Part shown: positions 1 through 64,000 of the stretch, in pieces
Layout of the letters: each line of letters opens with the position of its first letter
Numbering within the stretch: position 1 is the first letter of the stretch
Assembly: GCF_000423525.1 (NCBI RefSeq)
Contig: NZ_AUID01000010.1
Location: 1-64,000 of the forward strand
DNA: 64,000 nt
Origin: Proteocatella sphenisci DSM 23131
GTDB taxonomy: Bacteria > Bacillota > Clostridia > Peptostreptococcales > Filifactoraceae
Reading direction: 5' to 3'
Notes under the pieces: generated by a model
What the model was told of the DNA's origin: nothing
The model's database searches: none
Seen by the model: only the letters and a program-made list of their open reading frames with translations
Translations under genes and position numbers: made by a program

Positions 1-2
1 AA

Positions 3-41
3 ATTATTCAGTGCTCTACATTTTTGTAGATGTTGAATAAT
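3..41. other. Imperfect hairpin at window start
   Basis: Two nested inverted arms are visible: ATTATTCA (3-10) with TGAATAAT (34-41), and TCTACA (15-20) with TGTAGA (25-30) around a T-rich loop. It could be the terminator of a gene left of the window or of the minus-strand HxlR gene that ends at 82, but there is no clean T-run directly after the stem on either side. The function is undetermined. Confidence 0.3.
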
Positions 42-81
42 CTAGGATTTTTAATTATTAAAGTTTAGGGGTCAAAAAACG

Positions 82-507
82 TCATTCTCCGACAGCCCCA
101 TTTTTTTTCATTATATCCTCAAGCTCAGATACGTAGATGTCGTTCATATGAACTAAAAAGGCATCCGGGTCTATTGGGATATTTTTTTTGTCCATCTGTT
201 TTATGCTCCATATATACAGGATGTCAAGCGCCGGGATGATTTCTTTTCCAAGGGGAGTGAGCACGTATTCTACCTTGAGTGGGATAGTGTTGTACTGTAT
301 GCGCTCAACCAGGCCGTCTTCTGCCAGCTCTCTCAGCTGATGGCTGAACACCTTTTCTGATATGGGAAGGGTCCTGAGCGTATGGTTGAATCTTATACTG
401 CCGTGTGTGTGTATGTGATGGAGTATGGTCATTTTCCACTTTCCGCCGATGCAGTGCGTTATATAGTGATATGGGTTGACCGGATTCTTGAAATCTTCCG
501 AATTCAT
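82..507 (-). CDS. HxlR-family winged-helix transcriptional regulator
   Basis: 141 aa, the normal size of the HxlR family of small winged-helix DNA-binding proteins. The family-typical GGKWKMTIL segment is at about residues 21-29 after a cysteine at position 20, followed by the recognition-helix and wing region ending in VEYVLTPLGKEI. An AGGAGG ribosome binding site lies 7-8 nt upstream of the ATG. The gene is divergent from the cupin/SDR/BKACE operon and separated from it by 369 bp, so it is the natural candidate regulator of that operon. HxlR proteins often sense electrophiles, aldehydes or related metabolites, but the ligand here cannot be read from sequence. Confidence 0.9.
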   Translation of the reverse strand: MNSEDFKNPVNPYHYITHCIGGKWKMTILHHIHTHGSIRFNHTLRTLPISEKVFSHQLRELAEDGLVERIQYNTIPLKVEYVLTPLGKEIIPALDILYIWSIKQMDKKNIPIDPDAFLVHMNDIYVSELEDIMKKNGAVGE

Positions 508-876
508 AATGAGCGCCTCCTGTTTCTTCTATTATAGTGCTTTTATTATACCATATTTTAGGCCCGGATTCAAATTGATTGTGCCTTCCGGAAACCGGTG
601 CCAAGGGTCTATATTTTTTCTGGATAAAAAATTTTTTAAATTTTTCACATTGTTAATTTGATAACTTTAGGGTGTTGCAGATGACCAAAACATCGTAAAT
701 ACTGCAATTACAGCGAAGTTACAAAAAGGTCAGTGCTTACCAATAGGTTACTGGCTTACAAAATTGTTCGTATTGCGGTATTTTTGGGTAGAGTTTATAC
801 TATTTTTAACAAAGAAAACGTTGTGCATAAATTTAAAAAATCTACATAGTATGATGTATTTTTGAAAGGAGAAAAG
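508..876. promoter_or_regulatory. Divergent intergenic region with promoters for hxlR-like gene and cupin operon
   Basis: No gene is seen in these 369 bp. Minus strand: TTGAAT (573-568), 17 bp spacer, TATAAT (550-545), a good sigma-A promoter 38 bp upstream of the HxlR gene. Plus strand: TTGCGG (773-778), 17 bp, TATACT (796-801), about 75 bp upstream of the cupin start. The remainder is AT-rich with T-tracts around 615-645. A short GC-rich patch at 588-606 (TTCCGGAAACCGG) can form a weak hairpin. No riboswitch signature was recognised. Confidence 0.6.
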
Positions 877-1224
877 ATGATTAAGAGAACTTTGGCAGAC
901 CTCAAGCCTTATGATGCTGCAAATCACTTCAAGATGACGGCAATGAGGATTCATGGAAAGGAAGAGACCGGAGCTGAGAATTTCTGGATGGGGATTTCAA
1001 CATTCCTTCCTGGAGGAGGAGCGGAGTATGCATATGAGGACAATCCTCTGGAGAAGGTATACTACATGCTTGAAGGTGAGATGACCGTGACTGACAAGGA
1101 AGGCACGAAATATGTGCTTCAGGCAGGAGATTCTATGTCATTCCCGCCAAATGAGGGAAGACACCTTATAAACGAGAGCAACAAGGCAGCGAGCATGCTG
1201 GTTATAATAAACTATCCAAAATAA
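877..1224 (+). CDS. Cupin-domain protein
   Basis: 115 aa from the ATG at 877, preceded by AAAGGAG at 865-871; an in-frame TTG at 862 lies inside that ribosome binding site and is unlikely. A single cupin barrel spans about residues 35-110, with the glycine-rich turn LEGEMTV and the second motif PPNEGRH. The usual two-histidine HxH of cupin motif 1 is replaced by an EYAYED stretch, so a classic three-histidine metal site is not present, although the motif-2 histidine remains. It is the first gene of the operon leading to the BKACE. Its role is unknown; it may bind or isomerise the pathway substrate or be a small sensor. The reaction cannot be assigned. Confidence 0.8.
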   Translation: MIKRTLADLKPYDAANHFKMTAMRIHGKEETGAENFWMGISTFLPGGGAEYAYEDNPLEKVYYMLEGEMTVTDKEGTKYVLQAGDSMSFPPNEGRHLINESNKAASMLVIINYPK

Positions 1225-1289
1225 TAAAATAAGTCAGGGGAAATTTGACCGGGGGGTAAATTTTCAGATATATGAACAGGAGAATTAAG

Positions 1290-2075
1290 ATGAGAATAGA
1301 AAAAGCTTTTGTAGAAAAAATGTTTGATATAAGCGGAAAAGTAGCGATAGTTACTGGAGCTGCAGGGGCGCTTGGAAGTGCTGTTGCCGGAGGATATGGA
1401 TTTGCTGGTGCAAAGGTAATGCTTACAGGTAGAGGTGAAGGAAAACTAAAAGCACTTTACGAAGAGATGACTGCTGCAGGTATAGAGTGTTCTTATTGCA
1501 CGGGAGATCCTTCTAATGAAGAAGATGTTAAAAAGGTAATTGCAGATACTGTTGAAAAGTTTGGAAGAGTAGATATACTTGTTACTGCGGCAGGATTTAA
1601 TGCACCAAAACCAATTCTTGAGCAGTCTGTTGAAGACTGGGAAAAGATCATGGATGCGAATGTAAAAGGAACTTGGTTATATGCAAAATACGTTGGAGCA
1701 CAGATGGTAGCGCAAGGTGAAGGCGGAAAAGTAATTCTTGTTTCTTCTGCAAGAAGTAAGGCTGGAATGAAAGGCTACACTGGATACTGTACTGCAAAAG
1801 CTGGAATAGATCTTATGGCTCAATCGCTTGCATGTGAGTGGGGGGAGCATGGAATCAATGTAAACACTATAAACCCTACTGTATTCAGAAGTGAGCTTAC
1901 TGAGTGGATGTTCAATGATGATACCGCAAAAACAAAATTCCTTACTCGTATTCCACTGGGAAGACTTGGAGAGCCGAGTGATTTTGCTGGAGCTTGTATA
2001 TTCCTTGCTTCTTCTGCAAGTAATTTTATAACAGGAGCAAATCTTGCGACTGACGGTGGATACTGGGCAAATTAA
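1290..2075 (+). CDS. SDR-family NAD(P)-dependent oxidoreductase
   Basis: 261 aa from the ATG at 1290 (AGGAG at 1278-1282); an ATG at 1272 precedes that ribosome binding site and is less likely. Classical short-chain dehydrogenase: cofactor motif TGAAGALGSA near the N-terminus, TAAG in place of NNAG, catalytic Ser in VSSARS and the YxxxK pair in YCTAK. It is closest in style to gluconate 5-dehydrogenase/KduD-like or 3-hydroxybutyrate-type SDRs. It is the second gene of the operon, ending 19 bp before the next start. It may oxidise a hydroxy substrate, or reduce the acetoacetate that BKACE enzymes release; that role is inferred from context. Confidence 0.9.
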   Translation: MRIEKAFVEKMFDISGKVAIVTGAAGALGSAVAGGYGFAGAKVMLTGRGEGKLKALYEEMTAAGIECSYCTGDPSNEEDVKKVIADTVEKFGRVDILVTAAGFNAPKPILEQSVEDWEKIMDANVKGTWLYAKYVGAQMVAQGEGGKVILVSSARSKAGMKGYTGYCTAKAGIDLMAQSLACEWGEHGINVNTINPTVFRSELTEWMFNDDTAKTKFLTRIPLGRLGEPSDFAGACIFLASSASNFITGANLATDGGYWAN

Positions 2076-2094
2076 TGCTTTTTCTGGAGGGAAT

Positions 2095-3015
2095 ATGATA
2101 ATAAAAAATGTAACGGTTGTTGGAGCAGGGATGATGGGAAATGCCCTTGCGATGGTATTTGCAATGTCTCCGGATCTAAGTGTTACGCTAAGAACCAGAA
2201 CTCTTAAAGATGACAGGTATGACCCTATAATAGCACATCTGGATATTATGCTAAGTCGTGATGTAATAGACGAAATGCAAAAAAAAGAGATTCTTTCTAG
2301 AATAACATTTGAAACGGATTTAAAAAAAGCTACAGAGAACGCAGACTTTATAATTGAATGTGCTCCTGAAGTAATGCAGACCAAGCAGGACCTGTTTGCT
2401 GAAATAGAAAATTACTGCAGAAAGGATGCTATCCTGGCAACTAACACGTCTGTTATGAGCCCTACAGAAATTGCAGCAAAATGCGTTAATAAGGAAAGAG
2501 TAGTAGGAGCTCACTTTTGGAATCCGGGACATCTGATTCCTCTTGTAGAGGTAATAAAGTCTGAGTACACTAGTGATGAAGTAATTGAGCTTACTATGGA
2601 TGTATTGAAAAAAGCGGGCAAAAAGCCAGTTCTTTGTAAAAAAGATGTTCCAGGTTTTATTGCAAACAGGATGCAGCACGCACTTTGGAGAGAGGCTATC
2701 TCTATAGTTGAAAATGGAATAGCTGATGCAGCTACTGTAGATGAGGCTGTAAAATACAGCTTTGGACTTAGGCTTCCACAGCTGGGACCTATGGAAAATG
2801 CAGATATGGTGGGTACTGATCTTACGTTCAACATTCATGACTATATACTAAGAGATTTAGAATCATCAAAGGAGCCTTCTCCTCTGCTTAGAGAACTTAG
2901 AGACTCTGGAAAACTTGGATTTAAAACAGGAAGTGGTTTTCAAAATTGGACAACTGAGGATATTAAAAAATCGAAAAATGATTTAACTGAGTATCTTATA
3001 GACATGCTATATTAG
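2095..3015 (+). CDS. 3-hydroxyacyl-CoA dehydrogenase family protein (carnitine/gulonate-dehydrogenase-like)
   Basis: 306 aa from the ATG at 2095, with GGAGG at 2086-2090; a longer frame beginning at 2044 would overlap the SDR gene and lacks a good site. N-terminal Rossmann domain with GAGMMG, NTS at the end of the cofactor domain, and the catalytic HFWNP segment, followed by the all-alpha C-terminal domain. Members acting on free acids (L-carnitine 3-dehydrogenase, L-gulonate 3-dehydrogenase) have this single-copy size and produce beta-keto acids. Because a BKACE is encoded downstream, oxidation of a beta-hydroxy acid to a beta-keto acid is the most economical reading. No fatty-acid oxidation genes are nearby. 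Confidence 0.88.
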   Translation: MIIKNVTVVGAGMMGNALAMVFAMSPDLSVTLRTRTLKDDRYDPIIAHLDIMLSRDVIDEMQKKEILSRITFETDLKKATENADFIIECAPEVMQTKQDLFAEIENYCRKDAILATNTSVMSPTEIAAKCVNKERVVGAHFWNPGHLIPLVEVIKSEYTSDEVIELTMDVLKKAGKKPVLCKKDVPGFIANRMQHALWREAISIVENGIADAATVDEAVKYSFGLRLPQLGPMENADMVGTDLTFNIHDYILRDLESSKEPSPLLRELRDSGKLGFKTGSGFQNWTTEDIKKSKNDLTEYLIDMLY

Positions 3016-3067
3016 ACAGTTAATATTTATATTAAATAATTTAAACATAAACCAGGAGGATATTAAA

Positions 3068-4003
3068 ATGGGAAAGACAGTATTTGTTGATTTAACACAT
3101 CCGTTCAGCGCTGACATACCAAGATGGCCATATTTTGTAAAGCCGGTTATCGATTCAATGCATTCACTTGCAAAAGGTGGAGTTCTTACTCAAAGAATAG
3201 ATTGCGTTCAGCATACAGGAACACATTGTGATGCTCCCCGTCATGTAATGGAATATGAATTTGACGGAAGACGTGCACGTTACACTCATGAGATGGAAGT
3301 AGATGCTTATACAGGCGATGCTGTTTGTCTGGAAATCAATATCGAAAAATGGGGACTTATACTTCCTGAACACCTGGATGATGCATGTAAACGTGCAAAC
3401 ATAAAGCCTGAAGAACTTGAGGGAATGGTTGTATGCCTTAATACAGGAATGCATCGCAAGTTTGATGACTCAAAAGATTACTATCATTATTCATGTGGTA
3501 CAGGAGTTGAAGCGGGAAAATGGTTTGTAAAAAATAAGGTAAAATGTGTAGCTATGGATATGCAAGCTCTTGATCATCCACTTCACACTGCAATGGGTAA
3601 TAATGGGGCAACTCGTCTTAACCTTCTTGGATCATCAGGAAGACCTATTACAGAAGAATATAAAGAAAAATTTGGAGAAGAAGCATACGCTGAATTCGAC
3701 AAAGATGAGTATATCAAAATGCACGGAAAAGAAGCATATGATGCAAAATTTGGAGATCTTGAAGAGATTGGATGCTGGGGAACATGGGAGCCATGTCACA
3801 AGCAGATGCTTGGTCACGGAATCGTTGGGGTAGAAAATCTTGGTGGAAATCTTGATAAAGTTTCTGGAAAAAGATTCAGATTCAACTGCTTCCCAATCAG
3901 ATGGTACATGGGAGACGGATCTATGGTAAGATGCGTTGCAGAAATAGATGAAGATGAGCTTAATGATGTGCCAGAAAGAACTTATAACTACGGCGGATTT
4001 TAG
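3068..4003 (+). CDS. Cyclase-family metal-dependent hydrolase (kynurenine formamidase/isatin hydrolase-like)
   Basis: 311 aa with an AGGAGG site upstream of the ATG. The defining HTGTHCDAPRH motif of the cyclase/KynB-type hydrolases (HxGTHxDxPxH, metal-binding) lies at about residues 49-59, and a second conserved histidine region, ALDHPLH, follows in the middle. The family usually hydrolyses amide or cyclic bonds with Mn or Zn. At 311 aa it is longer than KynB (about 210 aa), with an insertion at about residues 195-235 rich in Lys, Glu and Tyr. It may open or deacylate the substrate before or after the dehydrogenase steps; the substrate is unknown. Confidence 0.88.
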   Translation: MGKTVFVDLTHPFSADIPRWPYFVKPVIDSMHSLAKGGVLTQRIDCVQHTGTHCDAPRHVMEYEFDGRRARYTHEMEVDAYTGDAVCLEINIEKWGLILPEHLDDACKRANIKPEELEGMVVCLNTGMHRKFDDSKDYYHYSCGTGVEAGKWFVKNKVKCVAMDMQALDHPLHTAMGNNGATRLNLLGSSGRPITEEYKEKFGEEAYAEFDKDEYIKMHGKEAYDAKFGDLEEIGCWGTWEPCHKQMLGHGIVGVENLGGNLDKVSGKRFRFNCFPIRWYMGDGSMVRCVAEIDEDELNDVPERTYNYGGF

Positions 4004-4015
4004 TAAAATTATAAA

Positions 4016-4050
4016 GCATTTGCCTTGCGATTGTCTTGCAGGGCAAATGC
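4016..4050 (+). other. Intercistronic hairpin between cyclase and MFS genes
   Basis: A perfect 9-bp stem, GCATTTGCC (4016-4024) with GGCAAATGC (4042-4050), encloses a 17-nt loop. No T-run follows, so it is not a standard intrinsic terminator. It could stabilise the upstream mRNA end or mark an internal processing site in the operon. Confidence 0.55.
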
Positions 4051-4082
4051 TACAATATAAATAGGAAAAGGAGTTTAACTAT

Positions 4083-5393
4083 ATGTCAAATAAAGACAAT
4101 TCAAAATCTCTTGTTAAGTTTAGTAAATCAAGCTGGGGAGTTATAATTTATTGTGCAGCTATGTTCTGGTTTTATGTGGGAATGGTTAATGACGGAAGCA
4201 ACATTGTAGCACCCGCTTTTGCAGCAAAAGCAGGGATAGAGTACTCGACTGTACTTAGTATGGGAACAGTTGCGGGGCTTGTAGGATTTATATTTTTTAT
4301 TATATTTGGAAAAATTAACCAAAAAATCGGAGCTAGATATACCTCGGCAATTTGTATGGTAATTGCAGGAGTTTCATACATAGGAGTTGGACTTGCAGGC
4401 GGACTTGTAGGATATACAGTTTGCCTTTGCCTTGTTACAGGAGCTTCAATGTCTGGTGGATACATAGCCGGAGGAACGCTTGTAGCAAAATGGTTCCCAA
4501 AGAAAAAGGGAATCGTAATGGGATATACTACTATGGGACACAACCTGGCGTCAGCATTTTATGTACCGCTAATCAGTACTACTGTTGGAGCTTGGGGACT
4601 TGCTCAGGGAGTTATGATACCAGCTATTGGAGTAATGATACTTGGTGGAATAGGTGCGGTATTTATAAGAAATGATCCAAGGGATAAAAATCAGTATCCA
4701 GATGATTCTACTAAAAAGCAGTATGAGGAAGAGTATTTTACAGGTGATTCATCTGTTGATGGTGGATGGACTACATCCAAACTTTTAAGAACGAAAGAAC
4801 TATGGCTTGCAGCATCGACAACTGGGATATACCAGCTTGTTACGGTTGGAATAATGACTCAGCTTGTAGTTAGAAATATGAGTTTTGGTTTTACTCTTAA
4901 TCAGGCAGTAAGTATAATGACAATTCTTGCATGTATTGGCGTAATTGGTTCGTGGGGATTTGGAGTTATAGACCAAAAGTGGGGAACTAAAAAATCCATG
5001 CTTGTGTTTGGAGTTTGGTATACGGTTGCGCTTGCATGCAACGTAACAGAATTTATGCCGCTTGTATATGTTTCCATATTTATGATAGGAATGGCAATAG
5101 GAGGATCCGCAAACTTTACGACTTCTCTTCCTGCAGCTATATTTGGACGTCATGGATTTGAAAAAGTAAACAGCGTAATATTCCCTATACAAGGACTTAT
5201 AACAGCGATGAACTTTGCGCTCAGCGGAGCATCTATTGCACTCACAGGAAGCCTCAGAGGCGTATATATAGTAAACATAGTGCTTATACTAATTAACATC
5301 GCGCTTATTTCAAAGGTAGATGAACACAAATACAACAAAGACTTCCATACGGAAGAAATTAAATCAGGAGAGGTGCTTGAAAATGTCAATTAA
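4083..5393 (+). CDS. MFS transporter, oxalate/formate antiporter (OFA)-like
   Basis: 436 aa with about 12 hydrophobic segments and a central cytoplasmic loop at about residues 200-235 (charged, DPRDKNQYPDD region), the layout of the major facilitator superfamily. WFPKKKG after TM4 is typical of OFA-type monocarboxylate/dicarboxylate carriers. AAAAGGAG precedes the ATG. The stop overlaps the start of the BKACE gene by 11 bp, so the two are probably translationally coupled. It is likely the uptake system for the organic acid degraded by this operon. The substrate is not determinable from sequence. Confidence 0.88.
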   Translation: MSNKDNSKSLVKFSKSSWGVIIYCAAMFWFYVGMVNDGSNIVAPAFAAKAGIEYSTVLSMGTVAGLVGFIFFIIFGKINQKIGARYTSAICMVIAGVSYIGVGLAGGLVGYTVCLCLVTGASMSGGYIAGGTLVAKWFPKKKGIVMGYTTMGHNLASAFYVPLISTTVGAWGLAQGVMIPAIGVMILGGIGAVFIRNDPRDKNQYPDDSTKKQYEEEYFTGDSSVDGGWTTSKLLRTKELWLAASTTGIYQLVTVGIMTQLVVRNMSFGFTLNQAVSIMTILACIGVIGSWGFGVIDQKWGTKKSMLVFGVWYTVALACNVTEFMPLVYVSIFMIGMAIGGSANFTTSLPAAIFGRHGFEKVNSVIFPIQGLITAMNFALSGASIALTGSLRGVYIVNIVLILINIALISKVDEHKYNKDFHTEEIKSGEVLENVN

Positions 5394-6210
5394 AAAAACC
5401 ATAATCACGGTTGCGCCAACAGGAGCTTGGCCAAAAAAAGAAAACAATCCTAACATACCGATGACTCCAAAGGAAATCGCTGAGGATGTATACGCATGCT
5501 GGAAGGCAGGAGCGGCGATATGCCACCTTCACATGAGAGATGATGAAGGAAATGGAACGATGGATACTGCAAAATTCAGAGAGACGGTAAATCTTATCCG
5601 TGCCTACGAGGACTGCGACATAATAATCAACTGCACTACTTCAGGAGACCTCAATGCGACAGACGAGACAAGGCAGGCTCACCTTAAGGAGCTCAGACCA
5701 GAAATGGCATCATATGACTGCGGCTCAATGAACTGGATGCACAGTGGACTTTTCATAAATCATCCAAAATTCCTGGAAGAACTGGGAACTACTATGCAAG
5801 AATCAGGAGTAAAGCCTGAGATAGAGATATTTGATGCAGGCATGATATACAACTCGCTTTATTATCTTAAAAAAGGCTTCCTCAAGGCGCCATGTCACTA
5901 CCAGCTTGTGCTTGGAGCAGCAGGCGGATCGACAGCTACAATCGAGAACCTTGTTTACCTCAAGGGACTTATCCCTGAAGGCTCAACATGGGGAGCTCTT
6001 GGAATCGGAAACGGCCACGTGCCTATAATGCTCACAACTGTTGCAATGGGAGGACATTTGAGAGTAGGTATGGAGGACAATGTTTATTATGCAGCTGGTC
6101 AGCTTGCAGAGTCAAATACTCAGCTTGTAACAAGAGCGGCAGACATAGTAAGGATTGCAGGAAACAAGGTAGCAACACCTGCAGAGGCAAGAGAAATACT
6201 TGGACTTTAA
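5383..6210 (+). CDS. Beta-keto acid cleavage enzyme (BKACE, DUF849; KCE family)
   Basis: 275 aa from the ATG at 5383, with AGGAGAGG upstream and an 11-bp overlap with the MFS gene. BKACE enzymes condense a beta-keto acid with acetyl-CoA and release acetoacetate plus a new acyl-CoA; 3-keto-5-aminohexanoate cleavage enzyme (Kce) is the founding member. Zinc ligands are visible: His48 and His50 in CHLHMRD and Glu231 in the GGHLRVGMEDN segment, matching the family pattern. The size is standard. The lysine-fermentation partners (kamA, kdd, kal) are absent in the window, so a substrate other than 3-keto-5-aminohexanoate is likely. It is the last gene before a strong terminator. Confidence 0.92.
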   Translation: MSIKKTIITVAPTGAWPKKENNPNIPMTPKEIAEDVYACWKAGAAICHLHMRDDEGNGTMDTAKFRETVNLIRAYEDCDIIINCTTSGDLNATDETRQAHLKELRPEMASYDCGSMNWMHSGLFINHPKFLEELGTTMQESGVKPEIEIFDAGMIYNSLYYLKKGFLKAPCHYQLVLGAAGGSTATIENLVYLKGLIPEGSTWGALGIGNGHVPIMLTTVAMGGHLRVGMEDNVYYAAGQLAESNTQLVTRAADIVRIAGNKVATPAEAREILGL

Positions 6211-6255
6211 CTTGCAGCAACTTGCAAATTTATGAAATTCTTTAACTAATTTGAT

Positions 6256-6313
6256 AAAAATCACCCGAAAAGCCACATTCAGTTTAACTGATCTGGCTTT
6301 TCGGGTGATTTTT
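6256..6313. terminator. Bidirectional intrinsic terminator between BKACE and GntR genes
   Basis: A perfect 20-bp inverted repeat (6256-6275 with 6294-6313, core CACCCGAAAAGCCA) has A-runs on the left and T-runs on the right. It can therefore end both the plus-strand BKACE operon and the minus-strand gntR-like gene, which converge here. Confidence 0.93.
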
Positions 6314-6343
6314 TTGTCTTACTATCTATAATATACTTTATGT

Positions 6344-6988
6344 TTATACTACATCTAAATCAGCATAATCTATGCTCCAATGTTTTTCCTTTAAAAACTC
6401 TTCAAGTGCTTTTGCATCTTTTGACTCAAATAATTCTATTATTTTCGAGTGTTGGGAATTGGTTTCATGAAAAACATCACTTAATCTATCACTGTCTTTG
6501 TCAGAATATCCTCTTTTTATAAATCGCATCTTTAACTGCTCGAGCATAGTTATCAATTGTTTATTGCTGCATTTCCTCAAATAAACATTATGAAAATCTA
6601 TTTGCAATTTATAGTATTTGTCAAAATCCTGAGACTCAATTTCCTTACTCATCTGAACTTGAAGTGATTTCATTAACTTAATATCTTCTTTTGTCATATT
6701 ATCCAAAGATAATGTAGCTGCCATGGCATCTAGATGGCCTATAAGCTGATACAGATCTTTGGCTTCTTCGAGAATTAGAGGTTTTACTCTAAACCCTCTT
6801 CTAGGCTCTGCTTCTAACAAACCCTCTGCAGCAAGCTGTATCAGGGCTTCTCTTACGGGGGTTCTGCTGACGTTTAGTTTGTCTGACAGATGTTGTTCAT
6901 TTATCTTATCACCGGGTTTAAGGCTCCCGTCTTTTATGTTTTCCGAAATATAGTCATAAACATGATCTTTTAAACTCATATAATTCAT
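6344..6988 (-). CDS. GntR-family transcriptional regulator with FCD domain
   Basis: 214 aa. N-terminal winged helix at about residues 8-72, with the recognition segment NVSRTPVREAL, then an all-helical FCD ligand-binding domain. This is the FadR subfamily, whose members usually repress catabolic operons and respond to organic or amino acids. AAGGAGG lies 8 nt before the ATG. The gene is divergent from the dimethylargininase-like/RocB operon. Two TTGTATAC-centred palindromes in the shared intergenic region (7024-7039 and 7118-7139) fit the FadR-subfamily operator style, one near its own promoter and one just downstream of the divergent promoter. Autoregulation and repression of the divergent operon are inferred. 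Confidence 0.92.
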   Translation of the reverse strand: MNYMSLKDHVYDYISENIKDGSLKPGDKINEQHLSDKLNVSRTPVREALIQLAAEGLLEAEPRRGFRVKPLILEEAKDLYQLIGHLDAMAATLSLDNMTKEDIKLMKSLQVQMSKEIESQDFDKYYKLQIDFHNVYLRKCSNKQLITMLEQLKMRFIKRGYSDKDSDRLSDVFHETNSQHSKIIELFESKDAKALEEFLKEKHWSIDYADLDVV

Positions 6989-7023
6989 TATAAATACCTC
7001 CTTGTGAAATCAATGTCTCTAGT

Positions 7024-7039
7024 ATATTGTATACGAAAT
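7024..7039. promoter_or_regulatory. Candidate GntR operator, gntR-proximal site
   Basis: ATATTGTATACGAAAT shares the first 11 bases with the perfect palindrome at 7121-7136 and keeps the central GTATAC. It lies 35-50 bp upstream of the gntR start, where its own promoter is expected, which suggests autoregulation. Its centre is 97 bp from the other site. Confidence 0.6.
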
Positions 7040-7078
7040 ATAGAAATAAAAAAAGTATTATTTTTTTTAAAAAAAGCA

Positions 7079-7107
7079 TTGAATATTCAGAACATTCGTG
7101 ATAAGAT
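7079..7107 (+). promoter_or_regulatory. Sigma-A promoter of the dimethylargininase/RocB operon
   Basis: TTGAAT (7079-7084), 17-bp spacer, TAAGAT (7102-7107). The predicted start, near 7114, is just upstream of the 7118-7139 operator, so a bound repressor would block initiation or early elongation. Confidence 0.6.
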
Positions 7108-7117
7108 GGCTAAACAC

Positions 7118-7139
7118 TGTATATTGTATACAATATGCA
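7118..7139. promoter_or_regulatory. Candidate GntR operator, operon-proximal site
   Basis: A perfect 16-bp palindrome ATATTGTATACAATAT (7121-7136), extended by matching TG and CA pairs outside one mismatch. The core TTGTATACAA fits the TNGTNNNACNA style of FadR-subfamily GntR regulators. It sits immediately after the predicted transcription start of the operon. Confidence 0.7.
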
Positions 7140-7192
7140 CGATGTTAAAGCTTGTTTAACTTAACTTGATAGAATCACAAGGAGGTAATGAA

Positions 7193-8068
7193 ATGCAATA
7201 TGGTTGTCAGTCTATGGTAGGAAAAATAAAGAGTATTATTATTAAACATCCTGAGAATGCATTTATAAGTCAAAAAAATCTGGATGAAAAATGGAAAGCA
7301 TATAATTATGTATCTTGTCCTGATTATGAAAAGAGTCTGGAGGAATACAAAACATTTGAAGAGATAATCAAGGCGAATGTAGAAAATGTAAATTATCTGC
7401 CAAAAGATGACAATACAGGACTTGATTCTATATATACACATGATACATGTAAAATTACATCTAAAGGTGCAATAATGTTCACTGTTGGAAAGGAACTTAG
7501 ACGAGGAGAATCTGGAGCTACAAAAAACTTTCTTAAAAGCTTAGGAGTTCCAATACTGGGTGAGATAACTGGCGAGGGAACTATGGAAGGCGGAGACGTT
7601 GTCTGGTTGGATGAAAAGACTATTGCTGTGGGCAGAGGATATAGAACTAATTACGAAGGCATCAGACAGTTGAGAGAAATGACTAAAGATATAGTTGATG
7701 AATTTATAGTAGTTGAGCTTCCTCATGGAGATGGACCTGATGAGTGTCTTCATTTAATGTCTGTTATAAGTATGGTGGACAAGGATCTGGCTGTTGTATA
7801 TTCTAAATTCATGCCGGTATCATTCAGGGACAAACTGATTGAAAGAGGAATAGAATTAATAGAAGTTTATGATGAGGAATATGCAAATCTTGGATCTAAT
7901 GTACTGGCTCTTGCACCAAGACTATGCGTTATGCCAGCTGGAAATCCAAAGACTAAAGAAAAACTTGAAAAAGCAGGAGCAAGGGTATTTGAGTATGGAG
8001 GCAATGATATTTCCTTTAAAGGAACAGGCGGACCTACTTGCCTTACTTTACCAGTAACAAGATTATAA
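7193..8068 (+). CDS. Dimethylargininase/arginine-deiminase superfamily hydrolase
   Basis: 291 aa from the ATG at 7193 behind AAGGAGG (7179-7185); an upstream in-frame TTG at 7166 is discounted. Guanidine-modifying (amidinotransferase) fold: MEGGDVVWLDE acidic motif, catalytic His178 in LPHGDGPDECLH and nucleophilic Cys283 in GGPTCLTLP near the C-terminus. The family converts arginine or N-methylated arginine to citrulline, releasing ammonia or amine, or acts on related guanidino or amidino compounds. It is longer than and clearly different from the second superfamily member encoded directly downstream, so the two probably act on different substrates or successive steps. Exact activity is not assignable. 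Confidence 0.85.
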   Translation: MQYGCQSMVGKIKSIIIKHPENAFISQKNLDEKWKAYNYVSCPDYEKSLEEYKTFEEIIKANVENVNYLPKDDNTGLDSIYTHDTCKITSKGAIMFTVGKELRRGESGATKNFLKSLGVPILGEITGEGTMEGGDVVWLDEKTIAVGRGYRTNYEGIRQLREMTKDIVDEFIVVELPHGDGPDECLHLMSVISMVDKDLAVVYSKFMPVSFRDKLIERGIELIEVYDEEYANLGSNVLALAPRLCVMPAGNPKTKEKLEKAGARVFEYGGNDISFKGTGGPTCLTLPVTRL

Positions 8069-8125
8069 AAAAATCAATATAAAAAATCATATAAAAATTT
8101 TAATATAAAAACAGGAGGAATTATT

Positions 8126-8887
8126 ATGTTTAAGAATGCAATAGTTAGAAGACCGGGAAAATCAATGGTTGATGGAATAGGACCAGGAACTTTGGGTAAG
8201 GTAGATCATGAAAATGCATTAAAGCAGCATGATGCTTATGTTGAGGCATTAAAGAAAACCGGAGTAAAAGTTACTGTAGTTGAGTCGCTGGAAGAATACC
8301 CAGATTCTTGTTTTGTGGAAGATACTGCTGTACTTACCAGAAACTGTGCAATCATCTGTAATCCGGGAGCTGCTTCAAGAAATGGAGAACAAGTGTCAAT
8401 TCACGAGGCTGTGAAAAAATTCTATGAGAATATTGAAGAAATAAAATTTCCAGGAACAGTTGATGGTGGAGATGTTATGATGGTGGGAGATCATTTCTAT
8501 GTGGGAATATCTGCCAGAACTAATAAAGAAGGGGCTGAGCAGTTTATTGGCTTCCTTAGAAAATATGGTTTGGACGGAACGGCAGTACCTCTAAATGAAA
8601 TGCTTCATTTAAAGACAGGTCTGGCATATCTGGAAAATAATAATCTTTTGATAGCGGGAGAGTTTATAGAAGATCCTATGTTCAAAGACTTCAACAAGGT
8701 AATTATTCCAAGTGATGAGGGCTATGCAGCAAACTGCATCTGGATGAATGATTATGTACTTGTACCAATGGGATATCCAAAGGTAAAGAAGGCTGTTGAA
8801 GATTTAGGATACAAGATAATTGAAGTAGACACATCAGAGTATAAAAAGCTCGATGGAGGATTAAGCTGTTTATCACTGAGATTTTAA
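8126..8887 (+). CDS. N(G),N(G)-dimethylarginine dimethylaminohydrolase-like protein
   Basis: 253 aa, the standard length of dimethylargininase (DDAH). Motifs in order: FVEDTAVL, DGGDVM, catalytic His161 in EMLHLKTG and nucleophile Cys248 in DGGLSCLSLRF, the last closely matching characterised DDAHs. The expected reaction is hydrolysis of methylated arginine to citrulline plus methylamine or dimethylamine. An AGGAGG site precedes the ATG, 57 bp after the previous gene. With the symporter and RocB it makes a compact guanidino-compound utilisation operon. No ornithine carbamoyltransferase or carbamate kinase gene is present here, so citrulline would have to be processed elsewhere. Confidence 0.9.
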   Translation: MFKNAIVRRPGKSMVDGIGPGTLGKVDHENALKQHDAYVEALKKTGVKVTVVESLEEYPDSCFVEDTAVLTRNCAIICNPGAASRNGEQVSIHEAVKKFYENIEEIKFPGTVDGGDVMMVGDHFYVGISARTNKEGAEQFIGFLRKYGLDGTAVPLNEMLHLKTGLAYLENNNLLIAGEFIEDPMFKDFNKVIIPSDEGYAANCIWMNDYVLVPMGYPKVKKAVEDLGYKIIEVDTSEYKKLDGGLSCLSLRF

Positions 8888-8915
8888 CCCGGATCACTAG
8901 TCAGGAGGTAATAAA

Positions 8916-10385
8916 ATGTTTTTAACTTTTCTGGAAATACTTGTTTGGGATTATCTGTGGGGTGTACCTCTTGTCGTAGTAGTACTCGGAGCGGGAGCAT
9001 GGTTTACAGTTCGTTCAGGATTCTTTCAATTCAGATATCTGGGTTACTCGCTAAAAAATGCCTGGGGAAAGCTGTTTGAAAAAAAGAGCGATCAAAAAGG
9101 CGACGGGGTATTATCTCCTTTGGAAGCTATGAGTATAGCACTTGGAACCACTGTAGGAGTTGGAAATATCGGTGGAGTTGCAACTGCCATAGCAGTTGGG
9201 GGACCTGGAGCAATATTTTGGATGTGGATAGCTGGACTATTTGGACAGATTATAAAAATGGCCGAAATATCACTGGCTGTCCATTATAGATCGAGAAATA
9301 AAGATGGTTCTGCATATGGAGGACCAAACTACTACATGCAAAAAGGGATTGGCAAGGAAAAGGGTATGAAAAAAGTATTTAAAGTACTAAGTGCTATTTT
9401 CGCCTTTGGATTTATGGTAGGATTCTTTATAAATATTCAAATATATACTGTTTCTGAAGCAATTGGAAATACTTTTGGGATTGGTCTTATTCCTGTAGGA
9501 GTAATATATACTATATTACTTTATCTGCTTATTGCAGGGGGAGTTCCTTCTCTGGGCAAGACGGCTGCAAAAATAGTACCATTTATGATTTTATTCTATT
9601 TAGGTGGGGGAATATTCATCCTGTTAAAATATATGGATCAAATACCTCACGCATTTGGATTGATATTTGGAAATGCATTTACCGGAACAGCAGCAACAGG
9701 TGGATTTGTAGGAGCTGCATTCTCTCAGGCTATAAAGATGGGTATGGCGCGTTCGGTATTCAGTAATGAAGCTGGCTGGGGCTCTGCACCAATGATACAT
9801 GCTTCGGCAAAGGTAGACCATCCAATAAAACAAGGTATACTTGGAGTGTTCGAAGTTTTCGTGGATACGATTGTAATATGTACTATGACAGCTTTGGTTA
9901 TAATAGTAACAGGGCAATGGTCATCTGGTCTTGATGGAGCAACATTAACGCTTTCCGCTTTTGAAGTAGGCATGGGCATGCCGGCCAGAATAATTCTGTC
10001 TGTAGGAGTATTCTTGTTTGGTATTACAACATCATCTGGTATATATGCCCAGATGGAAGTTATTGTAAGATACCTTATAGGTGAGAATAAGAGAAAGGAT
10101 TTAGTCTTAGGCCTTTATAAATGGCTGTATCCAATCCCAAGTTTGGCACTTGTATTTATCGCAGTTTACTTCCAATTCCCGGGAGCGGTAGTATGGGTAT
10201 TCTCGGATGCCTCTACAGCACTGCCTATCTTTGCCAACGTTGTGGCACTGGTAATCTTATCTCCTAAATTCATAGAATTGTTAAAGGATTATAAGGCCAG
10301 ATACATGGGTATTGGTAAGGTAGACCCTAATTTCAAAGTATTTTATGAAGAGGACGAAAATCAGAGTATTGAAGCAACTAAATAG
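8916..10385 (+). CDS. Alanine/glycine:cation symporter family (AGCS) transporter
   Basis: 489 aa with about 11 membrane segments. Family hallmarks are SIALGTTVGVGNIGGVATAI near residues 70-90 and the conserved ARSVFSNEAGWGSAP segment in the middle. AGCS proteins use Na+ or H+ gradients to import small amino acids. AGGAGG precedes the ATG, 28 bp after the DDAH-like gene. Context suggests it imports the substrate of this operon (a methylated or modified arginine, or another amino acid), but the family is best known for alanine and glycine, so this is inference. Confidence 0.92.
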   Translation: MFLTFLEILVWDYLWGVPLVVVVLGAGAWFTVRSGFFQFRYLGYSLKNAWGKLFEKKSDQKGDGVLSPLEAMSIALGTTVGVGNIGGVATAIAVGGPGAIFWMWIAGLFGQIIKMAEISLAVHYRSRNKDGSAYGGPNYYMQKGIGKEKGMKKVFKVLSAIFAFGFMVGFFINIQIYTVSEAIGNTFGIGLIPVGVIYTILLYLLIAGGVPSLGKTAAKIVPFMILFYLGGGIFILLKYMDQIPHAFGLIFGNAFTGTAATGGFVGAAFSQAIKMGMARSVFSNEAGWGSAPMIHASAKVDHPIKQGILGVFEVFVDTIVICTMTALVIIVTGQWSSGLDGATLTLSAFEVGMGMPARIILSVGVFLFGITTSSGIYAQMEVIVRYLIGENKRKDLVLGLYKWLYPIPSLALVFIAVYFQFPGAVVWVFSDASTALPIFANVVALVILSPKFIELLKDYKARYMGIGKVDPNFKVFYEEDENQSIEATK

Positions 10386-10395
10386 TTAAATTTAA

Positions 10396-10433
10396 AATAC
10401 CTTCTGTGATAGAATCATATGGAAGGTATTTTT
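10396..10433 (+). terminator. Terminator/attenuator-like hairpin before rocB
   Basis: AATACCTTC (10396-10404) pairs with GAAGGTATT (10422-10430) around a 17-nt loop, followed by TTT. The T-run is short and the stem ends 17 bases before rocB, so partial termination that lowers rocB relative to the transporter gene is plausible. Confidence 0.5.
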
Positions 10434-10450
10434 AGGAAAAGGAGAAAACG

Positions 10451-12094
10451 ATGGATTTGAAACAAGCAATTGAGCGGAATCTGCTGGATTATATAGCTAC
10501 AAAAACTCATACCGGTACTTCATTGGAAAACAATAATGTTGAATTTTTTACGAAATGGTTTCAAAAAGTGGACTACTTTAAAAACCATCCTGAGAATTGT
10601 GGATTTTATGAAATTAAAGGAGACCATTTAGGCAGAAAGGTTCCATGGGCTTTGTTTAAAGGACAGGGTGAGGACACTATAGTGCTTATTCATCATACTG
10701 ATACTGTAGACACAGATGATTATGGGGTAAATCAGGAACTGGCGTACAGACCTTATGATATAACTGAAAAATATAAAGAAGGAAATATAGATCTGGATGA
10801 ACATGTAAAAAGGGATTTAGACAGTGGCAAATGGCTGTTTGGCAGAGGTGTTGCAGATATGAAGGGTGGGGCTGCGATTCATCTGTCTTTACTTGAAGAA
10901 TATACAAAAGACAAGGATTTTAAGGGGAACCTGCTTTTACTTGGACTGCCTGATGAAGAAAATTTGTCAGCGGGAATGAGAGGCGCGGTTTCATTATTAG
11001 ATGAACTAAAAGAAAAACATAATCTAAATTATATTCTCATGCTTAACGTAGAGCCTCATGAGAGAGATACAGAAGAAGTAGCCACTATTTATGATGGATC
11101 TGTAGGAAAAATAATGCCGGTAGTGTATGTAAGGGGAAAACTCGCACACGTAGGCCAGGTATTTAGAGGTTTTAACCCGATAAATCTATTGTCAGCAATA
11201 GTCAGAAAAACTGAACTCAACCCAGATTTTATACAAACAGTGGGAAACACGACTACGCCTCCTCCTACCTGGCTTTACATGAAGGACCAGAAGCAAGTAT
11301 ATGATGTTTCACTGCCGATAGCAGCGGCAGGATATATGAGTATATTGACTCTGGACAAGCCTCCCAAGGAGATATTTGACAAGTTGTATGACCTCAGTTA
11401 TCAGGCATTTGAAGAAGTTATCAGTGACATGAAAAACAGTTACAAAAAATATCAGGAAATGTCAGGCAAAAAATTAGAAGATTTGACCTGGAAACCTAAT
11501 GTAAAACTATATGGAGACCTTTATAAGGAAGCAGTAAGAGATTCTGGAGAAGATTTTACTCTAGCCATTGAAAAACTGATGGAAGAAGTAAAACTCAGAT
11601 TTAACAAGAATGAACTCTCTATCATAGATGGAGCTTACATGATAATAGAAAAAACTCTGGAATTTGTAAAGGATTTATCGCCTGCAGTTATAATAGCTCT
11701 GGCACCCCCATATTATCCAAACACAAATAACGATATGGTATCTGAAAAATGTGCAAAGATAAATAAATCTGTTGAGAGCCTTGTAAAATTTGCAAAAAAA
11801 GAATGGAATCAGGATTATTTTGTGCAGAATTATTTTACAGGGATATCTGATCTAAGCTATGCCATGTTTGAAGCTGACAGTGAAAACATAGGATATATTG
11901 AAGAGAACATGCTTATGTGGGAAGATATATACTATATCCCTCTGGAAACAATAAAAAAATTGTCAATTCCAGTTTTAAACATAGGACCCTGGGGCAAGGA
12001 TTTTCACAAGTATACTGAAAGAGTATACATGGAAGACCTGTTTAACAGAACTCCAGTGCTGATAGACAGAGTAATAAGGCAGCTTCTTGGATAA
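10451..12094 (+). CDS. rocB: RocB-like M20-family peptidase/deacylase
   Basis: 547 aa, the size of RocB arginine-utilisation proteins and about 150 aa longer than typical M20 enzymes. M20 metal-site features are seen: HHTDTVD, FGRGVADMKGG and the acidic DEEN segment, with the dimerisation-domain region between about residues 215 and 350. RocB is part of arginine catabolic regulons in Bacillus, although its exact reaction remains poorly defined. It is the last gene of the operon, followed by a strong terminator, and supports a role for the operon in use of arginine-derived compounds. Confidence 0.88.
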   Translation: MDLKQAIERNLLDYIATKTHTGTSLENNNVEFFTKWFQKVDYFKNHPENCGFYEIKGDHLGRKVPWALFKGQGEDTIVLIHHTDTVDTDDYGVNQELAYRPYDITEKYKEGNIDLDEHVKRDLDSGKWLFGRGVADMKGGAAIHLSLLEEYTKDKDFKGNLLLLGLPDEENLSAGMRGAVSLLDELKEKHNLNYILMLNVEPHERDTEEVATIYDGSVGKIMPVVYVRGKLAHVGQVFRGFNPINLLSAIVRKTELNPDFIQTVGNTTTPPPTWLYMKDQKQVYDVSLPIAAAGYMSILTLDKPPKEIFDKLYDLSYQAFEEVISDMKNSYKKYQEMSGKKLEDLTWKPNVKLYGDLYKEAVRDSGEDFTLAIEKLMEEVKLRFNKNELSIIDGAYMIIEKTLEFVKDLSPAVIIALAPPYYPNTNNDMVSEKCAKINKSVESLVKFAKKEWNQDYFVQNYFTGISDLSYAMFEADSENIGYIEENMLMWEDIYYIPLETIKKLSIPVLNIGPWGKDFHKYTERVYMEDLFNRTPVLIDRVIRQLLG

Positions 12095-12117
12095 AGGTAT
12101 TTTGTAGCATATATAGG

Positions 12118-12139
12118 GCCCTCTTAATGAGGGCTTTTT
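12118..12139 (+). terminator. Intrinsic terminator after rocB
   Basis: GCCCTC (12118-12123), 5-nt loop TTAAT, GAGGGC (12129-12134), then TTTTT. It ends the guanidino-compound operon. Confidence 0.9.
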
Positions 12140-12215
12140 CTAATTGGCAAAGATGGGTATGTATATAAAAACGGCTTAATATTTCTGGATGTTTCATTAA
12201 GAAAGGGCGATTACT

Positions 12216-13511
12216 TTGATTAGTAAAATATTATTTTTAGTAATGCTGATTGCTATAAATGCGTTTTTTTCCGCGTCGGAAATGGCACTCATATCTCTAA
12301 AAGATAACAAGATAAAGATGATGGCAGGTGAAGGGGATAAGAAGGCCCAAAAACTGGTCAGGCTGCTTGCGGAGCCAGGCAGGTTTTTATCCACCATACA
12401 GATTGGTATAACGATTGTAGGATTTATGGCAAGTGCTTTTGCTGCGGAAAGTTTTGCGCAGCCGGTTGTAGAAGTGGTAAAGCGTCTGGGGTGGACCTCG
12501 GCCCAGGAATTGCTTAGGGTAATCACGGTCATACTTATTACAATTGTTCTTTCATATTTCACACTTGTACTTGGAGAACTCGTGCCCAAGCGAATTGCCA
12601 TGAAAAAATCTGAGGGAATAGCATTTTTTGTCGTGAATCCGCTCATGTTCTTATCTGGACTCATGCACCCCTTCCTAAGACTGGTGATGGCTTCGACCAA
12701 CTTTTTTGTAAGACTCTTTGGAATCGACCCCGCAGAACATGAGGAGAATGTGACAGAGGAAGAAATTCGTATGCTCATAGACGTGGGCGAGGAAAAAGGC
12801 ACTATTCATGAGAGCGAAAAAATAATGATAAACAATATTTTTGAATTTAACAATAAGATTGCTAAGGATGTAATGATTCATCGTATGGACGTAGTAAGCT
12901 TTTCTGTAGATTCAGGGATGGCAGAGGTCATAGAAATAATAGAAAAAGAAAAATATACTCGCATACCGGTATATGAAAAAAATATAGACAATATAATAGG
13001 AGTCTTGTATGTAAAAGATTTGATTCCTCTAATCAGTAAGGACTATGATGAGGAAATTAAAATAGGAGATATATTGAGAAAGCCTTTTTTTGTTCCTATT
13101 TCGAGGCGGATTGACAAACTTTTTATAGACCTGAAGCGAGCAAGAACACATATAGCCGTTGTAATCGATGAACATGGGGGAACGGCAGGAATAGTAACGA
13201 TCGAAGACCTGCTTGAAGAAATTGTGGGAAGCATAGAAGATGAATACGATGATGAAGAAATTGAAATAGTAGAGCTGGATAAAAAGACATACGAGATAAG
13301 CGGTATGATAACTCTAGATGAAGTCGACACCTTGTTTGATGCCGATTTTCCTGTAGATCAATATGAAACCCTGAGTGGATTTATAATAAATCTAATAGGA
13401 AGGATTCCACTTAATAATGAGAAAATAGAGGTGAGGTACGCAGATTTACGAATTGAAGTCCTTGAGGTTGTTGGAAAGCGTATAGAAAAAGTCAAGATTT
13501 ATATAGACTAA
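12216..13511 (+). CDS. HlyC/CorC (CNNM) family membrane protein with CBS domains
   Basis: 431 aa. N-terminal DUF21/CNNM transmembrane domain (about residues 1-185; three to four hydrophobic segments, NAFFSASEMALISL at the start), then two CBS domains (about 205-320) and a C-terminal CorC/HlyC domain (about 345-430). The family, often labelled hemolysin, is linked to Mg2+/Co2+ efflux. The start is TTG at 12216 with GAAAGGG about 10 nt upstream; the first residues MISKILFLVMLIAINAFF are expected. It is a single-gene unit between terminators and promoters of unrelated operons. Confidence 0.9.
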   Translation: MISKILFLVMLIAINAFFSASEMALISLKDNKIKMMAGEGDKKAQKLVRLLAEPGRFLSTIQIGITIVGFMASAFAAESFAQPVVEVVKRLGWTSAQELLRVITVILITIVLSYFTLVLGELVPKRIAMKKSEGIAFFVVNPLMFLSGLMHPFLRLVMASTNFFVRLFGIDPAEHEENVTEEEIRMLIDVGEEKGTIHESEKIMINNIFEFNNKIAKDVMIHRMDVVSFSVDSGMAEVIEIIEKEKYTRIPVYEKNIDNIIGVLYVKDLIPLISKDYDEEIKIGDILRKPFFVPISRRIDKLFIDLKRARTHIAVVIDEHGGTAGIVTIEDLLEEIVGSIEDEYDDEEIEIVELDKKTYEISGMITLDEVDTLFDADFPVDQYETLSGFIINLIGRIPLNNEKIEVRYADLRIEVLEVVGKRIEKVKIYID

Positions 13512-13549
13512 ATCAGGGCAAAATTCAGCTCTTATTTGCGAGAAAACAC

Positions 13550-13578
13550 TTGCAATTCTTACAATGTAAGCGTACAAT
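13550..13578 (+). promoter_or_regulatory. Sigma-A promoter of tdh-kbl
   Basis: TTGCAA (13550-13555), 17-bp spacer, TACAAT (13573-13578), giving an untranslated leader of about 110 nt before tdh. No riboswitch motif is recognised in that AT-rich leader. Confidence 0.6.
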
Positions 13579-13695
13579 ATACAAAAGAGCATATTTACTC
13601 AATAATAAAAAACAAAAGTGAAATTAATAGATACATTAGTTAGTAAATTATGTTATAACTTAAAATGTCTTTTAAATAACCAGGAGGTAATATTT

Positions 13696-14730
13696 ATGGA
13701 AATGATGAAAGCTTTAGTAAAAAGACTGCCTGAAAAAGGACTGTGGCTTGAAGATGTAAAAAAACCAGAAGTACAAGAAGGTGAAGTACTTATTAAGATG
13801 CACAAAACTGCAATATGTGGAACTGATGTGCATATATACAAATGGGACGAGTGGTCTCAGGCAACTATACCTGTACCAATGACAATCGGACATGAGTTTG
13901 TTGGAGAAATAGTTGAAATTGGACCAGGGGTAAAAGATCTTGTGGTTGGAGATATCGTTTCAGGAGAAGGCCACATAGTATGTGGAAAATGTAGAAACTG
14001 TCTTGCTGGAAAGAGACATCTTTGCAAAGATACTCAAGGAGTTGGAGTAAACAGAACAGGAATATTTGCGGAGTATGCAACTATACCTGCTACAAATGTA
14101 TGGCTTTGTGACAAAAGCATACCTGAAGAAATTCTAAGCATATTCGATCCATTTGGTAATGCTACTCATACTGCACTTTCATATGATCTTGTAGGAGAAG
14201 ATGTTCTTATAACAGGGATGGGACCAATAGGAATAATGGCTGTTGCAATAGCAAGACATGCAGGAGCAAGAAATATAGTAGTAACGGATGTAAATGAATA
14301 TAGATTAAATCTTGCGCTTAAGATGGGTGCAAACAAGGCTGTAAACGTATCTAAAGAAAAAGTTGAAGATGCGATGAGAGAGCTTGGAATGAAAGAGGGA
14401 TTTGACGTTGGTCTTGAGATGTCAGGAAACGGCGCAGCTTTCAATTCTATGATAGACAACATGATACACGGCGGAAAGATAGCTATGCTTGGAATTCAGG
14501 GACCTGGAACACACATAGACTGGAACAAGGTTGTATTTAACGGTCTGTTCATCAAGGGAATCTACGGAAGAGAAATGTTTGAGACATGGTACAAGATGCA
14601 GGCAATGCTTCAGTCAGGACTTGATCTTTCACCAATAGTTACTCATCAGTTCCACTATACAGAGTTTGAAAAAGGGTTTGAAGCAATGATCTCAGGAAAT
14701 TCTGGTAAAGTTGTTCTTAACTGGATATAG
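13696..14730 (+). CDS. tdh: L-threonine 3-dehydrogenase
   Basis: 344 aa from the ATG at 13696 behind AGGAGG (13682-13687); an in-frame ATG further upstream would add 26 unlikely residues. Zinc-dependent medium-chain dehydrogenase: catalytic zinc region [10 protein letters not shown] with GHEFVG, structural zinc cysteines in [14 protein letters not shown], and the NAD site [10 protein letters not shown]. It oxidises L-threonine to 2-amino-3-ketobutyrate. It is followed 24 bp later by kbl, the partner enzyme, the standard Tdh-Kbl pair, supporting threonine fermentation to glycine and acetyl-CoA. Confidence 0.96.
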
Positions 14731-14754
14731 TTAACTGAATACAGGAGGAAAAAA

Positions 14755-15945
14755 ATGTACAAATCATCGGTAGAAATATACAAAGATCAGCTTCAGGAAA
14801 TCAAAGACGCAGGTCTTTGGAAAGAAGAGAGAATAATAACTACACCTCAAAAGAGTGTAATAGATACTACACAAGCGACAAGTGTAATAAATATGTGCGC
14901 AAACAACTACCTTGGACTTTCCAACAATCAGGAAATAATCCAGGCAGCAAAGGACAGCTATGACAAGTGGGGATTCGGACTTTCTTCAGTTCGTTTCATC
15001 TGCGGAACTCAGGGAATCCACAAAGAGCTTGAGCAAAAAATATCTGAATTCCTGGCAATGGAAGATACAATACTTTACTCTTCATGTTTTGATGCAAACG
15101 GTGGACTTTTTGAGACTATAACTACAGAAAATGACGCTATAATCTCAGATGAGCTTAACCATGCTTCTATAATAGATGGAGTAAGACTTTCAAAAGCTAA
15201 GAGATACAGATACAAAAACAATAACATGGCAGATCTTGAGACTCAGCTAAAGCAGGCAGATGCTGACGGAGCAAGACTTAAGCTTATAGCAACTGACGGA
15301 GTTTTCTCAATGGACGGAATAATAGCTGACCTTGACAAGATATGTGACCTTGCAGACAAATACAATGCACTTGTAATGGTTGATGATTCCCATGCTGTAG
15401 GTTTTGTTGGAAAGACTGGCAGAGGAACTCATGAATACAGAAACTGTATGGACAGAGTTGACATAATAACAGGAACTCTTGGAAAAGCTCTTGGCGGAGC
15501 GAGCGGCGGATACACTTCAGGAAGAAAAGAAATAATCGATCTTCTCAGACAGCGTTCAAGACCTTACCTTTTCTCAAATACTCTTGCACCTGCAATAGCT
15601 GGAGCGACAATCAAAGTACTTGAGATGCTGACTGCTAGCACAGAGCTTAGAGACAAAGTTGAAGCCAATACAAAATACTTCAGAGATGAAATCAAGAAGA
15701 TTGGTCTTGACGTAATAGAATCAGAGCATCCAATATGCCCTGTAATGCTTGGAGACGCAGTTCTTGCTCAAAAATTCGCTGAAAAGATGCTTGAAAAAGG
15801 CGTTTATGTTGTAGGATTCTTCTTCCCGGTTGTTCCAAAAGGAAAAGCTAGAATAAGAACTCAGATATCAGCAGGACATTCAAGAGAAGATCTTGATAAT
15901 GCACTTAGAGCATTCAAAGAGACTAAAGAAGAATTAGGACTGTAA
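14755..15945 (+). CDS. kbl: Glycine C-acetyltransferase (2-amino-3-ketobutyrate CoA ligase)
   Basis: 396 aa, standard for this PLP-dependent alpha-oxoamine synthase family. Features: NNYLGLSNN near residue 50, the [11 protein letters not shown] aspartate-histidine motif that holds PLP, the PLP lysine in [12 protein letters not shown], and the [13 protein letters not shown] segment typical of Kbl. It cleaves 2-amino-3-ketobutyrate with CoA to glycine and acetyl-CoA. AGGAGG precedes the ATG; the gene is cotranscribed with tdh and followed by a terminator. Confidence 0.96.
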
Positions 15946-15965
15946 TTCAGTTTTGAATAATAAGG

Positions 15966-16000
15966 CAGGCTTTCCATTTGATGGAGGCCTGTTTTTGTGT
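15966..16000 (+). terminator. Intrinsic terminator after kbl; left copy of a repeated terminator sequence
   Basis: CAGGC-TTTCCAT / ATGGA-GGCCTG stem with a TTG loop, followed by TTTTTG. The same sequence, differing at three positions plus one inserted base, recurs in the same orientation at 23815-23850 at the end of the polysaccharide cluster that follows. Shared blocks are TTTCCATTTGATG and GGCCTGTTTTTG. Confidence 0.85.
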
Positions 16001-16042
16001 GAAAATTATTAAAAGTAATCGGGACGCTTAATTATGTTTATT

Positions 16043-16072
16043 TTGTCAAATTAATATGATAGAATATTATCA
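16043..16072 (+). promoter_or_regulatory. Candidate promoter and overlapping inverted repeat of cluster A
   Basis: TTGTCA (16043-16048), 16-bp spacer, TATTAT (16065-16070). An inverted repeat TGATA-gaatat-TATCA (16057-16072) overlaps the -10 box and could be an operator. It lies about 50 bp upstream of the first gene of the cluster. No c-di-GMP riboswitch motif is seen. Confidence 0.4.
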
Positions 16073-16119
16073 TACATGGAAAAAATTTAATAGTAGAGTT
16101 ATATTATTGTGGGGGGGAT

Positions 16120-16815
16120 ATGAATACAGTTTTGCGTAGGGAAGAAAAATATTCTATTCAATGGAATGAAGCTTTATTATTTTCTAATAAACTAGAACAG
16201 CTAATGCATAAAGATGAATTTTCAAAAGATGGCAGTTATATGGTACGCTCTTTGTATTTTGATACTATTGATGATAAAGATTTTTTTGATAAAATCAATG
16301 AACAGCAATTGCGTAGAAAAATCCGCTTGAGAATTTACGACCCAAATGATCAAACAGCAAAGCTCGAATTAAAACAAAAACAAGGTGTGTTTCAAAAGAA
16401 AAGATCTTTAACCATTTCTAAACAAGATGCAAATCGGTTAATTGTGGGGGACATATCTGTTTTGCTTGGTTACAACAGCGATTTTGCAAATGAAATATAC
16501 AGTATTATGTGCATGGAGTGTTACAAACCAAAGACGATTGTTGAATATAAACGAAAGGCATTTATGGCAAAAGAAAATCAAATTAGACTTACTTTTGATA
16601 GCAATATCCGAGCAAATGAAAGCTGTTTTGATTTATTTAACGAAGATTTATTGCTACATCCAGTTCTTGATGTTAATAATGTTATATTTGAGGTGAAATA
16701 TAATCAATTTATGCTTAGTTATATTTCAGATATGATTTCCAGCGTTGACAGGAGATCAGTATCTTCGAGTAAATATTGCCTGGGACGTTCGGTAGGATAC
16801 CCATTATACTTATAA
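16120..16815 (+). CDS. VTC-domain (polyphosphate polymerase-like) protein, copy A
   Basis: 231 aa, an essentially complete single VTC domain of the triphosphate-tunnel superfamily. The tunnel-lining basic and acidic pairs are visible: RREEKY at the N-terminus, MVRSLYFDT, RRKIRLRIY, KLELKQK, EYKRKAF, RLTFDSNIR, FEVKYN and SSSKYCLGR. In yeast Vtc4 this fold makes polyphosphate from ATP. In bacteria such free-standing domains usually lie beside DUF4956 and CotH genes, and their product is not established. GGGGGGAT precedes the ATG. Arginine codons are mostly CGT/CGC/CGA, unlike the AGA/AGG of neighbours. Copy B is at 24897. Confidence 0.88.
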   Translation: MNTVLRREEKYSIQWNEALLFSNKLEQLMHKDEFSKDGSYMVRSLYFDTIDDKDFFDKINEQQLRRKIRLRIYDPNDQTAKLELKQKQGVFQKKRSLTISKQDANRLIVGDISVLLGYNSDFANEIYSIMCMECYKPKTIVEYKRKAFMAKENQIRLTFDSNIRANESCFDLFNEDLLLHPVLDVNNVIFEVKYNQFMLSYISDMISSVDRRSVSSSKYCLGRSVGYPLYL

Positions 16816-16832
16816 AATTTTAGGAGAAAACA

Positions 16833-17540
16833 ATGGATAAATATTTTTACGATTTGATCAATAGCAGCGGTAATCTTCATTTTGAAGATATTGTAATACG
16901 AATTGCTTTTTCTGCAATAATGGGTATAGTTATTTATATTTCATATAAATTTACCCATGAAGGCACAGTATACAGTCAAAAATTCAACATTACTTTGATT
17001 GCACTTACTATTTTAACAACAACAGTAATGACTGTAATTGGCAATAATATCGCGCTTTCTCTGGGTATGGTAGGTGCATTATCTATTATTCGTTTTCGTA
17101 CGTCTATTAAAGACAGTCGAGATACGATTTATATTTTTTGGACAATAATTGTGGGGATTTGCTCTGGAGTTGGAGATTATACTGTAGCGTCGGTGGGAAG
17201 TGCTGCTGTATTTCTAATGCTGATGTTTTTTGGCCGGGTGAAAAACGATAATCGTATTTTAATTATCGTAAAAGGATCTCGATTATTAGAACAAGATATT
17301 CGTAAAGTGATGTTTGATTATTTTCCTATAGCACCTATGTTAAAAGTTAAAAACAGCACTTATGATAAAATTGAGTTGATTTATGAGATTAATAAAAACA
17401 TGTTAGACAAGGCAGAAAAGATAGAAACAAAAAAATCACTTGATGAACAACGCGCCAACAGAACAATTTTAGATATTTTATATGCACTTGGGGATATTGA
17501 ATATTCAAATATTGTCGTTCAAAATGATGAGATTACATAG
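16833..17540 (+). CDS. DUF4956-domain membrane protein, copy A
   Basis: 235 aa with about four N-terminal membrane segments and a soluble C-terminal half (from about residue 140). The family core GNNIALSLGMVGAL, RFRT, and the D-R-DT-YIFW segment at about residues 70-108 is nearly identical to copy B at 25648, although the flanks differ. Its function is unknown; the persistent linkage to VTC-domain and CotH genes suggests a membrane partner, perhaps a channel or anchor for the VTC enzyme, comparable to the membrane part of eukaryotic VTC complexes. It starts 17 bp after the VTC gene, with AGGAG upstream. Confidence 0.85.
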   Translation: MDKYFYDLINSSGNLHFEDIVIRIAFSAIMGIVIYISYKFTHEGTVYSQKFNITLIALTILTTTVMTVIGNNIALSLGMVGALSIIRFRTSIKDSRDTIYIFWTIIVGICSGVGDYTVASVGSAAVFLMLMFFGRVKNDNRILIIVKGSRLLEQDIRKVMFDYFPIAPMLKVKNSTYDKIELIYEINKNMLDKAEKIETKKSLDEQRANRTILDILYALGDIEYSNIVVQNDEIT

Positions 17541-17549
17541 GTGATTAAT

Positions 17550-19022
17550 ATGAAATATAAACTAATCTTTATATCTTGTATAGTTTTTATTATGCTGTCA
17601 TCAGTTGCCTTTGAAAATTTGGAATTACCGAAAAATCGTTACCATCAACACAAAAATCATGTCACAGATATATCATCTAAAGGATCTACAAATAATAATT
17701 TCTCGACTCATTTGCCATTAATAAATATTACTACTGACGCTCCAATACATAGCCCATATAGTGTGGATGAAAATGCGAATAAAGAGCGAAATGATGAAAT
17801 GGTATCTTCTACTATAAAATATTATGACAGCGAAATAAAAGATAATGCTTTGGAAGATATACCTGCTATAACAGAAAAAGCATTGATTCGTATTAGAGGT
17901 CGAAGTTCAAGAAGTTTTGAAAAAAAAGGATATTTATTGAAATTCAAAGAGAATAATCTAGTAGATAATAAAAAAATATCTCTTTCTGGAATGGTTGCAG
18001 ACAGTGATTGGGTGCTTCATGGCCCATACATGGATAAAACACTGATTAGAAATTACTTATGCTACAATCTTGCGGGAGAAATTATGGACTACAGCCCTAA
18101 TGTTAGATTTTGCGAAATGTTTTTAAATGGTGAATATCAAGGTTTATACTTACTTACCGAAAAAATAGAATATAACGATGACGGACGAATTGATTTTACT
18201 CAAACGGATCCTGATGTTATGTCTACGTCTTATATCTTGAGTTTTGATGTAGGCAGCGATGATCCTTTCTATGCACTAAATACATTCAATTTTTATACAG
18301 GTAGAAATGGTGCTAAAAATAAAGGCAGTGGAATGTTGGAAATTATATATCCAGGTAAAACTCTAACAACTGCTCAAAAAAGTTATATTGAAAATGACAT
18401 TTCACAATTTGAGAAGGCATTGGTTTCTTTTGATTCTTCTGACCCCAAGCGGGGATATCCTTCTTTCCTTGATATAGAATCTTTTGTAGATTATTTTATC
18501 ATAAGTGAATTTGCTATGAACTCAGATTCAGGAAGATTATCTACATATTTGTATAAAGATATAAGAGGTAAAATGAAGCTTGTAGTCTGGGATTTCAACT
18601 CGGCTTTTAACAATTATACTCCTGAAATGTCAGAACCTCATTATTTTATGATGACAGATAAAATTTGGTATCAGTATCTTTTGAAGGATACTGAGTTTGT
18701 AAATAAGATTGAAAAAAGATACAAAGAGCTAAGAAAAACATATCTAAGTGATGAATATCTACTTGATTATATTGATGAAACAGTGGCTTATTTAGGTCCA
18801 GCGATAGAGAGAAATAATGCAAAATGGGGATATAGCTTTTCTAAAGAATATGATCTTTTATTGCCAACGCAGAGAAATCCCCGAACCTATGAAGAAGCTT
18901 TGAAACAGTTAAAAGAAATAATCGTTGAAAGAGGCTCGTATATGGATAAAAATATCCAAAATCTATATTCTTTGGCACACGATTCTATAAATAAAGCTTT
19001 TAAAGAAGGAGTTGGTAAATAG
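17550..19022 (+). CDS. CotH kinase family protein, copy A
   Basis: 490 aa from the ATG at 17550, with AGGTGA at 17538-17543; a GTG at 17541 lies inside that site. An N-terminal hydrophobic segment (about residues 5-23) indicates export or anchoring. CotH signature elements: RIRGRSSRSFEKKGYLLKF, SDWVLHGPYMDKTLIRNYL, EYQGLYLLTEKIE and VVWDFNSAFNN. CotH proteins are atypical surface or spore-coat protein kinases. The DFD-type motif is DFN here (WDFN), while copy B has WDFD, so kinase competence is uncertain. Unlike copy B there is no C-terminal membrane segment. It is followed after 2 bp by the hydrolase gene. Confidence 0.88.
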   Translation: MKYKLIFISCIVFIMLSSVAFENLELPKNRYHQHKNHVTDISSKGSTNNNFSTHLPLINITTDAPIHSPYSVDENANKERNDEMVSSTIKYYDSEIKDNALEDIPAITEKALIRIRGRSSRSFEKKGYLLKFKENNLVDNKKISLSGMVADSDWVLHGPYMDKTLIRNYLCYNLAGEIMDYSPNVRFCEMFLNGEYQGLYLLTEKIEYNDDGRIDFTQTDPDVMSTSYILSFDVGSDDPFYALNTFNFYTGRNGAKNKGSGMLEIIYPGKTLTTAQKSYIENDISQFEKALVSFDSSDPKRGYPSFLDIESFVDYFIISEFAMNSDSGRLSTYLYKDIRGKMKLVVWDFNSAFNNYTPEMSEPHYFMMTDKIWYQYLLKDTEFVNKIEKRYKELRKTYLSDEYLLDYIDETVAYLGPAIERNNAKWGYSFSKEYDLLLPTQRNPRTYEEALKQLKEIIVERGSYMDKNIQNLYSLAHDSINKAFKEGVGK

Positions 19023-19024
19023 TA

Positions 19025-21169
19025 ATGAAAAAATATTTAATCTTTGTATTTATTTGTATTTTTTGTTATTTTTCCTACGATTATATTGTTTATTATAATG
19101 GAGACATGTATTTGCCTAATTCTGGAGAGGTGCGCAGTTTCACAAAATCAGAAGATGAAAAATTGTGGATTGATAAAGGTAATGGATTTGAAGTATTTGA
19201 TATCAGGGGAGTAAATCTGGGCCTTGGAAAGCCAGGGAAATTTGCAACTGAGTACGCAATCACCAAAGAAGAATATTTACGATGGTTTAAGCAGATTCAG
19301 GATTTAGGAGCGAATGTTATCCGTACATATACAATAGCTCATGAAGATTTTTACGAAGCGTTTTATGAGTATAATCACAATAACTCAGAACCGCTCTACC
19401 TTATACATGGAGTTTGGGTAGATGACTACCTTCTAAACTCTCACCGGAATGCATTTGATGACAGATTTTATAATGAATTTTTAAATAGCTGTAAAAATGT
19501 TGTGGATATAATTAATGGGAGACACAAGAATTCAAAGCTCCATCATGCAGGTTCCCAAACTTATAAAACAGATATTTCGCCTTGGGTATATGGATATATC
19601 ATAGGAGTTGAATGGGAAGGGGATATCGTTGCATTTACAAACAAAACCGGACCACAACTGGGCCAGTTTAAAGGTAAGTATTTATACACAGAAAATGCCA
19701 ACAATTTTGAGATATTTTTAGCGATGATAGGCGATGAAATGATTGACTATGAAACGAGGAAATACGGCAAACAGCGTACATTAGCTTTTTCAAATTGGCC
19801 TGTAACAGATCCATTTGAATATCCTGAAAATGTGGCCTTAGAAGTTCAAAAATTTGCACAAATTGATATGGATCATATCAAATCAAGCGATAGTTTTAAA
19901 TCTGGGCAATATGCATCTTATCATATATATCCTTACTATCCTGAATATATGTATTTTGTGGATGAAACAACTGAAAATACCTATCTTGCTTATTTGAAAA
20001 AATTGACAGAGCACCATCAGATGCCTGTGGTTATTTCGGAGTTTGGGATTCCATCGAGCCGCGGAATGGCATCTTATGAGAATAATAAAGAACTAGGTAG
20101 AAACCAAGGCTATATGAGTGAAAAAGAGCAGGGAGATGCACTGGTTTCACTTTATCAGGAAATTAAAAGTTCTGATTGCGCTGGGGGGATTGTGTTTGTA
20201 TGGCAGGACGAGTGGTTTAAGCGAACTTGGAATACATTTGCTTTTGTTGATTTGAATAAATCTATTTATTGGAGTGATTATCAGACAAACGAGCAAACTT
20301 TTGGTTTACTATCTTTTGACCCTGGAGAAGATAAGAGTATTTGTTATGTTGATGGGGACAAATCCGATTGGCAAGAAGATGATATTGTTGATGAAGACGA
20401 GGGATATAGACTTTCTATGAAATATGACGAAAAATTCATATATTTACTCGCTGAAAAAGAGGGTTTTGATCCAAATCTCGATAAATTGTATATACCGCTG
20501 GATATAACTCCTAAAAGTGGAAGCAAGTATATGGATAAGTATAAAATAAAAACCTCACATTCCACTGATTTTATGATTGAAATAGATACTGAAAACAAGA
20601 GTAGGATATGGGTACAGGAGCGTTATAATACAACGAATGCTATTTATGGTAGCCAGTTGATTCGCTCATACAATCAGTATGAAGATATTCCTGCAAAAGA
20701 TTCTGCGCAATTTGATAAAATCAAATTGGTTTTAAATGAGTTTAACTACTTTAATAATGGGGTGCCCATTACTTTTTCTATGTTAGATTTTACGAAAGGA
20801 GAGACATATTATAGTCTATCAAAATCTTATGAAACTGGAAAATTAACTTATGGTAATGCAAACCCCAAAGCAGATGATTTCAACTCATTGGCTGATTTTT
20901 CTTTTGGAAGTGATTTTGTTGAAATAAAAATTCCTTGGCAACTACTTAATTTTTCTGATCCATCTCAAATGAAAATCCATGATGACTACTATGAATATTA
21001 TGGGGTAGAGCACATGAGAATTGATCAAATAAATGTAGGACTAGGGAGCGATTCCAATACAATAGAAATGAAACCATTTAATCTCGTGAAGCTTGGAAAA
21101 AACCCTCAATATCATGAACGATTAAAAGAGTCTTATTATATACTTCAGGACTTTTGGAGCAATAATTGA
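19025..21169 (+). CDS. Membrane-anchored TIM-barrel glycoside hydrolase-like protein with CBM9-like C-terminal domain
   Basis: 714 aa. A signal anchor (residues 3-22) precedes a clan-A-like barrel at about residues 50-420, beginning FDIRGVNLGLGKPG and resembling the GH2/GH5-type fold. Candidate catalytic carboxylates are Glu196 or Glu198 (IGVEWEGD) and Glu339 (VISEFGIP), the spacing expected for strands 4 and 7. From about residue 440 a VDGDKSDWQEDD motif starts a beta-rich region like CBM9/DOMON sugar-binding modules. It follows CotH by 2 bp. The likely role is trimming or sensing the polymer made by the GT2 at the end of the cluster, as endoglucanases do in cellulose loci. The CAZy family was not recognised with certainty. 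Confidence 0.7.
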   Translation: MKKYLIFVFICIFCYFSYDYIVYYNGDMYLPNSGEVRSFTKSEDEKLWIDKGNGFEVFDIRGVNLGLGKPGKFATEYAITKEEYLRWFKQIQDLGANVIRTYTIAHEDFYEAFYEYNHNNSEPLYLIHGVWVDDYLLNSHRNAFDDRFYNEFLNSCKNVVDIINGRHKNSKLHHAGSQTYKTDISPWVYGYIIGVEWEGDIVAFTNKTGPQLGQFKGKYLYTENANNFEIFLAMIGDEMIDYETRKYGKQRTLAFSNWPVTDPFEYPENVALEVQKFAQIDMDHIKSSDSFKSGQYASYHIYPYYPEYMYFVDETTENTYLAYLKKLTEHHQMPVVISEFGIPSSRGMASYENNKELGRNQGYMSEKEQGDALVSLYQEIKSSDCAGGIVFVWQDEWFKRTWNTFAFVDLNKSIYWSDYQTNEQTFGLLSFDPGEDKSICYVDGDKSDWQEDDIVDEDEGYRLSMKYDEKFIYLLAEKEGFDPNLDKLYIPLDITPKSGSKYMDKYKIKTSHSTDFMIEIDTENKSRIWVQERYNTTNAIYGSQLIRSYNQYEDIPAKDSAQFDKIKLVLNEFNYFNNGVPITFSMLDFTKGETYYSLSKSYETGKLTYGNANPKADDFNSLADFSFGSDFVEIKIPWQLLNFSDPSQMKIHDDYYEYYGVEHMRIDQINVGLGSDSNTIEMKPFNLVKLGKNPQYHERLKESYYILQDFWSNN

Positions 21170-21218
21170 AATTTTATTGAGTTATACCTGATGATTTTTA
21201 TTAGTAAGGAGGAAGTTT

Positions 21219-22376
21219 GTGAATATAATAATCGAAATTTATATCTTTGTGTGTGCGATGTTACTATTGTTTGATGTTGTTTTTTTGATTACTAAAAATT
21301 TAAAAAATCGAAAATTTCATCCACAAAAGAACAAATTAAAGAATATGATACAAATTGAATTGCAGAATTATGATCCTGCAGTAGGTTTGAGTAACAAATT
21401 GAAAGATTTTCTAGAAAACAAAATAGAAAAAACTAAAAATCTAATTATTTTACAAAATGAGCTTGAACGCACCATAAGATATAAAAAAAATATCCAAGTT
21501 GAAATAAGACCCTACATTTTAAACAAAATTGATATTTATCTAAACAAAAACGAGTATGAACAGGCATACTATGCCTATGTGGTGTCTTGTTTTGACTACG
21601 AAAAAGAAAAGTATGATGAAAAATTTTATTCGAAATTTTTATTATTTTTGGATAGCAAGTCTCTATATATTTTCTCTAATGCTATGAATGCTATCTACAA
21701 GTTTGCAGATCCTTATCTTATGTCAGTTGCAATTCAAAAAGTAAACGAGAAAAATGGATTTTATCACAGCAAGTTATTTGTTGATGGATTGTTGAAATTT
21801 GATGGAGATTCAGACAGACTTAACTCCTTAATAATTGACGATTTTTATAAATATTCAGCTTTGACACAAGACAGCTTGTTGACATACTTTAGATTAAAAG
21901 GTGCAAATGTAGATAAACTTTGTCTTGATATTTTGAGAAATCGAAAAGTTGACGATGAGGTTTTATATGCTGCAATGAGATATTTTGCAAAATATCCTAA
22001 TGAGCAGGCAAAGAAAATATTTACTGAGCTTCTACAAGCAGAGGAAACTTTTTGGGTAGAGCAGCTCCTTGCTATTCAAGCTTTAAAACATTATGATGAG
22101 CCGTTGGTAAGACACTTAATTAAAGAAAAAATTACAAGTAGAAACTGGCATGTGCGAATCAATGCTATCGGATATCTTCACAATAAGGGATTGGGGCAAG
22201 ATGAGATTTTGAATATTTTATCGCTTAGCGATAAATATACTAATGAAGCACTGTTACATTATTATAAAGATGATATGGAAATTTCAAAATACATCAGGGA
22301 CACTATGAGTGCTATAAACACGGAGCAAAATAAAGTTCAAGAAATTGAGTCACCATTAGTGTTGGCTATTTCATAA
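21219..22376 (+). CDS. HEAT-like-repeat protein with N-terminal membrane anchor
   Basis: 385 aa, GTG start at 21219 behind AAGGAGG (21206-21212). One N-terminal transmembrane helix (about residues 3-23) is followed by a basic stretch, a helical region and, from about residue 150, alpha-helical pairs of HEAT-repeat style (for example ILRNRKVDDEVLYAAMRYF and the WHVRINAIGYLHNKG region). The gene lies between the hydrolase and the glycosyltransferase. Such anchored helical-repeat proteins are often scaffolds; a role in assembling the synthase complex is inferred. The closest named family is not identified. Confidence 0.65.
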   Translation: MNIIIEIYIFVCAMLLLFDVVFLITKNLKNRKFHPQKNKLKNMIQIELQNYDPAVGLSNKLKDFLENKIEKTKNLIILQNELERTIRYKKNIQVEIRPYILNKIDIYLNKNEYEQAYYAYVVSCFDYEKEKYDEKFYSKFLLFLDSKSLYIFSNAMNAIYKFADPYLMSVAIQKVNEKNGFYHSKLFVDGLLKFDGDSDRLNSLIIDDFYKYSALTQDSLLTYFRLKGANVDKLCLDILRNRKVDDEVLYAAMRYFAKYPNEQAKKIFTELLQAEETFWVEQLLAIQALKHYDEPLVRHLIKEKITSRNWHVRINAIGYLHNKGLGQDEILNILSLSDKYTNEALLHYYKDDMEISKYIRDTMSAINTEQNKVQEIESPLVLAIS

Positions 22377-22391
22377 GAAGGGAGAAATAAA

Positions 22392-23804
22392 ATGTTTGAT
22401 TTTTTATATAATATCTTTACTATTGAAATGGTTAAAATTATTTTGTACTACACAGAGATATTTTTTGTTATTTATCTTTTAGGATATTCAACTTTCTTAT
22501 TTATTTCTGTAGTGAGTGGAGGAAATGAGTTATTTGAAAATATTAAAAAGAAGGAACTTCGTAATGAAATAAAACATGAATATTACGTGCCCATAAGCAT
22601 TATTGTTCCAGCATACAATGAAGAAATAACCATTGTCGAAACAATAAAGTCTCTAATAAATCTAAATTATAAAATTTATGAAATTATTATTGTAAATGAT
22701 GGATCCACAGATCATACTCTAGATACGGTAATTGAGAATTTCAATTTAAAACTAATAAATCAGCCAATAAGAAAACAGCTTGATTGTGAAGATGATGTTG
22801 CAGTCTATGAAAATACTAAGGAAAACAAGATACCTGTGACCTTGATTAACAAGGTAAATGGCGGTAAGGCGGATGCTATTAATATGGGTATCAATGCTTC
22901 TAAATATCCCTATTTTGTATGTATGGACGCGGATTCTATTTTACAAGAAGACTCTCTTACAAAAATAGCAGTTTCAGTTTTGGAAAATCAAGATGTTATT
23001 GCTGTAGGGAGTATGATACGTATTTCAAACGACAGTATTTTTGAAAAGGGAAAACTTGTAAAGTTACGATTACCCAAGAAATTGATTTCGGCACTACAAG
23101 TATTAGAATATGAGCGTTCCTTTTTGGCTTCACGTATTTTTTTAGATAAATTCAATGCGAATTTAATTATATCAGGAGCTTTTGGCTTGTTTGAAAAAAA
23201 AGCAGTAATTAATGTAGGAGGCTATCAAGTCGGATCTATGGGAGAAGACATGGAGCTCATAGTAAAACTGCATTCTTATTATAAGTCGAACAAATTACCC
23301 TATAAAATCAAATATGCGTATGAAGCAGTTTGTTGGACGCAGGTCCCTGAACGGCTAAGGGATTTATTAAAGCAAAGAAAAAGATGGCATATTGGATTAT
23401 TTCAGAGTCTTACTCAACATAAAAATCTGTTTACAACTGGTAGTTATTTATACTACTTAATTTATGAACTGCTATCTCCGTTTATTGAATTAGGAGGACT
23501 GTTTGTTACGTTACTTGCAGCTGTATTCGGCTTATTAAATGTAAAATACATGATTGGATTTTTCCTGGTATATGCTTTATTTGGGTCCGCATTAACAGTT
23601 ATTTCATTCCTTACAAGAAACTTTTTAAGTGATACAAAAATCGAGTTTTGGGATGTTTTAAAAGTTGTTATTCTATGTGTTCCGGAAAATATTCTTTTCC
23701 GTTTTATAATGGCTTGGACTAGAATGCTGGCACTGTTGTTTTATCGTGGTAAAAAAACAAATTGGGGAGATATAAAACGAGTAACAATCAATTACAAATC
23801 TTGA
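22392..23804 (+). CDS. Processive glycosyltransferase family 2 protein
   Basis: 470 aa. One or two N-terminal membrane helices, a GT-A catalytic domain (about residues 55-335) and three C-terminal membrane helices, the layout of poly-N-acetylglucosamine or hyaluronan-type synthases. Motifs: IIVPAYNEE, NDGSTD (about 101-106), DADS (about 178), GED (about 283, catalytic base) and QRKRW (about 326), together the D,D,D,QxxRW signature of processive beta-glycan synthases. It lacks a PilZ domain, unlike the synthase of cluster B. It is the last gene of cluster A and ends just before a terminator. The polymer is unknown. Confidence 0.9.
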   Translation: MFDFLYNIFTIEMVKIILYYTEIFFVIYLLGYSTFLFISVVSGGNELFENIKKKELRNEIKHEYYVPISIIVPAYNEEITIVETIKSLINLNYKIYEIIIVNDGSTDHTLDTVIENFNLKLINQPIRKQLDCEDDVAVYENTKENKIPVTLINKVNGGKADAINMGINASKYPYFVCMDADSILQEDSLTKIAVSVLENQDVIAVGSMIRISNDSIFEKGKLVKLRLPKKLISALQVLEYERSFLASRIFLDKFNANLIISGAFGLFEKKAVINVGGYQVGSMGEDMELIVKLHSYYKSNKLPYKIKYAYEAVCWTQVPERLRDLLKQRKRWHIGLFQSLTQHKNLFTTGSYLYYLIYELLSPFIELGGLFVTLLAAVFGLLNVKYMIGFFLVYALFGSALTVISFLTRNFLSDTKIEFWDVLKVVILCVPENILFRFIMAWTRMLALLFYRGKKTNWGDIKRVTINYKS

Positions 23805-23814
23805 CATAAAAAAA

Positions 23815-23850
23815 CAGGTTTTCCATTTGATGAAGGGCCTGTTTTTGCGT
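23815..23850 (+). terminator. Intrinsic terminator after cluster A; right copy of the repeated terminator
   Basis: CAGG/CCTG-ended imperfect stem around CCATTTGATG followed by TTTTTG. It is almost the same sequence as the kbl terminator at 15966-16000, in direct orientation, 7.8 kb away. It lies between the GT2 stop and the convergent metF gene. Confidence 0.8.
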
Positions 23851-23865
23851 TTAGATTTCTCTTTT

Positions 23866-24732
23866 CTAAAACATGGAATCAAATGTATCTTTACAGCTGG
23901 CAGCTATTTCAGGCTTGTTCATGGAATAGATATGAATATTTTTATGTCCGTTTTTAACCAGATCTTCTATCTGCATGCAGGTGTATTCGATTCCAGCTTT
24001 TTTGAGATCTTCTGGACTATGTTCGTATTTGTGAAGTATTTTTATTATACTCGATGGGAGGCTCACTCCGCACTGAAATATCATTCTTTGTATCTGGGTT
24101 TTCCCAAGTATAGGCATAAGTCCTGCAACTATAGGCTTGTTTATACCCCTGCTTGTAGATTCTTCTTTAAATCTGAAAAAACTTCCGTTTTCGAAGAAGA
24201 GCTGAGAAACAAAAAAATCTGCACCGGCAAGCTGTTTTTCGTAAAGATGCTCATAATTGGCATTGGTATTTTCGCATTCTATATGACCTTCTGGATAACA
24301 CCCTGCACCTATACTGAAGTTGCCATTGTCTTTTATAAATTCGATAAGATCTCTGGCATGTTCAAAATCGCCTTGTGTTGTGTTTGAGTTCCCCTGGGGT
24401 ATGTCGCCTCCAAGCGCCATTATATTTTCTATATTTTTTTGTTTCATTTCTTGGAGCATGGATTTCATTTGGGACCTGTATGTGCCCCTTGCAGTAAGAT
24501 GGACCATAGGCTCTATGTTGAGGGAATTCTTTATATGGGAGGCAAGCTCTATGGATTTAGAATTGTTGTCTATTTCGCCGGATCCATATGTTACGCTTAT
24601 ATATCCAGGACTCAGCGAGGATATCTTTGAAAGTGAATCTGTAAGTACATCTGAGGGACTGTCTTGTCTTGGTGGAAATACCTCGAAGGATATGACCGGG
24701 TTTTTTATTTCGTACAATTTTTTTATGTGCAT
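23866..24732 (-). CDS. metF: 5,10-methylenetetrahydrofolate reductase
   Basis: 288 aa, the normal length of bacterial MetF. FAD/folate-binding TIM barrel features: SFEVFPPR at the N-terminus with the catalytic glutamate, SVTYGSG, VHLTARG, MALGGDIPQG and DFFVSQLFF. It reduces methylenetetrahydrofolate to methyltetrahydrofolate for methionine synthesis or, in acetogenic types, the methyl branch of the Wood-Ljungdahl pathway. No metV-like or other one-carbon genes are adjacent. AGGAG lies 8 nt before the ATG. It is transcribed toward cluster A from its own promoter. Confidence 0.95.
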   Translation of the reverse strand: MHIKKLYEIKNPVISFEVFPPRQDSPSDVLTDSLSKISSLSPGYISVTYGSGEIDNNSKSIELASHIKNSLNIEPMVHLTARGTYRSQMKSMLQEMKQKNIENIMALGGDIPQGNSNTTQGDFEHARDLIEFIKDNGNFSIGAGCYPEGHIECENTNANYEHLYEKQLAGADFFVSQLFFENGSFFRFKEESTSRGINKPIVAGLMPILGKTQIQRMIFQCGVSLPSSIIKILHKYEHSPEDLKKAGIEYTCMQIEDLVKNGHKNIHIYSMNKPEIAASCKDTFDSMF

Positions 24733-24764
24733 TTTTCTTCTCCTGTCTTTGATAAATTGTTAAC

Positions 24765-24793
24765 ATTATAACAGAAGAAATGATAAAAAGCAA
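24765..24793 (-). promoter_or_regulatory. Sigma-A promoter of metF
   Basis: On the minus strand TTGCTT (24793-24788), 17-bp spacer, TATAAT (24770-24765), about 33 bp upstream of the metF start codon. No S-box riboswitch could fit in so short a leader. Confidence 0.65.
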
Positions 24794-24896
24794 CAAATAG
24801 ACAGAATTGTAGCAAAATATAGCTGATAATATTTAAATACTTGAAGATAAGGGTATATAGATAAATAACTTAAATTGTTGGATGGGAGGGAAAATA

Positions 24897-25619
24897 ATGT
24901 CTGATGAAAAAACACTGCTGGATGTGTCCAGAACAGAAAAAAAATATGGTATTTCTAAGATAACCGCCAGTAATATGAGGCGGATTTTTTCAACAACATT
25001 AAAGTCTGACAAGCATAATACTGGGGACGGGTATATGGTGAGATCGCTTTATTTTGACAGTTATGACGACAGTGATTATTATGATAAGGAAGATGGATAT
25101 AACTACAGAAAAAAAATAAGGCTGCGAATTTATTCGACAGACTCAGAAGTTGCAAAACTTGAAAAAAAAGAAAAGGTTGGGAGTAATCAGTGGAAACGCA
25201 GTCTCAGCATATCCAAATCAGATGCACTAAAACTCATAGATGGGGACTTTTCACCCCTTATAGAAGATGGTTCGGATTTTGCTTTTGAAATGTATGAAAT
25301 AATGACCATAGGCATTTACAGACCAAGGTGCATAATTGAGTATGACAGGGTTGCTTTTATTGTAGAAGAAAATGACATAAGACTTACTCTGGATTCAAAT
25401 ATCAGGGCGACTGAGAGCAATTTTGATTTATTTTCAGAAAATCTCCAGTTTTATCCGGTTAGTCATCCTACAGAAGTTACTCTTGAGGTCAAATATGACA
25501 ATTTTTTATTCAGTTATATAAAAGAAATGCTTGCCCTGTGTGACAAAAAACAGATTTCTAACAGTAAATATATAATGGGAAGAAGTGTCAGCAGGTTTAA
25601 CTCGGACGGTTTTATTTAG
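24897..25619 (+). CDS. VTC-domain (polyphosphate polymerase-like) protein, copy B
   Basis: 240 aa from the ATG at 24897 behind GGGAGG (24885-24890); an ATG at 24882 overlaps that site. It has the same triphosphate-tunnel motifs as copy A: SRTEKKY, MVRSLYFDS, RKKIRLRIYS, KLEKKEK, EYDRVAF, RLTLDSNIR, LEVKYD and SNSKYIMGR. Amino-acid similarity to copy A is evident throughout, but codon use differs: arginine here is mainly AGA/AGG, like the rest of the window. It is the first gene of the cellulose-type cluster B. Polyphosphate or related nucleotide-polymer chemistry is the family expectation; the product is unproven. Confidence 0.88.
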   Translation: MSDEKTLLDVSRTEKKYGISKITASNMRRIFSTTLKSDKHNTGDGYMVRSLYFDSYDDSDYYDKEDGYNYRKKIRLRIYSTDSEVAKLEKKEKVGSNQWKRSLSISKSDALKLIDGDFSPLIEDGSDFAFEMYEIMTIGIYRPRCIIEYDRVAFIVEENDIRLTLDSNIRATESNFDLFSENLQFYPVSHPTEVTLEVKYDNFLFSYIKEMLALCDKKQISNSKYIMGRSVSRFNSDGFI

Positions 25620-25647
25620 ATATTATTCACAATGATTTGGAGGACTT

Positions 25648-26328
25648 ATGAAAGAGCAAATATTGAATTTACTGGTAACAAACACCGCGGCGCTTACACT
25701 CGAAGATATATTGCTGAATTTTCTGGTAGCCGGCATACTTTCCATGGTTATATATATGTCCTATGCACTTTCTCATGCAGGGCCTGTGTACAGTGCTCGT
25801 TTTAATGTGTCTCTTGTGATGATGACCCTTGTGACAACACTGGTAATGAATGTAATCGGTAATAATATAGCGCTTTCTCTGGGTATGGTAGGTGCGCTTT
25901 CGGTAGTAAGGTTCAGGACAGCAATAAAAGATCCCCGTGATACAGCTTATATTTTCTGGGGAATTGCAGTAGGCATATGTTGTGGGGTAATGGAATATAT
26001 AATTGCTACAGTAGGAAGTATAGTAATATTCCTGTTTTTGATAATCTTTGGATTTGTTAAGGCGAATGACAGATATCTTCTTATTGTAAGAGGTGAGCGC
26101 CCGAGTTCAACAGACATAAAAAAGACGGTGGACAGGGTATACAACGGTAAGGCGAGTCTGAGGGTAGAAAATTCAACGGAAAAAACGGTAGAATTTATAT
26201 ATGAACTTTCTATGTCACTTGTAAATAAAGCTAAGAAGAAAAATATGGATGTAACTGAGGAATTATACAAAGTTCAAGGGATTTCAAATGTAAATCTTGT
26301 ATGCCAGAATGACGAGATTAATAGATAA
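25648..26328 (+). CDS. DUF4956-domain membrane protein, copy B
   Basis: 226 aa. Several membrane segments over about residues 20-140, then a soluble domain. The GNNIALSLGMVGAL, RFRT, KDPRDTAYIFW core matches copy A almost residue for residue. GGAGG precedes the ATG, 28 bp after the VTC gene. Its function is unknown; conservation of the VTC-DUF4956-CotH order in two clusters in this window supports an obligate partnership. Confidence 0.85.
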   Translation: MKEQILNLLVTNTAALTLEDILLNFLVAGILSMVIYMSYALSHAGPVYSARFNVSLVMMTLVTTLVMNVIGNNIALSLGMVGALSVVRFRTAIKDPRDTAYIFWGIAVGICCGVMEYIIATVGSIVIFLFLIIFGFVKANDRYLLIVRGERPSSTDIKKTVDRVYNGKASLRVENSTEKTVEFIYELSMSLVNKAKKKNMDVTEELYKVQGISNVNLVCQNDEINR

Positions 26329-26342
26329 AGGGGAATGCTATA

Positions 26343-27968
26343 ATGACAAAAAAGCGAATTGCCGCAATTTTTGCATCGACGCTTATTTGTATTATTGTAA
26401 TAGGTATTTCGATGTATACCAACAGAGACCAGAGCCGGTCCCTCATGGGATCCTACCACAGAGAGCTGCCGGCAGCCAGCTGGGATGGTGATGCACTCCA
26501 GGGTATTGACGAAAAATTTTCAGTGGATAAAAATTTTTCCACGCATCTTCCTCTTGTGATAATAGATACAGCTGGTATGCAACCTCCCATATACACAGAG
26601 AAGAGGCTAATAAAAGGCTTTATGATATATGCTGATATAGAGGGTATAGAACCCTACGTAAAAGGAAGTATAAGTATAATAAGTGGAAATGAAAAGAACA
26701 CTATAGGTGACAAGCCGGTCAGTACCAGCCAGATGCTTATAAAGCGAAGAGGAAACTCTTCCATGTATTATGCAAAGGCTCAGTATCTGTTGAAGCTAAT
26801 AACTGACAAGGGTGAAGAAAACAAGGTATCCATACTTAACATGGGTGAGGACAATGAATGGATACTTAATGGCTCGATGGCTGACAAGAGCATGATAAGA
26901 AACTACCTTCCCTACAAGACGGCAGCGCAGATTATGCCCTATACCCCTGATAATGAGATTTGTGAAGTTGTAATTAAGAATGGTGAAGACTATACCTATC
27001 AGGGCGTATATCTTATAGGAGAAAATATAAAGCAGGGCAAGGACCGAGTGGATATAGAAAAATTCAAAAAATCTTCAAGGGCAAACAGCATGCTGCTAAG
27101 GCGTGACAGGTATGATGAAAATGATACGATTTTAGATACCTATGCCACAAAAAATAAGTTATCAAAAAGATATGAATCAAGGAGATATATGGGGATAACC
27201 TATATAGGACTCCTTTATCCTGGCAAAAAAAATGTAACCAAGGACATGATCGATTATGCTACAGATGAGATAAGTACTATAGAAAAAATATTATACTCTG
27301 GTGATTTTGATATTTATTCGACCTATGACAGATATATAGACGTAGATTCTTTCGTAGATTATTTTTTAATCAACGAGTTCTTTGGAAGTTATGACAGCGG
27401 AAATTTTTCGACCTACATGTACAGAGATGTGGGCGAGAAGCTCAAGATGGGTCCTGTGTGGGATTTTGACGGAGCCTTGGATAACTATATTCATGAACCT
27501 CTGGAGGTTGGTGTAATGGCTTTTCATATAAAACCTCTGTTTGACAGACTGGTTAGGGATGAAGCTTTTATTGAAAAACTCGAGTACAGGTATGCACAGC
27601 TTAGAAGAGGTGTACTGAGTGATGAAAATATCAATAAATCCATAGATGAAATAGTTAATTATATAGGACCTGCTCAGGAGCGTGAGTGGGCAAGGTGGTC
27701 AGAGGAGTACACCAAAGATACTGATTTGAGCGTGGAAACTTATTATGATGGAGAGGGCTATGTATATAGGAACAGCCTTGAATATTCAGGTGAGATATAT
27801 AATATAAAGACTAATTTGAGAAAGCATGGGAGTACAATAATGAATAGCCTTGATGAGCTCAAGGGCAGCTGTATATGGCAGACAAGGTGGAGCAGCAGGG
27901 CTGATATTGCACTGCTTCTGACTATGCTGATTACTCTGGTTTCGGTCATTTATATTAAAAGAATATAG
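26343..27968 (+). CDS. CotH kinase family protein, copy B, with C-terminal membrane anchor
   Basis: 541 aa. An N-terminal hydrophobic segment (about residues 6-22) and a second C-terminal one (SRADIALLLTMLITLVSVIY region, about 517-536) bracket an extracytoplasmic CotH domain. Elements: MLIKRRGNSSMYYAKAQYL, NEWILNGSMADKSMIRNYL, TYQGVYLIGENI, DYFLINEFFGSYDSGNFSTY and PVWDFDGALDN with an intact DFD. It starts 14 bp after DUF4956. It probably phosphorylates an exported protein or other acceptor at the cell surface; the acceptor is unknown. Confidence 0.88.
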   Translation: MTKKRIAAIFASTLICIIVIGISMYTNRDQSRSLMGSYHRELPAASWDGDALQGIDEKFSVDKNFSTHLPLVIIDTAGMQPPIYTEKRLIKGFMIYADIEGIEPYVKGSISIISGNEKNTIGDKPVSTSQMLIKRRGNSSMYYAKAQYLLKLITDKGEENKVSILNMGEDNEWILNGSMADKSMIRNYLPYKTAAQIMPYTPDNEICEVVIKNGEDYTYQGVYLIGENIKQGKDRVDIEKFKKSSRANSMLLRRDRYDENDTILDTYATKNKLSKRYESRRYMGITYIGLLYPGKKNVTKDMIDYATDEISTIEKILYSGDFDIYSTYDRYIDVDSFVDYFLINEFFGSYDSGNFSTYMYRDVGEKLKMGPVWDFDGALDNYIHEPLEVGVMAFHIKPLFDRLVRDEAFIEKLEYRYAQLRRGVLSDENINKSIDEIVNYIGPAQEREWARWSEEYTKDTDLSVETYYDGEGYVYRNSLEYSGEIYNIKTNLRKHGSTIMNSLDELKGSCIWQTRWSSRADIALLLTMLITLVSVIYIKRI

Positions 27969-27998
27969 GTCTTAAACGAGATGAGACGGGAGAAAACT

Positions 27999-29426
27999 AT
28001 GCTATTTACAAATTTTGTATTCTTATTTTATTTTTTTCCGGTGGCCATAGCGGTTTATTATATTTTTAGTTTTTCAAAAAATCTCAGAAATATATGGCTG
28101 ATACTCATAAGTCTTGTTTTTTATGGCTGGGCTGAGCCGCTATATATATTTGGCCTTATGGCTCTGATAGTATTAAATATGGGTATGGGAATAATCATAG
28201 AAAAAAACAAAGACACTAAAGCATTTCTGATTTTTGCCATAGGACTCAACATACTGGTTTTATTTGCCATGAAATATCTGGACCTTACTGCCAGTGTTAT
28301 TACTGAAATATCTGGCTACAGGCTCCTATTTAATTTGGGACTGCACATACCCATAGGAATTTCATTTTTCGTTCTAAGAGCAATATCTTACCTGGTGGAT
28401 ATATACAGAGGCAAGACTCAGGCCACCAGTAATATTATAGATCTGGGACTTTATTTTGCCTTCTTTCCAATCCTTATTGCAGGGCCCATCGTTTCATTTC
28501 AAGAGATGAGACCTCAGATTAAAGATAGAAAGCACAACTTGAATCGGGTGGCTGTGGGTTTTTCCAGATTTGTTACAGGATTTGCCAAGAAGGCAATTCT
28601 TGCCAATGCTTTTGCACTTATTGCTACAAGAATATTTGATCTTTCTACAATAGGAAAATCAATATACGATGTGCCAGCCCTCCTGGCTTGGCTGGGAGCA
28701 CTGACCTTTGTGCTTCAGATATATTTTGATTACTCAGCCTACTGTGATATGGCAATAGGACTTGGACTGATCTTTGGATTCAAATTTCCGGAGAACTTTA
28801 ACTATCCTCTTTCAGCCATAACGGTTACCCAATTTTGGAAAAGGTTCAACATCACCCTCTTTGGGTGGTTTGACGAGTATCTTAGCAAATCTCTTTACAG
28901 AGAAGATAAAAAGAATAAAGACAGGGCCATAAGAAATACTTTGATACTCTGGGTGCTCATAGGATTATGGCACGGACCCAATTTGACCTTTGTGGCCTGG
29001 GGCATTTTCAATTTCGTTTTAATAATAATGGAAGAATTTTTGGACATGGATGAGTGGAAGGTTAAACCTGTTTTTTTAAGGGTATATACCATACTTGTCA
29101 TAACACTTGGTTTTGTAATTTTTAAGGCAAAAGACCTCTACCAGGCAGGTATATATATTGGCAATATGTTTGCCAGAAATCATAATGGTTTCTATTCTGA
29201 TATAGCAATGATGTATCTTAGAGAATATGGAGCTCTTTACATTTTGGGAATAATATTTGCAACTCCACTGGCAAGAAAGATAAACAGCGGACTTATTAAA
29301 ATGAAGTGGGGAAGGAAAACTGTAGCTTACAATGCAATATACCCCTTGTTTATGACGATTTTATTTGTAGTTAGTGTGGCTTATATAATAGTTTTGGGTA
29401 ATACGGAATTTGTTTTTTACAGATAG
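27999..29426 (+). CDS. MBOAT-family O-acyltransferase (AlgI-like)
   Basis: 475 aa from the ATG at 27999, with GGGAG at 27988-27992; an ATG at 27981 lies upstream of that site. About ten membrane segments and the AlgI/DltB core: PIGISFFVLRAISYLVDIYRG, FGFKFPENFNYP and the invariant histidine of LWHGPNLTF at about residue 324. AlgI-type proteins pass acetyl groups across the membrane for polysaccharide O-acetylation. With the following AlgX/DHHW-like gene and the downstream synthase it fits the clostridial cellulose (Ccs-type) arrangement, in which the polymer may be acetylated. Confidence 0.92.
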   Translation: MLFTNFVFLFYFFPVAIAVYYIFSFSKNLRNIWLILISLVFYGWAEPLYIFGLMALIVLNMGMGIIIEKNKDTKAFLIFAIGLNILVLFAMKYLDLTASVITEISGYRLLFNLGLHIPIGISFFVLRAISYLVDIYRGKTQATSNIIDLGLYFAFFPILIAGPIVSFQEMRPQIKDRKHNLNRVAVGFSRFVTGFAKKAILANAFALIATRIFDLSTIGKSIYDVPALLAWLGALTFVLQIYFDYSAYCDMAIGLGLIFGFKFPENFNYPLSAITVTQFWKRFNITLFGWFDEYLSKSLYREDKKNKDRAIRNTLILWVLIGLWHGPNLTFVAWGIFNFVLIIMEEFLDMDEWKVKPVFLRVYTILVITLGFVIFKAKDLYQAGIYIGNMFARNHNGFYSDIAMMYLREYGALYILGIIFATPLARKINSGLIKMKWGRKTVAYNAIYPLFMTILFVVSVAYIIVLGNTEFVFYR

Positions 29427-29436
29427 GCGGTCTGAC

Positions 29437-30681
29437 ATGAAAATGTTTTTTGTAAAGAAGTATATACTGGCTGTATTGATATTTGTATCAACTGCCTTAC
29501 TGGGCACCTTGACGCTGGTTTATAATGAAAATGCAATCAAATATGATGCCAGAAAGATATTTGATTCGGGGAGCAAGTATGAGAGCCTGAAAGGTAAAAT
29601 AGAAAATATAGGGGAAAATAATAAGATAATAGATGAAGCTATCAGGAAGAACATTTTTGGAAAATATGAGCTTGCAGAACTTTACGGAGGGGTTCAAAGG
29701 CTTATTCTAAAGTCCGAAATGCAAAGTTTCGCATTTATAAAAGACAATAGAGGATATGTCTATAATGGAGCTTTTTATGTAGATAAGGATGAGAATATAT
29801 TCGAATATGCAAGGCGTATAGGAAGGCTTAAAGAACATATGGAAGAAAAGCAGGGAAGAGCACTCTTTGTAAGCTATCCTGAAAAATCATGGATAGCAAA
29901 AGATTACGAGTCAGGCCTTCCTATAAGAGACTATGGATATGTACAAGATGAATTACTGGCAGGCATTATGAAAAACAGGGGAGATTACTTGGACTTGAGA
30001 ACGGCATTTGACAAGATGGGTGTAGACAAAGAACACATCTATTACAAGACGGACAGGAGGATGACTACCTATGGCTCATTCAAAGTTTTTCAGGCAATAG
30101 TGGCTGAAATAGACAGGCGATATGGGGTCAATCTGGACCCAGATGGAACATACACGGAGATTTATAATTATGCTGTCGAAGTTTATCCTGACATATTTCT
30201 TGGGGATATGGCAACCGCCAGTGGAAGAGTGTTTTTTGGAACTGATGATCTGGAAATATATAATTCTGAAATCAAGGAAGAATTTATATGGCACTATATA
30301 GATGATAAGGGAAGAAGCTTTGTGAAATCCGGCAATAAAAACATTCTGCTTGAGAAGAATTATATAGAATCAAACAAGTTATTCAATAATATATATAGTA
30401 GTAACCTTATGAAGGTGTTTTTAAACAAATACAACCAATGGGATAAGATTGTGAATGTAAAAAATCCGGATGGACCCAAGATACTTTGCGTAAGAGATGA
30501 AAGTTTTTCCCAGGTGGCTATGTTTCTTGCTCCTCTTTGCAGTGAAATTCAACTTATAAGCCCAGCTACAGGGGATATAGATGTCGAAGACTATATAGAA
30601 GAGAATGATTTTGACTATGTGATTGTGGCATTTACTGCAGGCCATATCAGTGATGACTATTTTGACTTTTTTGAAAGCTAA
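29437..30681 (+). CDS. AlgX/AlgJ (DHHW)-like exopolysaccharide acetylation protein with altered catalytic motif
   Basis: 414 aa from the ATG at 29437 (AGGCGG at 29425-29430). A signal anchor is followed by an extracytoplasmic SGNH/DHHW-like domain. The segment YYKTDRRMTTYGS aligns with the family YYKTDHHWTTYGA: Asp206 is kept, but both histidines and the tryptophan are Arg207, Arg208 and Met209. The Ser block is RDESFSQ (Ser356/Ser358) instead of GDSF. The frame is continuous and translates well, so this is not a simple frameshift. It may bind but not acetylate the polymer, or use different residues. It starts 10 bp after the MBOAT gene. Confidence 0.82.
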   Translation: MKMFFVKKYILAVLIFVSTALLGTLTLVYNENAIKYDARKIFDSGSKYESLKGKIENIGENNKIIDEAIRKNIFGKYELAELYGGVQRLILKSEMQSFAFIKDNRGYVYNGAFYVDKDENIFEYARRIGRLKEHMEEKQGRALFVSYPEKSWIAKDYESGLPIRDYGYVQDELLAGIMKNRGDYLDLRTAFDKMGVDKEHIYYKTDRRMTTYGSFKVFQAIVAEIDRRYGVNLDPDGTYTEIYNYAVEVYPDIFLGDMATASGRVFFGTDDLEIYNSEIKEEFIWHYIDDKGRSFVKSGNKNILLEKNYIESNKLFNNIYSSNLMKVFLNKYNQWDKIVNVKNPDGPKILCVRDESFSQVAMFLAPLCSEIQLISPATGDIDVEDYIEENDFDYVIVAFTAGHISDDYFDFFES

Positions 30682-30711
30682 TAGTTTTAAAGCTAAAGGA
30701 GGAGAGAGAAT

Positions 30712-31554
30712 ATGAAGAAAGCAATTATAACTTTTTCGGGTTTCGTTTTGCTTTTGCTCCTCATTTTTTCGGCATACAGCGCCGTTAAAGAAGATAAGAA
30801 GGAACTTGTAAATCCAGGAGACCCTGTGTATACGTATTTTTACAGGACGAAGAATGATGCGGACTGCATTTTAATAAAACAAGGAGGTGCAAGTATACTC
30901 ATAGACACAGGTGAAAAAGTGGATGCCCAGGGAATAATCACTTTCTTGAAGGAACAAAATATAGAAACTATAAACTATATGATACTTACTCATGCGGACA
31001 AGGATCATATAGGGGGAGCTCTTGATATCATTAAAAATTTAAAGGTAGAAGAAGTTATTAAACCCTACTATTCCAACAAGAGTGAGGAGATGGACCTTAT
31101 AGAAAGTGAGATTTTGAAGCGAGAGATTCGTACATCCCATCAGCTTCATATGAGAAAATTTTCAGCAGGAGAAATAAGTATATTTGTATATCCTCCTCTG
31201 GAAAAAAGGTATTCAGATGACAACAATTATTCATTGGCAACGCTTGTGACCCACAAGAATGTAAAAATGTTATTTCCTGGAGATGCAAAGTACAAGCGCC
31301 TTAACGAGCTCCTTGAAATAAAGTGGGGGGATGATATAGCGCTTTTGAAAATCCCCTATCACGGTCGCCAGGTGGAAAATTCGAAACTCTTTATAGAAAC
31401 GATCAATCCGGAATTTGCGGTGGTAACTGCGGCGGATGCAGACGAGAGCATCCTGCAAGCTTGTGATGAGACAGGGGCACAAATTTTTTACACGCTAAAG
31501 CAAGATGTAGGATTTATAAGTGATGGGAAAACTTTAAATATAATGGAGGGATAG
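30712..31554 (+). CDS. ComEC/Rec2-like metallo-beta-lactamase-fold hydrolase, exported
   Basis: 280 aa with an N-terminal signal or anchor segment (about residues 4-22). The metal-binding motif is THADKDHIGG (about residues 87-96), the HxDxDH variant typical of ComEC-type domains. Further matches are NNYSLATLV, LFPGDA and LLKIPYHG in the same order as ComEC metallohydrolases. AGGAGAGAG precedes the ATG. Related proteins are nucleases or phosphodiesterases acting outside the membrane. Its presence between an acyltransferase module and a cellulose synthase is unexplained; only 2 bp separate it from the synthase gene, so it is clearly cotranscribed. Confidence 0.85.
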   Translation: MKKAIITFSGFVLLLLLIFSAYSAVKEDKKELVNPGDPVYTYFYRTKNDADCILIKQGGASILIDTGEKVDAQGIITFLKEQNIETINYMILTHADKDHIGGALDIIKNLKVEEVIKPYYSNKSEEMDLIESEILKREIRTSHQLHMRKFSAGEISIFVYPPLEKRYSDDNNYSLATLVTHKNVKMLFPGDAKYKRLNELLEIKWGDDIALLKIPYHGRQVENSKLFIETINPEFAVVTAADADESILQACDETGAQIFYTLKQDVGFISDGKTLNIMEG

Positions 31555-31556
31555 AC

Positions 31557-33875
31557 ATGGGAGACAAAAGCATAGTAAAGGATGAGACGGCTAGACGAAG
31601 ACGCAACAAGTTCTGGTTTTTTTTAAATATAATATTTACCCTTATTTACCTTTACTGGAGGGTCGTATATACAGTGCCCCTTAAGTATGGGACGGTTTCA
31701 AAGGTGGCGGGTATAATCCTCATATCTGTTGAGCTCATAGGAGCACTCGAAGCCTTTGTACATTACTGGAACATGTACAGTGTCAAAAAATATGAACTTC
31801 CAGAAATTCCACTTGAGGAGTATCCTGATGTCGATGTTTTCATATCGACTTACAATGAACCAGAAGAAATTCTTTACAAGACTGTCAATGGATGTCTTCA
31901 TATGGACTATCCTGACAAGACCAAGGTCCACATATATCTATGTGACGACAGCAGAAGGGCATGGCTTAAAAAGTTTGCTGAAGAAATGGGAGTAAATTAT
32001 CTGGACAGACCCAACAACAAAGGAGCTAAGGCGGGAAATTTAAATAATGCCATGAGCATGACCTCATCTCCTCTGGTAGCTACTTTTGATGCAGATATGA
32101 TTCCTAATCATAATTTTTTAATGAAGACAGTCCCATATTTCATCGATGAGGAAATTAAAAACAGAGACAGAAAAGAAAAAGACAGAGTAAATATAGGTTT
32201 TGTACAGTCTCCCCAGTCATTCTATAATCCTGATTTATATCAGTTTTATCTATTTTCTGAAAACCGTATACCAAATGAACAGGATTACTTTTACAGAGAT
32301 GTCCAGGTTGCAAGAAACAAGAGCAACAGCGTTATTTATGGGGGTTCAAATACCCTTCTATCGAGAAAAGCAATTGATGAGGTAGGCGGTTTCTTTACAG
32401 GATCAATAACAGAGGATTTTGCAACAGGGATACTGATTCAAAAAGCCAAATACAAGTGCATAGCAATAGATGACATACTTGCTTCTGGTCTGTCACCTAC
32501 TACACTCAAAGACCTTATACAGCAGCGTGTGCGTTGGGCAAGAGGAGTTATAGATACCAGTCGTAAGGTAGATTTTATATTTACTGATAAACTTACATTT
32601 GCTCAAAGGATAAACTACTGGACATCCATGTGGTACTGGTATTCTCCCTTTAAGATGTTCATATATATAATGGCGCCTATTCTTTATGCGACTTTTGGAT
32701 ATGTGGTTATAGAATGTACCTTACCAGAGATTTTGATTTTCTGGCTGCCTATGTATATAACCAGTAATGCTACACTTAAGATGCTAAGCGGTAACATAAG
32801 GACTACTAAATGGAGTCATATTTATGAAACTGTACTCTTTCCTTTCCTGTTTTTCCCAGTACTGATGGAGACCTTTGGAATATCGATGAAGACTTTCAAG
32901 GTTACTCAAAAAGGAGACACAAAGAGCGAACAGGGTGAAAATTTTATATACTCAATACCTTTTCTGGTATTCATAGTGCTTTCTGTAATAGGGATTTACA
33001 AGAGTGTAAAGATAATGTTTCTTACCGCTTCAATCAACCCGATTGTAATCTTGTTCTGGTTAATAGTCAACTTGTTCAGTCTTGTGATGGCTCTGTTCTT
33101 TATTCAGGGAAGAAATTTCATGAGAAAATCAGAGAGGGTAAGTGCGGAGCTGGATTGTAAAATTGTAAACGAATATGAAAGTATTTTATGCAAGACTAAG
33201 GACTTTTCGGAAACAGGGGTAAGTATACTGACAGAAAAGCCATATTTCATAGATGATCAAGAAGAGGTCGAACTGTGGATCAGCTCTGAGCGGTATGAAG
33301 CCAAAGTCAATGCCAGGGTACTTCATGTAAAAAAAGAAGAAGGGATGTGGAAATACTCTTTCAAAATAAGTGAGATACCTCAAGAATATAAATCAGACTA
33401 TATGCAGCTTATTTATGACAGGGAACCAACCCTTCCACTTACACTGGATGATTCTTTGAGCAGCTTTGATGATCTGAGAATAAATATAAGAAACCGTACA
33501 AAAACACGGATATACGACAATAGAAGATTCGCAAGAACTGACATTGAAGATATAGGAGAAACCAGTGATTTACGCAAGATAAAAATTTATGATTTTAACT
33601 ACCAGTTTATTGCTTTAGAAACATATTCAAATGATAAGAAGGTGGATGTAAAGCTGTCAAACGGTTTGGTGCTCAAGTGTATTTACGACAGGACGGCAAG
33701 AGGCAATATAAAAATCTATACGGTGAGCAACATAAGAGAAATCTACAGAGATCCGGGAAAAAGATTGCTTTTAAACGAGTGGCTTGAATCGGAGCTCATC
33801 TATAAGAAGGAGGAAGCTATTGAAAAGAATATTGAAAATGAAGCAGAAGATTTCTTCGAAATGGCTGATATCTAA
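31557..33875 (+). CDS. bcsA: Cellulose synthase-like glycosyltransferase with PilZ domain
   Basis: 772 aa. Two N-terminal membrane helices, GT2 domain, four or more membrane helices, then PilZ. Catalytic signature: CDDS (about 128), DAD (about 177), TEDF (about 284) and QQRVRW (about 321), the D,D,D,Q(Q/R)xRW of UDP-glucose-using synthases. The PilZ domain has RKSER (RxxxR, about residue 522) and DFSETG (D/NxSxxG, about 548), so c-di-GMP activation is expected. After PilZ about 130 residues (640-772) form an additional basic and acidic domain not recognised from BcsA. No BcsB is nearby; the protein resembles the synthase of clostridial Ccs-type loci. The polymer is inferred as cellulose-like from the GH5 partner. 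Confidence 0.92.
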   Translation: MGDKSIVKDETARRRRNKFWFFLNIIFTLIYLYWRVVYTVPLKYGTVSKVAGIILISVELIGALEAFVHYWNMYSVKKYELPEIPLEEYPDVDVFISTYNEPEEILYKTVNGCLHMDYPDKTKVHIYLCDDSRRAWLKKFAEEMGVNYLDRPNNKGAKAGNLNNAMSMTSSPLVATFDADMIPNHNFLMKTVPYFIDEEIKNRDRKEKDRVNIGFVQSPQSFYNPDLYQFYLFSENRIPNEQDYFYRDVQVARNKSNSVIYGGSNTLLSRKAIDEVGGFFTGSITEDFATGILIQKAKYKCIAIDDILASGLSPTTLKDLIQQRVRWARGVIDTSRKVDFIFTDKLTFAQRINYWTSMWYWYSPFKMFIYIMAPILYATFGYVVIECTLPEILIFWLPMYITSNATLKMLSGNIRTTKWSHIYETVLFPFLFFPVLMETFGISMKTFKVTQKGDTKSEQGENFIYSIPFLVFIVLSVIGIYKSVKIMFLTASINPIVILFWLIVNLFSLVMALFFIQGRNFMRKSERVSAELDCKIVNEYESILCKTKDFSETGVSILTEKPYFIDDQEEVELWISSERYEAKVNARVLHVKKEEGMWKYSFKISEIPQEYKSDYMQLIYDREPTLPLTLDDSLSSFDDLRINIRNRTKTRIYDNRRFARTDIEDIGETSDLRKIKIYDFNYQFIALETYSNDKKVDVKLSNGLVLKCIYDRTARGNIKIYTVSNIREIYRDPGKRLLLNEWLESELIYKKEEAIEKNIENEAEDFFEMADI

Positions 33876-34980
33876 TATGCTACTTTTTATTTTTCTGCTT
33901 GCAAGCCTTGTTTATTTTGTCTTACCCTGGAAAGAGGAAAATCCCAATGAACATATTGAATTTGTACTTTCCATGGGAGCTGGCTGGAATCTTGGGAATG
34001 CCCTGGATTCTCACGGCTCAGGCCAAAACAGACAACCGGTAGAAATATATGAGACTTTTTGGGGTAATCCAAAAATTACGGAGGAGACTATATTAGCCGT
34101 AAAAGAAGCGGGTTTTAAGACTGTTCGTATTCCGGTTACCTGGTATGAGCATATGGACAAAGATGGTTTGATAGATGTCGAGTGGATGGACAGGGTAAAT
34201 GACATAGTCAATTACGTCATAGAAAATGACATGTATGCAATCATAAATATCCATCACGACAGATGGGCTCAGCCCATGGCTTCAAACAGTGAGAAGGCCA
34301 ATGCCATGCTAAAGATTGTCTGGGACCAGATTGCTACAAGGTTTGCAAAATATGATAATCATCTTATTTTTGAGGCTGTCAATGAGCCACGCCTTATAGG
34401 AACTGAGTATGAGTGGAATGCTGGAACAGCGGAGGCTCGCAGAATAGTGAATATTTATAACCAGACATTTATAGAGACGGTAAGGAGTATACCAGGAAAT
34501 TCAAGCAGATACCTCATGGTGGCGCCTTATGGAGACTCTCCTGATTTAGAAGCAATTCAAGCGGTCAATTTGCCCGATGATAAATACCTTATATTGACAG
34601 TTCATGGATACAGGCCCTATGGTTTTACCCATGACAGGAAGGGGACTCGTTCCTGGGACGCTAATAATATAAATGACACCAGGGAAATAGATGAGATGAT
34701 GGCTAATCTGGATTATCATTTTATACAAAAAGGCATTCCAGTTATCATAGGAGAATTTGGAGTAATCGATAAGGATAATCTGAAAGAGAGACTGGCCTAC
34801 ACAAAGTATTATGTTTCGAGTGCCAGACGTTATAATATAATGTGCATATGGTGGGATGACAGCATAAGAAAAGATAAAAAGGAAAGATTTGGTATTTTAG
34901 ACAGGGAGAGAAATGTGTTTGCCTATCCAGGGATTGCAAAGGTCCTTGTCGAAGAGCAGCCACTGCCTCAAATAAGCTAA
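33820..34980 (+). CDS. Glycoside hydrolase family 5 endoglucanase, membrane-anchored
   Basis: 386 aa from the TTG at 33820, placed by AGGAGG (33808-33813); the start overlaps the synthase gene by 56 bp. An N-terminal signal anchor (about residues 14-32) is followed by a complete GH5 barrel: NLGNALDSHG, TVRIPVTW, INIHHD, acid/base Glu188 in AVNEPRL and nucleophile Glu311 in IIGEFGVID. It resembles bacterial endo-1,4-beta-glucanases. Cellulose loci nearly always carry such a hydrolase for polymer release or quality control, supporting a beta-1,4-glucan product. It is the last gene of cluster B before a bidirectional terminator. Confidence 0.93.
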   Translation: MKRILKMKQKISSKWLISNMLLFIFLLASLVYFVLPWKEENPNEHIEFVLSMGAGWNLGNALDSHGSGQNRQPVEIYETFWGNPKITEETILAVKEAGFKTVRIPVTWYEHMDKDGLIDVEWMDRVNDIVNYVIENDMYAIINIHHDRWAQPMASNSEKANAMLKIVWDQIATRFAKYDNHLIFEAVNEPRLIGTEYEWNAGTAEARRIVNIYNQTFIETVRSIPGNSSRYLMVAPYGDSPDLEAIQAVNLPDDKYLILTVHGYRPYGFTHDRKGTRSWDANNINDTREIDEMMANLDYHFIQKGIPVIIGEFGVIDKDNLKERLAYTKYYVSSARRYNIMCIWWDDSIRKDKKERFGILDRERNVFAYPGIAKVLVEEQPLPQIS

Positions 34981-35020
34981 AAAATCTACCTCTGGATTTA
35001 AAGACCAGAGGTGGATTTTT
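34981..35020. terminator. Bidirectional intrinsic terminator between GH5 and efflux operon
   Basis: A 15-bp stem (34981-34995 with 35005-35019, core CCTCTGG/CCAGAGG, one G-T wobble) with A-run left and T-run right and a 9-nt loop. It separates two convergent operons; the minus-strand stop codon touches its right edge. Confidence 0.9.
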
Positions 35021-36393
35021 TAGCTTGCAATATTAACAATACGAAATTTACTGCTTTCACTGACTTTGTCGGCGCCCTCAACAACTACCTGGTCGTCTGG
35101 ACTAAGTCCCTGGACTTCGATGTATCTGTTTTTTTCCTGACCGGTAAGGACTTCTTTTTTTACAAGTTCAGAGCCATTAAGAGTGTATACAAATTTTGTT
35201 CCATCCTCCTCGAGTATAGATTCTAAAGGAACAAACATTTCGCTTTTGGAATTTTTGTTGCTGAGCCTGGCGCTTGCCAGCATTCCGTCCTTAAGCTTTT
35301 TGTTCTCATTTGCAAAGGAGATTTTTACGCTGTAGAGTCCATTTACAGGATCGGCTCCTGGGGATGCGGCAGTTACAGTGCCCTTAACGGTTTCTCCCGT
35401 GGCAGAAACGAGTACATCAGCTACAATACTGTCTTTGTCCGAAAAAATTTCGTCTATATAAGCGTCAGAAACCTTGATTGTCATTTCCATATTTTTAGGA
35501 TTTATTATTGCCATTGCAGGTGATTGCGCAGATGTCATATCTCCAAATTTTATATTATTTAAAGTAATTTGACCATTTATTGGAGCTTTTATCAGTGTAT
35601 CGTTAACATTTTTTTGTGCCATGTCAAAGGCTGCCTGTGCACTTTGAACCTGTGATTCAGCCAGCTTTGTATTTTCAGGGTTTAAACTTCCTGTTGTAAG
35701 GTTATAGTTTTCCTGGGCTGCGCTGAGTGATATCTGGGCATTTTTAAGTCTGCTGTCAACGCTGTCCATGGCAGATTTTGCCTGAGCTTTTGCATTTTCA
35801 AACTGAGCTGAAGCGGTGTCCAGGGCATTTTTTGCAGTGTCCATGGAGACTTTACTTTCGCCACCTAAAGGAACAAGGGCAGATATTCTTTCATAGTTCG
35901 CAAGGGCGTTTTCGTAGGCTGCTCGGGCAGGTGCTATAAGAGAGTTATCGTCAAATTGTGCCTTTGTATTGGTGTATGAATTCTTTGCATCTCGAAGCTC
36001 GTTTTCAGCGCGTTCAAGAGCTTGCCTGGCTTGAGTTGCAGCTTGGGGATTTGCAGCGCTTACTATCTTTGAATAGTTTGCATTTGCAGAATTTAGACTT
36101 GCCTGAGCCTGCTTTAGCTGAAGCTTTGAGACAGTGTCATCTATTGTAAAAAGTACGTCATCTTTTTTAACCTGGCTGCCAATATCAGCCTTTACAGAAG
36201 TTACTTTTCCTGATGAGATAGGAAATATAGTTATAGATTCTGATGAGCTTATTTTTCCATCATAGGAAATATCTTCAAGATGGGTCTGAGTTTTTACTTT
36301 GGCCAGGGTAATGCTGGTTTGTGAAGATGAGCATCCTGAAAGGATTCCCATTAAAAGTAGTGCGCACAGGGCGGAAGAAATTATTTTTTTCAT
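35020..36393 (-). CDS. RND/ABC-type efflux adaptor lipoprotein (HlyD/MacA-like)
   Basis: 457 aa lipoprotein: signal peptide ending in LSGC (Cys21). A beta-barrel/lipoyl segment (PISSGKVTSVKADIGSQVKKDDVLF) encloses a long helical hairpin with Ala/Gln/Lys-rich coiled coils at about residues 95-255, then the second lipoyl half and a membrane-proximal domain. These are the features of membrane fusion proteins. In Gram-positives such adaptors act with ABC exporters, matching the two ABC half-transporters upstream on the same strand. It is the last gene of the minus-strand operon. Confidence 0.9.
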   Translation of the reverse strand: MKKIISSALCALLLMGILSGCSSSQTSITLAKVKTQTHLEDISYDGKISSSESITIFPISSGKVTSVKADIGSQVKKDDVLFTIDDTVSKLQLKQAQASLNSANANYSKIVSAANPQAATQARQALERAENELRDAKNSYTNTKAQFDDNSLIAPARAAYENALANYERISALVPLGGESKVSMDTAKNALDTASAQFENAKAQAKSAMDSVDSRLKNAQISLSAAQENYNLTTGSLNPENTKLAESQVQSAQAAFDMAQKNVNDTLIKAPINGQITLNNIKFGDMTSAQSPAMAIINPKNMEMTIKVSDAYIDEIFSDKDSIVADVLVSATGETVKGTVTAASPGADPVNGLYSVKISFANENKKLKDGMLASARLSNKNSKSEMFVPLESILEEDGTKFVYTLNGSELVKKEVLTGQEKNRYIEVQGLSPDDQVVVEGADKVSESSKFRIVNIAS

Positions 36394-36409
36394 TATGCGT
36401 TCCTCTCGA

Positions 36410-37120
36410 TTAATTTAAGTGGATTTTGACATCACAGTTCATTCCAAATATCATTGGAAGTTTGTCCGGGTTTTCAATTGTGATCTTTACAGGAATGAGC
36501 TGAGTCACCTTTGTGTATGTGCCGCTTGTAGAAAATGAGGACAAACCTGATGAAAAATAAGTCTGAGTTGCACTGTCTATTTCACTTACAGTTCCCATAA
36601 ATCTCTGGTTCCCGTAGGCATCTATTTTGACATCTACTTTTTGCCCTGGCGCAATCTTCATTATGTCAGTTTCTTCGATGTTGACCCCTATATACATGTT
36701 GTCGGTATCGGCTATAACAACAAGGGTATTTTGTGGACTTACTGTCTGTCCAGCCATGTAGTCTGATTTTACTACGGTGCCGTCTGCTGGTGAAAATATT
36801 CCTGGGAGGGTTTCTTGTCTTCCAAGCATTTCTCCTTGTGAAACCATGTCCCCTGCGCTCACGTTCCATTCTAGGAGTTTTCCTGTAGACGGGGGGGTGA
36901 GGGTATACATTTTTGCGGTAACTTTGGCATTGTCAGTAGCTAGGGTATTTGCAGAACTGACTGCAAACATTATAGCGATTCCTATGGCTAGGACTAAGAC
37001 TGTAGCGAGAGGATACAATACTTTTTTGGGGATTTTGAGAACCAATGTTTTAAGCCTGGCCTTTTTTGATAAGGAAGCTTCTTCCTTAACATCTGGATTC
37101 TTAGTTTCATTATTTTCCAT
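36410..37120 (-). CDS. Short HlyD-family adaptor protein
   Basis: 236 aa. A cytoplasmic basic N-terminus, one membrane helix (about residues 36-56), then a lipoyl-like region (APQ-free, PSTGKLLEWNVSAGDMVSQG) and a beta-barrel domain, with almost no helical hairpin. This differs from the neighbouring long adaptor. It starts 14 bp after the upstream ABC gene and ends 16 bp before the lipoprotein adaptor. It probably stabilises the ABC pump or couples it to the lipoprotein. Having two adaptors for one exporter pair is uncommon. Confidence 0.85.
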   Translation of the reverse strand: MENNETKNPDVKEEASLSKKARLKTLVLKIPKKVLYPLATVLVLAIGIAIMFAVSSANTLATDNAKVTAKMYTLTPPSTGKLLEWNVSAGDMVSQGEMLGRQETLPGIFSPADGTVVKSDYMAGQTVSPQNTLVVIADTDNMYIGVNIEETDIMKIAPGQKVDVKIDAYGNQRFMGTVSEIDSATQTYFSSGLSSFSTSGTYTKVTQLIPVKITIENPDKLPMIFGMNCDVKIHLN

Positions 37121-37134
37121 TTTTTAAAACTCCT

Positions 37135-39015
37135 TTATTCTTCTACTATAGTATTGGTAAACTGGCTGTTATAAAGGCCACTGTAAAAACCTTTGCTCTC
37201 AAGCAGTTCAAAGTGATTTCCCTGCTCTATTATATCGCCGTCTTTCATTACAAGAATCAGGTCGGCATCTCTTATGGTGGAGAGTCTGTGGGCTATTACA
37301 AAGCTTGTGCGGTTGGACATGAGGCCATCCATGGCTTTTTGTATGAGGACCTCGGTACGGGTATCTACGGAGCTGGTGGCTTCGTCAAGTATCAGAATTT
37401 TTGGATCTGAAAGGAAGGTACGAGCTATAGTAAGCAGCTGCTTTTGTCCTTGCGATATATTGCTGGCTTCTTCGTTGAGCATCATGGAGTATCCTCCTGG
37501 GAGGGCTTTTATAAAGTCATGGCAGTGTGCTGCTTTGGAAGCGGCTATTATCTCTTCTTCTGTTGCATCAAATGAACCGTATTGTATATTGTCCATTATT
37601 GATGCGTTGTAGAGCCATGTATCTTGGAGCACCATTCCAAACATGGACCTAAGATCTTTTCTTGTCAAATCCTTTATGCTGTGATTATCTATGAGGATAT
37701 GTCCTGAGTTGACGTCATAAAATCTCATAAGAAGCTTTATCATTGTGGATTTTCCAGCTCCAGTAGGACCAACTATGGCTATTCTTTGTCCCGGTTTTAC
37801 GTTGCAGCTGAAATCGTTTATTATTATCTTGTCCGCATCGTATCCAAATTTAACATTTCGAAACTCCACGTGACCTTCTACTTTTTCTATGACTGCAGGA
37901 GTTTGCGTTTCAGGAATTTCTTCTTCTTCTTCAAGAAATTCAAATACACGTTCTGCAGCCGCGGCTGTGGACTGGAGGGTGTTAGAGATGGTAGCCATCT
38001 GCGCTATAGGCTGGTTAAAGCTTCGGACGTACTGGATAAATGCCTGCACGTCACCTACTTCTATGACTTTTTTTACGGCAAGGTAGCCTCCTAAAATACA
38101 TACGGCTACATAGCCCAGGTTGCCTACAAAATTCATAAGGGGCATCATAAGTCCTGAGAGGAACTGAGATTTCCATGCCGACTCGTAAAGCTTTTCGTTC
38201 ATCTCTTTGAATATGACTTTGGCTTCTTCTTCGCCGTTGAATACCTGAACCACATTGTGGCCCGAAAAGTTTTCTTCTATATGACCATTTATGCTGCCCA
38301 GAAACTTTTGCTGGGTTCTGAAGTGTTTTTGAGACATCTTTACTATCTTCATTATAATAAATCCAGAAACTGGAAGTATTAGGAGCGAGGTAAGTGTAAG
38401 TGAAAAGCTTATGGAAAGCATCATTACTATTACTCCTGATACGGTTGCTACTGATGTGACTATCTGTCCCAGACTCTGATTGAGGGTCTGGGCTATGGTA
38501 TCTACGTCATTTGTTATTCTTGAAAGTACTTCTCCGTGAGTCCTTGTGTCGTAGTATTTAAGTGGAAGCCGGTTCATCTTTTGCGAGATGTCTCTTCTGA
38601 GTTTGTAGGTCACCTTCATGGATATTCCTGACATTATATAGCCTTGAATATATGCAAAGCTTGCGGATATGATGTAAAGCACCATCATTAGCATGCAAAT
38701 CTTGTTAATATAGTCAAAATCTGTAAGGAGGCCGGTTCCCATCATATAGGCCATGAGGCCTTCAAAAAGTTTGGTAGTGACTTTTCCAAGGAGCTTTGGA
38801 CCTACTATTGAAAATATGGATGAAAAAAGTGCAAATATAAGCACGATTATTATCTGTATCTGGTATTCATGTATATATTCGAGGAGCTTGAGCATGGTAG
38901 CTTTAAAATTTTTGGCTTTTGCACCGCCAGGTCCCATTGCGCCCATGGGGCCTCCTCCCATAGGACCTCTACCGCCAGGGCCTCCCTGAGGGGCCGAATT
39001 TTTTTCTTTACTCAT
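37135..39015 (-). CDS. ABC exporter half-transporter, canonical NBD
   Basis: 626 aa. A Gly/Pro/Met-rich N-terminal tail of about 30 residues (GGRGPMGGGPMG) precedes six membrane helices and an NBD: Walker A GPTGAGKST, signature altered to NISQGQ and Walker B LILDEATSS with the catalytic glutamate. The signature is weakened while Walker B is intact, the reverse of its partner, as expected for an asymmetric heterodimeric multidrug-type exporter. It overlaps the upstream partner gene by 8 bp, indicating coupled synthesis. The substrate is unknown; a divergent TetR suggests drug or toxicant response. Confidence 0.93.
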   Translation of the reverse strand: MSKEKNSAPQGGPGGRGPMGGGPMGAMGPGGAKAKNFKATMLKLLEYIHEYQIQIIIVLIFALFSSIFSIVGPKLLGKVTTKLFEGLMAYMMGTGLLTDFDYINKICMLMMVLYIISASFAYIQGYIMSGISMKVTYKLRRDISQKMNRLPLKYYDTRTHGEVLSRITNDVDTIAQTLNQSLGQIVTSVATVSGVIVMMLSISFSLTLTSLLILPVSGFIIMKIVKMSQKHFRTQQKFLGSINGHIEENFSGHNVVQVFNGEEEAKVIFKEMNEKLYESAWKSQFLSGLMMPLMNFVGNLGYVAVCILGGYLAVKKVIEVGDVQAFIQYVRSFNQPIAQMATISNTLQSTAAAAERVFEFLEEEEEIPETQTPAVIEKVEGHVEFRNVKFGYDADKIIINDFSCNVKPGQRIAIVGPTGAGKSTMIKLLMRFYDVNSGHILIDNHSIKDLTRKDLRSMFGMVLQDTWLYNASIMDNIQYGSFDATEEEIIAASKAAHCHDFIKALPGGYSMMLNEEASNISQGQKQLLTIARTFLSDPKILILDEATSSVDTRTEVLIQKAMDGLMSNRTSFVIAHRLSTIRDADLILVMKDGDIIEQGNHFELLESKGFYSGLYNSQFTNTIVEE

Positions 39016-40738
39016 TTAGCTCCTCCTTGCTTAATTGTGAAAGGGCTATCTCCCTGTAGACTGTGCAGGCCTTCATAAGTTCTTCATGTGTGCCTTTTCC
39101 AACTATCTGCCCGGCTTCGAGCACCATAATCTGTTCGGCATTCATTATAGTACTGATTCTTTGAGCGATAAGGATCACTGTGCTGTGCCCAGTTTCTTTT
39201 TTGAGAGCTGATCGAAGGGCTGAGTCTGTCTTAAAGTCAAGCGCCGAAAAGCTGTCGTCAAATATATAAATCTGAGGTTTTTTTACAAGGGCTCTGGCTA
39301 TAGAAAGCCTTTGCTTTTGGCCGCCAGATACATTGGATCCTCCCTGTGATATAGGGGTATCAAAACCTTCGGGCCTGGAGTCTATAAATTCCATAGCCTG
39401 AGCAATGTGAGCGCCTGAAAGTATTTCTTCCTGGCTGGCATCTTTGTCTGCGTATCTTAGATTGGAGTCTATTGTTCCTGAAAAAAGTACTGATTTTTGG
39501 GGAACGTAGCCAAGTTGACTTCTCAGGGAGTGAAGCTCCATATCTCTTATATCTACATCATCTATTGTTATTTTTCCTTGTGTTACATCATAGAATCTTG
39601 GAATGAGGTTTGCGACAGTGGATTTTCCACTTCCCGTAGAACCTATAAAAGCCGTTGTTTGACCAGGACTTGCTGTAAAGTCTATATCATGGAGAACATC
39701 TTCTTCTGCTCCTGGATAACGAAAACTCACGTGTTCAAACTTTAATATTCCCTTTGAGGATTTAAATGGCACAGCATCCAATCTGTTTTTTATCTGTGGC
39801 TCTGTTTCGAGTACATCTGCTATACGTACTGCCGATACAGAAGATCTTGGGATCATTATAAACATCATGGACATCATCAAAAAGGCCATTATTATCTGCA
39901 TGACATACTGCATATAGGCCATCATCTGACCGACATCTATCTTAAAGGCAGATACCTGGTATGATCCAACCCATACTATTAAAACAGTAATAAGGTTCAT
40001 GAGCAGCATCATCATAGGCATCATTGCAGCCATGGTCCGGTTTACAAAAAGATTGGTATCTGTAAGAGTCTTATTTTCCTTGTCAAAGCGTTCTTCTTCA
40101 AAAGCTTGTGTATTAAAGGCTCTGGTCACAAGCATGCCTGAAAGGTTTTCTCTAACGACCTGATTGAGTCTGTCAACAAGGGTCTGTATTATCTTAAATT
40201 TTGGAAGTGCAAAGCTAAACAAAGTAGCTATTATTCCAACCAGTACTATAATTGCAAGAACTATTATCCATGACATGGAAGCACTGTTGTTGACAGCGTG
40301 GATTATACCCCCAACTCCCATTATAGGAGCATAAAATATTAGTCTTATCATCATTATGATAAGGGTCTGTACTTGCGTCACATCATTTGTGGTTCTTGTA
40401 ATAAGGGAAGAAGTAGAGAATTTATCGAATTCAACATTTGAAAAGCTTTCTACCTTATCAAAGAGATCGAGTCTTATCTGCTGTCCAATGCCGGCACCAA
40501 CCCTTGATGCCAGATAGCCGACAGATATACTGAGCGCGCCTCCCGCAAGCGATATAAGTATCATCTTGCTTCCGATTCCTATTATTGTATTTGTATCTCC
40601 GTTTGCGATTCCTTCATTTACTATGTCTGACATAAAGTCTGGCAGAGCAAGGTCGCACATGGCCTGACCAAACAGCAATGCTACTGCAGCCAGGATAAGC
40701 CAAAAATATGGCTCGGCATATCTTAATAATCTTGTCAT
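39008..40738 (-). CDS. ABC exporter half-transporter, degenerate NBD
   Basis: 576 aa with six membrane helices and an NBD: Walker A GSTGSGKST, intact signature NVSGGQKQR and Walker B IYIFDDSFSALD, where the catalytic Glu is Asp. Together with the partner's NISQGQ signature this gives one consensus and one degenerate ATP site, as in BmrCD/LmrCD-type heterodimers. It is the first gene of the minus-strand efflux operon, 222 bp from the divergent TetR gene, behind a strong promoter with an operator-like palindrome. Confidence 0.93.
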   Translation of the reverse strand: MTRLLRYAEPYFWLILAAVALLFGQAMCDLALPDFMSDIVNEGIANGDTNTIIGIGSKMILISLAGGALSISVGYLASRVGAGIGQQIRLDLFDKVESFSNVEFDKFSTSSLITRTTNDVTQVQTLIIMMIRLIFYAPIMGVGGIIHAVNNSASMSWIIVLAIIVLVGIIATLFSFALPKFKIIQTLVDRLNQVVRENLSGMLVTRAFNTQAFEEERFDKENKTLTDTNLFVNRTMAAMMPMMMLLMNLITVLIVWVGSYQVSAFKIDVGQMMAYMQYVMQIIMAFLMMSMMFIMIPRSSVSAVRIADVLETEPQIKNRLDAVPFKSSKGILKFEHVSFRYPGAEEDVLHDIDFTASPGQTTAFIGSTGSGKSTVANLIPRFYDVTQGKITIDDVDIRDMELHSLRSQLGYVPQKSVLFSGTIDSNLRYADKDASQEEILSGAHIAQAMEFIDSRPEGFDTPISQGGSNVSGGQKQRLSIARALVKKPQIYIFDDSFSALDFKTDSALRSALKKETGHSTVILIAQRISTIMNAEQIMVLEAGQIVGKGTHEELMKACTVYREIALSQLSKEELNE

Positions 40739-40769
40739 TCAATCACCTCTCAAATAAAATCTATTATTT

Positions 40770-40798
40770 ATATTACTACGGTAATACAAAAATGTCAA
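40770..40798 (-). promoter_or_regulatory. Efflux operon promoter with overlapping inverted repeat
   Basis: Minus strand TTGACA (40798-40793), 17-bp spacer, TAATAT (40775-40770). An inverted repeat TATTAC-tacg-GTAATA (40771-40786) overlaps the -10 box and spacer and is a plausible TetR operator. The start codon is about 30 bp downstream. Confidence 0.65.
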
Positions 40799-40836
40799 TG
40801 GGTCCATAGAAAAACCATACAATAGTTATAAAAATA

Positions 40837-40865
40837 TTGACATTACAAATAAAAGTGTATAATAT
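40837..40865 (+). promoter_or_regulatory. Promoter of the tetR-like gene
   Basis: TTGACA (40837-40842) is followed by TAATAT (40860-40865) at 17 bp, or TATAAT (40858-40863) at 15 bp. The leader to the start at 40961 is about 90 nt. Confidence 0.55.
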
Positions 40866-40960
40866 TGATAGTGAAGATTAAGTCTAAAAAACAAACATAC
40901 ATCCGAGAAATTATCATGTCCAGTCAAAATGGGCATATTTTTATATAAGGGGGATCTGCA

Positions 40961-41593
40961 ATGAAGCACGAAAACGAAACTAAAAAAAGGATAAGGGAAA
41001 GTGCTTTGCGACTTTTTGATGAAAAGTCCTTTGAAGAGGTCACTATAAATGAAATCTGTAAAGAAAGTGGAATAACAAAGCACACTTTTTATTATTATTT
41101 CAAATCTAAGGATGATCTTTTGGACAATTTTTACAAGATACCATGCGGGCTTTCGATGGAGGAATTTACGGCTATACTTTCCATGGATTCATATGTAGAA
41201 CAGCTGTGGATGATAAGCAGAAAGCTTATAGATTTTGTAAAAGAAAATGGCACAGATATATTAAGGCAGATAATGATTAAAAATCTCAGCAATGACAAGG
41301 GAACTTTTAGTTTTGACACAAATGAGATAAAAGAAGTTATACGTCTGCAGATAAGCATAATTGAAAAGGCTAAAAAAAGCGGACAGATACTGAGCAAGAT
41401 TTCAAGCAAAGATCTGGTGGGAATATATCAGCAGATTTTTCATTCGACTATGTTTATATGGATAGTCAGAGATGGTGATTTTGATTTTGAAAAGTATCTC
41501 AGATACAAGTTTGAAATACTTTATCAGGTAGACCAGAGCCATAGAAAAGCCATGAGTTCTGGTATGGTTAACGAGATTGAAGATGAGCTTTAG
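40961..41593 (+). CDS. TetR-family transcriptional regulator
   Basis: 210 aa. An N-terminal TetR helix-turn-helix at about residues 9-55 (ETKKRIRESALRLF, GITKHTFYYYFKSKDDLL) and a ligand-binding C-terminal domain. The start has GGGGGAT upstream. It is divergent from the ABC/HlyD efflux operon and separated by 222 bp that hold two promoters and a palindrome, so it is very likely that operon's repressor. The ligand is unknown. Confidence 0.93.
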   Translation: MKHENETKKRIRESALRLFDEKSFEEVTINEICKESGITKHTFYYYFKSKDDLLDNFYKIPCGLSMEEFTAILSMDSYVEQLWMISRKLIDFVKENGTDILRQIMIKNLSNDKGTFSFDTNEIKEVIRLQISIIEKAKKSGQILSKISSKDLVGIYQQIFHSTMFIWIVRDGDFDFEKYLRYKFEILYQVDQSHRKAMSSGMVNEIEDEL

Positions 41594-41617
41594 TTTGCGT
41601 ATACAAAGGAGAACTTT

Positions 41618-42886
41618 ATGATAATGCCTGAGAATGCGGAATATATAATAGACACTCTTTATAAGTCAGCTTATAAGGCTTATATTGTCGGAGGGTGCGT
41701 GAGAGACTTCCTTCTTGGGGAGGAGCCTCATGACTGGGACATAACAACCGATGCCAGACCAGAGGATGTAAAGCAAATATTTTCTCATCTAAAGACTGTG
41801 GACACTGGATTAAAGCATGGAACAGTGACCCTTGTAATAGAAGGGGACTCCTTTGAAATAACGACCTACAGGACTGAAGGCAGCTATATCAAAAACAGAA
41901 AGCCTGAAAGCGTGACTTTTGTGACCAGCCTGAGGGAGGACCTGAAAAGAAGAGATTTCACTGTAAACGCCATGGCCTACAACCGCGTAGATGGGCTTAA
42001 GGATTATTTTGGTGGCAAAGATGATCTCAAATCGGGTATAATAAGATGCGTGGGAGATCCTGATCAAAGGCTTTCTGAAGATGCGCTCAGGATAATGAGG
42101 GCCCTTCGATTTGCCTCCGAAAAGAATTTTATTATAGAAGAAGATACACACAGGGCTATGCGCACGAATTCAAATCTCCTTAAAAACATATCGGTCGAAA
42201 GAATTGCATCAGAGCTGAGCAGGACCCTTATGGGAAAAGGGGTATATAATGCTCTCAAAAATTATCCCGAGCCACTTTTTGAAGTAATTCCAGAGCTCAG
42301 ACCTACATATGGATTTACGCAGAATAATCCGCATCAGATGGATGATGTATATGAGCATACTATAAAAAGTATAAAAAATTCAGTTCCTGATCTGGAAATA
42401 AGGCTGGCGCTGCTTTTTCATGAAATGACAAGTGCGGAAATTGCACATGGCATAATGAAAAGGCTTAAATACGATACCTCTATTATCAAAAATGTAGTGA
42501 GGCTGGTTGAAAATCACAGCATAGACCTCATTGCCAGCGAAAAAACAGTAAAGAGGAGGCTTTCGAAATTTGGAGAAGATTTCTTCAGAAAACTCCTGAA
42601 AATGAAGCGGGCAGATGCATCTGCGACATCACCTGATACTCTGGGTGAGAGCCTTGGACTGATCCAAGAAACTGAAAAAATAATAGATCGGGTAATAAAA
42701 GAGGGAAAGTGTTTTTCGCTTAAGGATCTTGCTATAAATGGAAATGACCTGAGAGTGATGGGAATACCTGAGGGAATACTGATAGGTAAAATTCTTGAGG
42801 AAATCCTGGATGGAATAATAGAAGGAGATATTGACAACGAAAGACATGCAATAATCCAATTTTTAAATGAACGAGGGGATTTTTAA
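41618..42886 (+). CDS. cca: CCA tRNA nucleotidyltransferase
   Basis: 422 aa. Class II nucleotidyltransferase head: IVGGCVRDFLLG and the DWDITT carboxylates, the KRRDFTVNAMAY motif and EDALRIMRALRFA in the neck, then a C-terminal HD-like region. It adds or repairs the 3' CCA of tRNAs. The HD dyad expected in RLALLFHE is His268-Glu269 rather than His-Asp, and the following residues are also divergent, so the auxiliary phosphohydrolase activity is probably lost. AAAGGAG precedes the ATG. It is followed 3 bp later by an EamA transporter gene. Confidence 0.93.
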   Translation: MIMPENAEYIIDTLYKSAYKAYIVGGCVRDFLLGEEPHDWDITTDARPEDVKQIFSHLKTVDTGLKHGTVTLVIEGDSFEITTYRTEGSYIKNRKPESVTFVTSLREDLKRRDFTVNAMAYNRVDGLKDYFGGKDDLKSGIIRCVGDPDQRLSEDALRIMRALRFASEKNFIIEEDTHRAMRTNSNLLKNISVERIASELSRTLMGKGVYNALKNYPEPLFEVIPELRPTYGFTQNNPHQMDDVYEHTIKSIKNSVPDLEIRLALLFHEMTSAEIAHGIMKRLKYDTSIIKNVVRLVENHSIDLIASEKTVKRRLSKFGEDFFRKLLKMKRADASATSPDTLGESLGLIQETEKIIDRVIKEGKCFSLKDLAINGNDLRVMGIPEGILIGKILEEILDGIIEGDIDNERHAIIQFLNERGDF

Positions 42887-42889
42887 ATT

Positions 42890-43801
42890 ATGAAAAAGAA
42901 AGATTTTATGCTTGCTCTTCTGGTAGTAATAGTTTGGGGGGCTAATTTTACAGTAATAAAACTGGGACTTGGCGGCGTGCCTTCCATGCTGCTTGTAGCT
43001 CTCAGGTATATGACAGTACTTCCCGCTCTGTTTTTTGTAAAAAAACCGGAGCTGGACTGGAAATATGGAATTGCTTATGGATTTTCGGTTGGAGTCTTGC
43101 AGTTCTCCTGCCTGTTTTACGCGCTCGAGATTGGAATGCCTGCGGGGCTTTCATCTATAATACTTCAGTCAGCTGCATTCATGACCCCGCTTCTGGCTGC
43201 GATATTTCTCAAAGAAAAAATCAGGATAAATCAGGTGGCGGGCCTGATTGTGGCGGCTGGTGGCCTTTATCTTATTGGAAAAAGTGGAGGTAGGGGAGGT
43301 GATTCTTCGATTCCACTTCCGGCTCTAGTGCTGACCCTTGCGGCAGCGTTTTTCTGGGCAACATCCAATGTCATACTAAAATTCGCTTCAAACAAGCTTG
43401 AAAAAGAAGGCAAAAAACTCGACATGGTAGGAGTAGTGATATGGACGAGTCTGGTTCCGCCTCTGCCGCTTTTTGTAATGTCTATGATAAAAGATTCTCC
43501 TCAAATGGTCATGAGTACCATCATGAACCTCAGCCCTATGTCCATATTTTCCATAATTTACCTGGCTCTTGGAGCTACAATATTTGGATACGGAGCCTGG
43601 AATGTACTCCTTGGAAAATATGAGGCATCAAAAATAGCGCCGCTGTCACTGATGGTACCGGTAACAGGCCTTATTACGGCAAGGATTGTACTAGGGGAGG
43701 TTATGACGCCAATGCAGTGGGCTGGAGGCCTTGTTATAATTGCGGGACTTGCCATAGCAAATATAAATTTTGGAAGAAAGGAAACTAAAATTTCTGAATA
43801 A
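42890..43801 (+). CDS. DMT/EamA-family transporter
   Basis: 303 aa with ten hydrophobic segments as two EamA repeats (about residues 5-135 and 150-295). VVWGANFTVIKLGL at the N-terminus and PLSLMVPVTGLITARIVLGE in the second repeat are typical of EamA/RhaT-type metabolite exporters, many of which export amino acids. It is cotranscribed with cca (3-bp gap). The substrate is unknown. Confidence 0.92.
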   Translation: MKKKDFMLALLVVIVWGANFTVIKLGLGGVPSMLLVALRYMTVLPALFFVKKPELDWKYGIAYGFSVGVLQFSCLFYALEIGMPAGLSSIILQSAAFMTPLLAAIFLKEKIRINQVAGLIVAAGGLYLIGKSGGRGGDSSIPLPALVLTLAAAFFWATSNVILKFASNKLEKEGKKLDMVGVVIWTSLVPPLPLFVMSMIKDSPQMVMSTIMNLSPMSIFSIIYLALGATIFGYGAWNVLLGKYEASKIAPLSLMVPVTGLITARIVLGEVMTPMQWAGGLVIIAGLAIANINFGRKETKISE

Positions 43802-43803
43802 TC

Positions 43804-43832
43804 TTGACACTTGAAAAAATAAAGCATATAAT
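43804..43832 (+). promoter_or_regulatory. Consensus sigma-A promoter of the tungstate transporter operon
   Basis: TTGACA (43804-43809), 17-bp spacer, TATAAT (43827-43832) is a perfect consensus promoter 3 bp after the eamA stop. A transcript from about 43839 runs into the hairpin at 43872-43900 before reaching tupB at 43919. Confidence 0.8.
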
Positions 43833-43871
43833 TGAATATATAGTATTTAATAATTATTGTCCGACAAAATC

Positions 43872-43900
43872 ACGGCAATCCCAACCGGGGTTGCCGTTTT
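43872..43900 (+). terminator. Leader terminator/attenuator upstream of tupB
   Basis: ACGGCAATCCC pairs with GGGGTTGCCGT around AACC, followed by TTTT. It follows the consensus promoter by about 35 nt, so it is positioned as an early terminator in the tup leader. It could also terminate readthrough from eamA. Confidence 0.75.
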
Positions 43901-43918
43901 TAGTATATTGGGGGAAAA

Positions 43919-44620
43919 ATGGAGTATTTTTCACAGGCATTTGGAGAAGCAATAAGGCTTCTTTTATCTATGAATCCAGAGCTATATTCTATAATAGGAC
44001 TTTCTCTGGGGGTGACATTTACGGCTCTTGTTTTTTCGGCGCTGGTGGGGATACCTTTTGGAGTACTCATTGCACTTAAAAAATTTCCTGGCAAATCGGC
44101 CGTGGTAAACATAATAAATACGCTCATGGGTATACCTCCTGTGGTGGCAGGTCTAATAGTATACATACTTCTTTCTAATCAGACTGGGATAGTGGGGGAC
44201 AGAAGGCTCTTGTTCACGCCCTTTGCCATGGTGCTGGCACAGTTCATGCTTGCGACTCCACTGATGTCAGGACTTACATATAATGCACTCAAAAGCGTAG
44301 ATCCTCTTATAGCAAAATCTGCCAGGAGCCTGGGAGCAAAGCCATGGCAAATAGCATTTACCATGGTAAAGGAGGCGAGGTTTAGCATATATACCTCTTT
44401 TATCATAGTTTTTGGCAGGCTTATTGCCGAAGTTGGGGCGGTGATGATGGTTGGAGGAAACATAAGATACAACACCAGGGTCATGACTACAGCCATAGCT
44501 ATGCATAAGGGTATGGGAGAGTTTCAAGAAGCGCTGGCGCTTGGACTTATATTACTGATAATATCTTTTTTAATAAATGGGATTATTGAAATAATAAGAA
44601 ATCGAGGAGGAGATAGATGA
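43919..44620 (+). CDS. tupB: Tungstate ABC transporter permease
   Basis: 233 aa with five to six membrane segments and the ABC permease EAA-type loop (AKSARSLGAKPWQIAFTMV). PPVVAGLIVYILLSN and TPLMSGLTYNAL are typical of TupB/WtpB-type permeases. Assignment to tungstate rests on the TupA-like binding protein encoded downstream. GGGGG lies 5 nt before the ATG. The stop overlaps the ATPase start by 4 bp. Confidence 0.9.
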   Translation: MEYFSQAFGEAIRLLLSMNPELYSIIGLSLGVTFTALVFSALVGIPFGVLIALKKFPGKSAVVNIINTLMGIPPVVAGLIVYILLSNQTGIVGDRRLLFTPFAMVLAQFMLATPLMSGLTYNALKSVDPLIAKSARSLGAKPWQIAFTMVKEARFSIYTSFIIVFGRLIAEVGAVMMVGGNIRYNTRVMTTAIAMHKGMGEFQEALALGLILLIISFLINGIIEIIRNRGGDR

Positions 44621-45360
44621 CTCTGCTCAAGATAGATAAACTCAAAAAAACATATGACTCTCTGACAGTTGTGGACATACCTGATTTGGAGATAAAATCA
44701 GGAAAGATAACTGCAATTATAGGGCCCAGTGGATCGGGAAAGAGCACGTTGCTTTTCATGATAAACGGGCTTGAAGTTCCTTCTGAGGGATGCATAAGAT
44801 TTGAGGGAGAGGTATTTTCATCTGCTCAGAGTTATTCTTTGACCGTGAGAAGGAAAATGGCTATGGTCTTTCAAAAACCAGTCATGTTTAATTCCAGTGT
44901 CTATGAAAATATAGCATATGGCCTTAATGTAAGGAAAAATGATTTATCATATAAAAAGGAATACATATCAGAAAAGGTAGGAAATGCCGCGCGTCTCACG
45001 GGACTAGAGTCAAAGCTGAAACAAAAGGCTGTAACTCTTTCGGGGGGAGAGGCAGGGCGGGTTTCGGTAGCAAGGGCTATGGTAACAGAGCCAAAGCTTC
45101 TTTTGCTTGATGAACCGACTGCAAGCCTTGATCCACAAAATATATCGGCAATAGAAGATATAGTAAGAGAAGCAAACAGGACCTATGGGGCCAGCGTTGT
45201 GATTGTCACTCACAATATGTTTCAGGCAAGGAGGATAGCAGATGAAGTAATATTTCTGCTTGATGGAAAAATCATAGAGCACGGAAGCACAGAATCTATA
45301 TTCGAAAATCCTTCAGATCCAAGGACAAGGCGGTTTGTTTCGGGAGAAATGATCTGCTGA
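44617..45360 (+). CDS. tupC: Tungstate ABC transporter ATP-binding protein
   Basis: 247 aa. Walker A GPSGSGKST (about residues 31-39), Q-loop VFQKPVMF, signature LSGGEAGRVSVARAM, Walker B LLLLDEPTASLD and H-loop VTHNMFQA. ATGA overlap with tupB and AGGAGGAG upstream. It powers the importer with TupB and the LysM-TupA protein; in anaerobic Clostridia tungsten supplies aldehyde oxidoreductases and formate dehydrogenases. Confidence 0.92.
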   Translation: MTLLKIDKLKKTYDSLTVVDIPDLEIKSGKITAIIGPSGSGKSTLLFMINGLEVPSEGCIRFEGEVFSSAQSYSLTVRRKMAMVFQKPVMFNSSVYENIAYGLNVRKNDLSYKKEYISEKVGNAARLTGLESKLKQKAVTLSGGEAGRVSVARAMVTEPKLLLLDEPTASLDPQNISAIEDIVREANRTYGASVVIVTHNMFQARRIADEVIFLLDGKIIEHGSTESIFENPSDPRTRRFVSGEMIC

Positions 45361-45415
45361 TGGATAAAATAAATGCTAACATTTTCTGGGTTTATTATTT
45401 AGAAAGGGGCACAAA

Positions 45416-46453
45416 ATGAAAAAAAGTAAAAAAACACTGAGTCTTATGCTTACGCTGCTTATGTCATTTGCATGCATCAACTTTGCATTTGCAGATTCAG
45501 CCTACACAGTAAAGTCGGGGGACACACTTGGAAAAATTGCCGCCAGATATGGAGTTACATATCAAGAAATAGCAAAAGTAAACAAAATTGCTAATGTAAA
45601 CAAAATACTTGTAGGACAAAAACTCCTTATTCCATCCAAGAATACGGCTCTAGCAGTACAAAAACCAGTTGAAGCAAAGACTCAAGTTACAGGAGTAAAG
45701 GGCACAAAACTTAGAATAGCAACAACTACAAGTACAAACGACACTGGGCTTTTAGATGTTTTGGTACCTGCATTTGATAAAAAATATGGAACAAAGACAG
45801 ACTGGGTATCTGTAGGCTCTGGAGAGGCTATGGAGATAGGCAAAAGAGGAGACGCTGACCTTCTTCTTGTACACTCACCTGCAGCAGAAAAGACATTTAT
45901 AAATGAAGGTAACGGCGTCAACAGAAAAGATGTAATGTACAACTTTTTCTATATAGTTGGACCCAAAGCTGATCCTGCAAAGATAAAAGGAAACAAATCC
46001 GCATCAGATGGCCTTAAGGCCATTGCGAAGAGCAAATCAACATTTCTTTCAAGAGCAGACAAGTCAGGAACTCATTCAAAAGAACTTACTATATGGAAAG
46101 CAGCAGACATGTCTCCAACAGGGGCAAGCGACAAGTGGTACAAAGAAGCTGGCCTTGGAATGGGAGACCTCCTTACTATGGCAAATGAGACAAAAGCTTA
46201 TACTCTTGTAGACAGTGGTACCTGGGGGTCCATGAAGGACAAGCTTACAAATCTGGACGTAATGGTGCAAGGCGATCCTATACTCTTTAACCCATACGGG
46301 GTAATAACGGTCAACCCCACAAAATACACAGGCACCAATGCAAAAGCCGCAAAAGCATTTACAGAATTTATAACTTCAGATGAAGGACAGAAGATAATTG
46401 GCAATTTCGTAAACAAAAATGGTCAAAAATTGTTCATACCTGATGCAAAATAA
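45416..46453 (+). CDS. tupA: LysM-domain fused tungstate-binding protein
   Basis: 345 aa. A signal peptide (about residues 1-27, AFA cleavage) without a lipobox cysteine at the expected position, a LysM domain (about 30-73: YTVKSGDTLGKIAARYGV to GQKLLIP), a linker, then a TupA-type binding domain from about residue 98 starting IATTTSTNDTGLLDVL, the TTTS oxyanion motif of tungstate-binding proteins. Substrate-binding proteins of Gram-positives are usually lipoproteins; here a peptidoglycan-binding LysM seems to replace the lipid anchor. It is the last gene of the tup operon (order B-C-A), followed by a terminator. Confidence 0.9.
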   Translation: MKKSKKTLSLMLTLLMSFACINFAFADSAYTVKSGDTLGKIAARYGVTYQEIAKVNKIANVNKILVGQKLLIPSKNTALAVQKPVEAKTQVTGVKGTKLRIATTTSTNDTGLLDVLVPAFDKKYGTKTDWVSVGSGEAMEIGKRGDADLLLVHSPAAEKTFINEGNGVNRKDVMYNFFYIVGPKADPAKIKGNKSASDGLKAIAKSKSTFLSRADKSGTHSKELTIWKAADMSPTGASDKWYKEAGLGMGDLLTMANETKAYTLVDSGTWGSMKDKLTNLDVMVQGDPILFNPYGVITVNPTKYTGTNAKAAKAFTEFITSDEGQKIIGNFVNKNGQKLFIPDAK

Positions 46454-46477
46454 AAGAGATTTAAAGAAATAAACTCT

Positions 46478-46507
46478 GCGCCACAGTAAATATTGCTGTG
46501 GCGCTTT
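46478..46507 (+). terminator. Intrinsic terminator after tupA
   Basis: GCGCCACAG (46478-46486) and CTGTGGCGC (46496-46504) form a perfect 9-bp stem with a 9-nt loop, followed by a short TTT. It separates the tungstate operon from the flagellar operon promoters. Confidence 0.85.
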
Positions 46508-46858
46508 AAATTGGGGTTTGACTCATAGCCACTATTAATATATAATTAAAAATGCTGAATCTATAAAAAAAAATTCATAAAAATTGTCATAAACTCATTA
46601 AATTAGGGTAAAATATACGGGATTTCCTTGAATATAAACAATAAAAATAGTATAATGTATAAGATAATGTGAAAAACAGTACAATATAAATAAAAATTCA
46701 ACACTTTATCCAAACTACCTCGTAACAAAATCAATTTAAGTCAATAAAAATTATATCAAAATATCAATAAACTCAGACACAAAAACTCCCAATTTTTATT
46801 AACAAGTAAATACATACACCCAAGTTAAAGATAATAATAGAAAGGAATAATAGATACT
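46505..46858 (+). promoter_or_regulatory. Tandem promoters and long leader of the flagellar operon
   Basis: No gene is seen in this 350-bp AT-rich stretch. P1: TTGACT (46518-46523), 17 bp, TATAAT (46541-46546). P2: TTGAAT (46628-46633), 17 bp, TATAAT (46651-46656). Leaders would be about 305 and 195 nt. The leader downstream of P2 is very A-rich with no recognised riboswitch or terminator. GAAAGGA at about 46839-46845 serves the first gene. Confidence 0.65.
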
Positions 46859-47560
46859 ATGTCAGAAGACCTATTACATGATAAAAAGGATATTGTTCCG
46901 GATGAAAGCACCTCAAAGAAAATAAAAGGAAGAGAACCATACAGGAATGTAGTTATATCTGATGAGAATGGAAATGAAATTTTAGAGGCATATCTTGATT
47001 ATGTAGGCTCAAAGATTATCGTGATACAGCTTTTGTCTATATGGGACGTAAAAAAACTTAAGGGAAAGTCTCTTCTATATTTTAAATCTCTGGAAAAATA
47101 TGACCAGGCCTACAAGGGTACTATAGAATACATAGATGGAAATGCTGTGTTCTTTAAAGACTTTGAAAATATCTGTGACGAACTTAAAAACGATCTTAAG
47201 GTTGATTATTTTCATAAGGCTGACATAACCCTTACAGATGAAGAAACGGACGAAAAAACAGTGGTGCCGGTAGTGATTAAAGATGTGAGCTGCGGAGGCA
47301 TGGGTTTTTTCACCCAGGAATCACTCAGAGTTGGAGAACTGCTGGATATGACCTATGACTTTACAAAAACACCTCTCAGGGCAAAATTCCAGATTATAAG
47401 GAAAGAACGTCATATAAACGATGTAAACTATCATTATGGATGCAAGATGCTGGCCATAAACATTTTAGAAGAGAGTATGCTAAAACAGGCTATATTCAGG
47501 ATTGACATAGAGAACAAGCGTGGTAAATCGAAATTTGAAGAAGATTTTGAAGGAGAATAA
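46859..47560 (+). CDS. PilZ-domain flagellar brake-like protein with degenerate c-di-GMP motif
   Basis: 233 aa. A YcgR-like N-terminal beta domain (about residues 20-100) and a PilZ domain (about 110-225) containing KDVSCGGMGFF, which satisfies D/NxSxxG. The usual RxxxR start of PilZ (as in QRREYFR) is replaced by LKVDYFHKA, so the arginines that clamp c-di-GMP are missing. It is the first gene of the flagellar operon, 2 bp before flgB. It may act as a c-di-GMP-independent regulator of the motor, or bind the nucleotide differently. Confidence 0.8.
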   Translation: MSEDLLHDKKDIVPDESTSKKIKGREPYRNVVISDENGNEILEAYLDYVGSKIIVIQLLSIWDVKKLKGKSLLYFKSLEKYDQAYKGTIEYIDGNAVFFKDFENICDELKNDLKVDYFHKADITLTDEETDEKTVVPVVIKDVSCGGMGFFTQESLRVGELLDMTYDFTKTPLRAKFQIIRKERHINDVNYHYGCKMLAINILEESMLKQAIFRIDIENKRGKSKFEEDFEGE

Positions 47561-47562
47561 CA

Positions 47563-47946
47563 ATGAACAGAATTTTTGGAAACTCTATAAATATGGCGCA
47601 AAAATCGCTTGATTATCTGTGGAAGAAACAAAATATTATAACTGATAACATTGCAAACCAGGACACTCCAGGATACAAGTCGAAATTTCTTACATTCGAA
47701 GACGAACTAAGAAACAATATAAAAAAATCAGAGCTGACAACTTCACAAGGATATGGGGACGCAATAAAAGAATCAGGTCTGAAAATCAATACTACTGAAA
47801 ATGAAAGCGCAAGGATGGATGGAAACAATGTCAACCCCGATGCGGAATACGTAGAACTTGCAAGGACGACCATACAGTATCAGTATGCAATCAGGGCAGT
47901 TTCAGATGAATTTTCAAGGCTCAGAAGTGCAATAAAAGGACAATAA
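47563..47946 (+). CDS. flgB: Flagellar basal-body rod protein FlgB
   Basis: 127 aa, standard for FlgB. The conserved N-terminal rod motif is NITDNIANQDTPGYKSK (as IITDNIANQDTPGYKSKFL), with a C-terminal heptad region ending DEFSRLRSAIKG. It is the proximal rod subunit exported by the flagellar type III system. Unusually, flgC does not follow it; fliE does, and flgC is found 12 kb downstream. Confidence 0.95.
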   Translation: MNRIFGNSINMAQKSLDYLWKKQNIITDNIANQDTPGYKSKFLTFEDELRNNIKKSELTTSQGYGDAIKESGLKINTTENESARMDGNNVNPDAEYVELARTTIQYQYAIRAVSDEFSRLRSAIKGQ

Positions 47947-47955
47947 GGAGGAATT

Positions 47956-48276
47956 ATGTTTATAAATCAGATGCAAAGAATCAATTCGATTTCAGATCTG
48001 GGACAGATTGCAAAGCCCCAGAACATAAATCAAACACCGCAAGATGGAGTAAATGCCAACGTATTTAAAGACGTATTTCAAAATGCAGTCAACAATGTAG
48101 AGCAGACAGATGCCGAAGTGATGAATGAGCAGTATCTTCTGGCAACGGGGCAGACGGATGACATACATAATCTGACCATAGCTTCCACCAAGGCCCAGCT
48201 TTCTGTAGATCTTATGGTTCAGCTCAGGAATAGAGCAATGGATTCCTACAGTGAAATAATGAGAATCAATATATAA
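47956..48276 (+). CDS. fliE: Flagellar hook-basal body complex protein FliE
   Basis: 106 aa. The C-terminal half matches FliE: DDIHNLTIASTKAQLSVDLM and the terminal NRAMDSYSEIMRINI. FliE links the MS ring to the rod. AGGAGG is upstream and there is a 9-bp gap from flgB. Confidence 0.94.
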   Translation: MFINQMQRINSISDLGQIAKPQNINQTPQDGVNANVFKDVFQNAVNNVEQTDAEVMNEQYLLATGQTDDIHNLTIASTKAQLSVDLMVQLRNRAMDSYSEIMRINI

Positions 48277-48300
48277 CCAGACTAATACAGTAAGGGGAAC

Positions 48301-49986
48301 TTGAAATTGAAGGACAAAATCAAAATTTATATAGACAAGGCCAGAGATGCAATCTCAAAGCTGACCAGCAAGACAAAAAAACTGGCAATAATAATTATAG
48401 CTGCAGTTCTTATTTTTTCTGTTGCAGCAGCGATAATGCTCAACAATAGAGGCTATGAGGTACTTTTTACAGGACTTAATGATCAGGAAGCCAGCGAAAT
48501 AATAGGCAAGCTGCAAGAGTCTGCAGTAGACTACAAGTATGAAAACGATGGTACTATACTGGTTCCGTCAGATCAGGAACAAAAGCTCAAGGCTCAGCTC
48601 GTTTATGAAGGTTATCCCAAAAGCGGATTTACCTACAACGTATTCAAAGATAATATAGATCTTATGACTACAGATTTTGAAAAGAATAACTACAAGCTTT
48701 TTGAGCTTCAAGACAGGATAGGATCTACTATATCACTGTTTGATGGCGTGGATGATGCCAAAGTAACGATAGCTCTGGGTGAAGACAGAAAATATGTACT
48801 GGACAGCAAAAATGCAACACAGACCAGTGCATCTATTGTTGTTATAATGAAAGATGGAGGGTCTCCAACTGCAGACCAGGTAAAGGGAATACAAAGACTT
48901 GTTTCCAAGAGTATACCTCAGTTGGACATAGCCAATGTGGCAGTGCTAGATGGAGAAGGAAATGATGTAACCGTAACCCCGAGCCTTCAGAGTGACCTTA
49001 ATCAGTTGAGAGCTGACTTTGAAAAACAACTCGAAAACTCAGTAAAAGCTAAAGTGGCAAATGTGCTGTCACCTTTTTACGGTGAAGAAAATGTAAAGGT
49101 TTCGGTAAAAGCTCAGATAGACATGAACAAGAAGATTCGTGAAACCATAAATTATTTCCAGCCAGATCCCTCAATTAAGACGCAGACGAATCAAAATGCA
49201 GATGGTGAAGAAGTTGCGCCCGATGAAAACGCTGCTGATCCAATAAAAAGAGGTATCCCGTCCAAAGAATCTATAAATCAGGAAGTAATTCGTGATGGAG
49301 AAGCAACTGGAGGAGTTCCAGGTACAGAAACCAATTCTGACATACCTATATACGGGCAGATTGAACTAAACGGCAATGAGACCCAGATAATAAACCAGAA
49401 TGAAATAGATTATTTGGTAGACCAGATAAAAGAGCAGACACAAATTGATGCAGGAATGATTGAAGACCTGACAGTGTCAGTGTCCATAAATACAAGAAAC
49501 AACGAATCTTCTATAACAGAAGATGAACTTTTAAAGCTGGTTGGAAATGCTTCTGGAATAACGCTTGAAAAAAGACCAGATAAGATTTCAATAGTAAGAG
49601 GAGCTTTCTATGACCCCGATGCAGGTATAGTAGACAATCTTACGCCTGATAATCAGAAGCAGATATATATAATAGCAGCTATAGCACTGGCAGTCCTTAT
49701 AGCCCTTATTGTTACCCTGTTAATTATCAGAAGAAAGAAAAAGAAATCAAAACTGGCAGAAAAACAGATACCTAAAGAAGACAATGCCGCTGTTGAAAGG
49801 CTTATCCAGGCTATGGAAATGCCAAATGAAACAGGGTCAGAAGATGCCAAGAACAATCTTATAAATATAAAAAATGAAAAAAGTCTGGAACTCAGAGGAA
49901 ACATCAGAGAGTTTGCAGAAGGTAACCCGGAAATATCAGCACAACTTTTAAAATCGTGGTTAAAAGGTGAAGATACAAATGAATAA
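48301..49986 (+). CDS. fliF: Flagellar MS-ring protein FliF
   Basis: 561 aa, normal length. Two membrane helices (about residues 28-48 and 450-472) flank the periplasmic ring-building domains; VLFTGLNDQEASEI and YPKSGFTYNVFKD are typical. The C-terminal cytoplasmic tail (GNPEISAQLLKSWL) is the FliG-binding segment. The start is TTG at 48301 or 48307, both after AAGGGG (48292-48297); the second has the better spacing. It overlaps fliG by 8 bp. Confidence 0.95.
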   Translation: MKLKDKIKIYIDKARDAISKLTSKTKKLAIIIIAAVLIFSVAAAIMLNNRGYEVLFTGLNDQEASEIIGKLQESAVDYKYENDGTILVPSDQEQKLKAQLVYEGYPKSGFTYNVFKDNIDLMTTDFEKNNYKLFELQDRIGSTISLFDGVDDAKVTIALGEDRKYVLDSKNATQTSASIVVIMKDGGSPTADQVKGIQRLVSKSIPQLDIANVAVLDGEGNDVTVTPSLQSDLNQLRADFEKQLENSVKAKVANVLSPFYGEENVKVSVKAQIDMNKKIRETINYFQPDPSIKTQTNQNADGEEVAPDENAADPIKRGIPSKESINQEVIRDGEATGGVPGTETNSDIPIYGQIELNGNETQIINQNEIDYLVDQIKEQTQIDAGMIEDLTVSVSINTRNNESSITEDELLKLVGNASGITLEKRPDKISIVRGAFYDPDAGIVDNLTPDNQKQIYIIAAIALAVLIALIVTLLIIRRKKKKSKLAEKQIPKEDNAAVERLIQAMEMPNETGSEDAKNNLINIKNEKSLELRGNIREFAEGNPEISAQLLKSWLKGEDTNE

Positions 49987-50986
49987 TTCAAAACTAACAA
50001 ATCAGCAGAAGGCAGCCGCGGTGATAGTATCTCTGGGTGTAGATAAGGCCTCCAAAATATACAAATATCTTTCAGAAGATGATCTAGAACAACTTACCAT
50101 AGCAATAGCAAAGCTGGGATATGTTTCAGTTGAAGATACAGAGATGGTACTGGATGACTTTTATAAAATGTGTCTGACGCAAAAAGTTGTTACAGAAGGC
50201 GGTATGGATTATGCAAGAGATGTACTTGAAAAAGCATTTGACGAAAGCACAGCCCATGCACTTTTGGAAAAAGTTTCAAAAGGAATGAAGGTAAAGTCGT
50301 TTGACTTCCTTAGAAGAACAGATATAAAGAGTCTGTTCTCAGTGCTGCAGCATGAGAGGCCTCAGATTATAGCAATAGTACTCTCTTATATAGACTCTTC
50401 AAAAGCAGCAAGTGTAATATCGGCGCTTTCCGAGGACAAGAGAGTTGCGGTAGTTGAGAAAATAGCAAAAATGGACAGTGCGTCCCCAGAAGCCATAAAA
50501 ATAGTGGAAGCTCAGATGAAAAACAAATTCTCGACAGTAATGACTACAGATTTTGCAAAGATTGGTGGTATAGATTACATCGCCGAGGTCATGAACAACA
50601 TGGACAGAAGCAATGAAAAATACATTTTCGACGAGATGGGAAAAAAGGATCTGGAGCTTACAGAAACAATCAAGAAAAAAATGTTCGTATTCGAAGATAT
50701 TGCGAGCATGGATGGAAGAGCCATACAAATATTTGTCAGAGAGTGCGATATCAAAGACCTGGTACTTGCTATCAAAGGAACTAATGAATCGGTTGCAAAT
50801 CTTATATTTGCTAACATGTCAGCAAGAATGGCAGAAAACATTAAAGATGAGCTTGAGATTACAACCAATGTACGTCTGAAAGAAGTAGAAGAAGCTCAAC
50901 AGAAGATAGTGTCCGTAATCAGGAAGCTTGACGAAGAAGGAGCAATTGTACTTTCTAAGGGAGGAAAGGATGATATAATTGTATAG
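49979..50986 (+). CDS. fliG: Flagellar motor switch protein FliG
   Basis: 335 aa from the ATG at 49979, within the last codons of fliF; an upstream GTG at 49967 would overlap more. FliG features: KAAAVIVSLGVDKASKIYK, the EHPQ-like motif as HERPQIIA and the charged torque helix region (FEDIASMDGRAIQIFVRECD, with conserved Arg and Asp). It couples the stator to rotor rotation and switching. Its stop overlaps the fliH start. Confidence 0.96.
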   Translation: MNNSKLTNQQKAAAVIVSLGVDKASKIYKYLSEDDLEQLTIAIAKLGYVSVEDTEMVLDDFYKMCLTQKVVTEGGMDYARDVLEKAFDESTAHALLEKVSKGMKVKSFDFLRRTDIKSLFSVLQHERPQIIAIVLSYIDSSKAASVISALSEDKRVAVVEKIAKMDSASPEAIKIVEAQMKNKFSTVMTTDFAKIGGIDYIAEVMNNMDRSNEKYIFDEMGKKDLELTETIKKKMFVFEDIASMDGRAIQIFVRECDIKDLVLAIKGTNESVANLIFANMSARMAENIKDELEITTNVRLKEVEEAQQKIVSVIRKLDEEGAIVLSKGGKDDIIV

Positions 50987-51755
50987 TTCAGATAACATAT
51001 TTGACATACTCGTGGATTTTGAAGAAGAAGAAATCCTTCGCAGGGAATATGAAGACCTCCAGTCTAACCAGTCTGGCAATAAGGAAAACATCTCACTGGA
51101 CATAGAGAAATATAGAGAAGAGAGAAGACAGATCAAAAAAGAACTGGCACAGACTCAAGATGAGATTGCTCAAATGCTCACAGATGCCCAGGTTCAAGCA
51201 GATGAAATAAAGATCAGAGCCAGAGAAGAAGGACTGGAAATCGGAGAAAGACAAGGCTACGAGAAAGGTTATCTGGATGGCTACGAAAAAGCCCAGACAG
51301 AAGTTGAAAAAACCCTCAAAAAGGAAGCTGACGATCTTCTAAAAGAATTGAAAGACCTTATTTTGTCAGTAGAGCAAAACAAAAAAGAACTACTGGATAA
51401 ATATAAGGATGACCTGAGAGACATAGCAATAGCAATAGCAGAAAAGATAATAAGAGTAAGCCTCAAAAGCAGTGGCGATATAATAAAAAGAATGATAATA
51501 TCGGCAACTGAAGGAATAATGTCCAAAGAATGGGTGAAAATATACATTTCCAGATGCGACGCTGAGATGGCAGTAAATGGAGACACTATGCTTATAAACT
51601 CTATATCTTATGTATCAGACCATATAAAAATAGTAGTTATGGAAAATGAAGCGCCGGGAACGTGCATACTGGAATTCCCAGACAAGGTCATAGACGCAAG
51701 CACCAATACGCAGATAGAGAACATAAAGGAAATAATTAGCAGCTCCAGAATTTAG
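50979..51755 (+). CDS. fliH: Flagellar assembly protein FliH
   Basis: 258 aa, TTG start at 50979 behind GGGAGGAAAGG and overlapping fliG by 8 bp. A long charged coiled coil (about residues 40-130) includes the GxxxG-like stretch EGLEIGERQGYEKGYLDGY, then a C-terminal V-ATPase-E-like domain. FliH is the regulator/stator of the FliI export ATPase. Its position before fliI is canonical. Confidence 0.92.
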   Translation: MYSSDNIFDILVDFEEEEILRREYEDLQSNQSGNKENISLDIEKYREERRQIKKELAQTQDEIAQMLTDAQVQADEIKIRAREEGLEIGERQGYEKGYLDGYEKAQTEVEKTLKKEADDLLKELKDLILSVEQNKKELLDKYKDDLRDIAIAIAEKIIRVSLKSSGDIIKRMIISATEGIMSKEWVKIYISRCDAEMAVNGDTMLINSISYVSDHIKIVVMENEAPGTCILEFPDKVIDASTNTQIENIKEIISSSRI

Positions 51756-51769
51756 AAGCAGGTGATCAA

Positions 51770-53071
51770 TTGTTTAATAACATACCCAAGCTGATTGCAA
51801 AGTCAGAGACAGTAAGTCATATAGGAAAAATTGAAAATATAGTGGGAATGACTGTCGAAGCTACCGGTGGAAATGCCAGTATAGGCGACATAGCTATGAT
51901 ATACAGCGAAAACAAGAACCAGCACATACCATCAGAAGTAGTAGGTTTCAAAGATGACAGGATACTCCTTATGCCATACGAAGATATAGCAGGAATTTCG
52001 GCAGGGAGCTTTATAAGGAATACCAAAAACAGACTGAAAATACCTGTTGGCAACAACCTCATAGGCCAGGTGCTAGACGCTATGGGAAGGCCCATAGACG
52101 TGACCAAAAACTTTGTACCTGAATCACACTATTACGTAGACAGCAAGTATACAAACCCCCTCAATCGTCCCCCTATAGATGAGAAATTACACTTTGGAGT
52201 AAAAGCCATAGATTCATTGCTTACGATAGGAAAAGGTCAGAGAGTCGGGATATTTGCAGGAAGTGGAGTAGGAAAAAGTACCCTGCTTGGAATGATAGCC
52301 AAGAATGTAAAGGCAGATGTGAATGTCATAGCGCTCGTAGGTGAGAGGGGTCGTGAAGTAAGAGAATTCATAGAAAAAGACCTGGGAGAAGAAGGCCTCA
52401 AAAGATCGGTACTGGTTGTAGCAACATCCGACCAGCCCGCTATGCTGAGACTTAAATGCCCCATGGTAGCGACTACGATAGCGGAATATTTCAAAGACCA
52501 GGGCAAAGACGTACTTCTTATGATGGACTCGCTGACAAGATTTGCAATGGCGCAAAGAGAAGTAGGACTTGCCATAGGAGAACCACCTATAGCAAGAGGA
52601 TACACCCCCTCCATATATGCAGAGCTTCCAAAACTGCTCGAGCGAAGCGGAAATTTCCAAAAAGGCTCCATAACAGGAGTATATACCGTATTGGTAGAAG
52701 GAGACGACACCAATGAACCCATAGCAGACATGGTAAGAGGAATACTGGACGGTCACATAGTGCTGAGCAGAAGACTTGCAAATGAAAATCATTTTCCGGC
52801 AATAGACATAAATGCCAGCATATCAAGACTGATGACGACCGTAGCAGACCCAGAACATCAAAAACTCGCATCAAGCCTGAGAGACATACTGAGCATCTAT
52901 GAAAAAAACCTGGACCTTATTTCTATTGGAGCCTACAAAGCTGGGACAAATCCAAGACTTGACTATGCAATATCTAAAATTGACAAGGTACATGATTTTC
53001 TCAAGCAGGGCATATACGAAAGCTTTACTTTTGAAGAGACTATAGACAAACTCAGAGAAATACTGGCCTGA
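51770..53071 (+). CDS. fliI: Flagellum-specific ATP synthase FliI
   Basis: 433 aa, TTG start at 51770 after AGGTGATC. F1-beta-like ATPase: Walker A FAGSGVGKST (about residues 162-171), Walker B LLMMDSLTRFA, and the arginine-finger region further on. It drives export of flagellar subunits with FliH and FliJ. Confidence 0.96.
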   Translation: MFNNIPKLIAKSETVSHIGKIENIVGMTVEATGGNASIGDIAMIYSENKNQHIPSEVVGFKDDRILLMPYEDIAGISAGSFIRNTKNRLKIPVGNNLIGQVLDAMGRPIDVTKNFVPESHYYVDSKYTNPLNRPPIDEKLHFGVKAIDSLLTIGKGQRVGIFAGSGVGKSTLLGMIAKNVKADVNVIALVGERGREVREFIEKDLGEEGLKRSVLVVATSDQPAMLRLKCPMVATTIAEYFKDQGKDVLLMMDSLTRFAMAQREVGLAIGEPPIARGYTPSIYAELPKLLERSGNFQKGSITGVYTVLVEGDDTNEPIADMVRGILDGHIVLSRRLANENHFPAIDINASISRLMTTVADPEHQKLASSLRDILSIYEKNLDLISIGAYKAGTNPRLDYAISKIDKVHDFLKQGIYESFTFEETIDKLREILA

Positions 53072-53104
53072 TAAAAATTGAGAACAGATAGGAGATAAGA
53101 CCAA

Positions 53105-53554
53105 GTGAAAAAATTTACGTTTGGACTAGACACTGTGCTCGGATATAAAAACCAGGTACTTTCGAATCTCAAAATGGAACATGGAAAAATAATTACAGAA
53201 CTCAATCAACATGAGAATCAAATGCAAGACCTGAAGATAAAATATGAGAGTCTGAGAAATGAATTTAACGAAAAAAAACTCTCAGGAATGACCATAATGG
53301 AAGCCAGGACATTTCAGCTATATCTGAGCCAGATTGAAAACCAGATAAAAATTCAGGCTCAAAAGATAGAAGAAGTAAAAAAAAGAGAAGAAAAAAAGAG
53401 AAGAGAGGTTGTGGAGTCCAAAACCGAGTCGGCAGCCATAGAAAAACTCAGAGAAAAAAAGAAAATCAACTATGATGCAGGTGTGAAAAAAAGTGAAGAA
53501 CTCTTTATAGAAGAGTTTGTATCAAACGCATCAAGTACAATTGAAAGGAGGTGA
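53105..53554 (+). CDS. fliJ: Flagellar export chaperone FliJ
   Basis: 149 aa, GTG start. Almost entirely coiled coil, rich in Lys and Glu (KKREEKKRREVVESK), beginning FTFGLDTVLGYKNQ as expected for FliJ. It is the general chaperone and stalk-like subunit of the export ATPase. The stop overlaps the fliK ribosome binding region. Confidence 0.9.
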   Translation: MKKFTFGLDTVLGYKNQVLSNLKMEHGKIITELNQHENQMQDLKIKYESLRNEFNEKKLSGMTIMEARTFQLYLSQIENQIKIQAQKIEEVKKREEKKRREVVESKTESAAIEKLREKKKINYDAGVKKSEELFIEEFVSNASSTIERR

Positions 53555-53559
53555 GAAAG

Positions 53560-54780
53560 ATGAATACGAAAAGCATAGAAATATCAGCAAAACCTATGAA
53601 TAAACTCGCAAAAAAAGAAACAATACCAAAAAACGAAGGCAGTGACTTCAGAGACATTTTGAATCAAAGCTCTAATACAAATTCCAAGGCGCCTTCAGCA
53701 GAAAAACCTGACGATTCAAACAGACCAGAGAAGTTGCCAGAAAACCAGGAATCAGGTAATTCAGAAGCTGGAGATATCAAAGAAAATGTAAATGTTTCGG
53801 GTGAGGAAATTCAAAAAAAATCGAGCCAGGACATATCATCAGATTCGTCAGCAGTGATAAATCCTATGTCCGCTATGCAGCCTCAGCTAAGGCCAGAAAT
53901 AAAGACTGTAGCTGTTGAAGATGGAAAGATAAGCATGTCAGTTCTGGAAAATGCAGAATTAAATATTAACAGCAAATCTGCACAAGCTTCTCAGGCTCAG
54001 GAAATCAATATGGCCCTTACAGAAAAAACCATTAAAAATCCTCCTGCAAATGGAGCTGATCAGCCAAAATCAGAAGCAGAGACAAAAGCTGGACTGGCCC
54101 AGGCATCTGAAATTCAAAAATCCATTCCATCAGCAAGGCCTTTACAGCAATCAGAAGGAACGTCTTCCCAGCAAGATGAAGAAGCTCAAAGTACAAAAAC
54201 TTCAGAAAAAGCTTTATCAACAGGTGATTCTCCAAAAGCAGGATCAGATAAGGATGAAGCAATAACTCAAGATCTCAGAGCCACTGCAAAAAACCAGCAA
54301 GATGGCCAGATGCAAGTCATAAAGGTAAAAGTTGGAGATGCACAAAAGGCGGGCTCTGCAGAATTTACAAAGCAAATAGCCAAAAACATAGACATAAAAG
54401 GTAATGGGGACAAGTCATACGAGCTTGAGCTGGATCCACAAAACCTGGGCAAGATAAAGGTAAACATAAGCTTTGAACAAGGGCAGACAAATATTTCACT
54501 TACATGTACAAATCCGAGGACAGCAGGACTTCTTGCAGAAAATGCCTCAATGCTTGCGCAGATAATTCAGGAAAGTAATGGAACAACAGCCTCAGTAAAT
54601 GTACAAGAAGAAAGCGGATACCTGAGCCAGGAAAAAGATGAAAATCAAAATCAGCAAAGTCGTCAACACGGTGAAAACCAGAGAAACGATGACAGTGAAG
54701 AATTTGCAGATCAGATGAAACTTGGTCTTTGGGAAATAGAAAACCTCAAGAGACAGTACCAGATGTCTCAGACAAGTTAA
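53560..54780 (+). CDS. fliK: Flagellar hook-length control protein FliK
   Basis: 406 aa from the ATG at 53560 (AAAGGAGG at 53545-53552); a GTG at 53551 lies inside that site. A long low-complexity Ser/Gln/Lys/Glu-rich N-terminal ruler (about residues 1-285) is followed by the conserved FliK C-terminal domain with YELELDPQNLGKIKVNISF. It measures hook length and switches export specificity. Confidence 0.9.
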   Translation: MNTKSIEISAKPMNKLAKKETIPKNEGSDFRDILNQSSNTNSKAPSAEKPDDSNRPEKLPENQESGNSEAGDIKENVNVSGEEIQKKSSQDISSDSSAVINPMSAMQPQLRPEIKTVAVEDGKISMSVLENAELNINSKSAQASQAQEINMALTEKTIKNPPANGADQPKSEAETKAGLAQASEIQKSIPSARPLQQSEGTSSQQDEEAQSTKTSEKALSTGDSPKAGSDKDEAITQDLRATAKNQQDGQMQVIKVKVGDAQKAGSAEFTKQIAKNIDIKGNGDKSYELELDPQNLGKIKVNISFEQGQTNISLTCTNPRTAGLLAENASMLAQIIQESNGTTASVNVQEESGYLSQEKDENQNQQSRQHGENQRNDDSEEFADQMKLGLWEIENLKRQYQMSQTS

Positions 54781-54793
54781 AGGAGAATAGAAA

Positions 54794-55252
54794 ATGGCAG
54801 ATATAGGAGCAGTAGGAGCCGCATCAAGTCAAGTGCAACAGAGCAAGTCAAACACAAAAACCACACTTGATATGGATGACTTCTTAAAACTTATAGTAAA
54901 GCAACTTCAAAATCAGGACATGATGAACCCTATGGACGATGCAGCCATGATGAACCAGATGGTACAGATGGCAACCGTAAATGCTATGAGTACCATGGCA
55001 GATGCTTCAGTAACCAGCTATGCAGCATCACTTGTTGGAAAAGAAGTCACTGTAACAGAACCAGGACCAGATGGAAAAATAAAAGAAATATCGGGAAATG
55101 TAACAGGAACGGCAGTATATGGTGGAAAACAGGTAATATTTGTAAATGACAAAACTTACTACCTGACAGAGATTATGGCAGTAGGGAAATTGCCAGCTAA
55201 GGAAGAAACAAAACCAGAGCCAGAACCAGAACCAGAAACAATAATTGAGTAA
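54794..55252 (+). CDS. flgD: Flagellar hook assembly scaffold protein FlgD
   Basis: 152 aa. The N-terminal cap segment has TLDMDDFLKLIVKQLQNQD and the MNPMDDAAMMNQMVQMATVN helix typical of FlgD, then a short beta domain. The C-terminal larger FlgD Ig-like domains are absent (short form, common in Clostridia), and the protein ends in a Pro-Glu repeat (KPEPEPEPE). Confidence 0.93.
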   Translation: MADIGAVGAASSQVQQSKSNTKTTLDMDDFLKLIVKQLQNQDMMNPMDDAAMMNQMVQMATVNAMSTMADASVTSYAASLVGKEVTVTEPGPDGKIKEISGNVTGTAVYGGKQVIFVNDKTYYLTEIMAVGKLPAKEETKPEPEPEPETIIE

Positions 55253-55281
55253 GGAAACTCAAAAAATGGGAGTGATAATAA

Positions 55282-55656
55282 TTGATAAAAGGTGTAAACA
55301 GCTCTAATCCGGTAAAGGAAAGAATCATAAACGAAAGACTTGGTTACGTCAACAGGAGCAATGACTTTGGTAAGATACTAAGAGACCAGATAAAAGAAAG
55401 TTCAGAGCTCAAATTCTCCAAACATGCTCAAGAAAGAGCAGCACAAAGAGGAATCGATGTAACTCCAAAACTAATGGATGATCTTCAAAACGCAGTAGAA
55501 AAGGCCAAGGAAAAAGGTGCAAGAGAGCTTGCTATAATAGGGAGTAACGAGGCATTTATAGTAAACGTGACAAACGGAGTAGTAGTTACTACCATGTCAT
55601 CACTGGAAATGAAGAACAATATATTTACTAATATTGATAGCGCTGTAATAATTTAG
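55282..55656 (+). CDS. Flagellar operon protein of the TIGR02530 type
   Basis: 124 aa, TTG start with GGGAGTGAT about 8 nt upstream. The core LKFSKHAQERAAQRGI and VTNGVVVTTMSSLEMKNNIFTNIDS-type ending, found between flgD and flgE in many Firmicute flagellar operons, identify the family. Its molecular function is not established. A 71-bp gap to flgE follows. Confidence 0.88.
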   Translation: MIKGVNSSNPVKERIINERLGYVNRSNDFGKILRDQIKESSELKFSKHAQERAAQRGIDVTPKLMDDLQNAVEKAKEKGARELAIIGSNEAFIVNVTNGVVVTTMSSLEMKNNIFTNIDSAVII

Positions 55657-55727
55657 GCTGGACCGTAAGGAAGCCCCCTGCAGTTGTCCGAATGACAAGG
55701 CAGTATACAGCATGAAAGGAAACAAAA

Positions 55728-56633
55728 ATGATTAAATCAATGTTTTCAGGAGTATCAGGACTAAGAGCCCATCAGGCAAAGATGGACGTAATAGGTAACA
55801 ATATAGCCAATGTAAACACATTTGGCTACAAGGCAGGAAGAGCTACATTTAAAGAGTCCATATATCAGACTATGAGCGGCTCAAGTGATGGAACAGACAC
55901 ATTTGGAGGAAAAAACCCCTCTCAGGTAGGATATGGATCTCAGATAGGCTCCGTAGATCTTATGTTTTCATCAGGAAGCTATGCACCTACAGACAGCCCG
56001 ACAGATTGTATGATAGATGGAAACGGATTCTTCCTGGTTGGGACAAAGGATTTGGCAGGAATAAATACCGGTCAGGAGAATCCGGCCGATTCTGATGTTA
56101 ATGCCCTTACGCTCACAAGGGTTGGAGATTTTAGATTTGATGGAGATGGATATCTGGTGGATTCAAACAGCAATATCGTTTTCGGATTTGTTCCAGTAGA
56201 AGGTGGAACCATCGAAGCAGAAACAGAACTGAATCCTATAAGGATACCAGCAGGTGAAACAGAAGCTACACGTAAAAATATTAACAGCATAAGGATAGAC
56301 GATAAGGGAAATGTGATAGGAATAGATGCAGATACTAATGAACCTATAACTATAGCTAAGATTGCGATAGCAAACGTTCCAAACCCTAATGCCCTGGAAA
56401 AATCTCAGGGACCGTATTACAAGATAGTATCAAATACAGGAGATGCAGTAGCATTTGGAGCCGGAGACGGTGGAACAGGCCTTATGATATCAAACGGACT
56501 TGAAATGGCCAACGTGGATCTTGCAAAAGAATTTTCAGAGATGATAACTACCCAAAGAGGTTTCCAGGCAAATACTAGAATAGTAACAGTATCAGATGAA
56601 ATGCTTCAAGAATTAATATCTATGAAGAGATAA
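55728..56633 (+). CDS. flgE: Flagellar hook protein FlgE, short form
   Basis: 301 aa. N-terminal rod/hook motif GNNIANVNTFGYKAGRATF and C-terminal SNGLEMANVDLAKEFSEMI with the FQANTRIVTVSDEML helix of hook proteins. At 301 aa it is shorter than the roughly 400-aa enterobacterial FlgE, meaning a reduced outer domain, as in several Clostridia. Its position after flgD and the TIGR02530 gene supports hook rather than FlgF/FlgG. Confidence 0.92.
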   Translation: MIKSMFSGVSGLRAHQAKMDVIGNNIANVNTFGYKAGRATFKESIYQTMSGSSDGTDTFGGKNPSQVGYGSQIGSVDLMFSSGSYAPTDSPTDCMIDGNGFFLVGTKDLAGINTGQENPADSDVNALTLTRVGDFRFDGDGYLVDSNSNIVFGFVPVEGGTIEAETELNPIRIPAGETEATRKNINSIRIDDKGNVIGIDADTNEPITIAKIAIANVPNPNALEKSQGPYYKIVSNTGDAVAFGAGDGGTGLMISNGLEMANVDLAKEFSEMITTQRGFQANTRIVTVSDEMLQELISMKR

Positions 56634-56715
56634 TACATTATTGGCGGGAGGTTAATAAAACTCCCGGAAAATACATAACAAATCCATCCTTATTACAAAA
56701 AAAGGGGCGTTTGCC

Positions 56716-56919
56716 ATGATAAAATTAACCAAGCTTAACAACGAAGAATTTGTAATCAACTGTGCGCAGATAATGACTATAGATATAATACCGGAATCAA
56801 AAATAACTCTCATGAACAAAGAACATTTTATAGTATTGGAGAGTATTGATGAAATCATAGAAAAAACTATTGAATACAACCGGTCCATAATGGATATAAG
56901 ACAGGGCAATATGATATAA
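56716..56919 (+). CDS. flbD: FlbD-family flagellar protein
   Basis: 67 aa. Typical small FlbD: IKLTKLNNEEFVINCAQI at the N-terminus and TLMNKEHFIVLESIDEI in the middle. It lies between flgE and motA as in other Firmicutes. Its function is poorly defined. Confidence 0.92.
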   Translation: MIKLTKLNNEEFVINCAQIMTIDIIPESKITLMNKEHFIVLESIDEIIEKTIEYNRSIMDIRQGNMI

Positions 56920-56943
56920 GACATTTAATTTGGAGGGAAAATA

Positions 56944-57771
56944 ATGGATGTAACAATGTTTATTGGAATGGCAATCGCAATGGTGCTGATGGTGTTTGGT
57001 ATGGGGCTCAAAAACCTGGCTAACTTTGTAGATATGCAGAGTTTTATTATAGTAATAATAGGAACAGTAGCTGCACTATTTGCGGGTTTTGGGATCAAAT
57101 CTTTTAAACAGTTGCCAAAACATATTAAACTTATAATGTCCAAGGATAGATACAATGCTAAGGAATGCATAACTCAGATAGTAGACATGGCTCAGGTAGC
57201 CCGGAAAAAAGGACTTCTTGCACTTGAAGAAGAATCCAAGAAAATTGAAGATCCATTTTTCAAGCAGAGTCTGATACTTATAGTAGACGTCCCCGATGCA
57301 TCAAGAATAAAAGAAATGCTTGAAAATGAGCTGCTTTATCTGGATGAAAGGCATGCAAAGACGGTAACATTTTATGAAACTGGAGAAGCCCTTGCGCCTG
57401 CATTTGGTATGATAGGAACGCTGATTGGACTTGTTAACATGCTAAAGAGTATGTCCATGGACTCGGGCGGAAGCAGCAGCATAGGAGAAGACATGTCGGT
57501 GGCACTGATCACTACGCTTTATGGAGTTATATTTGCAAACATAGTATTTGGCCCCATAGTGAGAAGGCTCAAGCAGAAACATGACGAAGAGATACTCTTT
57601 AAAAATATTATAATAGAAGGAGTGCTCGCTATTCAGGCGGGAGATAATCCAAAATTCCTCAATGAAAAACTGACATCTTATCTGGCACATTACGAAAGAT
57701 CAGATGGTGGGGGAGATGAAGGCGGAGAGAAATCTCCTAAAGCTAAAAAAGGAAAAAAGTCAAAGGAATAG
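56944..57771 (+). CDS. motA: Flagellar motor stator protein MotA
   Basis: 275 aa with four membrane helices (first near residues 3-22; third and fourth around 150-205) and a large cytoplasmic loop. Conserved APAFGMIGTLIGLVNML and the ALITTLYGVIFANIVFGPI helix are typical. With MotB it forms the ion-driven stator. The C-terminal tail is Gly/Lys-rich (KAKKGKKSKE). Confidence 0.95.
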   Translation: MDVTMFIGMAIAMVLMVFGMGLKNLANFVDMQSFIIVIIGTVAALFAGFGIKSFKQLPKHIKLIMSKDRYNAKECITQIVDMAQVARKKGLLALEEESKKIEDPFFKQSLILIVDVPDASRIKEMLENELLYLDERHAKTVTFYETGEALAPAFGMIGTLIGLVNMLKSMSMDSGGSSSIGEDMSVALITTLYGVIFANIVFGPIVRRLKQKHDEEILFKNIIIEGVLAIQAGDNPKFLNEKLTSYLAHYERSDGGGDEGGEKSPKAKKGKKSKE

Positions 57772-57783
57772 GGGGATAATAGT

Positions 57784-58539
57784 TTGAAGAAAAAGGTAAG
57801 ACCACCGGAAGACAAAGGGAAATGGCTGACCACGTACTCAGACACCATAACCCTGCTGATGTGCTTTTTTGTACTCCTTTATTCAATAAGCTCGGTAGAT
57901 GCTGCAAAATGGGAGATAGTTGTAAAGAGTTTTAATCCAGACGCAGCAGCGACATCTCAGATAGTAACAGATCAGACAGAGACAGCCGGAGACAATGACG
58001 TAGAAGGAAGTACCTCACCAGCTATAGTAGATGAATTTGATGAACTTTACTATTCACTTAAAAAAGAAGTTGAGTTGCAGCAGCTTGAAGCGGATGTGGA
58101 GATAATAAAAGGAGATGGATTCACCTTTATTACATTTAGAAATAATATATTTTTTAATGGAGACAGCTATATTCTCAGAGAAAATGGAAAAATTATACTT
58201 GACAGCCTTGCAAGAATAGTAAAAGGTTCGTCCAAAACTATAGGAGAAATTCAGATACTGGGCCATACATCTCAGGCGAGGCCAAATGAGACCAATGATG
58301 TAAAATTTGATAGATTCCTTGCATCCAACAGAGCTACAGAGGTCCTTACATACATCCAGATGAAGGATGTAATAGAACCTTCCAAGCTTGTGGCCAGCTC
58401 TTATGGGCAATTCAGGCCAGTGAGTCCATTTGATACAACAGAAAATAGAGCTAAAAACAGGAGAGTAGAAATTGTAATTACTAAAAATGACGCGGTGACC
58501 AGAGCACTGGATGAATATTATGAAGAAGTCTACAGTTAA
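57784..58539 (+). CDS. motB: Flagellar motor stator protein MotB
   Basis: 251 aa, TTG start at 57784 after GGGGGATAAT. A single membrane helix with the ion-carrying Asp20 in TTYSDTITLLM, then a plug/linker and a C-terminal OmpA-like peptidoglycan-binding domain (ILGHTSQARPNE, NRRVEIVI). It anchors MotA to the wall. It is followed directly by fliM; the fliL gene usually found here is missing. Confidence 0.94.
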   Translation: MKKKVRPPEDKGKWLTTYSDTITLLMCFFVLLYSISSVDAAKWEIVVKSFNPDAAATSQIVTDQTETAGDNDVEGSTSPAIVDEFDELYYSLKKEVELQQLEADVEIIKGDGFTFITFRNNIFFNGDSYILRENGKIILDSLARIVKGSSKTIGEIQILGHTSQARPNETNDVKFDRFLASNRATEVLTYIQMKDVIEPSKLVASSYGQFRPVSPFDTTENRAKNRRVEIVITKNDAVTRALDEYYEEVYS

Positions 58540-58562
58540 AGGGAAGGGGCGGTGAGAATCAG

Positions 58563-59558
58563 ATGTCAGAAATATTATCTCAGAACCAGATAGACTTGAT
58601 ACTAAACTCCATGAAAGATGGAGGAGACAACAAACAAAAGGATCTTGAGCCTGAAGTTAAAAAAGAAGAGCTGGGATACAAGAAATATGATTTTTACAGC
58701 CCAAAAAAATTCACAAGAGACAAGCTTAAGCTCATAAATAATATATATGATAATTACTCAAGGATACTCGCTACAAAGGTAAACAACCTTTTCAGGACTT
58801 CGGGAGAATTCGAGGTCGTAGGAGTAGAGGAACAACGTTATTACGAATTTAGCAATGCTGTAAATGACAACGACATACTTTCTTTTGTAGAGCTTGACCT
58901 CAAAAATCCTAAAAAAGGAGCGCCCATACTTATACACGCAAACAACCGTATGATGCTGGGTATGATAGACAGAATTCTGGGTGGTGAAGGAGATGAGATT
59001 GACATAGATACAGACTACAAGTATACTGATGTAGAAATATCTCTTTATGATCATATAATGTCTAAACTGACACCCAATATGAAAGAAGCATGGGCAAATT
59101 ATATAGATGGAAGTTTCAATTACATGTATTCCAGAATAAACCAGAACGTGGGTCAGGTAATTGGAATGGACGAAACTGTTGTAATAGTTATAATAAGTGC
59201 AACAATGGGGACCATAGAAGGTAAATTGACTGTGTGCATTCCCGGTACCCTGCTTTCACTGATATTCGAAGCTCATGAAAATGAAAATATGAAAAAAAGA
59301 GGGGACAAGGACAGCGATGAGGATGAGATAATACTCGACAATGTCAAAACATCTGAAATGGAGATAAAGGTAAAATTTGGATCCGGCGAGATGAGGATGC
59401 GCGATGCCTATACTCTAAAGGTTGGAGACACTATAAACCTTGGGAGATCAAAAGACTCTGAAGTGTATATGTATGTAGATGACAATCTGTGGTTTACAGG
59501 AAATCTTGGAGTCCACAAAAAAAATGTGGCTGTCAAGGTAAAAGATATAAAGCAGTAG
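58563..59558 (+). CDS. fliM: Flagellar motor switch protein FliM
   Basis: 331 aa. An N-terminal phospho-CheY-binding motif LSQNQIDLIL, a CheC-like middle domain and a C-terminal SpoA/FliN-like domain (about residues 250-328). GGGAAGGGG lies upstream of the ATG. It forms the switch complex with FliG and FliY. Confidence 0.95.
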   Translation: MSEILSQNQIDLILNSMKDGGDNKQKDLEPEVKKEELGYKKYDFYSPKKFTRDKLKLINNIYDNYSRILATKVNNLFRTSGEFEVVGVEEQRYYEFSNAVNDNDILSFVELDLKNPKKGAPILIHANNRMMLGMIDRILGGEGDEIDIDTDYKYTDVEISLYDHIMSKLTPNMKEAWANYIDGSFNYMYSRINQNVGQVIGMDETVVIVIISATMGTIEGKLTVCIPGTLLSLIFEAHENENMKKRGDKDSDEDEIILDNVKTSEMEIKVKFGSGEMRMRDAYTLKVGDTINLGRSKDSEVYMYVDDNLWFTGNLGVHKKNVAVKVKDIKQ

Positions 59559-59603
59559 TATAAATTTGAAATTGACTAACGAAGATAAGGAAGGTAAAAA
59601 AAA

Positions 59604-59963
59604 ATGGCTAAATTATTATTGGTAGATGACGCAGCATTCATGAGAATGGTAGTTAAGGACACTCTTACAAAGAATGGATTCACAGATTTGTATGAGGCAG
59701 CAGACGGACTTGAGGCAGTAGAAAAATACAAAGAGATACTTCCAGACCTTGTTATAATGGATATAACAATGCCTAACATGGATGGACTTGAGGCCCTTAA
59801 AAAAATAAAAGGGGAATTTCCTGAGGCAAAGATAATAATGTGTTCAGCTATGGGACAAGAAGCAATGGTAGTGGAAGCCATAAAGTCAGGCGCAAAAGAC
59901 TTTATAGTAAAACCATTCAAACCAGACAGAATACTTAAGGCAGTGCAGCAAATACTTGGATAA
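59604..59963 (+). CDS. cheY: Chemotaxis response regulator CheY
   Basis: 119 aa single receiver domain: acidic pair Asp8/Asp9, phospho-acceptor Asp53 in VIMDITMPNMDG, Ser81 and Lys103 in VKPF. Phosphorylated by CheA, it binds FliM/FliY to control rotation. It is located between fliM and a displaced flgC. Confidence 0.96.
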   Translation: MAKLLLVDDAAFMRMVVKDTLTKNGFTDLYEAADGLEAVEKYKEILPDLVIMDITMPNMDGLEALKKIKGEFPEAKIIMCSAMGQEAMVVEAIKSGAKDFIVKPFKPDRILKAVQQILG

Positions 59964-59991
59964 AAGCAAACTCTTTGAGTAAGGAGGAAAC

Positions 59992-60432
59992 ATGTCTTTT
60001 TTAAGCTCCATGAATATAAGCGCTTCTGGGCTCACAGCTCAGAAACAAAGACTTGATATAATAGCAGAAAATATAACTAACATAAACACCACAAGAACAG
60101 AAGGTGGAGGACCATACCAGAGAAAAATGGTTGTTTTCCAGCCAATAGACCAGCAGGATTTTAAAAGTGTACTGAGCAGGACGGCAAGAGAAAATAATCA
60201 AAAAGGCGGAGTCCAGATAACTGAACTTGTAGAAGATACAAGAGAGTTTAAGTCAGTATATGACCCAGACCATCCAGACGCTAACGCAGATGGATATGTA
60301 ATGATGCCAAATGTGGACCTCATTAAGGAGACTGTAGACAGTATGTCTGCCACAAGATCCTATGATGCAAATATTACTGCTTTTAATGCAATCAAGATGA
60401 TGGCAACCAAAGCATTAGAAATAGGAAGATAG
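59992..60432 (+). CDS. flgC: Flagellar basal-body rod protein FlgC
   Basis: 146 aa. N-terminal motif NISASGLTAQKQRLDIIAEN followed by ITNINTTRTEGGGPYQRKMV, and the FlgC ending NVDLIKETVDSM with RSYDANITAFNAIK. It is a proximal rod subunit. Normally it sits between flgB and fliE; here it lies between cheY and fliY, 12 kb away but in the same operon and strand. AGGAGG precedes the ATG. Confidence 0.94.
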   Translation: MSFLSSMNISASGLTAQKQRLDIIAENITNINTTRTEGGGPYQRKMVVFQPIDQQDFKSVLSRTARENNQKGGVQITELVEDTREFKSVYDPDHPDANADGYVMMPNVDLIKETVDSMSATRSYDANITAFNAIKMMATKALEIGR

Positions 60433-60479
60433 TCTAAAAGACACAGTGAACGCAGAAATATTAAAAGCAGGAGGATAAG

Positions 60480-61571
60480 ATGAGCCATGATAAGTTAAAT
60501 CCTATAGAGATAGATGCAATAGGAGAAATAATAAACATAAGTTTGGGAGCCTCAGCGACAGCCGTGGCTACAATGCTTGACAGAAGAGTCGATATAACAA
60601 CTCCAAATGTCAAGGTGGTTACCTTTGATGAATTCGAATTTAAGAGACTCGAACCAGCTATAGGAGTTGAAATAACCTACACTCACGGACTTTCAGGAAA
60701 CAATGTCATGATAATCAAGAAGATGGATGTCAAGACAATAGTAGAGATTCTGATGGGGAGTGAAATTCCAGACGAAGAATTTGAGATGAATGAGCTTTAT
60801 GTGAGCGCCATATGCGAGGTAATGAACCAGATGATGGGAGCTTCGGCTACTGCCATGTCTGAGTTCATAGGAGAAACAGTAAACATAACTACTCCCACAT
60901 CTTTTGAGATAGAAAACTCGCAACAGTTTAAGGAAAAGTATTTTGAACCAGATGCTAATTTTGTAAGCATAGAATTCAGTCTTTCAATAGAAAATTCCAT
61001 AAAGTGTGAATTTGTAAACCTTATGCCTATACCACTGGTTAAGATGCTGGTATCTCGGATGATACCAGATCAGTCAATGCTTGAAGACCCAGCACCAGTA
61101 GCTCCGCCGCAGGCAGCAATGCCGCAGACTCCAGCCGCACAACCGCAGGAAGCTCCTGTACAGCAGGAAGCTCCACCGACTCCGCCGCCGCAGCCACAGG
61201 TACCTCAGTATGAACAACCGGCAGCCGCGCAGAGGCAGGAACAGCCAACGGCAGCACCTCAGCCTAACAGAACAATAGACGTAAAGCCAATACCGGCCGA
61301 GTCGTTTGCATCAAAAGATCCATCCAAAGAACTTGCAAAAGACAATCTGGAGCTTCTTATGGACGTACCTCTTGAAATTTCAGTTGAAATAGGACGAACA
61401 AGGAAACTGGTTAAGGAGATTGTAGAATTTACGCAAGGATCGCTCATAGTCCTGGACAAGTTGGCAGGAGACCAGGTAGAAATCTATGCAAACGAAAGAT
61501 GTATAGCAAGAGGAGATGTCGTTGTAGTAAATGACAACTTTGGAGTCAGGATAACAGAAATAGTAAAATAG
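60480..61571 (+). CDS. fliY: Flagellar motor switch phosphatase FliY
   Basis: 363 aa. Two CheC-type phosphatase motifs are intact (IDAIGEIINISLGASAT and SAICEVMNQMMGASAT, each with Glu, Asn and a downstream Pro), so CheY-P dephosphorylation is expected. A Pro/Ala/Gln-rich linker of about 60 residues (roughly 203-262) then leads to a C-terminal SpoA/FliN domain (about 285-363). It combines the switch-ring FliN function with signal termination. Confidence 0.94.
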   Translation: MSHDKLNPIEIDAIGEIINISLGASATAVATMLDRRVDITTPNVKVVTFDEFEFKRLEPAIGVEITYTHGLSGNNVMIIKKMDVKTIVEILMGSEIPDEEFEMNELYVSAICEVMNQMMGASATAMSEFIGETVNITTPTSFEIENSQQFKEKYFEPDANFVSIEFSLSIENSIKCEFVNLMPIPLVKMLVSRMIPDQSMLEDPAPVAPPQAAMPQTPAAQPQEAPVQQEAPPTPPPQPQVPQYEQPAAAQRQEQPTAAPQPNRTIDVKPIPAESFASKDPSKELAKDNLELLMDVPLEISVEIGRTRKLVKEIVEFTQGSLIVLDKLAGDQVEIYANERCIARGDVVVVNDNFGVRITEIVK

Positions 61572-61588
61572 TAAAATGATGTAAGGAA

Positions 61589-61945
61589 GTGAATGATATT
61601 TTAGGAGAAACTTCATCGATGCTGGTTACCATGCTTATGCTGGCAGGGATACTATATCTCGCGTACAGAGTCAGCAAGTATGTGGGAACAGTCGCAGTAA
61701 GGCAGAGCCAGTCAAAATATATTAAGATTGCAGATATGATGTCTCTTGGTCAGGACAAGGCAATGGCAGTAACTCAGGTAGGAAACAGGATTTTCCTTGT
61801 AGGAATAACCTCAGGGGCTATGACCAATCTTGCAGAGCTTTCCCCTGAAGATCTTACAGAACTTGAGTTACAGACTCTGGATATGCCGGATATAAAGGAA
61901 AAATTTGCAGACATAATCAAAAAGGTAAAGAATAAGAAAGAATAG
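61589..61945 (+). CDS. fliO: Flagellar biosynthetic protein FliO/FliZ
   Basis: 118 aa as drawn from a GTG at 61589. One membrane helix near the N-terminus (VTMLMLAGILYLAYRVS) and a small basic cytoplasmic domain (YIKIADMMSLGQDKAMAVTQ) typical of FliO. The start is uncertain: the GTG lies inside the AAGGAAGTGA ribosome binding sequence, while an ATG at 61619 has AGGAG (61603-61607) 11 nt upstream and would give 108 aa. FliO assists FliP ring assembly. Confidence 0.85.
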   Translation: MNDILGETSSMLVTMLMLAGILYLAYRVSKYVGTVAVRQSQSKYIKIADMMSLGQDKAMAVTQVGNRIFLVGITSGAMTNLAELSPEDLTELELQTLDMPDIKEKFADIIKKVKNKKE

Positions 61946-61962
61946 AGATTGAGGTATTATAA

Positions 61963-62619
61963 ATGGGACAGGCACTGATAAATATTAATGGAGATGGAGC
62001 GCAGACACTGGAAATACTGTTTCTTATGACGACCTTGTCGCTGCTTCCTTCAATTATGGTAATGATGACTTCGTTTACCAGAATCATAATCATACTTTCT
62101 TTTTTAAGAAATGCCATGGGAGTGCAGCAGTTGCCTCCAAACATGGTACTTATAGGAATATCAGTATTTTTGACATTTTTTATAATGTCACCTGTGATAG
62201 ATGATATAAGCCTTAATGCCTATACCCCCTACAAAAACCAGGAGATAAGTCAGGAACAAGCTATAGAAAGGGCTCAGGTCCCTCTTCGAGATTTTATGCT
62301 TAGACAGACTGAAACCGGTACTCTCAATATGTATGCTGAGTTTGCAGGACAAGAGCTTAATGAAAATGTTGCTGAAATACCTATGAAAATAGTAGTTCCA
62401 GCCTTCATGACAACCGAGCTGAAAAGAGCTTTTGTCATAGGCTTCCTGCTCTTTATACCATTTATGCTGATAGACCTGATTGTGGCAAGTACTCTTATGT
62501 CCATGGGTATGATGATGCTTCCACCGGCCATGATATCGCTGCCTTTCAAGATTTTGTTATTCATAACAATAGACGGATGGAATCTGCTTTTCAGCACTAT
62601 AATAAAAGGTTTTAATTAA
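61963..62619 (+). CDS. fliP: Flagellar export gate protein FliP
   Basis: 218 aa. Core export-gate features: TTLSLLPSIMVMMTSFTRI, GVQQLPPNMV and the PFMLIDLIVASTLMSMGMMM segment; four membrane helices. It is shorter at the N-terminus than cleaved enterobacterial FliP and starts with a short GQALININGDG segment. AGGT upstream; 17-bp gap from fliO. Confidence 0.95.
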   Translation: MGQALININGDGAQTLEILFLMTTLSLLPSIMVMMTSFTRIIIILSFLRNAMGVQQLPPNMVLIGISVFLTFFIMSPVIDDISLNAYTPYKNQEISQEQAIERAQVPLRDFMLRQTETGTLNMYAEFAGQELNENVAEIPMKIVVPAFMTTELKRAFVIGFLLFIPFMLIDLIVASTLMSMGMMMLPPAMISLPFKILLFITIDGWNLLFSTIIKGFN

Positions 62620-62634
62620 AGAAGGAGATAAAGG

Positions 62635-62895
62635 ATGACTAATTCAGAAGCATTGATGCTCATGCAGTCGGCTCTCATAGTGGCCACAAAACTTGCGGCT
62701 CCTATACTTCTCATAAGTATGGCGGTAGGGGTAGTTATATCTATCATTCAGGCGGCAACGCAGATACATGAGCAGACTATAACATTTGTACCAAAGCTCA
62801 TCCTTATATCCATGATACTTCTTCTTACAGGTGGAACCATGCTTGAGATGATGCAGGATTTCTGTTACGAGATTTTTGAAATGATGCTCAGATAA
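62635..62895 (+). CDS. fliQ: Flagellar export gate protein FliQ
   Basis: 86 aa with two membrane helices: KLAAPILLISMAVGVVISI and FVPKLILISMILLLTG, and the intervening QAATQIHEQT loop diagnostic of FliQ. AAGGAGAT precedes the ATG. Confidence 0.95.
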   Translation: MTNSEALMLMQSALIVATKLAAPILLISMAVGVVISIIQAATQIHEQTITFVPKLILISMILLLTGGTMLEMMQDFCYEIFEMMLR

Positions 62896-62921
62896 ATGGA
62901 TAATTTAAACCGGGAGGCATT

Positions 62922-63683
62922 ATGATAAATCAGGAACAGTTAATCCTCTGGACATTCATATTGACCAGATGCACAGGTGTGATACTGCTTAACCCTATAC
63001 TTGGAAGACGGAATATCCCAGGCATTGTAAGATCGGGATTCATTATGGCGCTGACCCTGCTGGTGTTCACATATCAGCCCCAGCAGATTATAGAGATAAG
63101 AGGTTTTGCCCACTATGGTCTACTTTTGATAAAAGAGCTGGCAGTTGGATTTATACTTGGGTATATAGTCCAGCTGTTCACATATATATCGCTTTATGCA
63201 GGCGGAATAATAGACTACCAGATGGGACTTTCTATGGCAACTATATATGATGCGCAGAGTAACTCGTCTATTCCGCTTACAGGAACAGTTTTCAACACAC
63301 TTTTCATACTCATATTCTTTGCAGCGGACGGGCATCTGGCCCTCCTTAGGATATTCATGGATTCGAGCCTGGCAGTGCCTTATGGTCAGATTGCACTCAG
63401 CCCTGACATGGCGCTTTACGTAATAAGTGTATTCACTGCATGTACTACACTTGCTATTCAGCTGGCATTTCCTATAATGGCCATAGAATTTTTTGCTGAG
63501 GTGGGGGTAGGGATACTTATGAAAGCTATACCACAGATAAATGTATTTGTAGTAAACATACAGGCAAAGATATTAATAGGAATGATTGTCCTGGTGTTTA
63601 TGTTCTCGCCTATGGGAGATTTTGTAAATAATGTTTTGTCAATTATGACAGACACGCTAAGAAGCGTTATTGGATTAATGTAA
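62922..63683 (+). CDS. fliR: Flagellar export gate protein FliR
   Basis: 253 aa with about six membrane helices; RCTGVILLNPILGRRNIPG and KELAVGFILGYIVQL are typical of FliR. GGGAGGC is upstream. It is followed by flhB, as usual. Confidence 0.94.
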   Translation: MINQEQLILWTFILTRCTGVILLNPILGRRNIPGIVRSGFIMALTLLVFTYQPQQIIEIRGFAHYGLLLIKELAVGFILGYIVQLFTYISLYAGGIIDYQMGLSMATIYDAQSNSSIPLTGTVFNTLFILIFFAADGHLALLRIFMDSSLAVPYGQIALSPDMALYVISVFTACTTLAIQLAFPIMAIEFFAEVGVGILMKAIPQINVFVVNIQAKILIGMIVLVFMFSPMGDFVNNVLSIMTDTLRSVIGLM

Positions 63684-63720
63684 GGCATGATTAATTTGAT
63701 GCAACAAAGGATGTGAGATT

Positions 63721-64000
63721 TTGGCAGGTGAAAAGACCGAAACAGCCACCCCCAAGAAGCGTAAGGACGAACGTAAAAAGGGTAATGTATTTGTCAGCAA
63801 GGATGTTTCAGCGCTTATATCCATATTGACTATATTTTATTCGGCAAAACTTTTGTTTCCTGGGATATACAGAAACCTCAAGGCTTTTATGCTGCTCCAT
63901 CTGGACTATGCATCTACAAAGACAGACATAACAGACTCCTTCATATCTCAGATAGCTATGGGAGCCATTCAGACATTTGCAGCAGCGGCAATACCCTTAA
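63721..64000 (+). CDS. flhB: Flagellar export protein FlhB, truncated by the window edge
   Basis: Partial: 93 codons are present before the window ends. The TTG at 63721, after AAAGGATGTGAG, starts AGEKTETATPKKRKDERKKG, the hallmark N-terminus of FlhB, followed by the first membrane segment (SALISILTIFY). The substrate-specificity switch protein that works with FliK; its autocleavage site is beyond the window. Confidence 0.93.
   Translation, partial: MAGEKTETATPKKRKDERKKGNVFVSKDVSALISILTIFYSAKLLFPGIYRNLKAFMLLHLDYASTKTDITDSFISQIAMGAIQTFAAAAIPL

Follow-up and report, generated by a model that had tools for sequence, protein, structure and literature searches.

A horizontally acquired six-gene operon for a predicted exopolysaccharide, designated cluster A, has probably replaced a metH-act pair between kbl and metF, and its entry at a terminator (T) would have duplicated this terminator, one copy of which (T1 and T2) is found at each border of the operon. 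The window referred to below is the whole stretch of 64,000 nucleotides that was analysed. The phylogeny and composition of cluster A are foreign, the operon occurs in synteny in unrelated hosts, the corresponding site of a second genome of the genus (G001) is devoid of it, the window genome has no metH, and the repeat at the borders is unique. The recombination at a terminator that would account for the duplication is inferred from these observations.

Genes of cluster A and their predicted functions

The six genes of cluster A are all carried by the plus strand. The first three encode a VTC-domain, polyphosphate polymerase-like protein of 231 aa (A1, 16120..16815; Pfam PF09359, 1.8e-40), a DUF4956 membrane protein of 235 aa (A2, 16833..17540; PF16316, 2.2e-13) and a CotH-family kinase of 490 aa (A3, 17550..19022; PF08757, 1.2e-64). 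They are followed by A4 (19025..21169), whose product of 714 aa is a clan GH-A-like glycosidase with an N-terminal membrane anchor, and by A5 (21219..22376), a HEAT-repeat protein of 385 aa with a hydrophobic N-terminus that was assigned by synteny and by a weak match, below the cut-off, to Pfam HEAT_2 (3.4e-4). The last gene, A6 (22392..23804), encodes a processive-type GT2 synthase of 470 aa (PF00535, 4.5e-26) for which the nearest NCBIfam family is PgaC/IcaA (2.9e-38, a value below the cut-off of that family) and in which DADS, GED and QRKRW are present, which are motifs of processive synthases. Truncation of A6 at the repeat, the GT2 of Anaerotignum being 22 aa longer, was considered and rejected because most homologues have the same end as A6.

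The assignment of A4 relies on structure, as no match was obtained for its product in Pfam or NCBIfam and nothing was returned by a sequence search against the PDB. When compared to the PDB, its AlphaFold model, which is of moderate confidence (pLDDT 71), matched GH157 and GH5/GH2/GH72-type barrels with a best E of 5.5e-10 and with low TM-scores, the best fold match being a GH157 glycosidase solved with laminaritriose. Two residues, E196 after strand 4 and E339 in strand 7, do not vary among 13 homologues and likely correspond to the catalytic pair; their positions are those expected for the acid/base and the nucleophile in clan GH-A.

No homologue of pelF, pelG or pelA was detected among A1-A6 by a Pfam scan. 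The best reading of cluster A, in terms of predicted functions and product, is an operon for a polysaccharide that is synthesised at the membrane and trimmed extracellularly. The A6 synthase would polymerise and export the sugars, the membrane-anchored A4 enzyme would trim or transfer chains outside the cell, and the VTC, DUF4956, CotH and HEAT proteins would constitute a membrane module with an accessory or regulatory role.

Relatives, composition and foreign origin

The closest relative found is an operon of Anaerotignum sp. MB30-C6 (NZ_CP133078.1, L063 7095-14819) in which all six genes occur in the same order with 48-75% identity (VTC 70, DUF4956 68, CotH 62, GH 66, HEAT 48 and GT2 75%), when the RpoB of the two genomes are only 64% identical. 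The operon of a member of the same family (G004) is 35-53% identical to cluster A, for an RpoB identity of 79%. Trees drawn for GT2 and GH group the window genome with Anaerotignum at 100/100; in the RpoB tree it falls inside its own family (99-100) and Anaerotignum is placed with other genomes, so that the gene trees conflict with the species tree. The distribution of A4 is patchy, with a match in 28 of the 391 genomes of the class and in 22 of 223 genera, and all six genes have homologues, gene by gene, in Anaerotignum and in about a dozen operons of Clostridia. The Anaerotignum copy has a GC content below that of its neighbour hcp and of the rpoB gene, which suggests, as far as base composition can tell, that the Anaerotignum and window lineages may both be recipients of the operon.

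Base composition within the window also points to a foreign origin of cluster A. A maximum-likelihood fit with two boundaries, covering positions 8900 to 35000, delineated a low-GC island (15991..23970) that coincides with cluster A and has a GC of 0.314 versus 0.377 outside, with a log-likelihood gain of 48, when none of 60 block shuffles gave more than 21. The support ranges of its borders (15651-16081 and 23215-24225) contain T1 and T2, which bears out the higher AT content described in an earlier note on this DNA. The unusual codon use put forward in the same note was confirmed: CGN codons represent 47 of the 90 arginine codons of cluster A versus 73 of 436 in the other genes of the window, which served as reference rather than the whole genome (Fisher p 1.6e-11), with a concomitant rise of Leu TTA/TTG and Ile ATT. 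The commonest single arginine codon in cluster A is still AGA (40%). A similar CGN use was found in the related operon of Anaerotignum. A tetranucleotide scan, which the note had proposed, did not single out cluster A, positions 35001-40000 being more deviant; a single-cut entropy segmentation did not isolate cluster A either.

A second cluster, B (24882..34980, plus strand), begins about 1 kb from cluster A on the other side of metF and reads VTC-DUF4956-CotH-MBOAT-AlgX-like-MBL-BcsA-like-GH5, the first three names deriving from a Pfam scan and the others being read from the sequence. Its front half is paralogous to cluster A and its codon use is native-like. The VTC-DUF4956-CotH series common to both clusters and their proximity might suggest that cluster A arose from cluster B by tandem duplication and then diverged or, alternatively, that it is an old resident lost from the sister species. 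We regard either origin as extremely improbable, since A3 is 38% identical to its counterpart B3 versus 62% to that of Anaerotignum, the GT2 and GH trees place cluster A with Anaerotignum, and CGN codons account for 35 of 162 arginine codons in cluster B (p 1.3e-6 for A versus B). Even less credit is given to an assembly artefact in which foreign contig DNA would have been joined to kbl and metF: the genome is a draft of 45 contigs, but cluster A and both of its flanks are found within one contig of 90.9 kb, the estimated contamination is 0.06%, and a repeat of 50 bp is short for mis-joining. Taken together, phylogeny, synteny and composition strongly support cluster A as foreign and horizontally acquired.

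The kbl-metF junction and the probable terminator duplication

The left flank of cluster A is composed of the resident genes tdh (threonine dehydrogenase, 13699..14730, plus strand), which is 96% identical to that of G001, and kbl (glycine C-acetyltransferase, 14755..15945, plus strand), with 95% protein identity; the two genes are adjacent in both genomes. To the right lies metF (23866..24732, minus strand), the ancestral downstream partners of which, act and metH, are missing. In G001, the gene order is tdh, kbl, terminator, metH, act and metF, act being a small gene located beside metH between kbl and metF, and no cluster A is found there. The metF-act-metH order also occurs in another genome of the same family, G007. 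The earlier note had proposed the insertion of a polysaccharide cassette between kbl and metF and had raised, as a possible objection, the conservation of the arrangement in relatives. Acquisition is supported and the arrangement is not conserved in G001, but the relative does not have kbl directly followed by one terminator and metF, the arrangement that the note had proposed to look for. The presence of metH-act at this site in G001 and the absence of metH from the window genome indicate a net replacement rather than a simple insertion. The ancestral locus was probably kbl>T<metH<act<metF; in the lineage of the window, metH-act would have been lost and cluster A acquired.

Further polysaccharide genes are found repeatedly in this neighbourhood. 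Cluster B adjoins metF in the window; in G001, a GH/HEAT-GT2 cluster that is 38-45% identical to A4 and A6 and has native-like codons is located before tdh, and a different GT2 follows metF. The tdh-kbl-metF neighbourhood may thus be a variable spot for polysaccharide genes in the genus, which was sampled by two genomes, the window genome and G001.

Near-identical terminators in direct orientation had been reported at 15966-16000 and 23815-23850. They are present and their homology extends further, from 15953 to 16000 for T1 and from 23801 to 23850 for T2, with 42 identical positions over 50 columns (84%), 6 substitutions and 2 single-base gaps; TTTCCATTTGATG and GGCCTGTTTTTG are found in both copies in the same orientation, and the pair was recovered by a blastn self-comparison of the window with E = 1.3e-5. 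Both copies fold as a hairpin followed by a U run (z -3.6 and -3.3). The left copy, T1, is on the plus strand and corresponds to the intrinsic terminator of kbl. The right copy, T2, the first 4 bases of which overlap the stop of A6, is predicted to be a bidirectional terminator for A6 on the plus strand and metF on the minus strand. The hairpin is preceded by an A7 run in T2 and by AATAAGG in T1, and U tracts exist on both strands of T2, the minus-strand tract being degraded in T1. No Rfam element was detected between 12000 and 36000.

That the likeness of T1 and T2 has nothing to do with the insertion, and reflects a common terminator family, gene conversion or chance, is highly improbable. 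A hairpin and a T-run are features common to intrinsic terminators, and the stretch is only 50 bp long. Yet the two copies share the letters of loop and stem and not shape alone, they score 56 when the second best of 189 pairings between terminator-like sites of the window scores 23, both lie at the borders of the island, and the 2,411,055-base genome contains just two exact occurrences of the 13-mer core TTTCCATTTGATG, at T1 and at T2. The objection that this terminator might be common at unrelated operon ends is therefore not sustained. The full motif was found in none of 10 other genomes of the family and a search of viral contigs gave no match; as no third copy was found in the genome, the family or the viral contigs, we rejected the idea that T belongs to a widespread family of terminators or represents a phage/att sequence.

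The origin of T itself allows another reading, namely that the operon was horizontally acquired together with T1 and T2, as a cassette already bounded by T-like repeats at both ends in its donor, so that neither copy would descend from the former terminator of kbl or of metF. G001 has no T and the terminator of its kbl is unrelated in sequence, so that T need not be ancestral and may have been brought by the cassette or have arisen in the window lineage; its restriction to the window locus would suit an arrival with the cassette. We nevertheless consider this origin unlikely. Neither the Anaerotignum operon nor 11 other copies have a T-like repeat next to them, T is not seen in viral contigs, and T2 has, with respect to metF, both the spacing from the stop that is ordinary for a terminator and a U tract on the appropriate minus strand. 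Flanking direct repeats were looked for at 13 loci (Anaerotignum, G004 and 11 more), 12 of them informative in having two flanks of sufficient length, and none was detected beyond shuffles. The repeat thus does not accompany the cassette in general, and the duplicated terminator has the appearance of a one-off scar. Border repeats such as those of an integrative element do exist here in the form of the 50-bp repeat, but this repeat is imperfect and unique to the cluster A copy. Between T1 and T2, the interval is filled by the six ORFs, with no transposase, integrase, relaxase or other recombinase. Of the two roles that the earlier note had offered for the terminator, a duplicated end fits these data, but a recombination site is putative, given the lack of a recombinase and of repeats at the 12 other loci.

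When joined via a single T, kbl and metF form a compact convergent pair in which the spacing is ordinary on either side of T. Under the preferred reading of replacement with duplication of T, one bidirectional T would have stood between the two convergent genes before the operon arrived (kbl stop, 7 nt, T, 15 nt, metF stop). Entry of the operon at T, by recombination or break repair, would have duplicated this terminator. Serving kbl only, T1 would then have lost the U tract of its minus strand; T2 would have kept both tracts and would now stop A6 and metF. The duplicated terminator may thus provide a readable scar and illustrate how such a unit could enter a convergent junction without a recombinase of its own. 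A broader rule, that bidirectional intrinsic terminators between convergent genes are preferred landing sites for recombinase-free cassettes, being duplicated on entry with subsequent specialisation of the copies, and that homologous terminator pairs mark past insertions, is a conjecture to which we attach very little probability.

Relation to NELoc-2 and other known systems

The VTC-DUF4956-CotH trio of cluster A is also found beside a polysaccharide synthase locus in Gram-positive bacteria, in which pelDEADAFG loci carry CotH/PPP/DUF4956/DUF4832 accessories (PMC7112168). Unlike these loci, cluster A has no pel genes and combines the trio with a GT2 synthase, a GH-A-like enzyme and a HEAT protein.

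Operons with the complete gene order of cluster A are known from other hosts. Homology with the Anaerotignum operon begins about 30 bp before A1, but this copy occupies a different insertion site and has neither a flanking repeat nor the T sequence. Outside the class, a 67-kb plasmid of Planococcus maritimus XJ11 (Bacilli; NZ_CP059541.1, L161) carries VTC, DUF4956, CotH, hypothetical, HEAT and GT2 genes in the order of cluster A, with a GT2 that is 47% identical to A6.

The same order, on the same strand, is that of NELoc-2, a chromosomal and strain-variable locus of Clostridium perfringens that took the place of 1374 bp or 165-168 bp where it inserted (PMC2879425, PMC5964661). Its genes encode a VTC protein, a "tubulin/FtsZ" protein, a CotH protein, a 685-aa protein, a HEAT protein of 377 aa and a GT2 of 466 aa (PMC2879425, Table 4), and the correspondence is drawn from this published table; from its size and position, the "tubulin" protein would correspond to DUF4956. 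NELoc-2 further contains a second VTC/"tubulin" pair, a resolvase gene, around which no repeats were reported (PMC2879425), and a sigma factor, none of which belongs to cluster A. No ORF for a resolvase or for a second VTC/DUF4956 pair exists in 16002-23800, which makes cluster A the same type of operon and not a copy of NELoc-2. Overall, the identical gene order on the Planococcus plasmid and in NELoc-2 indicates that this kind of operon is already known, and cluster A is a further NELoc-2-type operon, in which the scar at the borders is unusually clear. This operon type, which is known mostly from C. perfringens as a strain marker, appears as a widely travelling six-gene unit that occurs across Clostridia and also in Bacilli, and that can be carried by a plasmid.

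Divergent metF and the absence of metH

The metF gene (positions 23866-24732) that borders cluster A on its right shares only 70% identity with metF of G001, the other genome of the genus, whereas tdh and kbl reach 95-96% in the same comparison. This divergence may reflect either fast evolution of metF once metH had been lost or an exchange of metF itself. In the whole genome of P. sphenisci DSM 23131 (98.7% complete), metF is kept and metH was not found, the matches to metH being confined to stretches of corrinoid-binding domain.

Cluster B and other sites of the window

Cluster B (24882-34980), the second locus with the VTC-DUF4956-CotH trio, combines these genes with MBOAT, AlgX-like, MBL, BcsA-like synthase and GH5-like genes. 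Within the family, the nearest relatives of its CotH are A3-type genes, with 35-38% identity and none closer. Across the window, tetranucleotide deviation is strongest at 35001-40000, where a membrane fusion protein gene and two ABC exporter genes lie on the minus strand, and may partly be explained by strand orientation. A near-perfect inverted repeat of 58 bp (6256-6313) is located in the intergenic region that separates a GntR regulator gene from a BKACE-like gene.

Polysaccharide genes on either side of tdh-kbl

Between the M20 peptidase gene and tdh, a CorC/HlyC-like gene (12216-13511) is less codon-adapted than any other gene of the left flank and shows an atypical arginine usage (CGN in 9 of 19 codons). 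Because it occupies the position of a polysaccharide cluster in G001, this slot may be variable too. The latter cluster, G001's own (L041, contig C317, 1235-9361), immediately precedes tdh and is encoded on the opposite strand. It comprises a GH, a fused HEAT-GT2 and an MBL-GGDEF-response regulator; its counterparts of A4 and A6 are ca. 40% identical to them. The two species carry different polysaccharide modules, one on each side of tdh-kbl.
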